From Bryum argenteum (taxonomy: Eukaryota; Streptophyta; Bryopsida; Bryales; Bryaceae): a stretch of 64,000 bases of DNA. The translations under genes were made by a program, and so were the position numbers. The stretch is from positions 30,358,101 through 30,422,100 of the forward strand of contig CM073321.1 of assembly GCA_037043015.1 (NCBI GenBank), written 5' to 3'. Under the pieces are notes generated by a model. That model worked only from the letters and a program-made list of their open reading frames with translations, was not told where the DNA came from and made no database searches. Position 1 is the first letter of the stretch. Every line of letters starts with the position of its first letter. Shown in pieces: positions 1-64,000 of the stretch.

Positions 1-205
1 TTCCCTTCGCAATTGTAGTTCTCTCGGAGATCACCTGTTGCCGTTGCACCTCACAGTCGAGCTCCTCTGCCTTTTCTTGAAGGGCAGCATGGGGCTGAAC
101 AAATCCAAAACTTTTGTACCAATTAGGGTGCACTATGGATTCACAAGATTTCTCTTTACATTTCCAAGAAGTCCTAAACCATGTAATTGCACACCACGGG
201 TGGTA

Positions 206-1548
206 CTAGTGTCTACAACTACAAACGAGGATGTCACTGAATGGGAAAGAAAGGTCACACACCACACAGTTTGCTATCTTTATGTAACCATGGTCATTTA
301 AAGGGAATGAAATGGAGGATGTGATAGGGTGAGGGTGAAGTGCAAATCCAGGCTGACCCCTATTCAGTGAATTCAATTGCGAGGTTAGAGAGGCTAACTG
401 ACCCTCCAAGAAATCCGTCCTCTTCACCAAGCTCTCATGCTTGTCCACCTTCACCGACTGTTCAGCTGAGATGCTCTCAAATTCAGCCTGTTGCAATGCC
501 AACGTGGTGTTAAAAAACTCCAACGTCATCTGCAGTTTGATTGCATCTGCTCTATCTGGATTTGCTGCGATCTTTGAACGGCAGTCTTCACAAGTCTGTC
601 CCATCGTCCCTAATGCCATGCGCATGCTCTCCACCTTCTTGCAGATGTCTTCCTTTTCCTTCAGCGCATCTTCCAAATCCTTCTTGATGCACTTCATCTC
701 CATGCGGATGACAACCAGCAATTTCACAATCTCCGTTTTCATCTGGCTGATGAGGGCATTAGCTTCTCCAACCCCACCTGCAGCTGTCACTACTAGACTC
801 TCTAAAGCATCGTTCTTCACCGCATACATCCCCTGCAGCACGTCAAGAACTTTAATCGAAGACTTAAAAAAACCGGAGAATAACAAACACTACAAGCACA
901 CTAAAAATAAGTGATAAATAATACAAGCACACTAAAAATAAATGATAAATAATACAAGCACAAGGTTGAATGACTCAACTTTACCTCCAGTAGATCGTCC
1001 AAACCCTCCTCAGCTGCCACCTCCTCGAAGGATTTATCTGCGATCTCTGCCTTAGATTGCAAAGCTGTGACCATTTTTTTCTTCCATGCGCTGCGCTGAT
1101 TGCAATTGGTTTGAAGCGCAAAAGCAGCCCAGCTTACATCTAGTTTCTTCACAACATCGGCCACAATTCCAATGGCGAAGTCCTTGCCGATCAGTTTGTT
1201 CTTGGGACCATGGGGATGCTGATAAACAAAAGGGTAAATCCTGTTGATGGCATTTTTCACCTCTACATTCTTGCAATCCCCCAAAAAATACCCACTCTTA
1301 ACTTTCTGGGCTCCATAAACTGCCTCCAGCTCATTTTGCTTTATGACCGCGGTATCTTTTTTTACGTGAGGGTTCATACCTTCAACGGGCAACCCAAACT
1401 TGTCGCGGAAATCCTCCAGACTGTATTGCGGAGGGGGCCTACCTTTCCTCAACATAGCAATCCTATCCTCCACATCTAGTAAGGCTACTTCAGCGTCGGG
1501 TTCTTCTTCACTCTCCCTAGCTCTGGCTTTGCATGGACGCTTCCCCAT
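206..1548 (-). CDS. Hypothetical two-exon protein with C-terminal coiled coil
   Basis: I do not recognise this protein. The ATG at 1548 opens with MGKRPCKARARESEEEPDAE, a basic then acidic nuclear-type leader. Exon 1 (1548-985) codes for a compact domain with FRDKFGLPVEG and GKDFAIGIVADVVKKLDVSW. A GT donor at 984 and an AG acceptor at 863 join it in phase 0 to exon 2 (from 862), whose product is a long heptad-rich coiled coil (residues such as EMKCIKKDLEDALKEKEDI). The upstream in-frame ATG at 1683 is less likely because the intervening residues look like translated UTR. The last ~40 codons (GYIKIANCVV onward) look non-coding, so a further splice site near 340 is possible. Reading frames are open with no nonsense codons, unlike most of the window. 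It could be a real host gene or cargo of an unrecognised element. Confidence 0.5.
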
Positions 1549-1730
1549 GACGAAAAACCAAACCCCAAGATGGCGGGACCCAGTCTCAAACCCTACACCG
1601 CCGCACCGCTGCACCGCCACACCCTGCAACCTACACCCTGCACCCTTCAGAATCCACGAACAGCAATAGGTAGCAGCATTCATATCCAGCTTCCTTCGGA
1701 GCTCTAAACCCTCTGTGTCTACAAAATGTC

Positions 1731-2690
1731 TGGTCTAAGAAGGTCGTGCTACTGTGTAAAAGTGCTGCGATTGCTACTACGCTGTCTACTGGAGCGAGCG
1801 CTTACTCAGCCGGGAGAAGCTTCTTCACAAGGCGGTAAACAGTGTAGGTGCCCGCGAGCACGATGTTGAAAATGACGCAAACACTCTCGCGCTGACCTCA
1901 AAAATGTCTAAAACCCTATCGATGCCAGACTCTCTCGAAAAAAAGCAATAACCACATTACTATTCTTAGACCTAGGGAGTGATCGACACACTCAACTCTC
2001 AACAAAATCAAGCTTGAACAGATCGCGGCTGAGAGTAGCGAGTAAGCTGCAAAAACTTCGGGAAAGCAAGGACCTCGACAGAACAAGAGTTAAACCCTAA
2101 GCTGCCTCCAGCTAGAACAGCGGCGGGAAAAGTATAGAAAAGGCTGCAAAAACAGTGGACAGCAAGGTCTGCACACACAACACACTGAAGTCGCCTCCCT
2201 GCCGAGCTTCCCCCGAGGCGAGGCCGAGCTTTCCCCCCCAACCGGCCATTTCCCCCCCACCCCGACTATTTCCCCGGCCCACCCAGCGCATTGAATGCTG
2301 TAAACCGCCACACGTCAGGCCCTGACATGCCCAACTACCTCAATTTCATATACCTCGTAGTACAGCACATACTCACTAAAGTTGCCCATTTCGTACCCGG
2401 TTTAGTGTACATTCACCTTCCCTTATCATTCGAAGTTGTGGTGGGTGCACCTAAATTATGACATACGGATGCGATTTCTCTATGGTTTTTTTTATGATTC
2501 GATCATTTTCATAGGGTCATTATTAGGAAGTCCAAGTATTAAAATCACATTATTGCCCCATTTATCCATTTTATCTCTTTTTTTTTATAGTTTTGATGGT
2601 TCGAAATACTTGCCACCAAAAGCTATTATATAAATTTGTTACTGCTTTGATAATTTTGACAAATACGCTGGGAGGAAGGTTAGTCCTTGC
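1731..2690. other. No gene seen
   Basis: Intergenic stretch upstream of the minus-strand gene. It is moderately GC-rich near 2,150-2,290 with C-runs, then becomes AT-rich. The short open frames here have no domain-like composition. It may hold the promoter of the gene starting at 1548. Confidence 0.4.
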
Positions 2691-2699
2691 CCATGAGCT

Positions 2700-2990
2700 G
2701 GACCGGCGGTCGCCCACTGACCTACGTTCGCCCACCAGCTGGATCGGCGGTCGCCCCAGCGACCGACGTTCGCCCGTCCGCTGCATCGGCGGTCGCGCGA
2801 TCCAGAGGTCACGCCCCCAGACATACGTCGTGCCCTCCCGTTTGGAGGTCGCGCCCTCTGACCGAAGGTCGCCCACCAGGTGGATCGGCGGTCGCCCCAG
2901 CGAACGACGTTTGCCCATCGGGTGGATCGGCGGTCGCCCTAGCGACCGACGCTCGCTCATCGGGTGGATCGGCGGTCGCCCTAGCACCAG
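2700..2990. repeat. GC-rich CGGCGGTCGCCC tandem array
   Basis: About six imperfect copies of CGGCGGTCGCCC alternate with CGACCGACGTTCGCCC and CCCATCGGGTGGAT in units of roughly 40-60 bp. The regularity keeps several frames open on both strands, producing low-complexity R/P/S-rich translations that I do not accept as genes. The same core recurs at 4.5-4.7 and 8.4-8.8 kb. Confidence 0.8.
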
Positions 2991-3245
2991 GGTTACAAAT
3001 ACGCGCGCGGACACCGGCAGTCGCCATTTTTCACCTCCACGTGTCGGGCCTTGCGCATTGTCTGGTGTCGATCTCTGGTTGCTGCCTGCTTGTTCAAGCG
3101 CTAGAGCGTGCGGTGATTGGCACACACGTGCCACACGTGTACATTTTACACATACGTGCTGCCCGATTTTCGAGTTTTTCAAATTCTGTCTTAGTCCACG
3201 GAATAGATATAACTTTGTTTTGAGTTATTTTAAAAATTTTCTTCC

Positions 3246-3969
3246 TTGGTTAGCATTTCGGTGACCATGACGCCTAGCCGGGAGCGAAAGATAGCGAGAG
3301 ACAAGGACCGCAAGAGGAAAGGAAAGAAGCAAAGGAGATTTCACAAGATTCTCATAGATCCCACGCAACATACTTTTCCGGGGTGGGCGCAAGTAGAGGG
3401 ACCGTGGATTCTTAAGACTTGCAAGTGGTACATTGCTTGGTGCCACATCGGCCATTTGTTTCCACACTATCGTCACGAGTTTCATCGCCGCCTGAATTGC
3501 GCAAATTTGCACTATTGCAATCACGATGAATTTGTGCAAGGATGCATTGAAGTGTGGAAGTTTCTCTACGCCGGTGTGCATGTGGTGAGCAACGAGGTTT
3601 TGTACAACATAGCACAAATGGTGTACACGGAGATAATTTTGCAGAGGGAGGTTTATTGGAGGACGTTAAAAAATCCCCTCAAACAATTAAGCCAACAGAA
3701 CCCATATTCCGCGAGCTCCTTATCCAGCGGCCAACCCACGAGAAGGTCTTACAACGCCTAGGGGTTACAAAGGAGGAATCCCTGATGAGGACATAGTTTG
3801 GTCAGATTCGGAAGAAGAAGGGACCGAAAGGCGAGAAGTGGATGAAGGGGAGCCGAACCAAACGATGGAGGAAGATGAAGGACATTTGGATGAAGGGGGG
3901 CCAAGCCAAGTTTGTACAGAAGGGGGGCCAAGCCAACTTTACAGTGAAGGGGGCCCAAGCGAAGAATGA
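3246..3969 (+). pseudogene. Frame-broken hypothetical protein with acidic GGPSQ-repeat tail
   Basis: The first frame opens with a basic leader (SRERKIARDKDRKRKGKKQR) and continues through a W-, H- and C-rich domain (WYIAWCHIGHLFPHYRHEF, CNHDEFVQGC). From about 3,640 a second frame (GDNFAEGGLLEDV, FRELLIQRPTHEKVLQRLG) looks coding, and from about 3,763 a third frame gives DEDIVWSDSEEE followed by an acidic tail with three GGPSQ-like repeats ending at a TGA at 3,967-3,969. Coding character thus moves through three frames, meaning two indels or unrecognised introns. The family is not recognised. The position between two GC-rich arrays suggests it may belong to a transposon, perhaps the adjacent hAT, but that is not shown. 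Confidence 0.45.
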
Positions 3970-4517
3970 CTGGTAGTATGTTAATCACGTTTTTCTAGCA
4001 GTTGTAGAAAAGTAGTGTACTCAATATCAAACACTAAGTGCAATTGCCATTTTGTATGCAAAAACGTTGAATGTGAATATGAAGTTTCTGATTTTCTTCA
4101 ATTTAAATATTCTTGGTGAATGAAATCTCACTATTGCATGTGGTATAAGCATAAGGGAAAAACCTTCAATGTCCAAGGTACCTTCATTGATATATGGCAA
4201 TTTTTACCATTCTTAATTATTTAAGAAACGTGGGTTGAGCAATATTCATCCCTTTATTTTTTGGATTTGGAGCAAGAGAAGTTAAAACTCTATTTTCTAA
4301 TATGAGTCCTTATTGTTCTCTCTCTTGCCTTCCCATGTTCCCTTTATTTGTTTTTTTTTTTTTTTTTAAAAAAGAAAAGCATAATTGCCAATAAAACATT
4401 TTTGAGCCGCATGGTCTCCGAGATTCTAGTTAATAATAGCTGAACTGCGTGGACCATGGATATTGACTATGGCCCCCTACAAATTTGTGGTTGGGGAGAA
4501 AAGTGCTCTTCGTCGAA
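3970..4517. other. AT-rich spacer, no gene seen
   Basis: AT-rich sequence with a run of about 18 T followed by A at 4,351-4,378. I see no open frame or RNA signature. Confidence 0.4.
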
Positions 4518-4700
4518 GAAATCTGTCATCGCTAGGGCGACCGGCGGTCCAACTGGGTCAGGGCTAGGGCGACCGGCGGTCCACCTAGCGCGATGAAGTC
4601 AAGGCCAGGGCGACCGCCGGTTCATATGGCGCGACAGCGTTGTTGTTAGGGCGACCGCCGATCTGGCTGTGGCAACCTAGCCGAACCGCCGGTCGCCTTC
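4518..4700. repeat. GC-rich array upstream of the hAT gene
   Basis: Five imperfect copies of AGGGCGACCGGCGGTCCA or its complement occur in about 180 bp, in both orientations (GGGCGACCGGCGG then CGACCGCCGG). Together with the related array at 8.4-8.8 kb it brackets the hAT transposase, the position expected of subterminal repeats. That role is inferred. Confidence 0.6.
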
Positions 4701-4914
4701 TATGCGCATTCGCCCCCGACTTACAGAAGTATGGAGTATATAAGGAGTCCTTCACGGGCTCGAAGCCACTTTCCTTTGCGCTTGGCCCGTTGTCTTGGGT
4801 CTCCCCATGAGAAGCCCCCTGCTCGGTCTATATGTGCAATGAGTAACTTGAGCCCTTGTAGTGCGCGTTGTCGTCACCAGTTTCATTGCACCGGCGGAGG
4901 TGCGGTTCCGGAAC

Positions 4915-7900
4915 ATGGAGAATTCTTCCCAATCCAACGGGGTAGCAAATAATAGAAGAGACACTCGCAAATGGGAGGAGTGGCTACAAGTATCCACGGA
5001 ACGGAACGACAAGCCAAATACTCGCGTGTGCTTATTCTGTTGGAAAAGCACAGTCTTTGTAAAGCAACGAGCATTTGCTCCTTTCGGATATCCTCAGAAT
5101 ACCCCATTACCCCGGTGTACGAGGTTACCCCGTGGCGTTCTCGAGCTATTCCGTGACTGCGGAGGGATGGTTCCAAAGAACAACATTCCTTATGCGGATG
5201 TTGTTCCTGACTCACGAGTGGATGCCGGCATACCATATGTGGCAAGGGAAACTATAGAGAACATAGATTCCCCTCGCATCAAGTCTGTACAAGTGCCATC
5301 CCCTAACCTAAGGTCTAATCAGGTGCCATCCTCTAACAAGAGGAGTCATGGCAGCAATGGACAAAGGATCTCTACACTCTCTAGTGGATGGCGACATGGG
5401 CAAAGGAGTATGGAGGATAGTTTTGATCTTGCCACTAGGCAAAATTTGGATGCAAAGTGGGCTTTATTTTTCTATAAGGCAAACATTGCATTCAATGTCC
5501 TACGACATCCAGCATTCATAAGTGCCGTTCAAGAGACAGCAAAGGCCGGTATTGTTGGATATCAACCACCCTCGTATCATGCTATTAGGACTACGATGCT
5601 CGATGCGAAGAAGGCAGCTGTGCAAAGGTCAGTTGAAGATCAAACAAAACTTTCTATCGAGAAGCACGGAGGAACAATATGCTCAGATGGGTGGTCAGTT
5701 ATCACAAGTAGACCACTCATTAACATGATGCTCATTTGCCCAATGGGAGAGGTGTTTCGGGGATCAGTGGATACTACAAAAAAGAAAGAGGACATCGCTT
5801 ATGTGGCAAATGAAATGGCGAAGTACATAGAGGAGGTTGGACCACAAAACATCGTTTAGACATGCAAAGACAATGCAAGCTCCATGTTAGGTGCTGTGAA
5901 GAAGTTGCAGATAGACTATCCTCACTTATATGGACAAGGTTGTGCGGCACATATTCTAGACCTCCTTCTAGAAGATTGGGGGAAAGAGGCATGGGTTAAG
6001 CATTTGGTGGAGCAAACCAAGAGAGTGTACACATTTATTAAAGGGTCGCACGTCCCACTTGCTCTATTCAAGAAGTACTCGCCGAAGCTGCAGCTCAAGG
6101 TACCACCTCAGACTCGATTTGCAACAAACTACTTGATGATAGAGCGGTTGTTAAAGCTACAACAACCTCTGAACAACATGGTGATCGATGCGGAGTGGCA
6201 TGTGTTTGTCCAAACATTGTTCAACAGGCAAAACAGTCACCAGTTACAGACAAAGGCAAGGAATGTGCGGAATAGCATTAGGAGCGATGAGTTTTGGGAG
6301 AATTGTACGAAGTTTGTGAAAGTAGTTGAACCAGTACTCATAGCTCTTCGGGAGTTTGACGGGGAAGTACCAGCCATGCCTAGGGCGTATGTGATCATGT
6401 CGGACCTTGAAGAACACGTGTTCTCTTTGCGTGAACCTCCATTCGAACTATCCCCCGACATTGCTACAAAATACGAGGATCCATTTCAAAAACGATGGGA
6501 AATGATGCTCACAGATCTCCACTATGCAGCAGCTTTGTTGAACCCTTATTTGACAAATATGGGAGCAATTCAAAACAATGGAGAAGCAAAAAGAGCTTTA
6601 AACCGGGTCATAAGGAAGCTTAGCGCCCCAATGGGAGTAGTCTATGAGGAAGTGGTGCGGGAACTCATACAATATGAGGAGAGGACGGGTCCATTTAACA
6701 CCAATTCAGAGGCCCCTGATCCAGCTCAGTGTGACTTGTTACCACATCAATGGTGGCATTAAGTCGGGGGGAATGCCTTGCCAAAAATTGCGAAGAGGAT
6801 TTTGGCATTGACATGTTCAGCTTCATCATGTGAGAGGAATTGGAGCATGAACTCTTTCCTGCACAACAAAATGAGGAATCGGTTGTCAACTTCCAAAGCA
6901 GAGGACCTTGTGTACATCTATGCGAACGCCAAACTCGAGCGCCAGAAACGTACCAAATCGCCGAGAACGTGGTACGAAAATTATTTAGAAGAAGAGGACT
7001 CTTACAAAGAAGACTATGTACCGGACAATGAATGGGATGATGGTGTATTCATGGATAATCCGGAGGCGGATGACGACAATTATCTCAATGACGGTAGCGA
7101 ACACGACGACCTAGAGAATTGGAACGACAACAAAGGAAACATGACTATTCATGTCAAGGACCCGTTTGAGTTCGATGACGACCAGGATGTTCCACAACTG
7201 CCTCGCCAGTTTGCGGTATTCGCCAGCAACACAGAAGGAGAAGGAGTGGCAAATTTACAACTCCAAGAGAGTACATGCCTAGCGAAACAAGACTTGGTAA
7301 ACCGGATGGATGAAGAAAACATTGGTCCACTTAAAGGCAGCCCACACTCTAACAACGACGATAAACTTGAGAGTGTGAAGTGCACGGTTACCACGGCAGG
7401 AGTTCAAATGGACCAAATTAAAGTGGAACCTGACGATGTATCCAATTCAGGTTGCATGGAAGTGGGGTCACCTAGAGTATCAACCATTCGATCAAGGAAT
7501 TCAATTCTTAACGGAGATGACTCCGATGTACCTCTACAACAGTTATTCCCAAGGGTTACCCAACCTAAAGGGCCCCATACAACTCGTATGGTATTGCCGA
7601 AGACGGAGGTCAAGATAGAACCAACAAGTCCAACATGCACCCGAGCATTGGCAGTGGCACGAGACGTCGGGCCATCTACACAACCTCGCAATCATATTAC
7701 ACAAGGCCAGAAGCGTTTGAGGAAGGCACACAACCGACGATGTCGGAAAGCAGCACGCGTACATGAAGAAGTCCATGCTGGAATTGCTTCATCCAATAAT
7801 CCGAATACACGTACAATGCGACATCTACCACTGAACGCAAACGGGATCACTAATGCTTCACGGCCCTTGAAGCGCCTCGTTACAGTGAACAAGAAAACAA

Positions 7901-8073
7901 CTACGGACACGGAATTGCGCAATTTGGCGAGTGAGGTTGAGTGTGAAGTACGCAATAAGACAGAGGATGAAGACGAGGATGGCGACCAAAGCACTGATGA
8001 CTCTCTAGGTGAAACCGATCCAAATGCAGATGAAGTATCAAGCGACGATACGTATACATTGAGGGATACCTAA
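4915..8073 (+). pseudogene. hAT-family transposase pseudogene with long acidic C-terminal extension
   Basis: One reading frame runs from about 4,861 to 8,073, interrupted by an in-frame TAG at 5,857-5,859 and TAA at 6,760-6,762. I take the ATG at 4,915 (MENSSQSNG). Family signatures in order are a degenerate BED-like start (WEEW, CLFC), CSDGWS (first catalytic Asp region), the CKDNASS stretch right after the TAG, CAAHILDLLLEDW, and the hAT C-terminal dimerisation region (PKIAKRILALTCSASSCERN). The last ~350 residues are an unusual Asp/Glu-rich and later Arg/Lys-rich tail containing IKVEPD and VKIEP. hAT enzymes cut and paste DNA with 8-bp target duplications; I could not find convincing TIRs. 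The two stops fall inside conserved segments, so this copy is inactive. Confidence 0.85.
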
Positions 8074-8404
8074 AGACGGGTTATTAGAATTTTGTTATTT
8101 TGGATTGGAAGCACGAAGTTCATTGTTAGTACTCAGTACAATACTACAATGTACTGCAAGTAGGGCAAGTATTAGCTTACAATTTTTTGGTATTCTGGTA
8201 TGTTTCGGAGTATAATATATATATATAGTTTGGTATATGTAATAGTTACATCATATGTATGAATACTATGATTATAGACATGGACAAATTTGTACTATGA
8301 AATGCACCATTGATCTTGTTTCCGATAAAAAGGTATTCATAAACATGCATTGAAGCTCATTTTGTACCAATATAAATTTATCTTTCTTGTTTCGTATTCA
8401 ACCA
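8074..8404. other. AT-rich 3' flank of the hAT gene
   Basis: AT-rich DNA with a TATATATATATA run near 8,217. No gene is seen. It may be the 3' UTR or subterminal sequence of the hAT element. Confidence 0.35.
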
Positions 8405-8795
8405 TAGTGCTGGTCACCACACACGCGGTGGCCCAAGGCGACCAGTGATCGCCACATGGGCGCTACCCCCAGGGCGACCGCCGATCGCCCTAGGCGATCG
8501 TCGGTCGCCCTAGGCGATCGTCGGTCGCCGATCTGACCCGCGGATCGCCTAGTAGCGGTTGCCAAGGCGGCGCGGTCTCCATCTTGGACCGCCCCGGTTG
8601 CCCTACGCTAGGCGCCGGCGAGCGTCGGCGATCGCCTAGTAGCGGTTGCCAAGGCGAGCGCCGGTCTCCATACTGGACCGCCGGTTGCCTACGCGCGGCA
8701 GCCAGGGCGATCGGCGATCGCAGCAGGCGACCGACGTTCGTTCCTGTGCCACCGTCGGTCGCCTAGCGAGGTCGCCCACCTGCGGTCACCCACTG
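8405..8795. repeat. GC-rich GGCGATCGTCGGTCGCC array downstream of the hAT gene
   Basis: Dense imperfect repeats of GGCGATCGTCGGTCGCC and a longer duplicated block (GCGATCGCCTAGTAGCGGTTGCC, shown here only as positions ~8,541-8,575 and ~8,627-8,662). The core matches the arrays at 2.7 and 4.5 kb. The array ends near 8,790 at CCCACTGTG, where the composition falls back to the AT-rich background. Confidence 0.7.
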
Positions 8796-8989
8796 TGACG
8801 TGTATTTTGATTTTCCACGTCATTATCAACCCTACGCCACGTAGGAAAATAGCTTTTTACCTCAAGGTAAATCTCAACAAGTTTTTTACTATGTAATTTT
8901 TGGTACGGTCGGCATTTTCGTCGATCGGACATCTAACAGACATGTCCAATACGACAAATCAGACAGACATTCTGAAAATTGTGTCTAAT

Positions 8990-9997
8990 AAGACAACCCT
9001 GCTTCTGGCCATTTATGATGCGAGATGTTGAGGACTATGTGAAGTCCTGTGTTGAATGTCAAATGAACAAACACAGCACCCAAGTGAAAATTGGGAAACT
9101 GCAACCCTTACCGATACCCAAGGGACCGTTCCAGTCAGTGTCTATGGATTTCATGACTGGATTCCCAAAGTCTAATGGCTGGGATGCAATCTTAGTCATA
9201 GTCTGCAGGTTTAGCAGAATGGCCACATTCGTGCCCACCACTAAATCAGTCGATGCTAGAGAACTTGCAGACTTGTTCTTTAATTGCTGGGTGAGGTATA
9301 AGAGTTTCCCATGGGACATTGTAAGTGACAGAGGTCAAGTGTTCCAGTCCTGGTTTTGGCAGCACATGATGCGCAAAACAGGAGTAAACATCACCATGAC
9401 CACTGCTTGGCACCCGGAAGGTGATGGACAAACTGAGAGGATTAACTCAATCCTCAATATGTACATGCGTTCCTTTTGCGATGGGGACCAATTGCAGTGG
9501 CCAAAGTTACATGCAATGGCAAAGTTGTGTTACAACACAACTCCCACGGTGTCCTACAAAAAGAAACCGTTCTTTGTAGTCCATGCCTTCGAAGCCGTCT
9601 TAGCAGAAGACTTAGCCGCTGGCAAAAGTGAGTCTCACCGAAACCAAGAAAGGCTCTCCGGCTACTACTCCGTGGAAGCGGTGGAATGGATGGAAAGAAG
9701 AAAGACAATTTGGGCTGGTGCTAAGCTGAGGTTGGCTAAGGCCCAAGACCGCTATGCGAGTGTGGTCAACAAGAAGCGCCGGGAAGTCCACTTTGTGGTT
9801 GCGGAGAAAGTCTGGTTGGATACCAAGAACCTGGGCTGCCATTAGAGTTGGCAGCCAAGTGGTCCGGTAGATGGATTGGGCCTTATAAAATCTTCAAGGT
9901 TCTCCTTAAGGATGTGTACATCTTGGAGTTACCACCAAGACCAGGGAAACCTATGCATCCAGTTTTCCATGTGTCCCTTCTGAAGAAGTACCACAAA
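8990..9997 (+). pseudogene. Ty3-gypsy integrase fragment
   Basis: The frame begins inside the zinc-binding region (CVECQMNK keeps the CxxC half; the His half is missing). The integrase core follows with all three catalytic acidic positions visible: SMDFMTG, IVSDRGQ and DGQTERIN, in the family's usual spacing. The open frame stops at 9,843-9,845 because of a frameshift near 9,836. In the next frame the conserved C-terminal segment is present (LPLELAAKWSGRWIGPYKI, PMHPVFHVSLLKKYHK). Sequence similarity to gypsy ends exactly where the copia LTR begins at 9,998. Reverse transcriptase, protease and LTRs are absent, so this is a 5'- and 3'-truncated relic. Confidence 0.9.
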
Positions 9998-10347
9998 TGT
10001 TGGAAAGTAACTAGTTAGCTGTCTAGTTACTTATACGCATACGTAGTGGTACACGGTCGACGGTCACCTATGAGTGACGGACCTATAACCCTGCTAGCTT
10101 GATATAAGTCACTGTCATCAGTTAGTGATCTATCATTTTTTTGTTGTGCGCGCGGTAATTCAAAATCTTCTTGGAGCTTGCAATAAGTGTGTGTCGAGCT
10201 AAGTGAAATGCTTAGCATTGTACCTGTTGATGCTGATCAATGAGTAAAGCCTTGCTTGCAGTATGTGAAGAGTCAACCACTCTTTAGTTTGAGTGTGTGT
10301 ACTTCTGTGTTGTGGAATCAATTTTGCTAAGTCCGTTCATAACTTCA
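9998..10347 (+). repeat. 5' LTR of the copia element
   Basis: Begins TGTTGGAAAGTAACTAG and ends AACTTCA, giving the TG...CA termini typical of LTRs, about 350 bp. The right boundary is set by the primer-binding-like sequence that starts 2 bp later. No 3' copy is present in the window for comparison. Confidence 0.7.
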
Positions 10348-10349
10348 AA

Positions 10350-10362
10350 GGTTATGGGCCCA
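10350..10362 (+). other. Probable primer-binding site (GGTTATGGGCCCA)
   Basis: GGTTATGGGCCCA lies 2 bp after the LTR CA end, where minus-strand synthesis would be primed. Which tRNA it would match (end or internal half of an initiator tRNA) is not decided from sequence alone. Confidence 0.45.
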
Positions 10363-10622
10363 CGGCGTTGTCCATAAAGCTGCGGTTGAAGTATGTTAAC
10401 GGAATAGTTGTTTCCGTATTAGTTGCGAGTGTTTTCTGTTCTTCTGAGTAAGATTACGCGTTGTCTACACCACTCATTCGATTTTGTTTGTTGATAGCAA
10501 GGCTATCTAGAGTCGTGTTCCTGATTCTTGATTCTTGATTCAGGAGTTGTCGTTCGTTCTTGATTGTTTTCAATCATGTTTTGATTTTCTTCATACATTA
10601 AAGAATACTATAACTTGCTGTT

Positions 10623-11503
10623 ATGGCGGATTCTAAAATGGATCTTGGAAATATTGAACGCTTTAACGGTGAAAACTACCATTTATGGCAGTTCCAAATG
10701 CGGGCAGTATTTCTAGGAAAGGATCTTATGTCGATAGTTGATGGTACCAAGCCCAAGCTTGCAGTGGCTGGAGCTGATCAGTTAGCGTGGATTAAGAGAG
10801 ACAATCAATGCATTAGTCTTTTGTATCAAGTGCTAGATAAAAAACACTTACAGTATATCATCAGTTGTACCACTTCAGCAGCCATGTGGTCCAAGTTGAA
10901 GCTCATTCATGAGCAAGATTCCAGCAAGAGCATTCATGCTTTACATCAAAGGTTTTATAAATGTGGTTTAAGTGAGGGATAGAGTATTGCTTCATTTAAA
11001 AGAAATATTGAGGTGATTGTCAATCAACTAGCAGGTCGTGGTGATACACTTTTACCGAACATGCAATCATTGCCAAGATCATGAGTTCTCTTCCAGCCGG
11101 TTACGATAATGTTCTCAGTGCATGGGATACCACACCAGAAGCCTCGAGAACCTTGGATACGTTTACTCTTTGGATGTATCAACAAGAAGCAAGGCTCAAG
11201 ACTCGTCAAAAGACGAGCAACGAAAAGGTCACTGCATTTGCAGCAAACTTGTCGAAGAATGGAGGGAAGGAGTCCAAAGGCAATTCAAAAATTTTACCAA
11301 ATGATCCGAAGTCCATCCTCACGTATGAACAACGATAGGCACGCCGAAAAGAAATAGAAGAACGCAAGAAGGAGACGGAGTGTTGGAAGTGTGGCAAGCA
11401 AGGCTATTGGTCACGTGAATGTCCTGACGGTGAAAAGACAAGTGGAAGTGTAGACAAGAAGGCAAAGCCACTTGAAGATAATCTTGAGAAAGGGAAGACA
11501 TGA
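10623..11503 (+). pseudogene. Copia gag with damaged zinc knuckle
   Basis: The ATG at 10,623 opens MADSKMDLGNIERFNGENYH, with the FNGENYHLW signature of copia gag (UBN2/DUF4219 type). A TAG at 10,980-10,982 interrupts it and a frameshift near 11,055 moves the reading frame to IMSSLPAGYDNVLSAW. Another TAG follows at 11,336-11,338. The zinc knuckle reads CWKCGKQGYWSREC, with Tyr where the CCHC family requires His. Gag would package the RNA into particles; this copy cannot make the full protein. Confidence 0.85.
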
Positions 11504-11679
11504 GGATCATTAAAGGCGTTTGTCTCTAACTTTTCATCTTCCGAGCGTTCTTTACGTCCATCTTCTGAGCGTTCATGGACCAGTATGATTGCATCAGACA
11601 TTAGAGAGGCTATTATGAAACATGCTACGCCAATCGAAGGTGATCAAGTTCTCATGGCACATTGTTCAAGGCAAACCAG

Positions 11680-14570
11680 TTAGTATTGGTATGCTGATAG
11701 CGGGTGTACAAAACATATGACCGATCAGCGTTCATGGTTTACTACCTTCAAAAAAATTTCCACAGCTGATGCTTCACCAATCGAAGGAATTGGAGGTGTG
11801 GAAGTCCATGCAACTGGAGTTGGTGATATTCTAATCCACGTCAAGACTGCGCTCGGTACTGAGATTGCAATTCTTACCGACGTGTTGTACGTTCCTCGCC
11901 TTGGTCGCAGTTTGTTTTCATGCTATCAAGCAGCTCAAAAAGACATACACACTGCATATGCGCAATGGATGTCAGATGTTGCATGAAGGAAACGTTGTCA
12001 TGACTGGAGTGATACAAGATCAGATGTATCAATTGGAGATCGCTGCCATCAACAAGGGAGATACTGGAAATTCAGCGAACATTGCTCGTTCATTTGACAT
12101 GGATACTAAGAGTTCTAGCACACAATCTTTGGAGCAATGGCATCGTCGATTGGCTCACTTGAACCATGCTATGATCCAAACCATGGCTTCATCTGGAATG
12201 GTTGAAGGGCTTGTGGTACGCAAATCTGCAATTCCAAAGTTCTGCGTTGGGTGCGCATATGGTAAAATACACCGTAATGCATTTACTTGGGAAGATCCAA
12301 GAACTCGTTCTGAGTTGCCCGGTGATCTAGTTCATATCTTTGCGGACCGATGCATGTTCCTAGTCTTGGAGGTGCACTATATTTTTCTTTGTTTAAGGAC
12401 AATGCTACGGGATATCGCTTGGTGGAGTGCCTTAAAACCAAACCTGACACGTTTGATTCGTTCGGTTGATTCTTGGCACGGTTGAAGCGTGAAACTGGCC
12501 ACACACTCAAAGTTCTTCGAAGTGACAATGGAACTGAGTTTACCAATCATAAGTTCACTGATTTTCTTGAAGCAGAAGGTATCGGTCACGAGCTTACTAT
12601 AGTATACACTCCCGAACAGAACGGTGTTTCACAGAGAGATAATCGAACAATTATCGAAGCTGCTAGAAGTATGATTCACGCCAGTAATCTGAATGTCAAA
12701 TTCTGGGGAGACGCCGTCATGGCCGCCACTTACATTCTTAATCGCACCGGCACACGTACGTTGTCAGGTGTTACGCCTTTTGAGGCATGGCATAAACAGA
12801 AACCTTCTGTTGGTCATATTCAAGTATTTGGATCGGATGCCTACATCCACATTCCCAAAGAACTTCGTACATAGTTAGATCCAAAATGCAAGAAGGGGAT
12901 TCTTGTTGGTTACTCAGACAACCGCAAGGCCTATCGTATTTGGGATGTGGCAGATTGAAAAGTGGTTGAGGCTCGTGATGTGCTCATCAACGAAGTAATT
13001 GTACCCGATCCAGCATGCAAGGGCGTTGGACGCGTCATTGACGAATGGGCGCCTGATTTTGTATACCTTGGCTCCATTGCTCAGCCAACACCTACAGTGG
13101 GAGAACATGCACATGTAGTGGGAGATAATGCACATGTGGTGGGAGAACATGCGCATGTAGTGGGAGATAATGCACATGCTGTAGAAGCTGCCTTGGAAGT
13201 TCTCACCCCTGCTACTAGCAACTCTTCTTGTGACGCGAGTAATAGCAGTGATACAGGAAACGACGGCAACAACATTGTTGATCCATTTGCTGGACAAAAC
13301 GCTATTGCGTGGGATGATGATCACGCTCCTATAGATGGAGTGGGAGCTTCTGATGATGCCAATGCTGTTCATGAAGCAGTGGCCGTTGAACTACCGGTTG
13401 ATCCTCCACTTCCTCCACGTCAACGGCAGCCTCCTATTCGACATGGTGATTGGATTTATCCTATCAACAGAAACTCATAAGCATGTGTCGCAAATGTTCT
13501 TATTCCCAATGACCCACAGACCTATGAAGAGGCAATGACTTCGGATCAACCTGAGCAGTGGCTTTTGGCCACTGCTAGAGGAGTTTGATTCTCTCATGGC
13601 AAATAATACATGGGAGTATCAACATCTCCCAAGTGGTCGTAGCACTATTAAAAACAAATGGGTGTTCAAGCAAAAATTAGCAACTGATGGAAGCGTGGAG
13701 AGATATAAGGCTCGCTTAGTAGCAAAAGGCTTCACCCAGCGTGCCGGTATTGATTATCAGGAAACTTTCAGCCCTGTTATCAAATTTGATTCTATTCGTG
13801 CAATTCTTAGCGTTGCTGTCGCTGAAGAGATGAACATCACACAGTTTGATGTTCGCACTGCATTTCTCTATGGAGATATAGAAGAGGAGATTTATATGCC
13901 TCAGCCCGTTGGCTTTGAAGACCCTGATCATGCTGGTATGGTTTGCCGCTTGAAGAAAGCCCTTTACGGCTTAAAACAATCGTCTCGCATCCGGAACAGA
14001 CGATTCACTTCTTTTCTACAGGAATTCTAGCTTGAAGCCTCTACTGCTGATGGTTGCGTTTACCTCAGTCGTGTAAATCCTCGTCTTATCATTACTCTTT
14101 TTGTGGATGATGGCATGGCTATCAGTTGTGCTAGTGATCAAATTGATCACATTTTGTCCTTCATGGGACAAGCCTTTCAAATTACAACGGGCTATCCAGA
14201 GGTTTACGTGGGTCTACATATTGTTCGAATTTGAGAGCAACGCATTCTCCAAATCGATCAGGAACGCTATATCCTAGCCAAGCTGAAGAAATACGGCTTT
14301 GATAACTGTCATGTAGTAGCAGTGCCTGTCGATCCAGCCAGTGCTTCTCAGCTTCATGTTCATGGTGCTCTTGGCGAGAAAGCACTTGACACTCTCTTTC
14401 CTTATCAGGAATGTGTTGGAGCGTGGCAATGGGTTTCAACCAGGACGAGGCCTGACATATCATATAGCATCAGTCGAGCAGGCCAATTCAGTGCAGCTCC
14501 TCGTACATCTCGACAAAGCGAGCGGTCTTGATTGGATGCATGTGCTCCGGTGCTTCTTGAAAAGTAGGAT
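11680..14570 (+). pseudogene. Copia pol (protease, integrase, reverse transcriptase, partial RNase H)
   Basis: Protease: YADSGCTKHMT carries the catalytic DSG. The integrase zinc region is HRRLAH...FCVGCAYGK. In the integrase core the second Asp is in LRSDNGTEF, but the usual Glu in NGV-x-ERxNR is Gln (NGVSQRDNR). After a stop at ~12,872 and a low-complexity linker, RT gives the IKNKWVFKQK, RYKARLVAKGFTQ, QFDVRTAFLYGDI and LFVDDGM motifs, the last being the YVDD-type active site. RNase H starts (TRPDISYSISRAGQFSA) and is cut off. Frameshifts or stops occur near 11,985, 12,380, 12,480, 12,956, 13,478, 14,030 and 14,233. Confidence 0.88.
13097..13180 (+). repeat. In-frame 21-bp minisatellite in copia pol
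   Basis: Four 21-bp units encode alternating VGEHAHV and VGDNAHV heptapeptides in the linker between integrase and RT. Because the unit is a multiple of three it preserved the frame, so it could have arisen while the element was active. Confidence 0.85.
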
Positions 14571-14714
14571 GTCTGTAAGAAACAAACCGGAGAATTAGGT
14601 ACAATTGTAGGACAAGGTTAGACACACCCATTACATCAATGATTGTATGCAGGGCTCATTGCCAATAGATGATTGATTTAAATCCTCCATTAATCAGTAG
14701 ACAAAAACATGAAT

Positions 14715-15400
14715 GGTATGCATGAGGCGATCAACCGATGTTGACGACCGCTGAACCTTATACCCATGTTCGGGGGCAACCTATTGGGTCCAATGAGGTT
14801 TAGACATTAAAGTCCATGGTCCAATCTATTGTACCATTACATCGGTCAACCGCCCCATGAACAGTGCAAACACGATCACAATTAATCATCAATAGGTTAT
14901 TAAGTAGCACTGGTTGTCTTGCATCGAGCGATCAACCGATGTATCAGACTGCTATTCCAAAAGTATTATGATTATAGGGGCGATGTCCATGTCCCATGTC
15001 CAATGTAGACTAAACAGAAATACAACATAAACTAATAATATAGTTGGACTGGTTGTCTTGCATCGGGCGATCAACCAATGTATGAGACTGTTGTTTCAAA
15101 TGCTTCCTGATTCTAGAGGCCACAAACTCGTGAATAATTACTTGCTTGCGAGTCAAAGTTCGAACTCAGTGATCCATTACATCGGTCGACCGCCCCATGT
15201 CCAGTGTAAAGTCCAATAACAATACAACATACACTGATAGTAGAGGTGGACTGGTTGTCTTGCATCGGGCGATCAACCGATGTATAAGGCTGGTTAACAG
15301 TACTTTCATGTTTTATGAGTGTTCCACAAGTAACATATTCAAGACTAGCACATCTAAGTCTCAATACAATTGTTCAGTACATCGGTCGACCGCCCCATAC
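14715..15400. repeat. Dispersed inverted motif repeats (GCATCGGGCGATCAACCGATG)
   Basis: Four copies resembling GCATCGGGCGATCAACCGATG (near 14,718, 14,921, 15,060 and 15,263), each preceded by GGTTGTCTT or similar in most cases, alternate with three copies of the near-complement ACATCGGTCGACCGCCCCATG (near 14,842, 15,179 and 15,379). Unit spacing is about 140-200 bp. Each motif is itself a partial dyad. No coding potential is seen. Confidence 0.7.
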
Positions 15401-15419
15401 ACAGTCCAAAATGATCCCA

Positions 15420-16160
15420 ACAACAACATCAGCGAGTACAACCAAACAAACCGCTTCATTGCCTTTGGAATTTGTTGTCTGAGAGAAAATTGTTGAAGGC
15501 ATTTCGAAGAATAACCTAAAGCACTACTCAAATTTGGAATTGCTAAGTAAAACTCTAAATACGCAATAGTAATGTAAGTGAAACAATAGAAAATCCCTAA
15601 ACACAACGTTTACAATCTAAGTAAACTAGGAGCAATCCGCAAAGGATTGCGAAGTTCAAACCTCTGATGCGCAGCACCTTCGCAGCTTCGTTCCGCGACG
15701 CTCTTCACCTCTGACGAGCACGTAGGCAGTGGTTCAACAACTGTTGCGTGGTTCAAGAAAACACGCAATCGGACGAACGCGGCAGAAGCAGTATCGAAGC
15801 CCAAAAAACTGAATATGAGCAGGGCGCACTCACCGCTCACAGAAGCAAGCGCGAGAAATGAGTGTGTGACGTGATGCTGCCAAATCCACTCATCACGCCG
15901 CCACCTTCACTCATCATGACCCTGCACAGTCATATTCTTACTGTACTCTTTCACTTCGTTAATTTTTTTGACCATATCTCAATTCGGACAAGGTGGTTGA
16001 AAATCACAGTTTTTGGTTAAGGAAGGCCAAAAAACGCTTGGATTTTTAGGGGTTAATACTAGATTATCAGAGCCTTCTAATTTATAGGTCCATATGTTGT
16101 GAATAAGAAGTTGCAATGATTACGTTCACCTCCAAATGCCATTTGCAATATTTCGCCAAA
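15420..16160. other. No gene seen
   Basis: Non-repetitive sequence without convincing ORFs. A GC-richer patch at 15,640-15,860 has one minus-strand frame of 76 codons that lacks recognisable features. Confidence 0.35.
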
Positions 16161-16164
16161 GCCC

Positions 16165-17265
16165 TAAACCCTAAACCCTATGCCATAATTCATGTAAATA
16201 TTATAGATACGAAGTAATACTTATGACTGAATTATGATTAGTTTATACATAGATATGACCACATACTTACCTTAAATAGTTCTATGAGTATGCACATTTG
16301 ATATATTGAAATTGATATTTCTAGTACATGTGTACGATACTCACCATGTTCAAACTTGTGTATTAATATATGGCATAACAGTCTTCTCTGTGTATGATGA
16401 TACTCTTATATTTTCTATGCCGCTTCCAAGCGTTTTGGGCAAATTTACTCAAAGGCAACAACATGATCGTGTGGTGCAAGCTATTTGCAACTTGTACATT
16501 CAATATTTACCTAGTAACTCATAATCATGCAGTGTTACCCAATGAAAACATTATGCCATGATTTATAACGATATTCTTGTATTTTCTATGCCGATTCTAA
16601 GTATTATGGGCAAATTTGCTCAAACTTAAGGCAACAACATGATCGAATGGTTCAAACGATTTGCAACTTGTAGATACAATATTTACCTAGTAACCCATAA
16701 TCATGCATTATTACCTTATGAAAACATTATGCCATGATTCATGTAATATAGATACAAAGTAATATTCGTGACAAAATTATAATTAGTTTTTACATAATTA
16801 TGACAATGTAATCACCTTTAATAGTTGTATACATATACACATTTGATATATTGGAATAGATATTCATAATACATGAGTACGATACTTACCATGTTCATAC
16901 TTGTGTATTAATATATGGCATAATAGTCTTATCTGTGTACGACGATACTCTTATATTTTCCATGCCGCTTCCAAGCGTTTTGGGCAAATTCGCTCAAAGG
17001 CAACAACATGATGGTGTAGTGCAAGCTATTTGCAACTAGTGCATTCGATATTTACCTAGTATTCCATAATCATGCAGTATTACCCAAATCATTATGCCAT
17101 GATTTTTGTAATATAGCAAATAACTAATAGTAAGGACAAAATTATGATTAGATTATACATAATTATAACAAGATATTCACCTTACATTAGTTAAATGTTT
17201 ATATAAGTATCCTCATTTGATATATTGATATTAATATTCCTACATGGAGACAATGATATTAAGAG
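16165..17265. repeat. AT-rich satellite, ~370-bp monomer
   Basis: A ~370-bp unit starting at CCATAATTCATGTAA (16,182) is followed by a half unit (~16,541-16,726), a full unit (~16,727-17,094) and a partial one. Shared landmarks are ATGCCGCTTCCAAGCGTTTT, CAACAACATGAT and TATTTACCTAGTA. Point differences are scattered, so the copies are not recent. Two and a half CCCTAAA units (16,162-16,180) lie at the left edge. Confidence 0.8.
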
Positions 17266-17270
17266 AGGTA

Positions 17271-18645
17271 TATGTATCTTGTTTATTCTTGATGAAGTTA
17301 GCAATTTATTTCATACCTTATTTAGTGGATCAATAATATTTTGAGCTAATTTACACTTCTCTAATTATCATATCCAATTGATTTTGTTACAAACAATGTA
17401 TGTACTATTAATAAGAAAATATGGTTTTGAATATGAAAGTTATAAATCCAAAGGCGACTGCGAGACTTCGGCGTGGGTTGAATCGACAGTAATGAACGTT
17501 GACAAGTTAATACAACGACATTCTGAGTACAAGTCTATTCAACAACATCTCACACAATTGTTCTGGACAAGTACAATGTTATGGATATGTTGTTTTGTGA
17601 TGTTTGATTATACAATGTCCGACCAGAAAGAAGTATAAGATTTAGAGTTGTGAGATTCACTGCAGACGGTCCAGGCCTCAAAGTTCTGATTTCCTTTTGT
17701 ACTCCAAAGCTAGATCTGTAGTCGTTCAACCCTTTCATGCTTAATTCTACAAAATGTAATAATGTGCAGAAAATCGAAAGACTAGGTGTTACACAGGACT
17801 ATGCAATCACTAACGGTTGCAAGCGTACAAGACAATCATAATGTAAACCGAAGTGCGGCTTGAGATCGACTTGTGGGGCAGATCCGTTGAATGAGGTACT
17901 TTGCTCAATATCCTGCACCAACCTAGAAGTTCTCATTAGAACTATTAGTAGATTCAGTATTCCTATCTTGTTACTAGATTGCGTTATATGCCAGAGGAAG
18001 TGACCATAGTCCTCTTAGTCATTCTTTATAAAGCGATGTAGTTGAGTTGTAAATGTTCCGAAAGATCACTTAGCACTCTTAGTTCAAACTACGACAGATC
18101 TTGTATAGAATCTTTGAGAACCATAAAGTTGGAAAGCTTAAGAATATAATGGTTTCTTGAACTGTTGTCGTGGAATTCATTTTACACCTTCATAGGATCA
18201 GAGTATGCCATTGAGTATCTTTATTAAGTGACCATCTTGTCTTAATAGGCCTTTGAAGGTTTCAGAAATTGCTTCATGTGCCTCAATCTCTTCAATACTA
18301 ACATCAATTTCTGTATAGGTTCTTTAGTTGTAATAGTTCATAAGTTCTCATGAAGTGGTTCTCAAGTTTGAGTAATAACATTACTACTATTGACATGTTA
18401 TAACATAGAACTGTACGGATAGTTACCAAGGCTTAGCAATATTCATTGAGTCATCGGAGGTAGAATACTTCTTACTGATTTAAGATTGCAATCCCCGAAT
18501 ACCCTTTTTGCAGGCTGTGCATCAGGAGCAAGTCAATCATCTCGCATCACCCGATCTGAGTGAATTGTTCATATGACATTAAGAAATCCTTATCCAGCTG
18601 CGCGTAAGTCAGCGTCGATGCTGCCTTGGCTATTACCTAACCTTT
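17271..18645. other. No gene seen
   Basis: AT-rich sequence. One plus-strand frame (17,378-17,638, 86 codons) has ordinary amino-acid composition but no recognisable motif or splice context, so I do not call it. Confidence 0.35.
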
Positions 18646-18647
18646 TG

Positions 18648-19112
18648 TATTGGGCGATCCCCCAATACACCCGACGAGGTTGTAGTGAAAGCCATCATCG
18701 GGAGATCTCCCAATACACCTAAGAGTTTGTCGCGGCTGCCAACACCGGGCGGCACCCTGATATAGCCTACGAATCTGTACTAGAGGCTATTATTAGTCGA
18801 TCCCCCGATACACCGGCGAGGATGTAGTGATAGGAATCATCGGGAGAATCCTAGATACTGGTAGAGAATAGCCGTGGGAGATAGCATCCGGCGGTCCCCC
18901 GTACAGAAAAGGGATTATACTGAGGGCCAGCATTGGGTGATTCCCCGATAAGGTTCCAGTGATTGCCTATAGTGGGAGATCTATCGATACACTCGACGAG
19001 GTTGTAGTGAGAGCCACCATTGGGCGATCCCCCGATACGCCGGACAAAGTTGTAGTGATAGCCAATATTAGGCGATCCACAGATACACATGAGGGATATT
19101 TGGTGACCGCCA
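18648..19112. repeat. ~47-bp tandem repeat with ATTGGGCGATCCCCCGAT dyad
   Basis: About ten units of 45-50 bp, each beginning with a form of ATTGGGCGATCCCCCGATAC and usually continuing ACGAGGTTGTAGTGATAGCC. The opening segment is a dyad (ATCGGGCGATCCCCCGAT). Copies differ by several substitutions. A related isolated motif (GCATCGGGGGCGAGCGACCGATACAC region) sits at 19,214. No gene is seen inside. Confidence 0.8.
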
Positions 19113-21465
19113 ACATCGTTTGAGACGACCATCATCGTGAGAAGTGCAACATTTTCAAATCAACCTCGGACAACCGTGAGATTCAAGTGTTGATATCTTT
19201 CTTCTACTGAGTTGCATCGGGGGCGAGCGACCGATACACGTCTGCTCTACTGAATGGCTCTGGGTAGCTTCTCAAATTCTGATTGGGTTAGTGGAAGCAG
19301 TTCACACGACATTGTCTATCGGAATGGGATGGATGTCACACTTCTTAATCCTGGGATTGGCGAGGTGGGATCAGGTTTTATTCTTGAAGCACATCCGGTT
19401 GGCAACTGGCGGGGTATTTATTTGCTAGACAACAGTATTGACTTTGGATTGCTACGGCCATCCATGATCATTCCACTATTTTCATCTTTGCCCCTTCATC
19501 CACACAAGGTAGGTGTTAGTGTCCTCGGCCAATCTGTTGATAAGACTGTGTTTTGGAAAGTCCTGGACTTAATGATTCCACCGGAGGACTCCCACATTGA
19601 TGATGCTGATGAGGGTGTGGACTCCCCTTATATTGCAAGATCCCAGTGAGTGGGACACGAGGTACTCACGAAGGGTGATGACGGGGTTGTTATGACTTCA
19701 AGTAGAATCAATTGCTGCGATTCCAGTGACCCCTACGAGGATGGTATTCTTGGTGAGGACTCTGTTGGAGTCACTGTAGTTGAGGTGATGACCAGTAATA
19801 TCATGTCTATTATGATGCATTAGAAGTGGCCCCTTTCAGAATGCTTTTTCTCATCCAGTAGTTGATCCCTGACTGATACACTTCAACACTTCGCTTCTGT
19901 ACCCAAAGTTGTCGACCTAGACGCATATATGGGAGGGATTCAGAAACCTACTTATTGATTTGTCAACAGGAAGCGCCGTGAAAGTCCTGTCATTTCCTTG
20001 TACACCAAAAAGACAAGAGACACCAAGATTCGACAAATTAGCGCAAAGAAGTGTTGCAATTTAATGTGTTGCCAACGATTTCCTTGGTCTCATACTCGCT
20101 CTATTAGACAGTTGTTCTATCTAAATGGGTACCAAGACAGGCGCGAGTACTGCATTGCGGCCGGTGGACAAATGCACTCCAAATATGGGGTCAAAGTGAA
20201 GTTCATGATGCTAATGGGACTTGAGGTGTGCACTATGGCGTGGTCTAAAATTCATGGTATTGCCATATCAACATTTCATGGATACATTCTGAACTTCAAG
20301 GAAGGTGTTATTTCTGGTCAGCATGGAAATAAAGGCATCAAGCGTACCCGCATCGAGACTGTTTAAGCTATGGGCACAATTGCAGCAATTGTGTCTGAGA
20401 ACGCTAATCAGGTGCCTAACCAACTGCGCACAACCGGAAAACCCCGCCTTATCGACACATTGAAGTATCTTCCAGCCCTTAACAATTGGATGAAAGTTCA
20501 TGCCGATGTTAAAGAGGTAAATTCCTACCTTTGAATTGGGATGTTTGTAAGGTCGGGATGGGGCCATTGCCCTATGCTTGAGCGAGGCTTCTTGGGTCTA
20601 GATATTTGTAGTAACATGTCTGCTTCGCTTGTAATTGTAAATGAGTCCATTTTTATATAACCTAATTTCTTTAAAATCTTCCGTAGACGAACCTTTTCTA
20701 CGGCCTGCCGCCGGTAAGTTAGTCTGCAATTAGCCGAATCAAGACGGGCATATTCAATAATGTTGCTATCAACCCCGTTGGGAGTAGTTTCGCAAAATGT
20801 ACTGAGTGCGACACCCTTCAGCAGTTTATTTTAAGGAGTTCTAATGGCAGTCCTGAGTATGTTTCATTCATGAAGCAAAACTTTCTCATTTGCATCACCA
20901 GGCATGCTGTCATCGGTTATACGCAACTTGGCGTGAAGAGTCAAAGCGGAATCTTCAAGAATATTTTTGTGTGATTCATGACAAAATGGATACCGCAAAG
21001 ACAGCTTTTCCACGGATGAGGACTACAACAAAAGCAACCTCCGGCTTCGGCCAGCTTCCAATGAACATGATGGGAATGGTTGCTCATGGCCATAGTAACG
21101 ACCCCTATGCGCATTACTCACCGGACTCCTGGCCCTCCGATCCCAATGCCACGATTTCCTCTCTTGCAAAGCTATTTAAGCAGCCTCTAGAGCCTCTACT
21201 TCGAGAATCGAGGGCACTCTTTCCTTATCGACAAGCTAATTTTCTCTTTGAAGCATTCTTACGCGGAAAATCCAGGTGCATCGATGCTCTAACGGTCTTG
21301 GATGTGAACAACTTTACTGGCGCCTCTCCACTGCCTAAGAAACTGTATTTTCAGTTAGACAATTTTGCGAAGGACAACAAGAACAAGTATCTGATGTCAT
21401 TTCTCTCACTGCTTACAGCCAAGGGGGTATTCGAGAAAATCCAGGCTGGTTTTCTATTAATCGGA

Positions 21466-23088
21466 TGTCAGCCAAAAAATCACCATGGAGTGGCCTTTGG
21501 TCACAAGGGGATTGACAAGAACAACTCATGAAGAGAGGAACAAGGGAGAAGAGAAGACAAGAAGAAATGAAGAAGAAACAAGGGGAAGTGAAGAAGAAAA
21601 TCCCCGCCGGCCTCCTTTTAACCCTCTTCCGGTTTTTGGCTTACCATCGCTTCATCTTAACTCCGCTTTGGGCGTGCCATAGCTTTTTGGAAAGCTAAGT
21701 CAATTTTGCACTCACCTCCAAAATCTCAGAAGCATAGGATCAAAACCCGAGGACTGATGGCCAAAATACTGGGGCCTACTTCTTCTAACCGCCTGCGGGA
21801 AAACCCTTCAACATCTCCAACTTTGGAGGGGTGTTTCTCCCTCTCCAAAGACTGGATTGGGGCATACCATATACCCCTGAAAAGCTATTATGGAGTTCTA
21901 TCTACCCTAGAAATCTCAATAGGATGGGGAAAAAACTCCGTGACTGATTGCTGTTTGAACACAGCTGATTTGTTCACTGCCGGTGGGAAACCGTTTTCGA
22001 CACCCCGACTTTGGGAGCAAATTTCTCCCTCTCTACAACTCGGATTTGAGCATGCTTACTACCGTTGGAAAGCTCTACTTACAAGGTACCTATGACGAAA
22101 ATCTCAATCAATTTGAAGAAGAATTGAGCGACTGATGAGGGAAAGACCGAGAGACATTTGATGGGGATTGAGAGAATTGAGTGAAAGGGGCCCACGGCCT
22201 CCTTCTACCAACAACTAAGCAATTCAAGAAGAAATCAAAAGAAACAAAATTGAGCGGGAGGTCCATCTGCCTCCCTACTCCTACTCTAACTAAGCATTAC
22301 AAAGAAGAAAAAGTAGACAAACAAAATTGAGAGGGAGGTCCACCTGCCTCCCTACTCCTACTCTAACCAAACATTACAAAGAAGAAGAGGTAGACAAACA
22401 AGATATGAGACAAACAAGATGGAGGAGAAGGAGGCCCATGGTCTTCCTTCTCCTACTCTAACCAGATTGAGTGGGTGATGATAGCTTGGAAACAAGCTAT
22501 TAAGTACAAAATGAGAGCCGCCAAAGAGGCGGCTCACCCTAAAGCCTAACTAAGACCTAAGCCCTAACTAAAGCCTCCATGGATGAATAACCGCCACTCT
22601 ACACGCTCCGTCCTTGAAGCCTCCATTCCATCAACCACTTCATCAATGGATGTAGCCTCACATGCTACCACAAGGTTAGATGGATGAGACTTACAACAAT
22701 CAAATTTCAAACACAACATGGACATCAAAGACTAGTTGTACAAAGCCCATGGTAAAACGCTCAATTCTAATTTAAGCAACTAACCCTATTTCTAATTTAG
22801 GATTCACTAGGGGGAATTTTTCCTCCTCTAGTTCTTCTCCATCATCAATTAGATCCACTAGGGGGAATTTTTCCTCCTGTAGTCCTTCCACACCCTAAAG
22901 CTTAAATTAGTCTTAAACGTCCCATCAAAGGCCTTGCAACAACTAACCCCTAATATACAAATTGTATTCAAAACTAAATCATTGTATATTCATCAATTTA
23001 CCTCAAGATGTCATGGTTTGCAAACACTTCATTAATAAAACTCATTATTAACAACATTCAAACAAGAGAGCGCTCTCACGCTCTCACA
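21466..23088. mobile_element. Solo LTR or small non-autonomous LTR element (1,623 bp)
   Basis: Starts TGTCAG, ends CTCACA (TGT...ACA termini), and is flanked on both sides by the 5-bp direct repeat TCGGA (21,461-21,465 and 23,089-23,093), the hallmark of integrase-mediated insertion. There is no gag or pol coding. Inside are a 3-4 copy ~90-bp repeat and two copies of CACTAGGGGGAATTTTTCCTC. I favour a solo LTR left by recombination between the ends of a larger element; a short non-autonomous element is the alternative. Confidence 0.8.
22185..22450. repeat. ~90-bp tandem repeat inside the LTR
   Basis: Three to four copies containing AAATTGAGAGGGAGGTCCACC, CTGCCTCCCTACTCCTACTC and ACAAAGAAGAA. 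Variation between copies is modest. Confidence 0.75.
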
Positions 23089-24010
23089 TCGGACATACTC
23101 ATGAGGACATTGATGCGTACTTTAGCCATATCTCCAAGGCACTCAAGAGCAGGAATACCTTCGTGCTTGCAGACCTTATGAAAGCTTTCATGCAGTTTCA
23201 AGAATTGTTGTTCATGCCGGAGTTTGTGCAAGAAATTGCAGATTTCAAGTTCTACATCAATGATTACCAATGCGACGGAGCAAATCGATTGATTGGACTT
23301 GGAGAGATGCATCTTTTCAAATTCCATGTTGACTCGGACGGCTAGCCGGTAATGAGATGGAAGAAGTCAGCAATGGATTCCTAGTGGCAACCGCATAACA
23401 AACCACCAATTTGTCTTCGGAATGAGGACATCAACGGGCTACCTTTACTACCGCCCGGTGATCCGAACCCGGTTTTTTTCAAGCATATGTGGGGTTGCAA
23501 AGTTCCATTTCAAACGGGGAATCAAGCGAAGGTGCAAGAGGCTGCAGCCAAAGCAACAGACCGACGGACTTTCATGATGCATGGAATTTGTATATGCATT
23601 GAGTACTGGGAGAGTGGTCGAAAGAGGTGCTCAACATTTGCTGCTGCATTCGAACCTTATGTCGAGTACTGCTCTCGAGTGCTGACAAGAATCCAAAAGC
23701 CTTTGCCCCCCACACCGTCTCGCTTAGTTGAGGGCTTTTGGCCGCTTCATGATTGACGAGGGCCCTTGATCCCCGTCCCACGCCTGACTTGCTACCACTC
23801 GACGTTACTCCGGAGGACGAAGAAATTGAGGCATATTGTGGGCCTGCTAATGAGAGGCTTGAAGAAAGATTTAACCCATGGCGCCAGATCGCTCCTCTTT
23901 GGTGGGTCATCCTGAGACCTGAAAACACAGCAATATGCCCTGTGTGGCTAGGTTGGGCAGTGTCCACTGTTTGTAGGGAGGAGAATATTGCCGAGTACGG
24001 TGTCGGGTAG

Positions 24011-25480
24011 AGAGAATTAGCCCTAGGAAAACTCTGGGTTTCTGGCTGCACCTAAGTCAGATGAGAAGTAGGAGAAGCAGGAGAAATTATCAAACTATAT
24101 AAGAAAGTCATTGTAAATAACTCAAACAGTATTAAGGATATGTAAAAAGATTAGTATTAATGTGTTAAGTAAACCTTAATTGAGATTAGATTAGCTTAAT
24201 TAATCATAAGTGATTAGACAAAAGATTAGTTGACTAAATAGGATTAATTAAAACTTCTAACCTTGATTAGTCTCTAACTGTGATTAGATTAATAAAACAG
24301 AGTTAATGTTAATTAATTATGATTAGTGTTAACAAACATGATTAAGGTAATTATTTCTAATTACCCTTAACCCTTTAAGGTCCTTACCCTTAGATACCCT
24401 GCCCCTTTTATACCCTCTTCTATAAGACCCTTATCCTAGATATACCCTTGGTATACCCTTTGTTAGTTTAAGTAAACTCTAACCGTGGTTTTCCTCTTAC
24501 TTTGGTTAATCACTACACCTTCATACGAAATTAGAATCAAGCAAGCAATATGTTGATAGAAAGCCACTAAAACATACTACAAGCATACCAAATCTCAAGT
24601 CTTGAAGGTTATCACACAAAACTCTATGGACAGTAGAAATTAGGCGATCAAATTTTCAAGGCAACAGACCTTGCTTTACTAAAAAGAGTGTCAACTACAC
24701 TCAAAAGCTCCAAAGTTAGTGCGTGATAGCTCTATAGAAAGCTAACAAGTTATATTACAAACCCTCTGAATCTCAATCTCAGAAAGATCACACAAAAGTT
24801 ATGAGGTCAAATCAAAAACGGTCATCTCAAACCGCTCCCATGTTAAGAGAGGAAGAAACCCTCTCTACTTCAAATCGGCACCACGGCCTCATACTATCTT
24901 CAAATCACACACTTGATAGTTTTTTACAAACTCAACCTCAAGATGCACAAACCCTCCAAATATCACACTTAGAAACGGTTTTTACAAAACGTAGTGACTC
25001 CTCGAAGTCACGGTAATCAAAAATACATGGCAGCAGACCTTTTTGTACTCAAAAAGGTGTTGCTCCTTCACTAGAACTCATCTCACCACGCTTGATAGGT
25101 TTTTACAAAGCTCATGACAACATCTACAGCATACTCAAAGCTCATCTCCAAACTCCAAAAACACAATGCCCACCACTCTCTCAAAATCCGCACACCACAC
25201 TAAGGGGAGGAAGAAGAAGAAGGGGACCACCTAGGCCCCATGCCATGCCCATATGGCATCTCCTATACCATTGGGCTTGCATCGTCAGCCTCATCTACTC
25301 CCTTATCAACTTCTATTACTCTTATACAACTATTCTATCACTTGTTTTTACATTCTACCTTCCAAGTTATCAATCCAAAGATTGGATTTTGACTGAGAGT
25401 AATAATAAACACTAACATTCTATTAGAACCAACATCAAATAACTCCATCTAATAAAAACTCACTCCATCAAGTCATTTAA
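24011..25480. other. Gene-free DNA, possibly a relative of the 21.5-kb LTR
   Basis: No ORF is credible. Short similarity to the LTR at 21,466 is visible (GCGTGATAGCTCTATAGAAAGCTAA here against GCGTGCCATAGC...GGAAAGCTAA there, and CTCAGAA..AGGATCA-like text). The DUF7869 gene loses its reading at a GTGTCGGG near 24,000, so another TG-starting insertion may begin there, but no matching CA end with a target duplication was found. Confidence 0.35.
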
Positions 25481-25541
25481 GACTTAAAGGTATCCCGATG
25501 GCATAATAAATCCGTCGCGGCTTCAAATATAATCGCCAAGT

Positions 25542-25614
25542 CGCGGACTTGGTTAGTTGGCTTGATAAGTCGATGCCGCATTCTGTCGGTCCGGGTTCGA
25601 ATCCCGCTGAACTC
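25542..25614 (+). tRNA. Degenerate tRNA-like sequence, probably a SINE head
   Basis: An A-box-like TGGTTAGTTGG (25,550-25,560) and a perfect B-box GGTTCGAATCC (25,594-25,604) are spaced 44-45 bp apart, as in a tRNA gene. The T-arm folds (CGGG...CCCG). The anticodon arm folds poorly (8-base loop) and the acceptor strands CGCGGAC and TGAACTC do not pair, so this is not a working tRNA. A tRNA-derived SINE extending to about 25,790 is the better reading. Confidence 0.4.
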
Positions 25615-25799
25615 GTTGAGCGACATTATCGGCTCGCGACTTGGCTCTGCTAGCGAGACCAAACGGCAGGAAATAATGCCACCAACCGACGCTCCTACCT
25701 CCAGACTGTGACAAGATGCAGTGCCTCCAAGATACAGGCCTGTCACGAAGAATTTATTATCCATTCTTCTAAGCCTATACCGAATTAGATTGTCATAAG

Positions 25800-27090
25800 T
25801 ATGAGTTATGAATCCAATATTGACATATCAATCCGTCTTGAACATCATTTTTTGGACTTGTTTTCCGTTATCAACTTTATAAAGATTACGCTTTGTATCA
25901 TAATTCTTTAGATGAGTCTTATCTTTATGAAGCTCATGTTTATAACTTATTAATATGAGAGTCTAGCTAAATTACAATGTTACATACAACATGTTTTACA
26001 TTGTCAAATTTATTGAGAGGTCACCTTGCTTCTTCGCATATTGTCTCCTGGTAGTTCTTACCCTTACCTCTTTCACTTATAGGAGCCTATTTACTAACCG
26101 ATGTTTTTCTTTCCCAGTTCTACCGGGGACAAGGTAATTATTTTTTGTTTTTTTGCTTTAATTTCTATACCCACTAGGCTATCCGTCAGTATTTTAGGCT
26201 TCATTCATTCCTGTCGATCTTATCGGGCGCGGTAAGTTTCAACTACTTCTTTTTGATTAACTCTACATATTTGTCATAGTCTTTGGAGGCGTCAACTGTT
26301 CATATCATACAAATGATATAATCTCAGGCTGGATATGTTTATGTCCTTTTTATGATTGCAAATGATGATTAGCTAAGTTAGTGTTGCTTTCTGTCCCTAA
26401 TGTATTGTAGTGATTTATTTAATACGTATTTCTCTCTTTAAGGACTTCTCTAGTATTGTCCTCAGGGGCGTCCACCGATCACTTCTTACAATATGGAATT
26501 GCATTATATTAAGGCCAATTATTAATGGCTGCGCCTAATAATCAATTGTTTAGGCATTGTCCACTAAAATTACGTGAATACTCATTATGAGCAGTCTTCT
26601 CCTTAAGTACTTCAGTCACTATGATGGCTCTGATTACTACGCGTGCCGCCGGCCGCCGTCTTCAAACTTGGAGTGATCCTCATACTGCCTTATGTTGGAG
26701 TCAACCTTTTAGTATAATTGGAGCTTCTCTTCCTTAAACGCATGCTGCTATTTAGGATATGCTTCATCGTGATTTTCCTCACTCCTCTGCAGTCCGTCTA
26801 GAATTCTACTATGTAGAGGCAATTCACTTTCTAGTTTTGTTGTTCATTCCTTTGAGAGGAGAAGACAAAACTTGCACCAAAGAGATTGCAACTTCCTAAA
26901 CTACCTTATTTTCATAGCATGTCTTCGTCGTTTTCCACTCTTGCAAATCAGGGCAAATGTTTAATATTTCAGGTGATCTTCTTACTTCTGCTCTTGTTTT
27001 CTAGTTTTCAAATTCTATTTTTTGTATTGCTTCCAGACGCACTCTCGCTATCTTAAGATCTGATTGATGACTGTCAACTTCTCTGACTGA
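25800..27090. other. No gene seen
   Basis: AT-rich DNA without a supported gene or repeat family. Confidence 0.35.
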
Positions 27091-27172
27091 TTTGTTTGGG
27101 TGTTTGTAGATGGATCCGACCTTTGTCGCTACATTTGCAAATTTCATTCTGTAGTCTATCCATACAGACTGT

Positions 27173-27517
27173 GTGTGGGATCCGGAGATTAAGTTCGACC
27201 TGGACTTTGAGTCCTTGCAACTCATCGTTAACCTCCCTAGAACATTCTCACTTTTTAGGACGTACCTTTACACCCGTGTGGAGTATTTTGCTATGAAATT
27301 AGCCGTTTATTATGCAGCAATATCGGAGGTTCCATATTGGGTTTCGCTAGCTCAACAAGTCGTCTTCCAGGTGTGGACGATATGGTCTGACTTCAAGAAG
27401 TTGGAGTGTGGTCCTCAAGCTGCTTTCTATCGAAGTGTTTACCTTAACAAGCCATTAGCAGAAGTGAGCCTTGAAGAGCTCATGTCTCTCCATGAAGAGT
27501 TACAGCGATCAGTGTAA
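27173..27517 (+). CDS. Short hypothetical ORF
   Basis: A 114-codon frame with protein-like composition: DPEIKFDLDFESLQLIVNLP, then WVSLAQQVVFQVWTIWSDFKK and a C-terminal helical EVSLEELMSLHEELQRS. I do not recognise it. An upstream AG-rich context and lack of neighbours leave open that it is the last exon of a larger, decayed gene. Confidence 0.3.
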   Translation: MWDPEIKFDLDFESLQLIVNLPRTFSLFRTYLYTRVEYFAMKLAVYYAAISEVPYWVSLAQQVVFQVWTIWSDFKKLECGPQAAFYRSVYLNKPLAEVSLEELMSLHEELQRSV

Positions 27518-27519
27518 TG

Positions 27520-28597
27520 AATTTCATTTCCGTTTGTAAAGATTGCCTATAAGTAGCCATCAAACTTTGTTATTCGTCCAATGCGCAAACTGTTTCATGG
27601 ATATTGGTTTGTGTAATACTCATATGCATAGGTCCGCTCTATCCATTCGTATAACGTATTCAAGTGATATACACCATATTTTAGTACAATGAATGACGAT
27701 AAATTCATACTCTGAAGTCTCACTTATATATAGGGGGATCCACCCATACGTAATGTACACTTCCTGTTTGGTTCCTATGAATTTATTAACTGTTCCTAAA
27801 TCTATTATACTATAGTGCACCGGTGGACCCCCCCATGTCAACTACAGACTACGTTTGCTTCTGTGACCGCATTTGCTTCCTGTCAAATCACTCGACTTGC
27901 TGTATACGTTTGTCTTTCGTACTGGTTATCTTTTGCCTATAAGATGTCATTTTCTTTATACCCCACTCGTGCAGTTGATGTATTATGGCTGTGTTTGAAC
28001 TCTTGCTTTTGTTTTTTTTTCCGCATTTTGTGAATAGATATTGATGCCAATTTCCTTATCTATATCGGGGGATCGACCCATGTGTAACAGGTGTAATGGT
28101 CATTTTTTGTTGTCCTTCTTTGATTGCTATTCTTTTCTTGTATTATGCGTTTAATTTTGTGCAAAAGATCTGTGTTTCTTGGGACGCAAAATGGGTACTT
28201 GTAGTTGTGTAACTTTTCGATGTTTCACTTATAGTTCTCAAAACCCACCGCTGCTGAGGATTTGGTTCGTTACTCTTTCGTCTTGATAATGTCATAACTT
28301 TGTTTTTCCCACTTTCCTATGTTCAGAAGACAAGTCCACATTTTTCTATTCTTCTTCTTAATTATGACTCTCCACTACTGTAATACACTACTCCAATCAC
28401 AATTATAGATCGGTCGATATCTCGATCTATCCCATGACTTTTTCTTTGTATTCTTAAGCAAACCAATTCCTCACTGAATTACTTTGTAAATTAATGAGCT
28501 TAGTGTCTTAGGCTTCCTCACTACCATTGCATTGGGGAATCCATCCATTCATGCCACTTTTGGTGCTAGTTAAATATGGACTGTAGATTGCTCATAT
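27520..28597. other. No gene; isolated copies of the GATC dyad motif
   Basis: AT-rich. Contains stray dyad motifs resembling those at 15 and 18.7 kb: TATCGGGGGATCGACCCATG (28,064), GCACCGGTGGACCCCCCCAT (27,817) and AGATCGGTCGATATCTCGATCT-like text (28,407). No coding is supported. Confidence 0.4.
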
Positions 28598-29334
28598 TTA
28601 GTTAAATAACGCATTGCATATATGAGTCCCAATTAGGGGTATTGGCAAGATAGGCTCCCACCAAGGATGTGTTTCAATGTTACACGCTGGACCTCGAATG
28701 TTAGATGCAAATAATCCTCCTTGCCATGAACCTTCTCTAGAAAAAGAGGCTACTTGCTCTGCTTGAGCCACACTGCAAGTTCTAAGATGCTCATGCAAAT
28801 ACTTGCAATATATGCAATTCATCTAACAACAAGGTCCATGGTGTAGGTCGTACATGCACTTGATGGTTTTTATATTTGCGGTTTCATGCCACTCTAGTTG
28901 GAAACTCCCATAGCCCCGAACTTCTAGATTTTTTCCATCAAATTGTGCTTTAATAACTGCGTGAAAACTTGTTCGCTAAAATACATCGGCAGGATGTCAT
29001 ACGATTATTTCTCGACCTGGAAGCAAGCCACTGGCCAAATCTCTTGCTCCGATTGAACAGAAAAGTACCTCTCATCAATTTTTGAATATTTTGGTCTAGA
29101 GCTCGATTCATAAGTGTTACACTCACTCTTTCAAACTTCTTCCCATGGATCACTTCCACTTTGTCCAACTTCAGCACAATAATCAGCGGCCCACTATTGC
29201 ACTCTAAATTGAAAGGAAGATAATAAAATTAAAAGTTCACAAGACTCTGCTGCAGCAAATGAAAGCCGACTTAACACAATTTCAAGACTCACCTTCAGCT
29301 TTGATGTTATCGAACAACACCATCGATTGCTGAA
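28598..29334 (-). pseudogene. Downstream part of a host gene interrupted by the MULE
   Basis: Minus-strand exon 29,334-29,293 (SMVLFDNIKAE) ends at a GTGAGT donor; the next exon starts at 29,204 after a TTTCAATTTAG acceptor and reads CNSGPLIIVLKLDKVEVIHG, followed by KKFERVSVTLMNRALDQNIQ, to a TAA at 28,950. A farther segment (EWHETANIKTIKCMYDLHHG, CIYCKYLHEHLRTC; ~28,905-28,598) has an in-frame TAG at ~28,823 and may be a further exon. The protein is not recognised. Its upstream half lies at 61,154-62,098, on the far side of the 31.8-kb insertion, and the two halves share the target duplication. Confidence 0.65.
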
Positions 29335-29590
29335 GGACGTAGTTACGGTGTGAGCGGAGAGCGGTGAGCGGTGAGCAACGAGCCTTCAAATTTCAACAAT
29401 TTGATCGGTGAATTGGTATTTTTAGTAAGAAAATTTCTAAAAATAATATTATACTATTTTTCTCGAATATTCTCAACAATATTCGAATATTAGTGACTTA
29501 TTACCGTGGTTTACTGTTCCTAAACCCGTGTTGATGAGGCTAAAGATTCTGAACTTGGGTGGACTTAAACCACTTTCTGCGAACGTGAAG
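29335..29590 (+). repeat. Host element, transposase-side end
   Basis: GGACGTAGTTAC, then GTGTGAGCGGAGAGCGGTGA and further GAGCGGT units, then an AT-rich block ending TGACTTATTACCGTGG. It matches the inverted right end of the inner element at 48,345-48,584 over more than 200 bp, including TATTTTTAGTAA and TTCGAATATT. Confidence 0.85.
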
Positions 29591-29752
29591 AGACATACAA
29601 GAATTTTACATAGTAGACTAGTATTTTATAACTGTGAAATCATAAGTCGAAGTTGTAAAGCAATTCATAAGTTTATGTAGATAGGGATACATTCTTTGAC
29701 TTTTCTAAAATGCTGAAATGAATATAACGTGTGAAACACACGATTATAAGGA

Positions 29753-29890
29753 GGGGAAACCACCGGTGTGAGCGTTGAGCGTTGAGCGATTAGCAGTGAG
29801 CTGTAAAGTTTGAGCGGTAAGAAGAAAAAAATTAAAAAGTTAACGGCCCTATTACCATGGTATTGAGGTCATACAATATTTCATAAATAA
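29753..29890 (+). repeat. Inner element, gene-B-side end
   Basis: GGGGAAACCACCGGTGTGAG followed by degenerate GAGCGTT/GAGCGGT units, then CCCTATTACCATGG. The same order (GGGGAA, GTGTGAGCGG array, CCCTATTACCA) is found on the minus strand at 61,040-61,153. Confidence 0.8.
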
Positions 29891-30673
29891 TCCACATTTG
29901 CAAGTTTAATTAAAAGTTAATTAATTTATGGGCTAGCAACATCATGTGTAACCAATACAATTTAAATCATATACAAAATCTATACCCCCACTTTCGGATG
30001 GCCCTTTAGGTAATCAATAAGTTTATTTTATTGATTTTAATATCTGCAGACTAATTAGGGCTGACGTCATCAATTTCGAATTACACTTGTCAGAATTATA
30101 TGTAGATGCTTCGTTTATATAATCCGAAATTTATAACTACATGTCGTCTTTCCGTCTCTCCTTGTAAGGTGTACACAAGACATTCACGTGGCATTGTAGT
30201 GGTCCAAGTTCGATTCTGCTCGGCCTCGTTTGAGCGTTGCATTGCGTCTTAAAGCCCCTATCCTGAGCTATACAAATACTGGACTATAGCCCCTACCAAC
30301 ATTGGCAAGATTTAATCACTCCAATGAAAAATAAAAAAACCTTCTAAAACTTTTAGTCTGCATTGAGTTTTAAACTTAAACATTTAAATACACCAATGCT
30401 TAGAAATTGGAGTTTAGAAAGTTACATCAAAATTAGGGCTGACGTCACTACTAAAGGCAAGCATGGCTTTAGATAACATCGTATTGAGATACTTTGAGTA
30501 ATACTTGAAGCACTTAGTGTAGGTTAAGCTATAAACGATAATCACGATAAATAAAAATATAAAACCGTATATATTGAAAAACACATATAGATAGTATAGA
30601 AGTAATAGATCATGGTAAACTACAAATGTATGGCGCTACCATGTCCTGTACCTATCAGAAAGCAAATCACACA

Positions 30674-33600
30674 CTAGGCTGAAGGTGTAGTACCATTAAA
30701 GTGCTCATCACACTCATCAGCCTCAAAATCTATAAACTTAAGCACACAATTGTTATAACGTCGACATGGAGTGTCAGACAAAATAGGAGATGGAGCTTGA
30801 ACAAACTCTTAAGCAAGACGCTCATCGTACGTTGGTAGGGTGATTTTTGATGGAGGGCTCTTGTAGAGATGAGCGTTGCGAGTCAATCGCTCTATCAGAC
30901 CTGCGATCCTAAAAGTACAAAGAAAGTCAGTACTACAGATATGTAAGCGCGCAATTTAAAATCGAGAAAGAGAATACAAGATGGTATTACGCACCAATGA
31001 ACTTGCGTGGCTTCTTCACGACCGGTTCTTCACAGTCATAATCTGCGGGAGGGGCCGATTCTCCACTTTCTTCATCATCGGGAGGACCATTCTTGTAATC
31101 CGCTAGTACACCATCAAAGATTTCTTCGTCAGGTTCCATGGCCATGGGGTGTCGGTTAGAGCGCGCGCAAGCAATCACAGATGCACCTAAAAAAGCAGTT
31201 GCCCACATTAGAAATGCAAAATATATAAACGAACTCTAATGTAGAGTTTCTAGAAACATTACCTGTACTTGCACCCCAGTCGAAGACTATACCCCCTTCG
31301 TCCGTCAGACAATCGACGAAACATTGAATGAGGGAGGGGTCCTTCTCTCGTGAGTCTCGCCATGGCGTACCATCCGGACGATAACGCAATGTCTCTTTGT
31401 CTGCAAGGTTAGAGAGGGTACGATTGCCACACCCGCATCTGGTACGATTGCCACACCCGCATATGCGTGTGCCACTTGCCGAGTTTGGAACTTCGAAACA
31501 TACTTTCTACAAACATACACTTTGATATGGAAGCAGTGAGTCTGCAAAACACAAGTATACATAAGTTAACATAGAAACATAGAAGACAATAATCATGAAT
31601 TGTGAAATTGGAAAGTAGAATCTGGTCCGTAACTCTTTCGGTTTAGGCATGGTAGAGGCTAAAGGGAGGGGATTATACCCCCACTAGTCTCGAACCAGAC
31701 AAAAACTACATGTATGCGACTCAGAATCAAGAGTACGCTCGATTCACGACATTTTGGATGCATCAGAAGAATGGCTCCAACGTCCGTCAAATGATACGCG
31801 GCAAACACGAAGAGGCTCTCAAAGTAGGTTTTGTCACGCCGGTTCCAGGATGGAATTTCTGTTGGAGACACACCTGGTACAGGCAAGTTCTCGGGAGCAT
31901 CTGCAAAAATGAGATCAATCCCTGGATGCTTGGGTTCATACTCCATCGCCGAGCACGGGTACTTACGGTCTTTTTCAATCTGAGATACAAGTCAAAAATT
32001 AGAAAGTGGCTAATAGATTTACAAGTACAAAACGTAATAAGGGAGATTATGAATGACAAATGTATGAAATAATACCTTCTTGATGTGCTCGACGATATCT
32101 AGGATTTGCGAATCCCATTTTGCAGTCTTCGATGACTGGTGAACCAAATCTCCAATGTTTCCCTTCTCCAGATACATTGGCAGAGTGACTAATATTTTCG
32201 ACGACGAGCTGCTACCAATGTGATTGGGTTTCGGAAGAGGACGTCTGGCAAATATTGGCTGGCTGAGGCGACGTGGGGACTGCTGCAAGTTGTGGTCAAC
32301 GGTGAATGATTGAGGTGGAGACCCAGCATTCGTAAGTCCACCTGTAGAAAGTTGAGTCAATCTTGCACCGCGTCGAATTGTATTGTTTGCGGCTCTCGCT
32401 GAACCCTGAGTCAGATCAGCATCTTCAGGCCTGCAATGTCTTCTAAGAGGGGAGCATTTTCTTCGGATTCTTGCTCAAGATCCACAACAGCCTCTGCAAC
32501 AGCGTTGCGTCGCTTCGTGTTTGCACGAGACTTGGGCACTGCAACTGGTGAAGAAGGAGAAGAGCTTGGATCAGGTGCGACTGGTAAAATGGAGAGGTCG
32601 TCATCGTCATCGTCGTCAATGTCCATCGGTGCAGAGTCAGCTGGGTTAGAAGCGAGGTTCTAAAGAATATGCTTCTCCTCCTTCTGCACGTAGTTGTCGT
32701 CGCACTCCAGAAACCATCCACCGGTCGTCAATTGTGAGTTAGTAAACCGCTCTTGTTGGGCTGTGGAGAAAAAGTTGCGAGGATCATTCGTGACAGAAAT
32801 GTCCTCGAACTTTATTGGATTGGAGAACGAAGCTAATGCCCCCTTCGCAACGAGCTCTTGTTTTAAGTACCTACAAAAATGTGAACAAATCAGATAGTGA
32901 AAATTGAACAATTTGTACCAAATTTATTAATATTGAAGAGTAAATTGGAAACATAGCGGAATAATAGCCGCTTAATTGTAACTTTGCCCTCGGTAATCTT
33001 TTGAAGATCTGAGCCTTTAATGAACTTTGGGCTTGCATTAGGACCAAGATAGTTGTTGAATGCCTTGTCCCATAGGAGCAACCTCTACTTCTCCACATAC
33101 GCTGTTGGCTTAAAGACAACACTAGAGCACTCAATGTTGAGGCTTTCGTTGTCAATCAGGTTTTGCAATTCACTCTAAAGTGATTGCTCAAGCTGTGAAA
33201 AAAGAGAACATGTTAAATATTAAAATACCATATGACCCTTAACTTTGAAAACACGTAACGAAACAATATGTTACCTGAGCCCAAAGTGAAGCGCGATGTA
33301 GGAATGCCATCAAAGTTTTATCTTTCATTGGACGTTCTTCTGGGAAGCGAAAAGAACGCCGAACTTTGTCTGATGAGTTCCACCATTGGAGCCACTTTCC
33401 CTTGAAATTGAAGTGAACATTGGTAGTGGCCACCATTTGTAAGCGATCGATTGTCATATCGGGTTTCAATTTCTTGCTGTAATGTGAATAAATCTGTACA
33501 TAAAAATCATAAGTAAGAATCAAGTTATAAAACATGATTATGAGTCATATAAAACATGAAAGAGGTGTTATCTTTACCTCCTTCGCAAATACTTTCCCGA

Positions 33601-34963
33601 GTTTGTTGTTGGCCACAGCGACCATCTTGTCAAAGTTTTTGCCACGTATGGCCTTAATTTCTGCTTTGATCGCATTATCCATGGCACTCCATACTCCAGG
33701 TCCTGTTTGTTTCTCCTTTGGGACGGTGGCGTAGTAATTCGTTTCAGCGTCATCAGATGCCTTCCCTAATCTCCTCTGTGTTAGATACAAAAAGAATTAG
33801 TAAGGTGTAAATAACCAAATACAAAGATTCACATTTGAAACACATTCCACCCAACTTACCGCATATAAGAACTTTACGAAAACGTCAATTGTTAGAGGAT
33901 ACCAAGTATCTTTTTTTGCCTTAGTTAGCGATCTTGCATATTCTGTAATCCTCTGGGGATATCAGATCCTTCAAATCCTCCAGTTTCAATTTTCGGAACT
34001 GCCTCATTCGCTGCAATTTAGCACACAAACCGTCTTCGACATGGTCATGTTCAGTAGACCTGCAGAGCGGGATCATACATGAGATATATTGAACTTAATC
34101 AAAATAGAAATAGAACGAATCGAAAAAATCGGACAGATACTCACCAATTTATGTCGTTCATAGCGCCGAGCAAGAGGTTACTCTCCCCTCGTGCATCAAA
34201 AACAATACAGTCCACGGAGATGTACCACGAAGGCTCCATCTTATGGTACCTTTCTATGTAACGCATCCACGCCGTAACACGGTGGTTTCCCTCGTAAACG
34301 TAAAAATACTTGTCACTGAGGTGTTGTAGATCCGGATCAGACTGCAGCGTCTTCTCAAACTCTTCGTTAGCTGATTTCCAGAGAGGATTCGTCCACACAA
34401 CATCTTCGGCATCAACCAATTTCTCTCGGCCTTTCCTATCGAACGGTGACACGTACATCACCCGATCGCCTTCCCGGTATCCTTTGTTGAACTCATTCTC
34501 TAGTTTTCTGACGTCTTGTTCTGATATCGGGCGAACCTTCGGATAATAAACGAGACGGCAGAGTGGAATTAACATACGGGACTTCTTAACAGGTTTTTAG
34601 CGTAACCTGTTGATGATTGCAATGGAATCACTCTGTGGAGTATTTGCATCTCATTCGCACTCCAGTCGGGAACTTGTTTTGAAGATGAGTTGGCATATGG
34701 ACGATTCCAAGATTGACACTCACAAGCAAAGGAGTGTCTTCATCCTCCGAAAGAGCGTCGAGTCGATCATGATTGTGCACGGCTTCAGGATCACGATGAG
34801 TTTCAGAAGGACTTTCTTCCGGGAGTCCGATGTAAATGTTTTCAACATTTGCGACACTATCACGTAATTGTTCATCTCCATTGGTCGAACAAGCTGGTGG
34901 AGAAGCAAGAAGTTGTCGGGTGGTTTTGTCATCTTCATCGGTACATACTTGAGCTAAGGTCAT
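30674..34963 (-). pseudogene. Gene B, inner copy: ParB-like domain plus permuted amino-methyltransferase
   Basis: Ten exons align one-to-one with the host copy at 56,202-60,470. The N-terminal exon has the ParB-like signature YVYEGNHRVTAWMRYIERYH (34,300-34,240). A middle DNA-binding or linker region follows, with an Asp run (DIDDDDDDDLSILP) and a Ser/Pro-rich segment. The C-terminal exons carry methyltransferase motif IV-like DLIFADAPENLPVPG (31,905-31,860) before the SAM-binding motif I-like DWGASTGASVIACARSNRHP (split by an intron, ~31,290 and ~31,190-31,150), the beta-class order. Damage: a 1-nt deletion near 34,670; TAG after VEK near 33,090; TAG near 32,660; a frameshift near 32,400; a TAG after IPSL near 31,668; donor GT to TT at the end of exon 7; and an in-frame 27-bp duplication near 31,440. 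This copy cannot make the full protein. Confidence 0.7.
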
Positions 34964-35859
34964 CTGGCAATCCAGAAACCAAATACAACACACCACAGAA
35001 AGAATAATAATGTGTCAAATTAACAATGCCATAAATTTGATACAAAACAACGGCTTTATAAGTATATGATAAACTCGTAATTTCATCTGCCGATACATTT
35101 ATGATGATTGCAATTTTTTGGCAAGTCGGGGAGAACGTCTGGGTGCAAGCCTAGCTAATGCTTTCTCTCCGATACGTCTAGATTTAGCCTCATTCTTTTT
35201 GATTTGAATGTTAACCGCTGGAGCATCCCGATCAACGTCATCACGCGAAGTGTGACGGACAGGTGAGGCAGGAGGTGGAGTTTCCGGAACTGAAGACAAA
35301 GCTATGACTAATCGACGAGACTCCACGTAAGCCAACACATTGTCTCTCAAAGCGGAGAGGTCGCTATCTCCATCCGATTCCTCTTCTTGGTCAATGTCTT
35401 TTTGCATTAAAGGATCCTGCAAAATCAAACGAAACCAATGGTAAGTTTATTATCAAAACACTAGGAAAATATTAGGATCAATCATTGTTTTAAAATTAAT
35501 ATTTAAGGAATTAATTCACACTTGCTTCAATTCCCACGCAGAGTACATCAAAATACAACAAGCAATGATAACGAATATAGCATCACCATCAATATCACAA
35601 GCGACCCAAGTAGCCCATCACAGCAGTTAACATTGCTGGCATGGAGACCAAGGTTCCATACAAGCCAAGACGTGTTTCTTCCTCGGCATTCTATCTTGTG
35701 ACCAGCACAAAACTTAAAGCGACATCATGAAACCAGCATAAGCAGAAAAAACAAGAAAGCGTCTACCCACAACCGTTGTGTCCAGCCATCAAGCTCATGG
35801 GCTTCGAGCGTACGGAAATGCAATAAGGATCAGCCTCAGGCCCGCCATTAAGCACACAG

Positions 35860-38800
35860 CAGCCATCATCGGCACAACGAGGATGGGCAATAGCGAGCAA
35901 AGAGGAACCAGGATCTGCACTCCCCGAATTCCCACACGATGATGAACACATAACAGGAGGATGGGCAACAGCGAGCAAAGAGAAACCAGCATCTGCACTC
36001 CCCGAATTCCCACACGATGATGAACACATAACAGGAGGATGGGCAACAAATAGCATAGAGAAACCAAAGATCTCGCACTCCCGAATTCCCACACGATGAT
36101 GAACACATAACAGGAGGATGGGCAACAGCGAGCAAAGAGAAACCAGCATCTGCACTCCCCGAATTCCCACACGATGATGAACACATAACAGGAGGATGGG
36201 CAACAGCGAGCAAAGAGAAACCAGCATCTGCACTCCCCGAATTCCCACCACGAGCTGTAGCAACACATAGCAGGATTGAATGCAGATAAGGCAGAAAAAA
36301 AAAGCAAAATCGGCCATCTCCCACTAGACTTTCGTCCACGAATGTCTGGGGTCCATCCCAGCTCTTCCCTCAGATTGTGCAATACAAAAACCCCGCAACC
36401 GACCAGCCTTCAAGGTGCTTGACAACAACGAGCTAGGGAATAACAAGAAAAAACAGCCTCAGGCCTGCCATGATGCACACAGCAGCCGTCATCGACATAA
36501 GAGGATGGGCAATAGTGAGCATAGAGGAGCCAGCATCTGCACTCTCCGAATTCCCACCGCGATGACAAACACATAACAGGAGGATGGGAAGAGCGAGCAA
36601 AGAGGAACCAGCATCTGCACTCCCCGAAATTCCACCACCACGACGAATACATAACAGGATTGAATGCAGATAAGGCTGAAAAAAAAAACAAAATCTGTCA
36701 CCTTCATGCAGACTTTTGTCCACGAATGTCTGGGTGCTTCCCAGCTCTTCCCACAAAAATTGCAATACCAAAACCCCGCTCTTCTCACAAAAAGTGCAAT
36801 ACCGAAACCCCGTAACCGAGGCCAGCCATCAAGCTGCTCGGCTTTGAGCTCGGTAATAGCAATTAGGAACAGCCTCAGGCCCGCCACGATGCACACAGCA
36901 GCCATCATTGGCACAAGGAGGATGGGCAACAGCGAGCGAAAGGAGCCAGCATCTGCACAACGAGGATGGGCAACAGCAAGCAAAGAGAAACCAGCATCTG
37001 CACTCCCCGAATTCCCATTAAGATGACGAACACTGCACAACGAGGATGGGCAACAGCGAGCAAAGAGGAGACAGCATCTGCACTCCCCGAATTCCCACCA
37101 CGAGCTGTAGCAACACATAGCAGGATTGAATGCAGATAAGGCAGAAAAAAAAGCAAAATCGGCCACCTCCCGCTAGACTTTTGTCCATGAATGTGTCGGG
37201 TCCGTCTCAGCTCTTCCCTCAGATTGTGCAATACAAAAACCCCGCAACCGGCCAGCCCTCAAGGTGTTCGACAACAACGAGCTGGGGAATAACAAGAAAA
37301 AACAGCCTCAGGCCCGCCAATATGCACACAGCAGCCGTCATCGACACAAGAGGATGGGCAACAGTGAGCATAGAGGAGCCAGCATCTGCACTCCCCGAAG
37401 TCCCACAGCATCTGCACTCCCCGAATTCCCATTAAGATGACGAACACATAATAGGAGGATAGGCAACAGCGAGCAAAGAGGAGACAGCATCTCCTCAAAT
37501 TCCCACCACGAGCAGTAGCAACACATAGCAGGATTGAATGCAGATAAGGCAGAAAGAAAAGCAAAATCGGCCACCTCCCGCTAGACTTTCGTCCACGAAT
37601 GTCAGGGGTCCATCCCAGCTCTTCCCTTTGATTGTGCAATACAAAAACCCGGCAACCGGCCACCCCTCAAGGTGCTCGACAACAACGAGCTGAGGAATAA
37701 CAAGAAAAAACAGCCTCAGGCCCGCCATGATGCACACAGCAACCGTCATCGGCACAAGAGGATGGGCAACAGTGAGCATAGAGGAGCCAGCATCTGCACT
37801 CCCCGAAGTCCCACAGCATCTGCACTCCCAGAATTCCCACCGCAATGACGAACACATAACTGGAGGATGAGAAGAGCAAGCAAAGAGGATCCAGCATCTG
37901 CACTCTCCGAAATTCCACCACTTAACAGGATTGAATGCAGATAAAGCAGCGAAAAATAACAAACTCGGCCACCTCCCTCCAGACTTTCGTCCACGAATGT
38001 CTGGTTGCTTTCCAGCTCTTCCCATAAAAGTGCAATACCAAAACCCCATTGCCAATGTGGCCAGCCATGAAGGTGCTCGACTTTGAGTTGAGGAATAGTA
38101 ATAAGGAGCAGCCTCAGGCCTGCCATGAAGCACACAGCAGCCTTCATTGGCACAAGAGGATGGGCAGCAGCGAGCGAAGGAAGCCAGCATCTGCACTTCC
38201 CGAATTCCCACCACGACGACGAACACATAACAGGAGGATGGGCAACAGCGAGCAAAGAGAAATCAGCATCTGCACTCCCCGAATTCCCACCACGAGCTGT
38301 AGCAAATAACAGGATTGAATGCAGAAGGCAGATAAAAAAGGCAAAATCGGCCACCTCCCGCCAGACTTTTGTCCACGAATGTCTGGGGTCCTTCCCAGTT
38401 CTTCGCACAGATTGTGTAATACAAAAACACCACAATCGGGCGAGCCATCAAGGTGATCAACAACAACGAGCTGGCGAAAACAAGAAAAAACAGCCTCACG
38501 CCCGCCATGATGCACACAGCAGCCGTCATCGGCACAAGAGGATGGGCAACAGTGAGCATAGAGGAGCCAGCATCTGCACTCTCCGAAGTCCCACAGCATC
38601 TGCACTCCCCGTGTCGCGCACCTCTCCTTGAGGAGTGCCCGCAACACCAAGGGCCCAAGGGGGACACCGGAGTGACGCCCGGGCCTTGGGGTGCCAAGGT
38701 GAAGGGAACCTAAGTGGGCCTAGTGTGGGAGAGGACCCCGGGCGTTGGAGACGCCTCTCACCCACGGAGACTAGGAGCCACGAGGGAATGGACATGAGAT

Positions 38801-41420
38801 TATGGAAGCTCATGTTGCCACGATTCCGGGATGCTAAGGAGCACCTCAGTTGGAGGTGTGAGCTAAAAGTTATGGGAGTTGGAAGATTGTGGGACTAAAG
38901 GGAGTGCTGTCCAGGGACAGTGCTGGACTGGGAAGCTGGCCCGGGACTCCCGAATCTTCAGAGGGGCATAACTCCCTCAATACTTGTCGGAATGAGGCAA
39001 GTAAGGTGTCTATCGGCATCTACTTGACGAGTAGATGTCGATAGAGTGGTCGCTCGTTGCGTTTGGATGCAGGACGAGGTAGATACGAGCCCTGGAAGGT
39101 TCGGGAAGTCTCCCGGGGCCTTCCAGCGGCTAAGGCATTGGGAGATTGGGTGGTCTTCCAAAACTAAGAGGTGTGAGGGTCCAGCCCTTCACCTAGGACC
39201 AGGGGGCTGCCAAATCCCGCAGAGTATACTATGGGGAGGGCTGGTCTCCCTCCCCACTCCCATGGTGCCTTGGTGGTGACCAAGGTGGGAGTCTCGAGTG
39301 GTGTGGCTAGTGTTGGGGCCTCACCATGAGGACTCCCAAGCCAAGGTGAGTCCCAATGGGTGGAGCTAGTGTTGGGGCTCCACCATGGGGACTCAAAGTG
39401 CAAAATGAGGCACGGTGGGTGGAGCTAGTATTGGGGCTTCACCACGGTGGCTCATAAGGACAAGGTGAGTCCCGTTGGGGGAGCTAGTGTTGGGGCTTCA
39501 CCACGGGGACTCATATAGGCAAAATGAGGACCATGAGTGCTACCGATGTGGGGTGGTGTCTCACCGCCGGCGTTGTGATTACTTGGTGGCCTTGGGGTCA
39601 CCATGGTGGTCATGGGCGGTGGTGAGGAGACACCACCAAGTGCGGTTAGGCCGCGTGGTATGGGAGTGCCACCAAGTTGGGCCTTGGACATAAGTGGAAG
39701 TCCGCACCTAACCATTGGCTACCTACGAAGGGGTTGAGTCCCGGTTGCATGAGTAAGAGGGATTGATAACCAAGCGGTGAGCTCGGTGGTTGGTATGGAG
39801 AGCTAACTTTGTGCATGTGGGGGATGTGCAGAGTTAGCGCTCGTGACACTTGCTAGAGTTGGGAAAAAGTTGGTGTAAGCTAAGGTGAGCTAGCAAGGGT
39901 TGCGACACCCCGAATACCCACCACGATGACGAAGACATAACAGGAGGATGGGAACAGCGAGCATAGAGGAGCCAGCATCTGCACTCTCTGAAATCCCACC
40001 ACGATGACGAACACATAACAGGATTGAATGCAGATGAGGCTGATAAAAGAAACAAAATTGGCCACCTCCCTTCAGACTTTTGTCCACAAATGTCTGGGGT
40101 CGATCCCAGCTCTTTGCTCAGATTGGGCAATACAAAAACCCCGCAACCGGCCAGCCCTCAAGCTGGTGGGCTTCGAGCCTGCGGAAAAGCAATCAGCCTC
40201 ACGCCCGCCATGAAGCACACAGCAGCCTTCATCGGCACAAAAGGATGGGCAACACCGAGCATAAAAGAGCCAGCTTCTAAACTCTTCCAATTCCCACCAC
40301 GATGACGAACACATAATAGGATTGAAAGCAGATAAGGCAGAAAAAAGGGAGAAATTGGCCACCTCCTTCCAGACTTTCGTCCACGAATGTCTGAGTGCTT
40401 CCAAGCGCTTCTCATAAAAGTGCAATACCACAACCCCACAGCCATGAAGGTGCTAGTCTTTGAGCTGGGGAATAGCAATAAGGAGCAGCCTCAGGCCCGC
40501 CATGAAGCACACAGCAGCCTTCATCGGCACAAGAGGACGGGCAACTGCGAGCGAAGGGAGCCAGCATCTGCACTCTCCGAATTCCCACCACGATGACGAA
40601 CACATAACAGGATTGATGGGCAACTGCGAGCGATGAGGTGACAGCATCTGCACTCCCCGATTTCGCACCACGAGCTGTAGCAAATAACAGGATTGAATGC
40701 AAAAGGCAGATAAAAAAGGCAAAATCGACCACCCCCCGCCAGACTTTCGTCCACGAATGTCTGGGGTACTTCCCAGCTCTTCGCACAGATTGTGTAATAC
40801 AAAAACACCGCAACCGGGCCAACCATCAAGGTAATCGACAACAACGAGCTGGAGAATAACTAGAAATAACCGCCTGAGGCCTGCCATGATGCACATAGCA
40901 GCCGTCATCGGCACAAGAGGATGGGCAACAGTGAGCATAGAGGAGCCAGCATCTGCACTCCCCGAATTCCCACAGCATCTGCACTCCCCGAATTCCCACC
41001 ACGATGACGAAGACATAACAAGAGGATGGGAACAGCGAGCATAGAGGAGCCAGCATCTGCACTTCCCGAAATCCCACCACAATGACGAACTCATAACAGG
41101 ATTGAATGCAGATAAGGCAGATAAAAAAGAAAAAATCGGCCAACCAACGAATCCGTCGTGGCCAGCAATCAAGCTGTTCGGCTTCGTGCCTCGGGAATTG
41201 CAATATGGAACAGCCTCAGGCCCGGCCCTGAAGTACACAACAGCCCTCATCGGCACAACGAGGAGGTACAACAGCGAGCTAAGAGGAGCAGCACCGTGCA
41301 TTCTCCGAATTCACACCACGACCTTCAACACATTACAGGATTTAATTCAGAAGGCAGATAAAAAAGGCAAAATCGGCGATCTCCCTCCATACATTCGTGG
41401 ACGAAAGTCTGGGGTGCTTC
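35860..41420. repeat. Intronic satellite, ~400-bp higher-order unit with palindrome
   Basis: Ten occurrences of GATTGAATGCAGAT-type text (36,275; 36,658; 37,122; 37,531; 37,925; 38,311; 40,022; 40,318; 40,674; 41,098) mark a unit of about 300-460 bp. It contains GCAACAGCGAGCAAAGAG, CATCTGCACTCCCCGAATTC and CAGCCTCAGGCCCGCCATGA. At 35,880-36,260 a ~78-bp subunit is amplified five times. Nine units contain AGACTTTCGTCCACGAATGTCT-type near-palindromes, and an inverted version is at 41,391. Long open frames on both strands here are a by-product of repetition and are not genes. Confidence 0.88.
38612..39907. mobile_element. Solo LTR (1,296 bp) inserted in the satellite
   Basis: Starts TGTCGCGCACC, ends GGGTTGCGACA (perfect 6-bp inverted termini TGTCGC/GCGACA) and is flanked by the 5-bp repeat CCCCG (38,607-38,611; 39,908-39,912). 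Removing it restores the satellite text CTCCCCGAATNCCCACC. Composition is GC-rich and unlike the surroundings. A 4-copy ~59-bp repeat (TGGAGCTAGTGTTGGGGCTYCACCA core) occupies 39,300-39,535. No gag or pol is present. Confidence 0.85.
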
Positions 41421-42289
41421 CTTGCTCTTTCCACAACATTGCAATACAAAAACCCCACTGAGAGGCAAGCCCTCAATGTGCTCTGCTCTGAGGCTAGGCA
41501 TTAAGCAACCCTAATCGGCAACACCGAAGAGGGACAACACTAACCAAAGAACAGCCAACAATCTCCAATCCCCGAATTCACATATTCTAGCCTGTTCATG
41601 ACGTATACGTTCTCTCCTACCGAATTCTACGACTTATCGGAGGAACAGGTTTAGTGCAAAATCGATTTGATGCAGAAAGCAAAAGTTAGGGTTTACATTC
41701 AATCTAATGTAGCAAGAAGCTTTGTCCTTTACGTACCAGGAATTTCTTAGAGTACCACGCCTCCAACTCCGCCCTGGTTTTCATTGCTTCACCAGGAGCA
41801 CGATGCGCCTTGTAAAATTCCTTCTAAAATACGTCGAAAATACTTGAATCTGACGACTGGGAACTCACATTTTCCAAAGCTTCTTCGATGTGCTCACTGC
41901 CTCCTTCCATTGCTACCTCTTTCTCTACAAGCTCCACCATGATTTCCTCTTCCTGCAATATCTTGACAGCAATGGTGTGCAAATTCATCAAAAAACTCCC
42001 TCCCACAACTTGACAATATCAAATAAACTCCTCCCATCTTGCCAGTACGATTTGTTGCTTCTACTAAAATTAACTGCCAACCGAGTGCATCGGCGGTTCC
42101 TGCTTCGGCCTATTCGAAAATAGTACAAACTTTTATTGTAATCAAATCTTGCAATTAAATGGTGCGACTTTGGAATGAGCCAGATTGGGGCGACCCTTGG
42201 CGCACTGAAGAGCCGGCGCCTAGAAAGTCACCCCCCTCCGAGCAGATGGCCTTCGGAGCTCAAACAGGGCGCGATGAACACACAACAGT

Positions 42290-42675
42290 GATTCTGACCG
42301 GGCAGGGAACTCGCCATTACCCGGCCTCCCCACACAGCAAACCAGCGCGGGCGAGTAGCCGGTACCCGGCCTCCCCACACTGCAAAGCAACGCGGGCGGG
42401 CAACCCGCCGGTACCCGGCCTGCCGGTACCTCACAGCACCGCTCGAGCGGGCAAGTAGCCGGTACCCGGCCTCCCCACACAGCAAAGCAGTGAGGGCGGG
42501 CAACCCGCCGGCGGTACCCGGCCTCGCCAGTACCCGGCCTCGCCAGTACCCGGGCTCGCCGGTACTCGGCCCGACTCTGCAACTATCGGAGGGTTAGCGG
42601 GGAACGGCCTTCGTATACCCGCCCTCGCCTCTGCGATACCCGGCCTCGCCGGTACCCGGCCTCGACTCTGCATCT
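42290..42675. repeat. GC-rich GGTACCCGGCCTC repeats
   Basis: About twelve copies of GTACCCGGCCT(C/G), some within a longer unit (CCCCACACAGCAAAGCA...GCGGGCAACCCGCCG). It lies between A1 and A2. The host copy has a smaller GC-rich patch at the same relative position (52,727-52,805, with GCCGGGCAGGGCTGGGCCGG). Confidence 0.75.
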
Positions 42676-43069
42676 TATACGTATGTATTGTACTATATAT
42701 GTATACTTATGTGTAGTATTTATTATCATCGTACCCAGTTAGTCGAATCGTTATGAATATGATTTATATGTACGACAATTGAACAATCATAAACTTAATA
42801 GTTGTTTACATTTTCTTTTCATAAATACTACTAAATCGTAATCTACATTTGCGTCCCCTGAAATAATATCTAATTTATAGCGGTGAATGCTTAAATATGC
42901 CCATACTTTTTCATGCTGCTCAATTATTACATCATGTCATTTTCCTGCTCACTCCTGGAAGACTGTTTTAACATACACATGGGAATCATGAGACACTCGA
43001 TAATATTATACCATGAAATTGTCATGGGTCTATATATATCATGAAAAGCTATAATGTCAAAAGTTCTAA
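42676..43069. other. AT-rich spacer between A1 and A2
   Basis: AT-rich, no ORF. It probably holds the 3' UTR of A1 (-) inner copy. Confidence 0.35.
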
Positions 43070-43804
43070 CTACATCAAACCAAAGAATGGACTCTCGTTG
43101 ATCGTATACTTAATCAACCCTAGGTCCTCCCAATAAACCATGAAGTAGGGTTTCTCATGTACCTCCTCTAATTCTTCGACACTTGTCTCAAATCCATCTG
43201 CTACATCATTTTGTGTTTCCTCATCAGAGGAGGCTTCTGCTCTCTCGCCCATATTTGTTACTCTTTTCTCCTCAGACATTGTAGCTTCTTCTCCAGATTG
43301 ATCGTCTTCCTCTTCCGTTTCTCTGCGACCCTGAAGACAACACATGTTGATGTTAATCCATAAAGGAATTCGGTAATATTTTGACACTTACAAATATCAA
43401 CATATTTGTAACATAGATTACATCATTACCTCATTTGTAGAGTCTACACCTCCATTGTCATCCCCATCCACGCATACAGTCTCGCTAGACGTCCTGAACT
43501 GCTTTCTATGCCCTTCCTCCTCCTCGGCTTCAGCTTCGTCTGTCCCCACACTCTCCGGGACACTGTCGAGGTTAAGCGATCGCATTTTGATAGTCCGCCT
43601 GAATGGCGGTAGCACATCATCGGCGATCAAGATGTCATACCCGTCTAGCTCCCGATCATCGCCGCTACAGCTTGTCCCATTGCGCTTCCGCAAAGCACTA
43701 CGCCTCTACGCTTTAGAATTAGTAAACTTCGTACCACCCCTCCGCTTCTTCTTTCTCTGGCCTATCTCCTTTCCTCTCTCACTACCGCTAGCGGATTTGT
43801 CCAT
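43070..43804 (-). pseudogene. Gene A1, inner copy
   Basis: Exon 1 43,804-43,430 (MDKSASGSERGKEIGQRKKK, acidic C-terminal half), donor GTAATG, exon 2 43,330-43,070 after TTGTCTTCAG. An in-frame TAG interrupts the basic leader (NSKA then stop). The host copy (51,736-52,453) is intact and has Arg there. No known domain: a Lys/Arg-rich nuclear-localisation-like start followed by Glu/Asp-rich segments. It is transcribed divergently from the transposase 550 bp away. Confidence 0.6.
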
Positions 43805-44354
43805 ACTGCTTGCAATGAGATAACTTATCACACTTACAAGCTAACGAGTCCAAGTGATCCTACTGCAAATGAAGAGGTCGAACTATGAGTTTGAACTCCA
43901 TTATATAAGCTCCCCATGCGGCTTAGAAACCCTAATCAGCCATCGCGTATTCTCTAACATCCCGCTATGACCGTGTCTGACAATCCAAAATAAGTTAGCT
44001 TTAAATCGCATCTATTATCCAACTAAATCTCTGACAATGACTGCCGCCGTCACTTTACATCTTACACCTACTTATTTTATCGACGGATCTTATATTTTTA
44101 ATCATAATTACTTAATGCAATTTTGTCAGTCCGAATAATTTAGATATTATGGTTAATGCGCATTCAAATCATCATGCTCACAATTCAGAGTATCCGGTAT
44201 CTGTCTGTTTTATTATAAGTAATTACGTCTAATAGGTACTCTATACCTATGCAAACACCCTACACCAAATTCTCGTATTTAAACATTTGAAACGCACCTG
44301 ATACTCTCTTTCTCTGAGCACTTGTTGATGTTGTCTTCTTTGCCTACGTCTATC
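43805..44354. promoter_or_regulatory. Divergent promoter region, inner element
   Basis: The 550-bp gap between the start codons of A1 (-) and the transposase (+) must hold both promoters. Near 44,029-44,057 it contains the complement of AAAGTGACGGCGG...GTCAnTGTCAGAG, conserved in the host element's equivalent gap at 51,456-51,484 although the surrounding sequence has diverged. Confidence 0.55.
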
Positions 44355-47300
44355 ATGGCATCCTCCACTCCCTTACCTCCTGCTGCAGACGTCATTGCCA
44401 TTAGGTCTGAAGACTTAAGTCCTCCCATCTGCATTCCTCCGGGGGTGGATGGAGTGGCTGAAGTCACTCCGTCTTGGCTAGCAATTCGTTTCGGGTTTGA
44501 TGAGTCCTCTCTTTGGTTAGAGAAACATGTTTTGGATCCAAACACCAATCTTGTCCAGTATTCCGTCCTTGTCGAACCAGTCGACCTAGAGAGTAATTGT
44601 AGAATGTTTAAGCTACAGCCTGGACAGTATCGACTGTACGGCTTGACAGAGTCTGTCATGAACGCCTCCACCGTCCTCCTCACTCCTCGTAGTTCTTCTA
44701 CCATCTCCACTGTTGTTCCAGTTCTTGCTCGTGTTAAGGTCGAACGCTGACTCGAAGTCCGAATTGATATTTCTGATTCATCCGACGATGAAAGAAAAGC
44801 GTCCATGCAGTCCCGTCGACTATCATTGAATCTGCCTCCCCCCTCATCTGGTTCTGAACACAGTCTCAAAACCACCCCCTACTCTCTTCCCCCGTCCAAA
44901 GTCGTAAAACCCAAAAGCATTCTTTCCTCGCTCCGTAGACTAGGTAGTATGTCTCGCAACAAAACTATACTCAAAAAAATAGATTTCCATTCCATTCGTA
45001 CTTACAACGTCTCTTTCCTGCCTCCCACTTTTAACGGTGATGTCCTCTACATTCTCCCTCCCGTTCTACCAACTACTGCTGTCAAGGTAGCCAAATCTAT
45101 GGAAGGGATGGATAAAAGATACGACGGTCATGTGTGGACCAGGACAATGACTACTAAAATCAGTAACAACCTCGGTTTGTCTTTCCGCTACTCTAACTGT
45201 GTAGGTCATCTACAATGCCACAATGGGAACTGCGGCTTCTTACTACGACCTGACCGCAGAGCAGAGGTGAATGAGGTGGAGTTCGAGGGCTTTACCAAGG
45301 ACCCCTTCTCAGTCGGCCACGCGCCTCCTCCTTCTTCAACACTGGTCTGTAAGATCTGCAAAGAACCTCCCGTTTGTGTTGCTCTATGCCCTTCTAAAAT
45401 CTTTTACGTATTCGGAGAGGAGAGTCAAGAGCGGGCGTGTGTGCATATTGGTACCCACGAACATCCTCTCAAAGTCGGAGACTACAGATGTGCACGTAAA
45501 ATAATTGATGAGTTAATACAGGAGCACGTAGAACGTAACCCACAAGCTACCACGTCCAAAATAGTCACGGAGGCAAGCAAGGACTTACTCGGAAACTTAC
45601 TTCTCCGTGAAGAAGGTGACCCTGTAACCTCCAAGCTCACACTCCAGGAGCTAGAACCTATCTTCGATCAGTGTAAAGAGCTGAACTCTCCCAGCGTCAA
45701 GAATTGTATTACCACTTTTAAGCACTTGCGCAGATACGGTGTTCTCGCTGGGATCACCAAGCTTCAAGGCCTCAGCAACTGGGCTTACATCCACGTAACC
45801 AATTTCCGGGGCAAGGAGATGAAAGTGACAAAATTTTCATTTTCAAGATGTCCAAGGTCGGCCCCGGAAGCGGTGTTGACCTTGTTCGTCGTATGCAGCC
45901 CCAAGGCGACTTATCCCACGCGTGGATCATGTTCGACCATGTCAAGCGTTTCAAGAACTGGACGACCATGGCGTGCCACGTTTATGACTCAAAAATCTGC
46001 CGCATTTTAACTATTGCATGCTGTGATTTCCAGTCTGAAGACGGAGAAGCTCAGATCGTCTTCTGGAAGAACCTAAACCACGTCATGGGCAGAAACGGAG
46101 TGGAAGCGCCGCAGTTTCAAGGGTTCATGGCCGACAGTGCGCAAGCCAACTGGAACGCTGTGCGGATCATTTACGGCTCCGAAGACCCTAAAGTCCCTAT
46201 AGAAGGCCGCAAACAAACTTGCTTCTTCCATTGGACGCAATCCCTGGAGAAACACACCAAACAATACATCGTGCACGAGCTGCAGGATCAACATCGACAT
46301 CTTTGTAAGCAATACAAAGATGCACGCACCATGGCTGAGGCGGAGACAAGATACGGGGCGATCCGAGCGTGGTGGGCGTCGGCGCAGGCCACCTCCAAAG
46401 TTGGATTAGGTCACCTCAAACATTGGCTTGCATTCTGGCACTTCCGATACAGGCAATGGGGTGGCTTCATGGAAATGGTGAGTCCGCAGCCACTGTAGCA
46501 ATTATGTACCGTGCTTTTATGTCAAGTAAATCTGTAAATTTTATTTACTTTTTTATCATAGAATATTCTTTTTTTTAACAATTACATTAACAACATTTTA
46601 AAATATTTGAAATTTTTCAAAATCTATTTTTAGATCAGACTTTCGGTGACGAAAGTCTAACCCGCTCTCGGTATAGTGATCAACTCTTTTTGTTACTAAG
46701 TCAAATGTCTTTGCACCTTGCAAGAAAATAAATATTCTGCAAAGGAGCTGGCGGAGATGCCTTTATGTAACCTTGCGGAATCTATCCATAACAAATGGTT
46801 GCAAGCGTCCGGCAACAAGGGTGGGGACTTGTACATTGCAGCTGTTTATGATTATGTTCGTGCTTTCCTCCAAGTTGTGGGTTACCACGACTTCAACGAA
46901 GGTGGCAAGGGTGGTAGTGGACCAACATCCGAAGAACTATTACTTCGTGTTGCCCATAAAGCTCAACGAACCGGCGATCCATTAGGCCTCACAAAGGCAG
47001 TTTCTGACTATCCAGGAGCTGAAAAGATTTGTACCCGCGACGCCGACCTTGAGGGGGCCGAGGTGTTTGGATCCAAGAAACGTAAGGCTGATGTTCCAGT
47101 TGGAGCTGAAGATGAAACGCATAGACCTGACATCGTGAGCTACTCACGTCCCCAAATTGGGAGAAGGGTTACCCGAGCCCGTGCTGAAAATCTGAGTACT
47201 ATCCATGAAGAGGATGAACTTGAGGAGCCACCGATATTACCATCCACTTTTGTTGGACCTAGTATTGAAAGTGTGACCGCTGTTCAGGAGACTAAAGTAG

Positions 47301-48118
47301 ACAAGAGCATGTGGCACATTGCTCGTTTGAGGGAGAATTCTGCCAAGGCTTGTTGGGGTATCATGCAAAAGAGTAAAAAAAGATGTGACTCACGAATTAT
47401 TCAGAAGGGGAAGGGGACCGCAGCTCCAACTTACACCGAAGTATGGCAACGCCCTCAAGAGGGGCCAAGAAAAATTGATCAGTTTTTTTTTCGGATTGAG
47501 CCATTTTCTCTAAGCCATGATAGACCCCCTATTCCTTCAATATGGCCTGTTAAGATAGGGACTAACCTTGCACGCGATGAAACGGAGGCGTTAGAGAATG
47601 CGGGCTTTCGACTACTACAAAAAACACGGCTTCCTACGAACCGCACTTTCAATAATGCTGCCCCACCAAGAGACTTGTCCCATATTCTAGTCTTGGAGAA
47701 GCCGGACGTGTTCCCTAGGTCAAGAAGATCGAAGAACATGAAACGCATTTCAGCTATGACTTCAAAGCACATGAAGAATATTGAGTCTGCCACCTCAATG
47801 CAGGCCAGAATTCTGAAGGTGACCATGATCCCGCAGCCTGGTTTTGGATGTATCGTAGACTTGGAGTCGGATTCGGATGCAGTTTATAGACTTTCAATTA
47901 GTAAATTCTCGGATTGCTCATGCCCAGTGTTCAAGAAAACAATCTCTTCGTTAGGACAGAGAGATCCATACCGACCTTGCAAGCACCTATACTACATCAC
48001 GGTATTGGTTTGCAAATTTGATCCGGATGATGACCTCTTCATCCACGCGGCCACTCTTAGTTTCAACAAGGTCAAGAAGATTCTGGAGGGAGGAATCCTA
48101 GACCATGCTACAGATTAG
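44355..48118 (+). pseudogene. MULE transposase, inner copy (full-length layout)
   Basis: The ATG at 44,355 (MASSTPLPPA) matches the host copy start. N-terminal part: a cysteine/histidine region (CVGHLQCHNGNCG, CKICKEPPVC, HIGTHEHPLK; 45,190-45,480) resembling a WRKY/GCM-type zinc domain. The MULE DDE core follows in a second frame: HAWIMFDHV, GFMADSAQANWNAVRI, CFFHWTQSL, then YRQWGGFME. Exon 1 ends with GTGAGT at ~46,479; exon 2 starts near 46,720 and ends with a SWIM finger CSCPVFKK...CKHLYY (~47,915-47,995). Damage: TGA at 44,748; 1-nt deletion near 45,808; acceptor CAG changed to CAA. Relative to the host copy it lacks a Cys-rich insert (CTHNIERCVKGSCRK) after the FFF at ~47,490. Such enzymes cut and paste elements with 8-11-bp duplications. 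Confidence 0.85.
46637..46658. repeat. Isolated palindrome in the transposase intron
   Basis: AGACTTTCG-GTGA-CGAAAGTCT: 9-bp perfect arms around a 4-bp centre, inside the intron (46,480-46,719). The arms match the palindromes of the A2-intron satellites. Confidence 0.8.
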
Positions 48119-48344
48119 AATGCCTTATATCTCCTCATCTACATACGCTATATGTAAGTCTTATGATTGTGTGCTTCACACTCTTTGTGATATTTTTTCA
48201 CAACTTATTAAATATAATTATACAAGTACCTACATGTAGAGGAAACCTTGCCAATTTGTCTAACTTGGAGTACTAATCACTTAGTAATATTACCTCAGAA
48301 ACCTCTTTACATTTACGGATTGTGATGGACTATCGAGTTTTGTA

Positions 48345-48584
48345 GCTCAAGTCTAACCAAATTCAAGGAACTTAAGCCTTACTTTCCACGGGTTTGGGTC
48401 ACTAAATCCATGGTAATAAGTCAAGAATATTGGAATATTCCCAGGAATATTCGAAAATTATTCTCTAATTTTTTTAAAAACTATTTTTAGAACTTTTTTT
48501 ACTAAAAATACAAACTCCGCCCTAAAAATTCAAAATCTTACCGCTCACCGCTCACCGCTCAAAGCTCACACGGTAGCAACGTCC
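48345..48584 (-). repeat. Inner element, transposase-side end
   Basis: Read on the minus strand: GGACGTTGCTACC, GTGTGAGC, (GAGCGGT)n, a TATTTTTAGTAA block and TTGACTTATTACCATGG. It is the inverted partner of 29,335-29,590. Confidence 0.85.
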
Positions 48585-48652
48585 ATTACAAGGATAACAT
48601 ATAGAATCGGTAGATGTGGATGTTGGTTTACATAATGTGACCTTGAGGTAGT

Positions 48653-51232
48653 CTACACTCTAACTTGGTCTAAGATTCCCGTCTCTAGAATCATTTTCAC
48701 CTTGTTGAAACTGAAGGTGGGCGCGTGGATGAAGAGGTCTCTATCAATATCAAATTTGCATACCAATACCAACACGAAGTATAGGTACTTGCAATGTCTA
48801 TACGGTTTGCCTTTTCGTCCTAACTTAGTTATGGTTTTTTTAAACACCGGGCAAGAACATTCAGGGTTCTCACTTAGAGATAGTTTATAGATAGACTCTA
48901 TATCCAACTCCAAAGCGATGATACATCCAAAACCAGGTTGTGGTATCATGGTCACCTCGAGTAGTTTTGCCTCCATGGCACGAGCTGAATCAATGTTCTT
49001 CATGTGCTTCGGAGTCACAACCTTGATGCGTCGAAGAACTTTAGACTTGCGTGATTTGGGGTACAGATCAGCCTTGTCTGGCACTGGAATATGTGACAAG
49101 TCTCTCCATGGGGCAAAAGTATTGAATGTGCGGTTGAGTGGAAGCCGTTCCTTTTGTAGGAGCCGAAAGCCCGCATTCTCCAACGCCTCTATTTCGTCAC
49201 GTGTTAGTTTAGTCCCAATCATCACGGACCAAACTGAGGGAATAGAGGGTCGACCTTGTTTCCAAGAGAACGGCTCAATCCATTTACGACAACTACCCTT
49301 CACACAACGCTCAATATTGTGTGTACAAAAGAAGAACTGATCTACTATTTTGCTACTACGTTGAAGAGGCTGCCATATTTCTGTGTAAGTTGGAGCTGCG
49401 GTCGCCTTCCCGTTTTGGACAATGCGGGATTCGCATTTCTTCCTAGTCTTAGCCATAATACTCCAACAAGCCTTGGATGAGGATTCCTTCAAACGGGCAA
49501 TGTGCCATAGACGCTCATTCACTCTCGTCTCTTGGATAGCAATGACGCGCTAAATACTGGGTCTAGGAGAAGAGGACGGATCCAGCGGTTGCTCCTAAAC
49601 TTCATCTTTTTTGTGGATAGGACTGAGATTCTCAGCAAGAGCTCGTGTGACTCTTCTCCCTATTCGAGGACGTGAGTAGCTCACGGTGTCAGGTCAATGA
49701 GTTTCGTCTTCAGCACCAATGGGAACATCAGCCTTACGTTTCCTGGAACCAAAAATCTCTGCCCCCTCCAAGTGGGCGTCACACGTACAGTAAGCTTCTG
49801 CTTCAGGGAAGTCCATAACTGCCTTGTTGAGGCAAGATGGATTGCTCGATCGATTAGCTCGATGTTGAGCGGTATAAAGACGCTGTCGAAGTTCTTCTAC
49901 GGATGGTCCAGAACCACTTACTCCGCCTTTGTTGAATTGATGGTAGCCAACCACTGGGAGAAAGGCCCAGACGTAGTTGTCAACAGCTGCAACATAGAGA
50001 TCCCTACCCTTATTGCCAGACGCTTGCAGCCACTTGTTATGGATTGACTCCGCAAGATTACATGAAGGCATCTCTGCGAGTTCTTCTGCCGAATATTTTT
50101 TTTCCTGCAATGTTCAAACGTATTAGACCTTTATTCATAATATAGATTTGTACGTAATACAGATTCACAGTATATAAATCCACATAAAAAATCAACTATT
50201 AAGATATATTATTACAACAAGAACTGTCAATTTCTTTGCTACTGTCATAACATTGTAGAAGCTACTATAGAGCATGTAATCAGCAAAGATATCGCAAAGA
50301 AATTGTATACTTACTAGTTCTATAAATCCACCCCATTGTTTGTATCTGAAGTGCCCGTACGCAAGCCAATGACCTAAGTGTTCTAATCCAACTTCGGAGG
50401 TGGCCTTCAAAGATGCCCACTACGCTCTTATAGCCCAATATCGGGTCTCAGCCTCTTCCATGGTGCGCGCATCCTTGTACCGCTTACAGAGAATCCGGTG
50501 TTGGCCTTGCAATTCGACCACAATGTATTGTTTCGTATGTTTCTCAAGAGACTGCGTCCAATGGAAATAACATGTTCGTTCGCAGCCTTCCATGGGGACA
50601 GCAGTGTTTCCAGAGCCGTAGATGATGCGCACAACGTTCCAATTGGCTTGAGCACTATCAGCCATAAATCCTTGAAACTGCGGTTTAGGTACACCGTTTC
50701 TTGCCATGACGTGATTAAGGCTCTTCAAGAATACGAGTTGATCATCTTTGTCCTCTTACTGGAAATCACAACATGCAATGGTTAGAATGCGTTGAAAATT
50801 TGAGTCGTACACGTGGCAGGCCATGGTGGTCCAATCCGTAACGCGTTCGACATGGTCAAACATTATCCATGCGTTGAATAGGTTTCCTCCAGGCAGCATA
50901 CGGCGAACAAGATCAACACCGCTACCGGGGCCAACCTCGGACATCTTGAAGATGAAGACTTTCTCCGATTCGTCGCCTTGGCCAGGAAACATGTTGCGTT
51001 GCACATACGTCCAGTTGCTAAGACCTCTTAGCTTTGTGATTCCATCGAGGATGCCATACCGACGCAGGTACCACAGGGAAGATGCATCATAGCCGAATCG
51101 AATTCCAAGCTACGATGCAGTGATCTCTACAAAACCTTTAAGCCCTACGGACATGCAAATGGGAACAAGTGCTCCCTGTGACACAATCTCAACGATGTCT
51201 GCAGGAGTGGGTTCAGAGGAGGAGGAAGCCAT
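48653..51232 (-). pseudogene. MULE transposase, host copy, with large internal deletion
   Basis: Starts MASSSSEPTPADIVEIV at 51,232. After RFGYDASSLW the sequence jumps to YLRRYGILDGITKLRGLSNW: relative to the inner copy, about 1.2 kb is missing, which removes the Cys/His zinc region. The DDE core continues (NAWIMFDHV, GFMADSAQANWNVVRI, CYFHWTQSL). The intron (~50,316-50,105) has a GTAAGT donor and GCAG acceptor. Exon 2 has stops at ~49,696 (TGA after DETH), ~49,600 and ~49,558, then an extra CTHNIERCVKGSCRK segment and a SWIM motif CSCPVFKK...CKYLYF in which the final His is Tyr. A TAG near 51,109 and another near 50,421 replace Trp codons. It is inactive as a full transposase. Confidence 0.85.
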
Positions 51233-51735
51233 GATGAGCAGGAGAACTAACGAGCATCGACAATGGATGTGAGAAAAAGATACGCACTAGGTATGATGCA
51301 GTTTATATGAGAAAGTTGGTAGTAGGAACTTGTAAATGAGGACAATAGAGTGAATAAATCAGACAATTACCATATTGAATAATAAATGTTGTGTACCATT
51401 AGGCAATTGTAATTAGTGTCGTTAATGCGCAAGTGTCGACAGTCTCAAATATGGAAAAGTGACGGCGGTCGTCACTGTCAGAGCATTTGTATGCAAATTC
51501 AAAAAATAAATTAGCATCTCATGTAAGTGACTGTCACATTTGGCAGCCCATGAGCTGTCAAAGTTATTGCGATAATTAATCATCAACTGCGCAAATTACG
51601 TTAGGGGCGGCTTGTAAATTTTGTTTAAATAGGAGTAGGACGACGATATGGTCCTTTCCATTGTTCGTTTAGTTAATGTTGGTAAGGTTTTGAGACGATA
51701 CGAACTGTGTCCATTTGAATAGAGTCTTGAACGTT
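51233..51735. promoter_or_regulatory. Divergent promoter region, host element
   Basis: A 503-bp gap between transposase (-) and A1 (+). Contains AAAGTGACGGCGGTCGTCAC at 51,456, continuing TGTCAGAG, which is largely conserved in the inner copy. AT-rich TATA-like stretches lie on both sides but no specific start site can be fixed. Confidence 0.55.
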
Positions 51736-52453
51736 ATGGAGGCGGTGAGCATGGGTTCTGAGAGATCCAATGAGAGTGTGCCCAAGAAGAAGAAGAAGAG
51801 AGGGAGTACTCGTTTTAGTAACACAAAAGCGCGCAAACGAAGTGCATTGCGAAAGGTGGGTGCGTCTAGGTCGAGTGGAGATGAGGGAGGTTCTCCTGAT
51901 TTTGACCTCAACGATGATGAAGTCGGGCCGCAGTATAGGCGGAATCTGAAAATGGGGTCAATCAATCTTGACATAGTGATCGAGGTTGCCGAGAAAGATA
52001 CAACTGAAGATGTGAATGGATTCAAGAGATTTATAGAAGAACAGGAGCTCGGTGGAAGTGGATCGACATCGAGTGAATCTCTATGTTATCACATAGGAGG
52101 TGATGAGGCTGCACAGGATTCTGAGAAGCAAGTATGGTAGAATTCTAGACTTCTTGCGATTAAGTTATTGCTGTCTGAGTTTAATGAGTTGAATGTTTGC
52201 ATACTAGGGTGATGCCGAGGAAGGTCTCAAGGACGATGACGTAGATGATTCAAGTATTGACGATACGGAGAAAGATTGCAAGGATTGTTCTGAGAAGGAG
52301 GAGCTGATGGACCAGAACAAGAAGTTGGTAGATGTTGAAGAGGATGAAGATACCACTGATCGCATTTTAGAGGTGGAGGTAAATGACATGACGTTTTTCT
52401 TAAGTGTCATGAAGGAGTCTGGGCACATTTTAGAATTTACCTCAATAGATTAG
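51736..52453 (+). CDS. Gene A1, host copy: small basic/acidic protein, intact
   Basis: Exon 1 51,736-52,131 (132 codons) and exon 2 52,208-52,453, joined in phase 0 (donor GTATGG, acceptor GCATACTAG), give about 213 residues with no stop. N-terminus MEAVSMGSERSNES then PKKKKKRG, a classical nuclear-localisation-like cluster, followed by Asp/Glu-rich segments (DFDLNDDEVGPQYRRNLKMG; DDDVDDSSIDDTEKD). No catalytic motif is seen and the family is unrecognised. I chose the second ATG because the inner copy also begins at that position. The last ~25 codons (after ILEVE) could be intron read-through since a GT follows there. It is the only cargo gene in either element still fully open. Confidence 0.6.
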
Positions 52454-52881
52454 AGATGCGATTATGTTATCTTGGTACGCATATGTAGATTTCGATTTAG
52501 TATTGGTGTAGGAATTAAAGATACGACAAACTATTGAGTGTATGTTTAATTTGATGTGATACGTATACTTATGAATATCATTTGAAGTGACTAAGTAACG
52601 TGATACTGATGCTTGTATATACAATAGAATGAATGGGAAATATTTTCATGGAGTCTAAAAGATACCAGTCAAGTATATAGTAATCACAAGTACTTCTATA
52701 GTATCTCAGAAACGCGGTATAGGTGTAGGCCGGGCAGGGCTGGGCCGGTCCGGTTCGCTGAAGCTGCCCCGGGTATCGGTTCACCCTGAGCCGCCGCCGA
52801 CCTAGTTCTTGATCCAGTAGCAGCCAAGGCTCTATCCGCGTTTGATAAGCTTGGCAGGCACTATTTTTAAAAATTGTCAGT

Positions 52882-55800
52882 ATGGCTGACAAAAAGAGTT
52901 GGAGAATTGGTTGTAGCACCAAGAATAGAGAGAACGGTAGCAATGAAGATGCTTTCGATGGGCTTGTCTGGCCTAGCTTAAACCCTAAACAACGCAAAAC
53001 TTATCGATGTCCAATTCGAATTGAAGGAAGGAGTCGCAATTGCAATGGGAAACTTAGGCGAAGAAGTAGAAGTAACAATGCCGCGCGAAGGAGAGTACGT
53101 CGAAAAAGATTTGCAGATTGTGAGTTCAAATTCATCAGAATCAAGCTTGTTCTCGTGGATTTACAGATGCCATCCCTATCAACCAGGAGAGGTAATTAAG
53201 ACGCGTGCGGAGTTGTAAGCTTTGTACTCAAAGAATTTTAAGGTTAGAAAGAAAACTTCCATTGAACTCGTACTTTACTGCATTTGTATGTTTAAGAAAA
53301 CTAGGTATATTTCGTTGACTCTCCTCCTTGGTAGGAGTCGGCCCGGAGATGCCGATGAGTCTCTGCCATCTCAGTAGAAAGTACGAGTTCGTTCTTTGTG
53401 TGCATCGCTCTTCTCAGAAAAGTGAAATTTTTTCAAATTTTCGGCGTATGCAGTGGTCCTCGTGATCTACACGTGCTCTGTTCTGGAAGGGGGTCGACAC
53501 CTTCGCGGTTGCACGCTGGGCTCAGAGGGCTCAGTGATGCCGGGTTGGGACGCCTTGAGGTAGCATGCTGTAGATCGTTGCGAAATGCTGGCACTCTGAA
53601 TGACCGTCTTGCCGGTGATGGTTCTTCCTGAGGCTCCTTGGTGAATCTCGGCGTGAGTGTTGGCACAGGAAATGGCCGTCATGATGAGCATGTGTGTGTC
53701 TGTGCTTGCATATTTTGAGCAGAATTGTAATTTTTTTCCCGAATAGCTCCCGAGTGCCAGACTTGCGTCGACGCAAGTCGGGGTGGGTCTCGACTGCTTC
53801 ACCTGTTTTCTTGTTTGTTTTTCAGAGCTGTGAATTTTTCGTCAAATTTTCGGCCCTTGCAGTGGTCCTCGTGATCTCAGGTGTTCTGTTCTTGAAGGGG
53901 GCACACTGGGCTCAGAGGGCACAAAGGGATCAGTGATGCCGGTGTTCGGACGCCCTGAGGCTCCATGCAGGAGCTCATCATGACGATGCTGGCATTCACA
54001 ATGGCCGTTGTGCCGGTGATGGAACTTTGTGAGGCACCGTGCTGAATCTCGGCGTGACAGTGTTGGCAGTGGGACTGGCCGTCTTCATGAGCATGTGTGT
54101 GTCTTTGCTTGCATCGTTTAAGCAGGATTGGAATTTTTAGGCCGAATTGCTTCTATGCCTGCTAGACTTGCGTCGACGCAAGTCTGGGTGGGTCTCGGCT
54201 GATTCCCCCTACTTCTCATGAGAAATCTTGTTTGTTTCTCAGAAGTGGGAACTTTTTGTCAACTTTTAGTCTTTTGCAATGGTCCTCGTGATCTCAGGTG
54301 CTCTGTTCTCAAAGGGGATCAGGGCTCAGTGATGCCGGGTTGGGACGCCTCGGGCACTAGGCTGTAGATCGTTGTGACGATCCTGGCACTCTGAATGGTC
54401 CTCTTACCGGTTATGGTTCTTCCTAAGGCTCCTTGTTGAATCTTTGCGTCAGGTGCTAGCAGTGGGACTGGCCGTCTTGATGAGCATGTGTGTGTCTTTG
54501 TTTGCATCGTTGAAGCAAGATTGGAATTTTTTGGCCGATTTGCTCGTACGCCTGCCTAACTTGCGTCAACGCAAGATTGGGTGGGTCAGGACTCCTTCAC
54601 CTGTTTTGCTTGAAATTCCTGTATGTTGTTCATAAGTGTGAATTTTTTGTCAAATTTTTGGCCTTTGCAGTAGTCCTCGTGATCTACAGGTGTTCTGTTC
54701 TTAAAGGGGGTTGACACCCTCGCCGTTGCACGCTGGGCTCAGACGGGCTCAGTGATGCCGGGTTGGGACACATGAGGCACCATTCTATAGATTGTAGTGA
54801 CGACGCTGGCACTCTGAATGGACGTCTTGCCGGTGATGGTTCTTCGTGAAGCTCCTTGTTGAATCTCCGCGTGAGTTCTGGCACAAGAAATGGCCGTTCT
54901 GATGAGCTTGTGTGTGTCTGTGCTTGCATTGTTTGAGCACGATTGAACTTTTTTGGCCAAATTGCTTCTACACTTGCCAGACTTGCGTCGACGCAAGTCT
55001 GGGTGGGTCTCGGCTGATTCCCCTTGCTTCTCATGAGAAATCTTGTTTGTTTCTCAAGAGTGGAAACTTATTGTCAACTTTTCGTCCATTGCAGTGGTCC
55101 TCGTGATCTCAGGTGCTCTGTTCTCAAAGGGGATCAGGGCTCAGTGATGTCGGGTTGGGACGCCTCAGGCACGAGGCTGTAGATCGTTGTGACGATCCTG
55201 GCACTCTGAATGGCCGTCTTGCCGGTGATGGTTCTTTGTGAGGCTCCTTGCTGAATCCCGGCGTGACAGTGCTGGCAGTGGGACTGGCCGTCTTGATGAG
55301 CATGTGTGTGTCTGTGCTCGCATTGTTTGAGCAGGATTAAATTGTTTTTGCCTAATTGCTCCTACGCTTGCCAGACTTGCGTCGACGCAAGTCTGGGTGG
55401 GTCTCGGCTGATTCACCTGCTTTGCTTCAAAAATCGAGTTTGATTTTCTGAAGAGTCAATTTTTTATCTAATGTTCGGGCTTTGCAGTGGTCCTCGTTAT
55501 CTCCAATTGCTCTATTCTCGAAGGGGATCGACACCCTCGCCGTTGTAGGCTGGGCTTAGAGGGCTCAGTTGGGCTCCGAGGGCTCGGTGATGCCGGTGTT
55601 GGGATGCCCTTAGACACCATGCTGGAGCTCTTCGTGACGAACCCGGCACTCGTTAAGGCCGCCTTGCTTGTGATGGTTCTCCTTGAGGCTTGCTACCTGG
55701 ATGAATGCTATCTTAAAGTCGGCTTACTAATGGTTTTGAGTGGTATTGCAGGATAGGTTAAAGCTGCATAGAGTTGTACGTGAAGAGGAATCTGATGCTG

Positions 55801-56069
55801 ATAGCGACTTGTCTACTCTGAGAGATCATGTTATGGCCATTGTAGAGTCCCGTTGTTTAGTAGTAGCATTGTCCTCGGTTTCCAAAACTTCGTCTCCTGC
55901 CTCCCCTGTCCGTCACACTTCACGCGTTGACGTTGATCGGGTTGCACGAGCGGTTAACAAGCAAATTTATAAGAATGAGGCCAAAGCAAGACGTATCGCA
56001 GCGAAGGCTTTAGCTAGAATTGCACCACGTCGTTCTTCGCGTCTTGCCGCAAAGTTACAATCTATTTAA
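52882..56069 (+). pseudogene. Gene A2, host copy
   Basis: First exon ~52,882-53,242: coding frame includes KEGVAIAMGNLGEEVEVTMP and KTRAEL then TAA (53,216-53,218), where the inner copy has Glu; it continues ALYSKNFK to a GTTAGA donor. Last exon 55,752-56,069 begins after TATTGCAG, reads REEESDADSDLSTLRDHVMA and ends RRSSRLAAKLQSI-stop. The ~2.5-kb intron is filled with the palindrome satellite. The frame at the start (MADKKSWRIG) does not connect cleanly to the later frame, so there is at least one frameshift. Function unknown; the basic C-terminus suggests DNA or chromatin contact. Confidence 0.5.
53400..55740. repeat. Intronic satellite of host element, ~400-bp unit with 22-bp palindrome
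   Basis: Five to six units marked by AGTGGTCCTCGTGATCT, TGATGAGCATGTGTGTGTCT and the palindrome AGACTTGCGTC followed by its reverse complement. The palindrome starts at 53,759 (one end mismatch), 54,164, 54,558 (degenerate), 54,979 and 55,373. Spacing is about 390-430 bp. It occupies the same intron as the 35.9-41.4-kb satellite and shares the palindrome and the flanking GGGTGGGTCTCGGCTGATTC-type text, so both descend from one intronic repeat. Confidence 0.88.
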
Positions 56070-56201
56070 TTGTATCTTCATAGTATATGATATGTTTATC
56101 ATATACTTACTTATAAAACGGTTTATGTAGTATTATTTTTATTGCATTGACACATTTTTATTCTTTTTGTGGTGTGTTGTACTTGCTTTCTGAATTGCCA
56201 G

Positions 56202-59200
56202 ATGAACATAGATCAAGTCAAACTTGTTCAAGATGCAAAAGATACCCCGCTTCTTCTTAATCCTCCACAAACTCGATCTTCCAACGGGGATGAACTCTTA
56301 CTTGATAGTGTCAGAAATGTTGAAGACTTGGGCAATGGAGTTCCGGAAGAGAGTCCATCGATGACTGATCGCCAAGCTGAAGCCACGCAAGATGAAGATG
56401 GACACGAGTATCCTTTCGAGGATGTAGACACCCCTTCGCCTGGGGGTGTCAACGTTGGAATCGTCCACATGCCTCCTGATCTTCAATACAAATATCCGGA
56501 TTGGAGTGCAAACGCGATGAGAATGATTTACAAAAGTGATTCAATTGCAATCATAAACAGGTTCCGGTACAAACCTGTGAAAAAGTCTCGCATGCTAATT
56601 CCATTGTGTCGTCTTGTTTGTTATCCTAAAGATCGACCTATCTCCGAACAAGACGTACAAAAATTGGAGTATGAGTTCAACAAAGGCTATCACGAGGGCG
56701 ACCAGGTCATGTACGTTTCTCCCTTTGATAGGAAAGGGAGAGAGAAAATGGTTGATGCCGAAGATGCGGTGTGGACGAATCGTCTATGGAAATCTGCTAA
56801 TGAAGAGTTTGAGAAGACGTTGCAGTCTAATCCGGATCTTCAACACCTGAGTGACAAGTACTTTTACGTGTACGAAGGTAACCTCCGTGTTACGGCGTGG
56901 ATGCGACATATAGAGAGGTACCATAAGATGGAACCCTCGTGGTACATCTTCGTGGACTATATCATACTTGATGCTCGAGCAGAGAGTAACCTCCTTGTTC
57001 ACGCTATGAACGACATAAATTGGTGAGTAATTGTCATAATTTTCCAAATTTATTTGTTTGTATTTTGTTTAACTTCAATGTTTCTCATGTTTGATTTCGC
57101 TCGGCAGGTCTACTGAACATGACCATGTCGAAGACGGATTCTATGCAAAATTGCAGCACATGAGGAAGTTCGGTAAACTGAAACTTCAGGATTTCAAGGA
57201 TCTAATATCTCTAGAGGATTACAGAATATGCAAGTACGCCAAAGCAAAAAAAGAAACTTGGTATCCTGTAACAATTGACGTTTTCGTGAAGTTCTTATAT
57301 GCAGTAAGTTGGGTGGAATGTGTTTGTAATGTGATTCTTTGTATTCGGTTTTTTCCACCTTATTAATCCTTTTTATACTTTGTACAGAGGAGATTAGCAA
57401 AGGCATCAAATGACGCTGAAACGAATTACTACGACACCGTCCCCAAGGATAAACAAACAGGACCCGGAGTATGGAGTGCCATGGATAATGCGATCAAAGC
57501 AGAAATCAAGTCCATTCGTGGCAAAAACTTCGACAAGATGGTCGCTGTAGCCAACAACAAACTTGGGAAAGTATTTGCGAAGGAGGTAAAGAAAGCACCC
57601 CTTTCAGGTTTCATATAACTCTATTCGTAATCATGTTCCATAACTCATTTCTTACTTATGAATTTCATGTGTAGATCTATACTCATTACAGCAAGAACCT
57701 GAAACTCGATATGACAATTGATCGCTTACAAATGGTAGCCACTACGAATGTTCACTTCGATTTCAAGGGAAAGTGTAACGCATGAAATGAAGTTCAACGA
57801 TCTTTTTGCTTCCCAGAAGAACGTCCAATGAAAGATAGAATTTTGATTGCATTTCTACATCGCGCTTCTCTTTGGGCACAGGTAACTTAATTTTTTGTTA
57901 CGTGTTTACTAAATTTGACTTCTTCTGATATTTTAATTTCTAACATGTTTCATTTTTTTCCCAGCTTGAGCAATCACTTGAAAGTGAATTGCAAAAACTG
58001 ATTGACAACGAAAACCTCAACATTGAGTGGTCTAATATTGTCCTAAAGCCATCAACGTATGTCGAGAAGTGAAGGTTGCTCTTGTGGGAGAAGGCATTCG
58101 GAAACTATCTTGCTCCTAATGCAAGTCCTAATCAAAGGCTCGGATATTCACAAGATTACTGGAGGCAAAGCTACAATTAAGCGACTTCTATTCTGGTATG
58201 TATCCAATTTCCTTTAAAATATTATTAAAAATGGTACAACGTATTCAATTTTCACAATCTAATTGTTTACAATTTTGTAGGTACTTAAAACAAGAGCTCG
58301 TTGCCAAGGGAGCCTTAGCTTCATTCTCTATTCCAATGGAGTTCGAGGACGTTTCAGTCACAAATGATCCCCGCACCTTTTTCTCACCAGCCCAAAAAGA
58401 GCGGTTTACCAACTCTCAATTGACGACCGGTGGATGGTTTCTTGAGTGCGACGACAACTACGTGCACAAGGAGGAGAAGCATCTTCTTCGGAACCTCGCT
58501 TCAAACGCAGCTGACTCTGCACCAATGGAGATTGACGACGATGACGATGACGACCTCTCCATTTTACCGGACGCACCTGATCCAATCTCTTCACCTTCTT
58601 CACCAGTTGCACTGCCCAAGTCTCGAGCAAACATGAAGCGACGCAACGTGCCATCGGACCGTGTAGTAGATCTTGAGTAAGAATCCAAAGAAATTGCTTC
58701 CCTCCTAGAAGACATTGCAAGGCCAGAAGATGCTGATCTGACTCAGGCTTTAGCCGGAGCCACAAACAATGCAATTCGACGCGGTGGAAGATTGACTCAA
58801 CTTTCTACAGGTGGACTTACGAATGCAAGGTCCCTTCCTCAATCATTCACCGTTGACCACAACTCCCTACAGTCTCCACGTCACCTCAGCCAACCAATAT
58901 TTGCCAAACGCCCTCTTCCGAAACCAAATCACATTGGTAGCAGCTCGTCGTCGAAAATATCAGTCACTCTGCCTATGTATCTCCAGAAGGGGTACATTGG
59001 AGTTTGGTTCATCAATCGTTGAAGACTGGAAATTGGGATTTGCAAATCCTCGATATCGTCCAGTTCATCAAGAAGGTAGTATTTTGTACATTTGTCATTT
59101 ATAATCTCCCTACTTACGTTTTGTACTTGTAAATCTATTAGCCACTATCTAATTATTGATTTGAATACGAGATTGGAAAAGACCGAAAGTACACGTGTTC

Positions 59201-60470
59201 GGCGATGGAGTCTAATCGCAAGCATCCTGGGATTGATCTCATTTTTGCAGTCGCTATTGAGAACTTGCCTGTACCGGGTGTGTCTCCAACAGAAATTCCA
59301 TCTTGGAACCGGCGTAACAATAACTACTCTTAGAGCCTCTTCTTCTTTGCCGCGTATCATTTGACAGAACTTGGAGCCATTCTTTTGATGCATCCAAAAT
59401 GTCGTACAATCAAGCGTACTCTCGATTCTGAGTCACATAAATGTAGTTTTCGTCTTGTTCGAGACTGATGGGGATATAATCCCCTCCCTATGGCCTCTAC
59501 CATACCTAAACCGAAAGAGGTATGGATCAGATTTTAGTTTCCAATTTCACAATTCATAGTTATTGCCTTCTATGCTTCTATGTTAATGTATCTATACTTG
59601 TGTTTTGCAGACTCACTACTTCCATATCAAAGTTTACGTTCGTGAAGAGTATCTTTCGAAGTTCCAAACTCGGCAAGTGGCTCACGCATACGGGGGTGTG
59701 ACAATCGTACCTGATGAGAAAGACCACCTCTGTAACTTTGCAGACAAAGAGACATTGCATTATCGTGCAGATGGTACGCCATGGCGAGGCTCACGAGAGA
59801 AGGACCCCTCCTTTCTTCAATGTTTCGTGAATTGTCTTACGGACGACGGGGGTATATCCTTCGACTGGGGCGCAAGTACAGGTAATGTTTCCGTAAACAC
59901 TACAGTAGAATGCGTTTATACATTTTGCATTTCTAACGTTGGCTTCTGATTCTTTGGGTGCATCTGTAATTTCTTGCGCGCACTCCAACCGACACCTCAT
60001 GGCCATGGAACCTGACGAAGAAATCTTTGATGGTGTACTAGCGGATTACAATAATGGTCCTCCAGGTGATGAAGAAAGTGGAGAATCAGCTCCCCCCGCA
60101 GATTATGACTGTGACGAGCCGGTCGTGAAGAAGCCAGGAAAGTTCATTGGTGCGTAATACCATCTTGTATTCTCTTTCTCGATTTTAAATTACGCACTTA
60201 CAAATCGGTAGTACTGACTTTCTTTGTACTTTTAGGATCGCAGGTCTGAAAGAACGATTGACTCGCAACGCTCATCTATACAATAGCCCTCCATCAACAT
60301 TCACCCTACCATCCTACGCTGAGCGTCTTGCTCAACAGTTTGTTCAAGCTCCATCTCCTATTTTGTCTGACACTCCATGTCTACATGATAGCAATAGTGT
60401 GCTTAAGTTTATAGACTTTGAGGTTGATGAGTGTGATCAGCACTTTAGTGGTACTACACCTTCAGCCTAG
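56202..60470 (+). pseudogene. Gene B, host copy: ParB-like domain plus permuted amino-methyltransferase
   Basis: Exons by splice signals and comparison with the inner copy: 56,202-57,022; 57,108-57,303; 57,388-57,585; 57,675-57,881; 57,966-58,195; 58,281-59,075; 59,172-59,519; 59,611-59,881; 59,958-60,149; 60,244-60,470. The first exon holds SEQDVQKLEYEFNKGYHEGD, then KYFYVYEGNLRVTAWMRHIE, a ParB/sulfiredoxin-fold-like signature (the inner copy has the expected GNHRV; here His is Leu). Exon 7 has motif IV-like DLIFAVAIENLPVPG (inner copy DAPEN) and AAYHLTELGAILLMHPKCR; exons 8-9 give DWGASTG and ASVISCAHSNRHLMAMEPDE, motif I-like. Damage: TGA near 57,780-57,795; TGA after VEK (58,070); TAA at 58,678 (CAA in the inner copy); frameshifts near 58,990 and 59,405; acceptor AG to GG before exon 9. 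Expected product about 1,100 residues. Methyltransferase assignment is by motif reading only. Confidence 0.7.
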
Positions 60471-60695
60471 TGTGTGATTTGTTTTCTATTAGGTACTGGA
60501 CATGGTAGCGCCATACCTTCGTAGTTTACCATGATCTATTACATATACACTATCTATATGTGTTTTTCAATATATACGATTTTATATTTTTATTTATCGT
60601 GATTATTGTTTATAGCTTAACCTACACTAATTGCTTCAAGTATTACTTTAAGTATGTCAATACTATGTAATCGAAGCCATGCTTGCCCCTTATGT

Positions 60696-60868
60696 TGACG
60701 TCAGCCCTAATTTTGATGTAACTTGTTTAACTCCAATTTTAATGCATCGGTGTATCTATTCTCGTGAACCCATAACCGGATGCGAAATGTGTAAAAACTT
60801 CACATCTTAATAAGGGGAAAATTGGCTTTGATTATTATAAGGTAAAAAGCGATGACATCAGCCCTAAT
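60696..60868. promoter_or_regulatory. Paired TGACGTCAGCCCTAAT elements downstream of gene B
   Basis: TGACGTCAGCCCTAAT at 60,696 and TGACATCAGCCCTAAT at 60,853; the inner element has the complementary pair ATTAGGGCTGACGTCA at 30,054 and 30,432. The core TGACGTCA is a palindrome known as a bZIP/CRE-type site. Its conservation in non-coding DNA between gene B and the element end suggests function, but the role is inferred. Confidence 0.5.
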
Positions 60869-61029
60869 TTATTGACGACAATGTAAAAAAATTTGAATAA
60901 TTATTATTTGATGAGTTATGGAATAGAGCCAACATTACTTTTGCGCGGAAATAGGATCTAACTTCACGGATTTGGGGTATTCATTTCGATCAAACTATTC
61001 CCAAATATATTTCATCACCCTTAACTCAA

Positions 61030-61153
61030 TGGTCATAGGGTTACCCTCAAGTACAATGAGTGGTAATAGGGTCTTAATGTTTCATGAAAAAAAAAAATTC
61101 TGCCAATCACCGGTCACCGCTCGCCGCTCTCCGCTCACACCTGTGCATTCCCC
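61030..61153 (-). repeat. Host element, gene-B-side end
   Basis: Read on the minus strand: GGGGAATGCACAG, GTGTGAGCGGAGAGCGGCGA and further GAGCGGT-type units, a poly-T run and ACCCTATTACCACTC. It pairs with 29,753-29,890 as the same end type. Confidence 0.85.
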
Positions 61154-62098
61154 ATTGCTGAACAACTTCAATATTCGCAAAGAGATTATTTTTGTTGTCA
61201 AGAATGACCTCCTTGAAATTCCTAACCAACTTTTTGCTGACCCTCATGTTTCGAATGACTCGTCGCCCATCAATGTGGAAGTACTCTCTAATAAATTGCG
61301 GAAGCTTACTATTTATTTTCTTTTATAATTCTGCTAGCCATGTACTAGAAGGCAAAAAACCATTCTTCTGCTCAGGTGCTATGGATGTGACTCAATATTT
61401 AATAACCTTACAGACAAAACACCTACATTAGCACGTGTTGTAGAAGTCTCAGTATCTCTTGCTCCAACTCCTCATTTCTTCTCCCTACGTGCTTTATTTG
61501 ATTGTTGTAACTCACTAACGACTTGCGGTTGAATATGAGCTCGTAATATAGTGCGGCGCCGTTTAGCATTTCTCGATCTTACAAAGCAAATAGATATACC
61601 AAATGTAAGCAAAGACAATCACCATTGGATACCAGATATAATTCATCTTGACATTGGGAATTTCATTAAATCTAAAGTAATCCTTTGACAAAAAAACCTA
61701 TGCATCGACCAACTTTACAACACAACTACACTCAATGCATGAGCCGCTTACCAACCTTGTGCAAGTTCATCGATGTTCTTGATGCTTTCGACGGGCACAC
61801 GCTTACGGAGTCCTCTTGGAGTTACCACCATGGATATGACCAGTACTTATAACTTCTCGTATGATGCTTTAGATTATGACAAATCTACCTCCAAAGCTCT
61901 GATTGTCTTTTGGCATGTTTGGACTCTTACAATAAACATCCTTAATGCTTCACATGTAGCTTCTAAATTAGCCACTTTGGTTTGCACATGCCCACGTTCT
62001 TGAACAAGCCCAATTGCGGTGTTTGACAAATGTTCAACTACACCTTGCTGGACCTCATATTCATCCTCTAAACCTTGAATTCTAGACTGCAAGTTCAA
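61154..62098 (-). pseudogene. Upstream part of the interrupted host gene
   Basis: The minus-strand exon ending at the insertion reads NSKLPQFIREYFHIDGRRVI and later FKEVILDNKNNLFANIEVVQ (61,320-61,154); when one ATTGCTGAA copy is removed it runs on in frame into SMVLFDNIKAE at 29,334. Farther upstream are a short frame with ELIFNRKSLVSYNNQ and EELEQEILRLLQHVLM (~61,570-61,425) and a coiled-coil exon RIQGLEDEYEVQQGVVEHLS and onward (62,090-61,874) after a GAACTTGCAG acceptor. The protein is unrecognised. Stops between segments mean the exon structure is only partly resolved. Confidence 0.5.
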
Positions 62099-62099
62099 T

Positions 62100-63300
62100 C
62101 ACTGTAAAAAAACCCCGTTTTTTTTTGTCTAAATCCCTGTCTTGGGATGTCAAGAAAGTAGATGTTGATGGTGTCGACATCGTAAGACATTAGAAGACAT
62201 TGCACACATCTAATCAGACATCTGAAACAATTGAAGACTTCAGGTGGATTGAAGTAACTTTGGGACGGTAAAACGAGTGACACGTAGGTGACACATCAAC
62301 GCCATGAGGACGGGCAGTGCCACAAGGCAATGATTTTCATCCTGATGTGGACTTTTTAATGCTCCCTTGGAATCCAATGTAGCGGCGCCAAAATCTAGCG
62401 TGGTTGCCATGAAATCTAACGTGGCACCCAGGAAATCCGACATGACACCCGTGATAATCTGACCTGGACCCCCAAAAAATGATGTGGCATGCTACGTCAC
62501 TAAAGTTTTTGCGGTTTTGTGGTCACATGACAGTACTATTAGACATCATGGAGGACATCTTTGTGTCTTGCTTGATGTCTCTAGTGCCTAGAAGGATGTC
62601 ATGATTGATGTCTCTGTTATGATTGTAACGTTGATACGGATGTCTGTAGCGACATGTCATGGGACATTGATAAAAATGTTGTTTGTTTTGGTGATGTTTT
62701 AAAGGATGTCACGATTGATGTTTTTTCAACATATTAATAGACATCCAGCATGACATTTGTAGATCTTTACATAGACATCATAACCGTGAACCACAGACAT
62801 TTTGCTAGTTTGAATAAGAATCCAATCCATTGTACGATATGTTGCATATGTACTAGCATTGTACAATACTAAACATGATGACATCTCAAAGTGAAAGTCA
62901 AATATATATTGTTTAGGTCTTTAGGACCTCATATAGCACAAAACTAGCACGTTGAAAAATACACCTGTTAACAACTGCGAGATACTTTGCTCCCACAACC
63001 TCAAGCCTCTCGACTACCATTACTTGCTGCCAATACCCTCGTACGGTACTACGCATGTCCGGCTGCTGCATATGTTCAATAAGCCAACAACAAATGCACT
63101 TAAAAAAGGGTTTCCAATGGCAAATTTTTAGATTTGATTCCATTTACTTGCACTACTTAGGTAGACATGGTTTACTTCCTAACATCAATAAATTGACACA
63201 GTTAGACATTCCTGCAGACAGCTTCATAAACAGCCTTACAGAAATTATCATAGACATTCTCTATGACATCTATGTAGACATCTACTCGATGTCATGTTCC
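62100..63300. repeat. GACATC/GATGTC-rich region, possible CACTA-type subterminal repeats
   Basis: Begins CACTGTAAAAAAACCCCG and contains more than twenty GACATC, GATGTC or AGACAT words in both orientations (for example AGACATTAGAAGACATTGC, GGATGTCATGATTGATGTCT). Dense short inverted words beside a CACTx start are reminiscent of En/Spm (CACTA) subterminal repeats. No matching ...CAGTG end was found, so the assignment is weak. No gene is seen. Confidence 0.35.
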
Positions 63301-64000
63301 ACTCACCTACGTGCACGTGTCTCCTGTCATTTTCTCTTTGAAGCCTTTGATCGTCTTTTGTTGCCCCTTTGCAATTGTAAGAAAACAAAACCTCACTTAC
63401 TATGCGTATGCAATTTCATTCTGTACTACAAAGTGTTGTTTATTTCTTCTATCTTTGTTTATTTTCTATATGTTCATTACCACCATACGGGTTCAGAAAC
63501 AAATGTGCATACTTCGAAGTAAACAAGTGTAAACATGACATCATAGTAATTCCTTCTGTACCTTTTCAGCCACCTTCTCAGATTTTGACTACAACACCAT
63601 ATTCATTATTTTGAAAGTATCCTGTAATAATGAGAATATTGTTGAGTCCCGAAAGAAATGATAAAAACCAAATAGACCGTTAAAATTGGTATAAAGTGGA
63701 TATAGATGGATGAATAATTGTAGCCCCGAATGGGATATATATAAATGTATGTTTATTTATAGACATGGTATACACCAATTGACCCCGTTATAGGAAATAT
63801 GCTCATCCAGATATAAATGTGAGCTCTAGTCACATATAAATGAACTGAATGATGGTAAATACGATATTTTCATACCAATAGAACCGTACAGTATCATGTT
63901 GGACGTGGGTTATCCATGAAGATCTACGATGTCTTCTAAGACTGTATATCAAGACTGTTTCCATATCAAAAGTGCGAACGGCTTCGGATTTCTGCTAGTG
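63301..64000. other. No gene seen
   Basis: AT-rich DNA. The open frames near 63,300-63,600 are hydrophobic, overlap in two frames and lack domain features. Confidence 0.35.

Follow-up and report, generated by a model that had tools for sequence, protein, structure and literature searches.

What does a transposon gain from a gene that joins a putative DNA-clamp domain to a putative DNA methyltransferase of bacterial type? The question is raised by a 64,000-nucleotide stretch of the Bryum argenteum genome (contig CM073321.1, henceforth termed the window), in which two inverted copies of such a gene, here called gene B, occur in two transposon-like elements. The preliminary description had read gene B as MULE cargo fusing a ParB-like domain to a β-class DNA amino-methyltransferase. 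If the protein does mark element DNA with 6mA or 4mC, the transposons of this host would carry their own bacterial-type epigenetic writer.

Gene structure and copies in the window

Gene B follows a 10-exon model at window positions 56202-60470, with the ATG at 56202 and the stop at 60470. Its GT..AG junctions are common to most of 15 copies compared, and the exon-10 acceptor was chosen because the frame stays open with it. The exons and the second copy are as follows:

56202..57022, + strand: exon 1, variable N-terminus and ParB-like domain (IPLCRL..., VYEGNLRVTAW); open over 273 aa, supported by copy junctions and homologues P0001-P0010
57108-57303, 57388-57585, 57675-57881, 57965-58195, + strand: exons 2-5, middle region, parts of which align with the relative L041 (see below)
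58281..59075, + strand: exon 6, mostly linker, partly of low complexity; the least constrained region by dN/dS
59172..59519, + strand: exon 7, methyltransferase motif IV side (DLIFAVAIEN in the window copy)
59611..59881, + strand: exon 8, PWRGSREKD ... FDWGASTG, SAM-binding motif I
59958..60149, + strand: exon 9, ...SNRHLMAMEPDEE, end of the methyltransferase core; corresponds to the PF01555 match on the L024 protein, aa 1005-1053
60244..60470, + strand: exon 10, C-terminus and stop
about 30674..34963, - strand: inner copy of gene B, from inverted repeats and motifs, with ends transferred from the outer copy

The copy at 56202-60470, in the outer element, is a pseudogene that has lost its exon-9 acceptor, contains 17 stop codons once spliced (with frame shifts counted in) and has a degraded motif IV (DAPEN to VAIEN). 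The inner copy is colinear with it in inverse orientation and 81-91% alike in the gene-B blocks. The motifs quoted in the preliminary description are present in the inner copy (VYEGNHRVTAW, DLIFADAPEN and FDWGASTG, along with SNRHPMAMEPDEE), while the outer copy reads VYEGNLRVTAW, DLIFAVAIENLP, FDWGASTG and SNRHLMAMEPDEE. That the outer copy is dead and without an intact motif IV was not mentioned in the preliminary description.

The ParB-like and methyltransferase-like regions are parts of one gene, as the preliminary description had proposed. A PF01555 search of the genome flagged two places above the cut-off, at 26.8 and 26.7 bits, and the region around one of them, L041, holds a diverged full-length relative of gene B. 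Its ParB-like exon is 35% identical to that of gene B over 299 aa (E 1e-50) and is followed, in the order seen in gene B, by a colinear middle, a motif IV exon and a motif I exon. The exon spacing is also regular: at 14 of 20 places hand-picked from 150, exon 7 sits 2.5-2.9 kb downstream of the ParB exon on the same strand. The colinear relative and this spacing together led us to reject the possibility that the two motif regions belong to separate genes.

Copy number and selection

In the 258.8 Mb genome, DNA queries with the gene-B stretch matched 43 and 44 rows, some being fragments of the same copy. Queries with the ParB exon and with exon 7 each gave at least 150 scored rows (the best 150 of 1034 and of 986 candidates, respectively). 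We spliced the 30 copies whose loci had been cut out, of the two window copies the outer one. One of the 30, L024 (contig 1, near 10.246 Mb), has an uninterrupted reading frame of 1167 residues between its ATG and its stop; the same genome also holds the better-preserved, full-length L041.

Comparison of this open copy with 16 others gave dN/dS values of 0.11-0.34 overall in 16 of 16 comparisons. In the ParB region the ratio was 0.02-0.12. It spanned 0.08-0.57 in the methyltransferase region, where the value of 0.57 rests on a dS of 0.016, and the two most similar pairs showed values as high as 1.19 and 1.44 in the linker. Gene B is a real, abundant transposon accessory gene that is constrained by purifying selection. 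A captured host gene or passenger without a role in the element would fit the finding that 29 of the 30 spliced copies contain at least one internal stop, and that no window-type transposase was matched in the element of the open copy. We nevertheless regard this explanation as very improbable in view of the low dN/dS across copies, the conservation of the fusion in the 35% identical L041, where a divergent transposase-like ORF is again its neighbor, and the absence of stops from 118 of the best 150 ParB rows (of 1034 candidates; counted by hand).

The methyltransferase-like C-terminal domain

In the open copy, PF01555 is the sole Pfam match (aa 1005-1053, E 0.0076), and gene B itself stays under the cut-off of this family, at 16.6 versus 26.7 bits. 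The spliced methyltransferase region of L041 passes it with 32.3 versus 26.7 bits (E 1.3e-7), covering profile positions 1-214 of 221, and also matches the PHROG_67 DNA methyltransferase family at E 2.1e-10. NCBIfam adenine methyltransferase models matched L041 at 1.2e-4 and 2.5e-3, under their cut-offs. With a 97-aa piece of L041, tblastn retrieved 702 phage records at E<=10; among the matches listed, 19 of 20 are annotated DNA methyltransferases, with E values from 7e-6, and the best match (9e-9) falls in a record without annotation, in which the ORF shares 50% identity with an annotated adenine methyltransferase. Alignment with four phage enzymes by hhalign gave probabilities of 97.2% and 97.8%, on the motif-I side only and over 61-63 columns; none of 200 column shuffles reached these scores. 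Crossed controls, in which the ParB part was aligned with methyltransferases and vice versa, gave P values of 0.17 and 0.92. A PDB sequence search with the methyltransferase profile yielded a single unrelated match (E 1.4), and a scan of nine environmental relatives matched no methyltransferase family and no PF02195.

At the level of sequence, these data establish the C-terminal domain of L041 as a homologue of β-class (N6-adenine/N4-cytosine) amino-methyltransferases, and since gene B is homologous to L041, it is homologous to these enzymes as well. The β-class assignment of the preliminary description, based on motif order, is thereby strong for L041 through PF01555, PHROG_67 and hhalign, and reaches gene B by way of L041. 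Both motifs lie in one domain, motif IV preceding motif I, with DAPEN at aa 849 and FDWSASTG at aa 1022 of the L024 protein.

The catalytic motif of β-class amino-methyltransferases is [DNS]PP[YFW]. Motif IV of gene B, D-A-P-E, departs from it and is without the aromatic residue of DPPY, whereas L041 reads D-T-P-F. Of the 30 spliced copies, 16 have DLIFADAPEN, 22 retain D-A-P-E and 19 show FDWSASTG as motif I. Because the aromatic residue is missing from motif IV, it appears doubtful that the window's D-A-P-E clade transfers methyl groups. The methyltransferase domain of this clade could then be catalytically dead, and the protein might only bind element DNA, as a transposase partner or a VANDAL-type anti-silencing factor. 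Consistent with such a loss are the non-aromatic D-A-P-E of these 22 copies, the DWSASTG form of motif I and the environmental relatives inspected, most of which have D-x-P with no aromatic residue following (P0049 has E-Y-P). Against it stand the constraint on the domain seen in dN/dS, the retention of D-T-P-F in L041, which passes PF01555 in the same genome, and the DLIAGTG kept by the environmental relative P0045. On balance, we consider a dead domain possible but somewhat unlikely. If element DNA is indeed marked, the presence of two motif-IV states, D-A-P-E and D-T-P-F, in many copies would allow a test of whether amplification profits from self-methylation or whether a dead methyltransferase has turned into a binding factor.

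The ParB-like N-terminal domain

The N-terminal domain of gene B is ParB-like with moderate support at best. PHROG_1033 (ParB-like) matched three of five ParB-exon proteins scanned (P0006 at 0.0027, P0008 at 0.0098 and P0009 at 0.2) and had no match in the ParB-like exon of L041. DUF6551, counted among ParB-CTPase-fold fusions in PMC12704722, matches 2 of 12 ParB-exon sequences (best 0.048), while none of these 12 matched PF02195 at E<=10. Against eleven phage ParB-type sequences, hhalign placed 84 columns in register, from IPL to AM through GNHR, with a weak score (probability 3.6%, P 0.012; 1 of 200 shuffles equal). The YEGNHR motif within this stretch is present in 20 of the 30 spliced copies, and the stretch is missing in three.

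Searches for relatives of the ParB part were negative in the PDB by sequence, and tblastn against phages and plasmids gave either no match or matches at E>=0.8. In two scans of IMG/VR viral contigs for relatives, tblastn confirmed none; one phage record examined has no annotated ParB gene. By eye, an AlphaFold model of the ParB-like part has strands and helices in a ParB-like order, in a poor model with a pLDDT of 48.5. A second AlphaFold model was also poor (54.4), and Foldseek found no significant match for either. For the ParB-like start itself, the PHROG_1033 match at 0.0027 and the in-register alignment speak in favor, and the missing PF02195 match and the hhalign probability of 3.6% against.

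A ParB-like domain might also act as a nuclease, nicking or NTPase module, and gene B would then aid DNA processing during transposition rather than marking. Non-specific nicking and NTP-regulated DNase roles are described for a Bacillus cereus ParB-methylase in PMC5512222, which lends this idea a precedent; the ParB homology of gene B itself is moderate, and we judge the idea improbable.

Element ends and transposase

Ends and transposase-like parts of the two elements of the window are listed below:

29335..29566, + strand: left terminal inverted repeat of the inner element, 71% over 245 columns against 48349-48584 (E 3e-26)
44283..48118, + strand: transposase-like ORFs of the inner element, with a weak SWIM match at E 0.8
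48349..48584, - strand: right terminal inverted repeat of the inner element, pairing with 29335..29566
48653..50785, - strand: transposase-like remains of the outer element (inverted repeats I3, I7, I11, I13, I16)
61094..61153, no strand assigned: subterminal CCGCTC-type repeats near the right end of the outer element

The terminal inverted repeats of the inner element are long (about 235 bp, 71% alike), and the one at 48349..48584 matches the left end of the open-copy element at 86%. The left end of the outer element was looked for and not found, and for this reason the nesting of the inner element in the outer one is likely but unproven. A transposase-like ORF lies on the strand opposite gene B in all three examined elements that have one (inner, outer and L041), and in L041 this divergent ORF is similar to the N-terminal part of the ORFs at 44283..48118. 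In the element carrying the open copy L024, no window-type transposase was matched; with the corresponding stretch missing, this element looks non-autonomous.

The MULE identity given in the preliminary description was not confirmed by sequence. Long terminal inverted repeats, a MULE trait, are present in the inner element. MULE target-site duplications measure 8-11 bp, and inspection of the inner-element flanks by eye revealed no clear target-site duplication. The PF10551 transposase family had no match in the window fragments scanned, and its 52 genome hits lie within 20 kb of none of 38 gene-B places, the nearest being 146 kb away; among the best 150 of 1034 ParB rows, one has a PF10551 hit at 7.8 kb. 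The SWIM-like stretch of the window transposase ORFs matches PF04434 weakly, at E 0.8. By eye, the inner ORFs contain D...D...CxxH followed by CxC...CxH, a pattern that we take to be MULE-like.

An ADD-like companion ORF

At the locus L059, within the open-copy element and some 0.6 kb inward of its terminal repeat, an ORF matches ADD_ATRX at 7.7e-4, under the curated cut-off, the profile match being that of this single ORF. A genome search with it gave at least 150 rows, some weak or partial, and we used the 91 strongest for linkage counts. An ADD-like ORF was found within 20 kb of 37 of the best 150 exon-7 rows (rotated controls: mean 4.7, maximum 27) and of 24 of the best 150 ParB rows (mean 3.7, maximum 11); within 6 kb the latter number was 6 of 150 (mean 1.2, maximum 5). 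Among the 37 exon-7 rows, the ORF is convergent at 1.34-1.63 kb in 18; in 12 it lies 7.2-10.7 kb upstream, on the other strand. It is the repetition of these offsets, more than the counts, that makes the linkage to gene B stereotyped. This shows that some elements carry an ADD-like ORF, a putative chromatin reader, at stereotyped positions. One could imagine a self-marking module in which the ParB-like/methyltransferase protein serves as writer or binder and, in a subset of elements, an ADD-like ORF of ATRX/DNMT3 type as reader at fixed positions, so that the elements would shape their own chromatin and thereby become abundant; we offer this as a tentative and rather unlikely extension. In titles and abstract beginnings of the open PMC literature, we found no ADD gene linked to a ParB-methyltransferase gene.

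Proposed function and relation to known systems

As to the role of gene B, we hold with about even confidence that it encodes a transposon accessory protein, with a ParB-like N-terminus and a β-class methyltransferase-like C-terminus, that would serve self-directed DNA binding or marking. The most probable role of the product would be that of a DNA-binding factor for self-marking or anti-silencing. The ParB-like domain may load onto DNA of its own element, the CCGCTC-rich ends being one candidate site, and the methyltransferase domain might mark this DNA, which the transposase or the silencing machinery of the host would then handle differently. For the D-A-P-E clade of the window, the domain could alternatively bind SAM or DNA without catalysis. 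We think that the likeliest mechanism would be that the protein binds the DNA of its own element and, in the D-T-P-F clade at least, methylates it.

To our knowledge, VANDAL anti-silencing genes contain no ParB or methyltransferase domain. Gene B would resemble these genes, mentioned for Arabidopsis MULEs in PMC12730594, in its possible role as an element-encoded, element-directed counter to silencing.

According to PMC12477816, the Ectocarpus transposon Sola1-1_Ec32 carries a ParB plus N4/N6 methyltransferase gene, and Iyer 2011 and Petroll 2025 are cited there for such transposon genes in green and red algae. With these reports, the idea behind the preliminary description is already in print for algae, and its claim of novelty as transposon cargo is not borne out. 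By description, the Ectocarpus gene resembles gene B in having both domains (with the ParB part of gene B moderate), in length (about 1100 aa; gene B 1167 aa), as transposon cargo on the strand opposite the transposase and in the role proposed. It differs in belonging to a Sola1 transposon, and the gene-B elements stand apart through an accompanying ADD-like ORF and through their high copy number. Our search of titles and abstract beginnings in the open PMC literature found no plant MULE with a ParB-methyltransferase gene. New in the gene-B family are the D-A-P-E clade, a transposase of undecided superfamily and the ADD-like companion.

The preliminary description had also pointed to ParB-methyltransferase fusions in phages, which PMC12704722 bears out by calling fusions of ParB to N6_N4 methyltransferases frequent. 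Gene B shares with these phage and prokaryotic proteins the succession of a domain that is of ParB fold there and ParB-like in gene B, and a β-class methyltransferase or methyltransferase-like domain with motif IV before motif I. The protein of Streptococcus phage Javan117 comprises 388 aa in one ORF with DPPY and DLFGGSGTT, whereas gene B spreads 1167 aa over 10 exons, with a long middle and linker, D-A-P-E and DWSASTG.

Divergence and distribution of gene B

Synonymous divergence along gene B, the 10-exon transposon gene with ParB-like and methyltransferase-like domains, varies by region when the open copy (L024) is compared with 16 other copies. For the ParB exon, dS lies between 0.86 and 2.46 in 13 of 16 comparisons and between 0.24 and 0.35 in the other 3, and for the methyltransferase exons it is 0.016–0.314 in all 16. 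Because dS is so uneven between these exons, the data suggest that gene-B families have exchanged sequence by recombination or gene conversion.

Gene-B elements are enriched on one chromosome, since contig C1, 17% of the assembly, holds 31 of the 44 matches to the gene-B DNA query and 66 of the best 150 of 1034 ParB candidates. Among these 150, a single ParB match (G000:C8:6409442) has a recognized MULE transposase match nearby (PF10551, G000:C8:6417264), 7.8 kb away on the same strand. The pair could mark an element whose transposase can be assigned, or the two could lie together by chance.

In P0045, an environmental relative of the methyltransferase half (463 aa, on a contig of 471 kb), motif I still looks canonical (DLIAGTG) and motif IV reads DVPEN.

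Associated reading frames and other transposon remains

At the locus holding a terminal repeat of the open copy's element, a profile match below the curated cut-off gives one ORF a zinc-finger signature of the ADD type (ATRX/DNMT3-like):

L059:834-1292, minus strand, ADD-type ORF

A genome search with this ORF returned at least 150 matches. It is often found next to gene B, in two recurring arrangements. Such an ORF also lies near gene B at L018, L023, L025 and L033.

The inner element contains a degenerate repeat block with numerous long, overlapping reading frames, in which the peptide WEFGECRCW / LLPILLLC recurs:

35760-41460, reading frames on minus strand, degenerate repeat block

Related stretches are also present in the open copy's element.

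Elsewhere in the window lie relics of other transposons, judged by eye only:

4852-6762, hAT-like transposase
8976-9845, retroelement integrase stretch
10614-14030, Copia-like polyprotein
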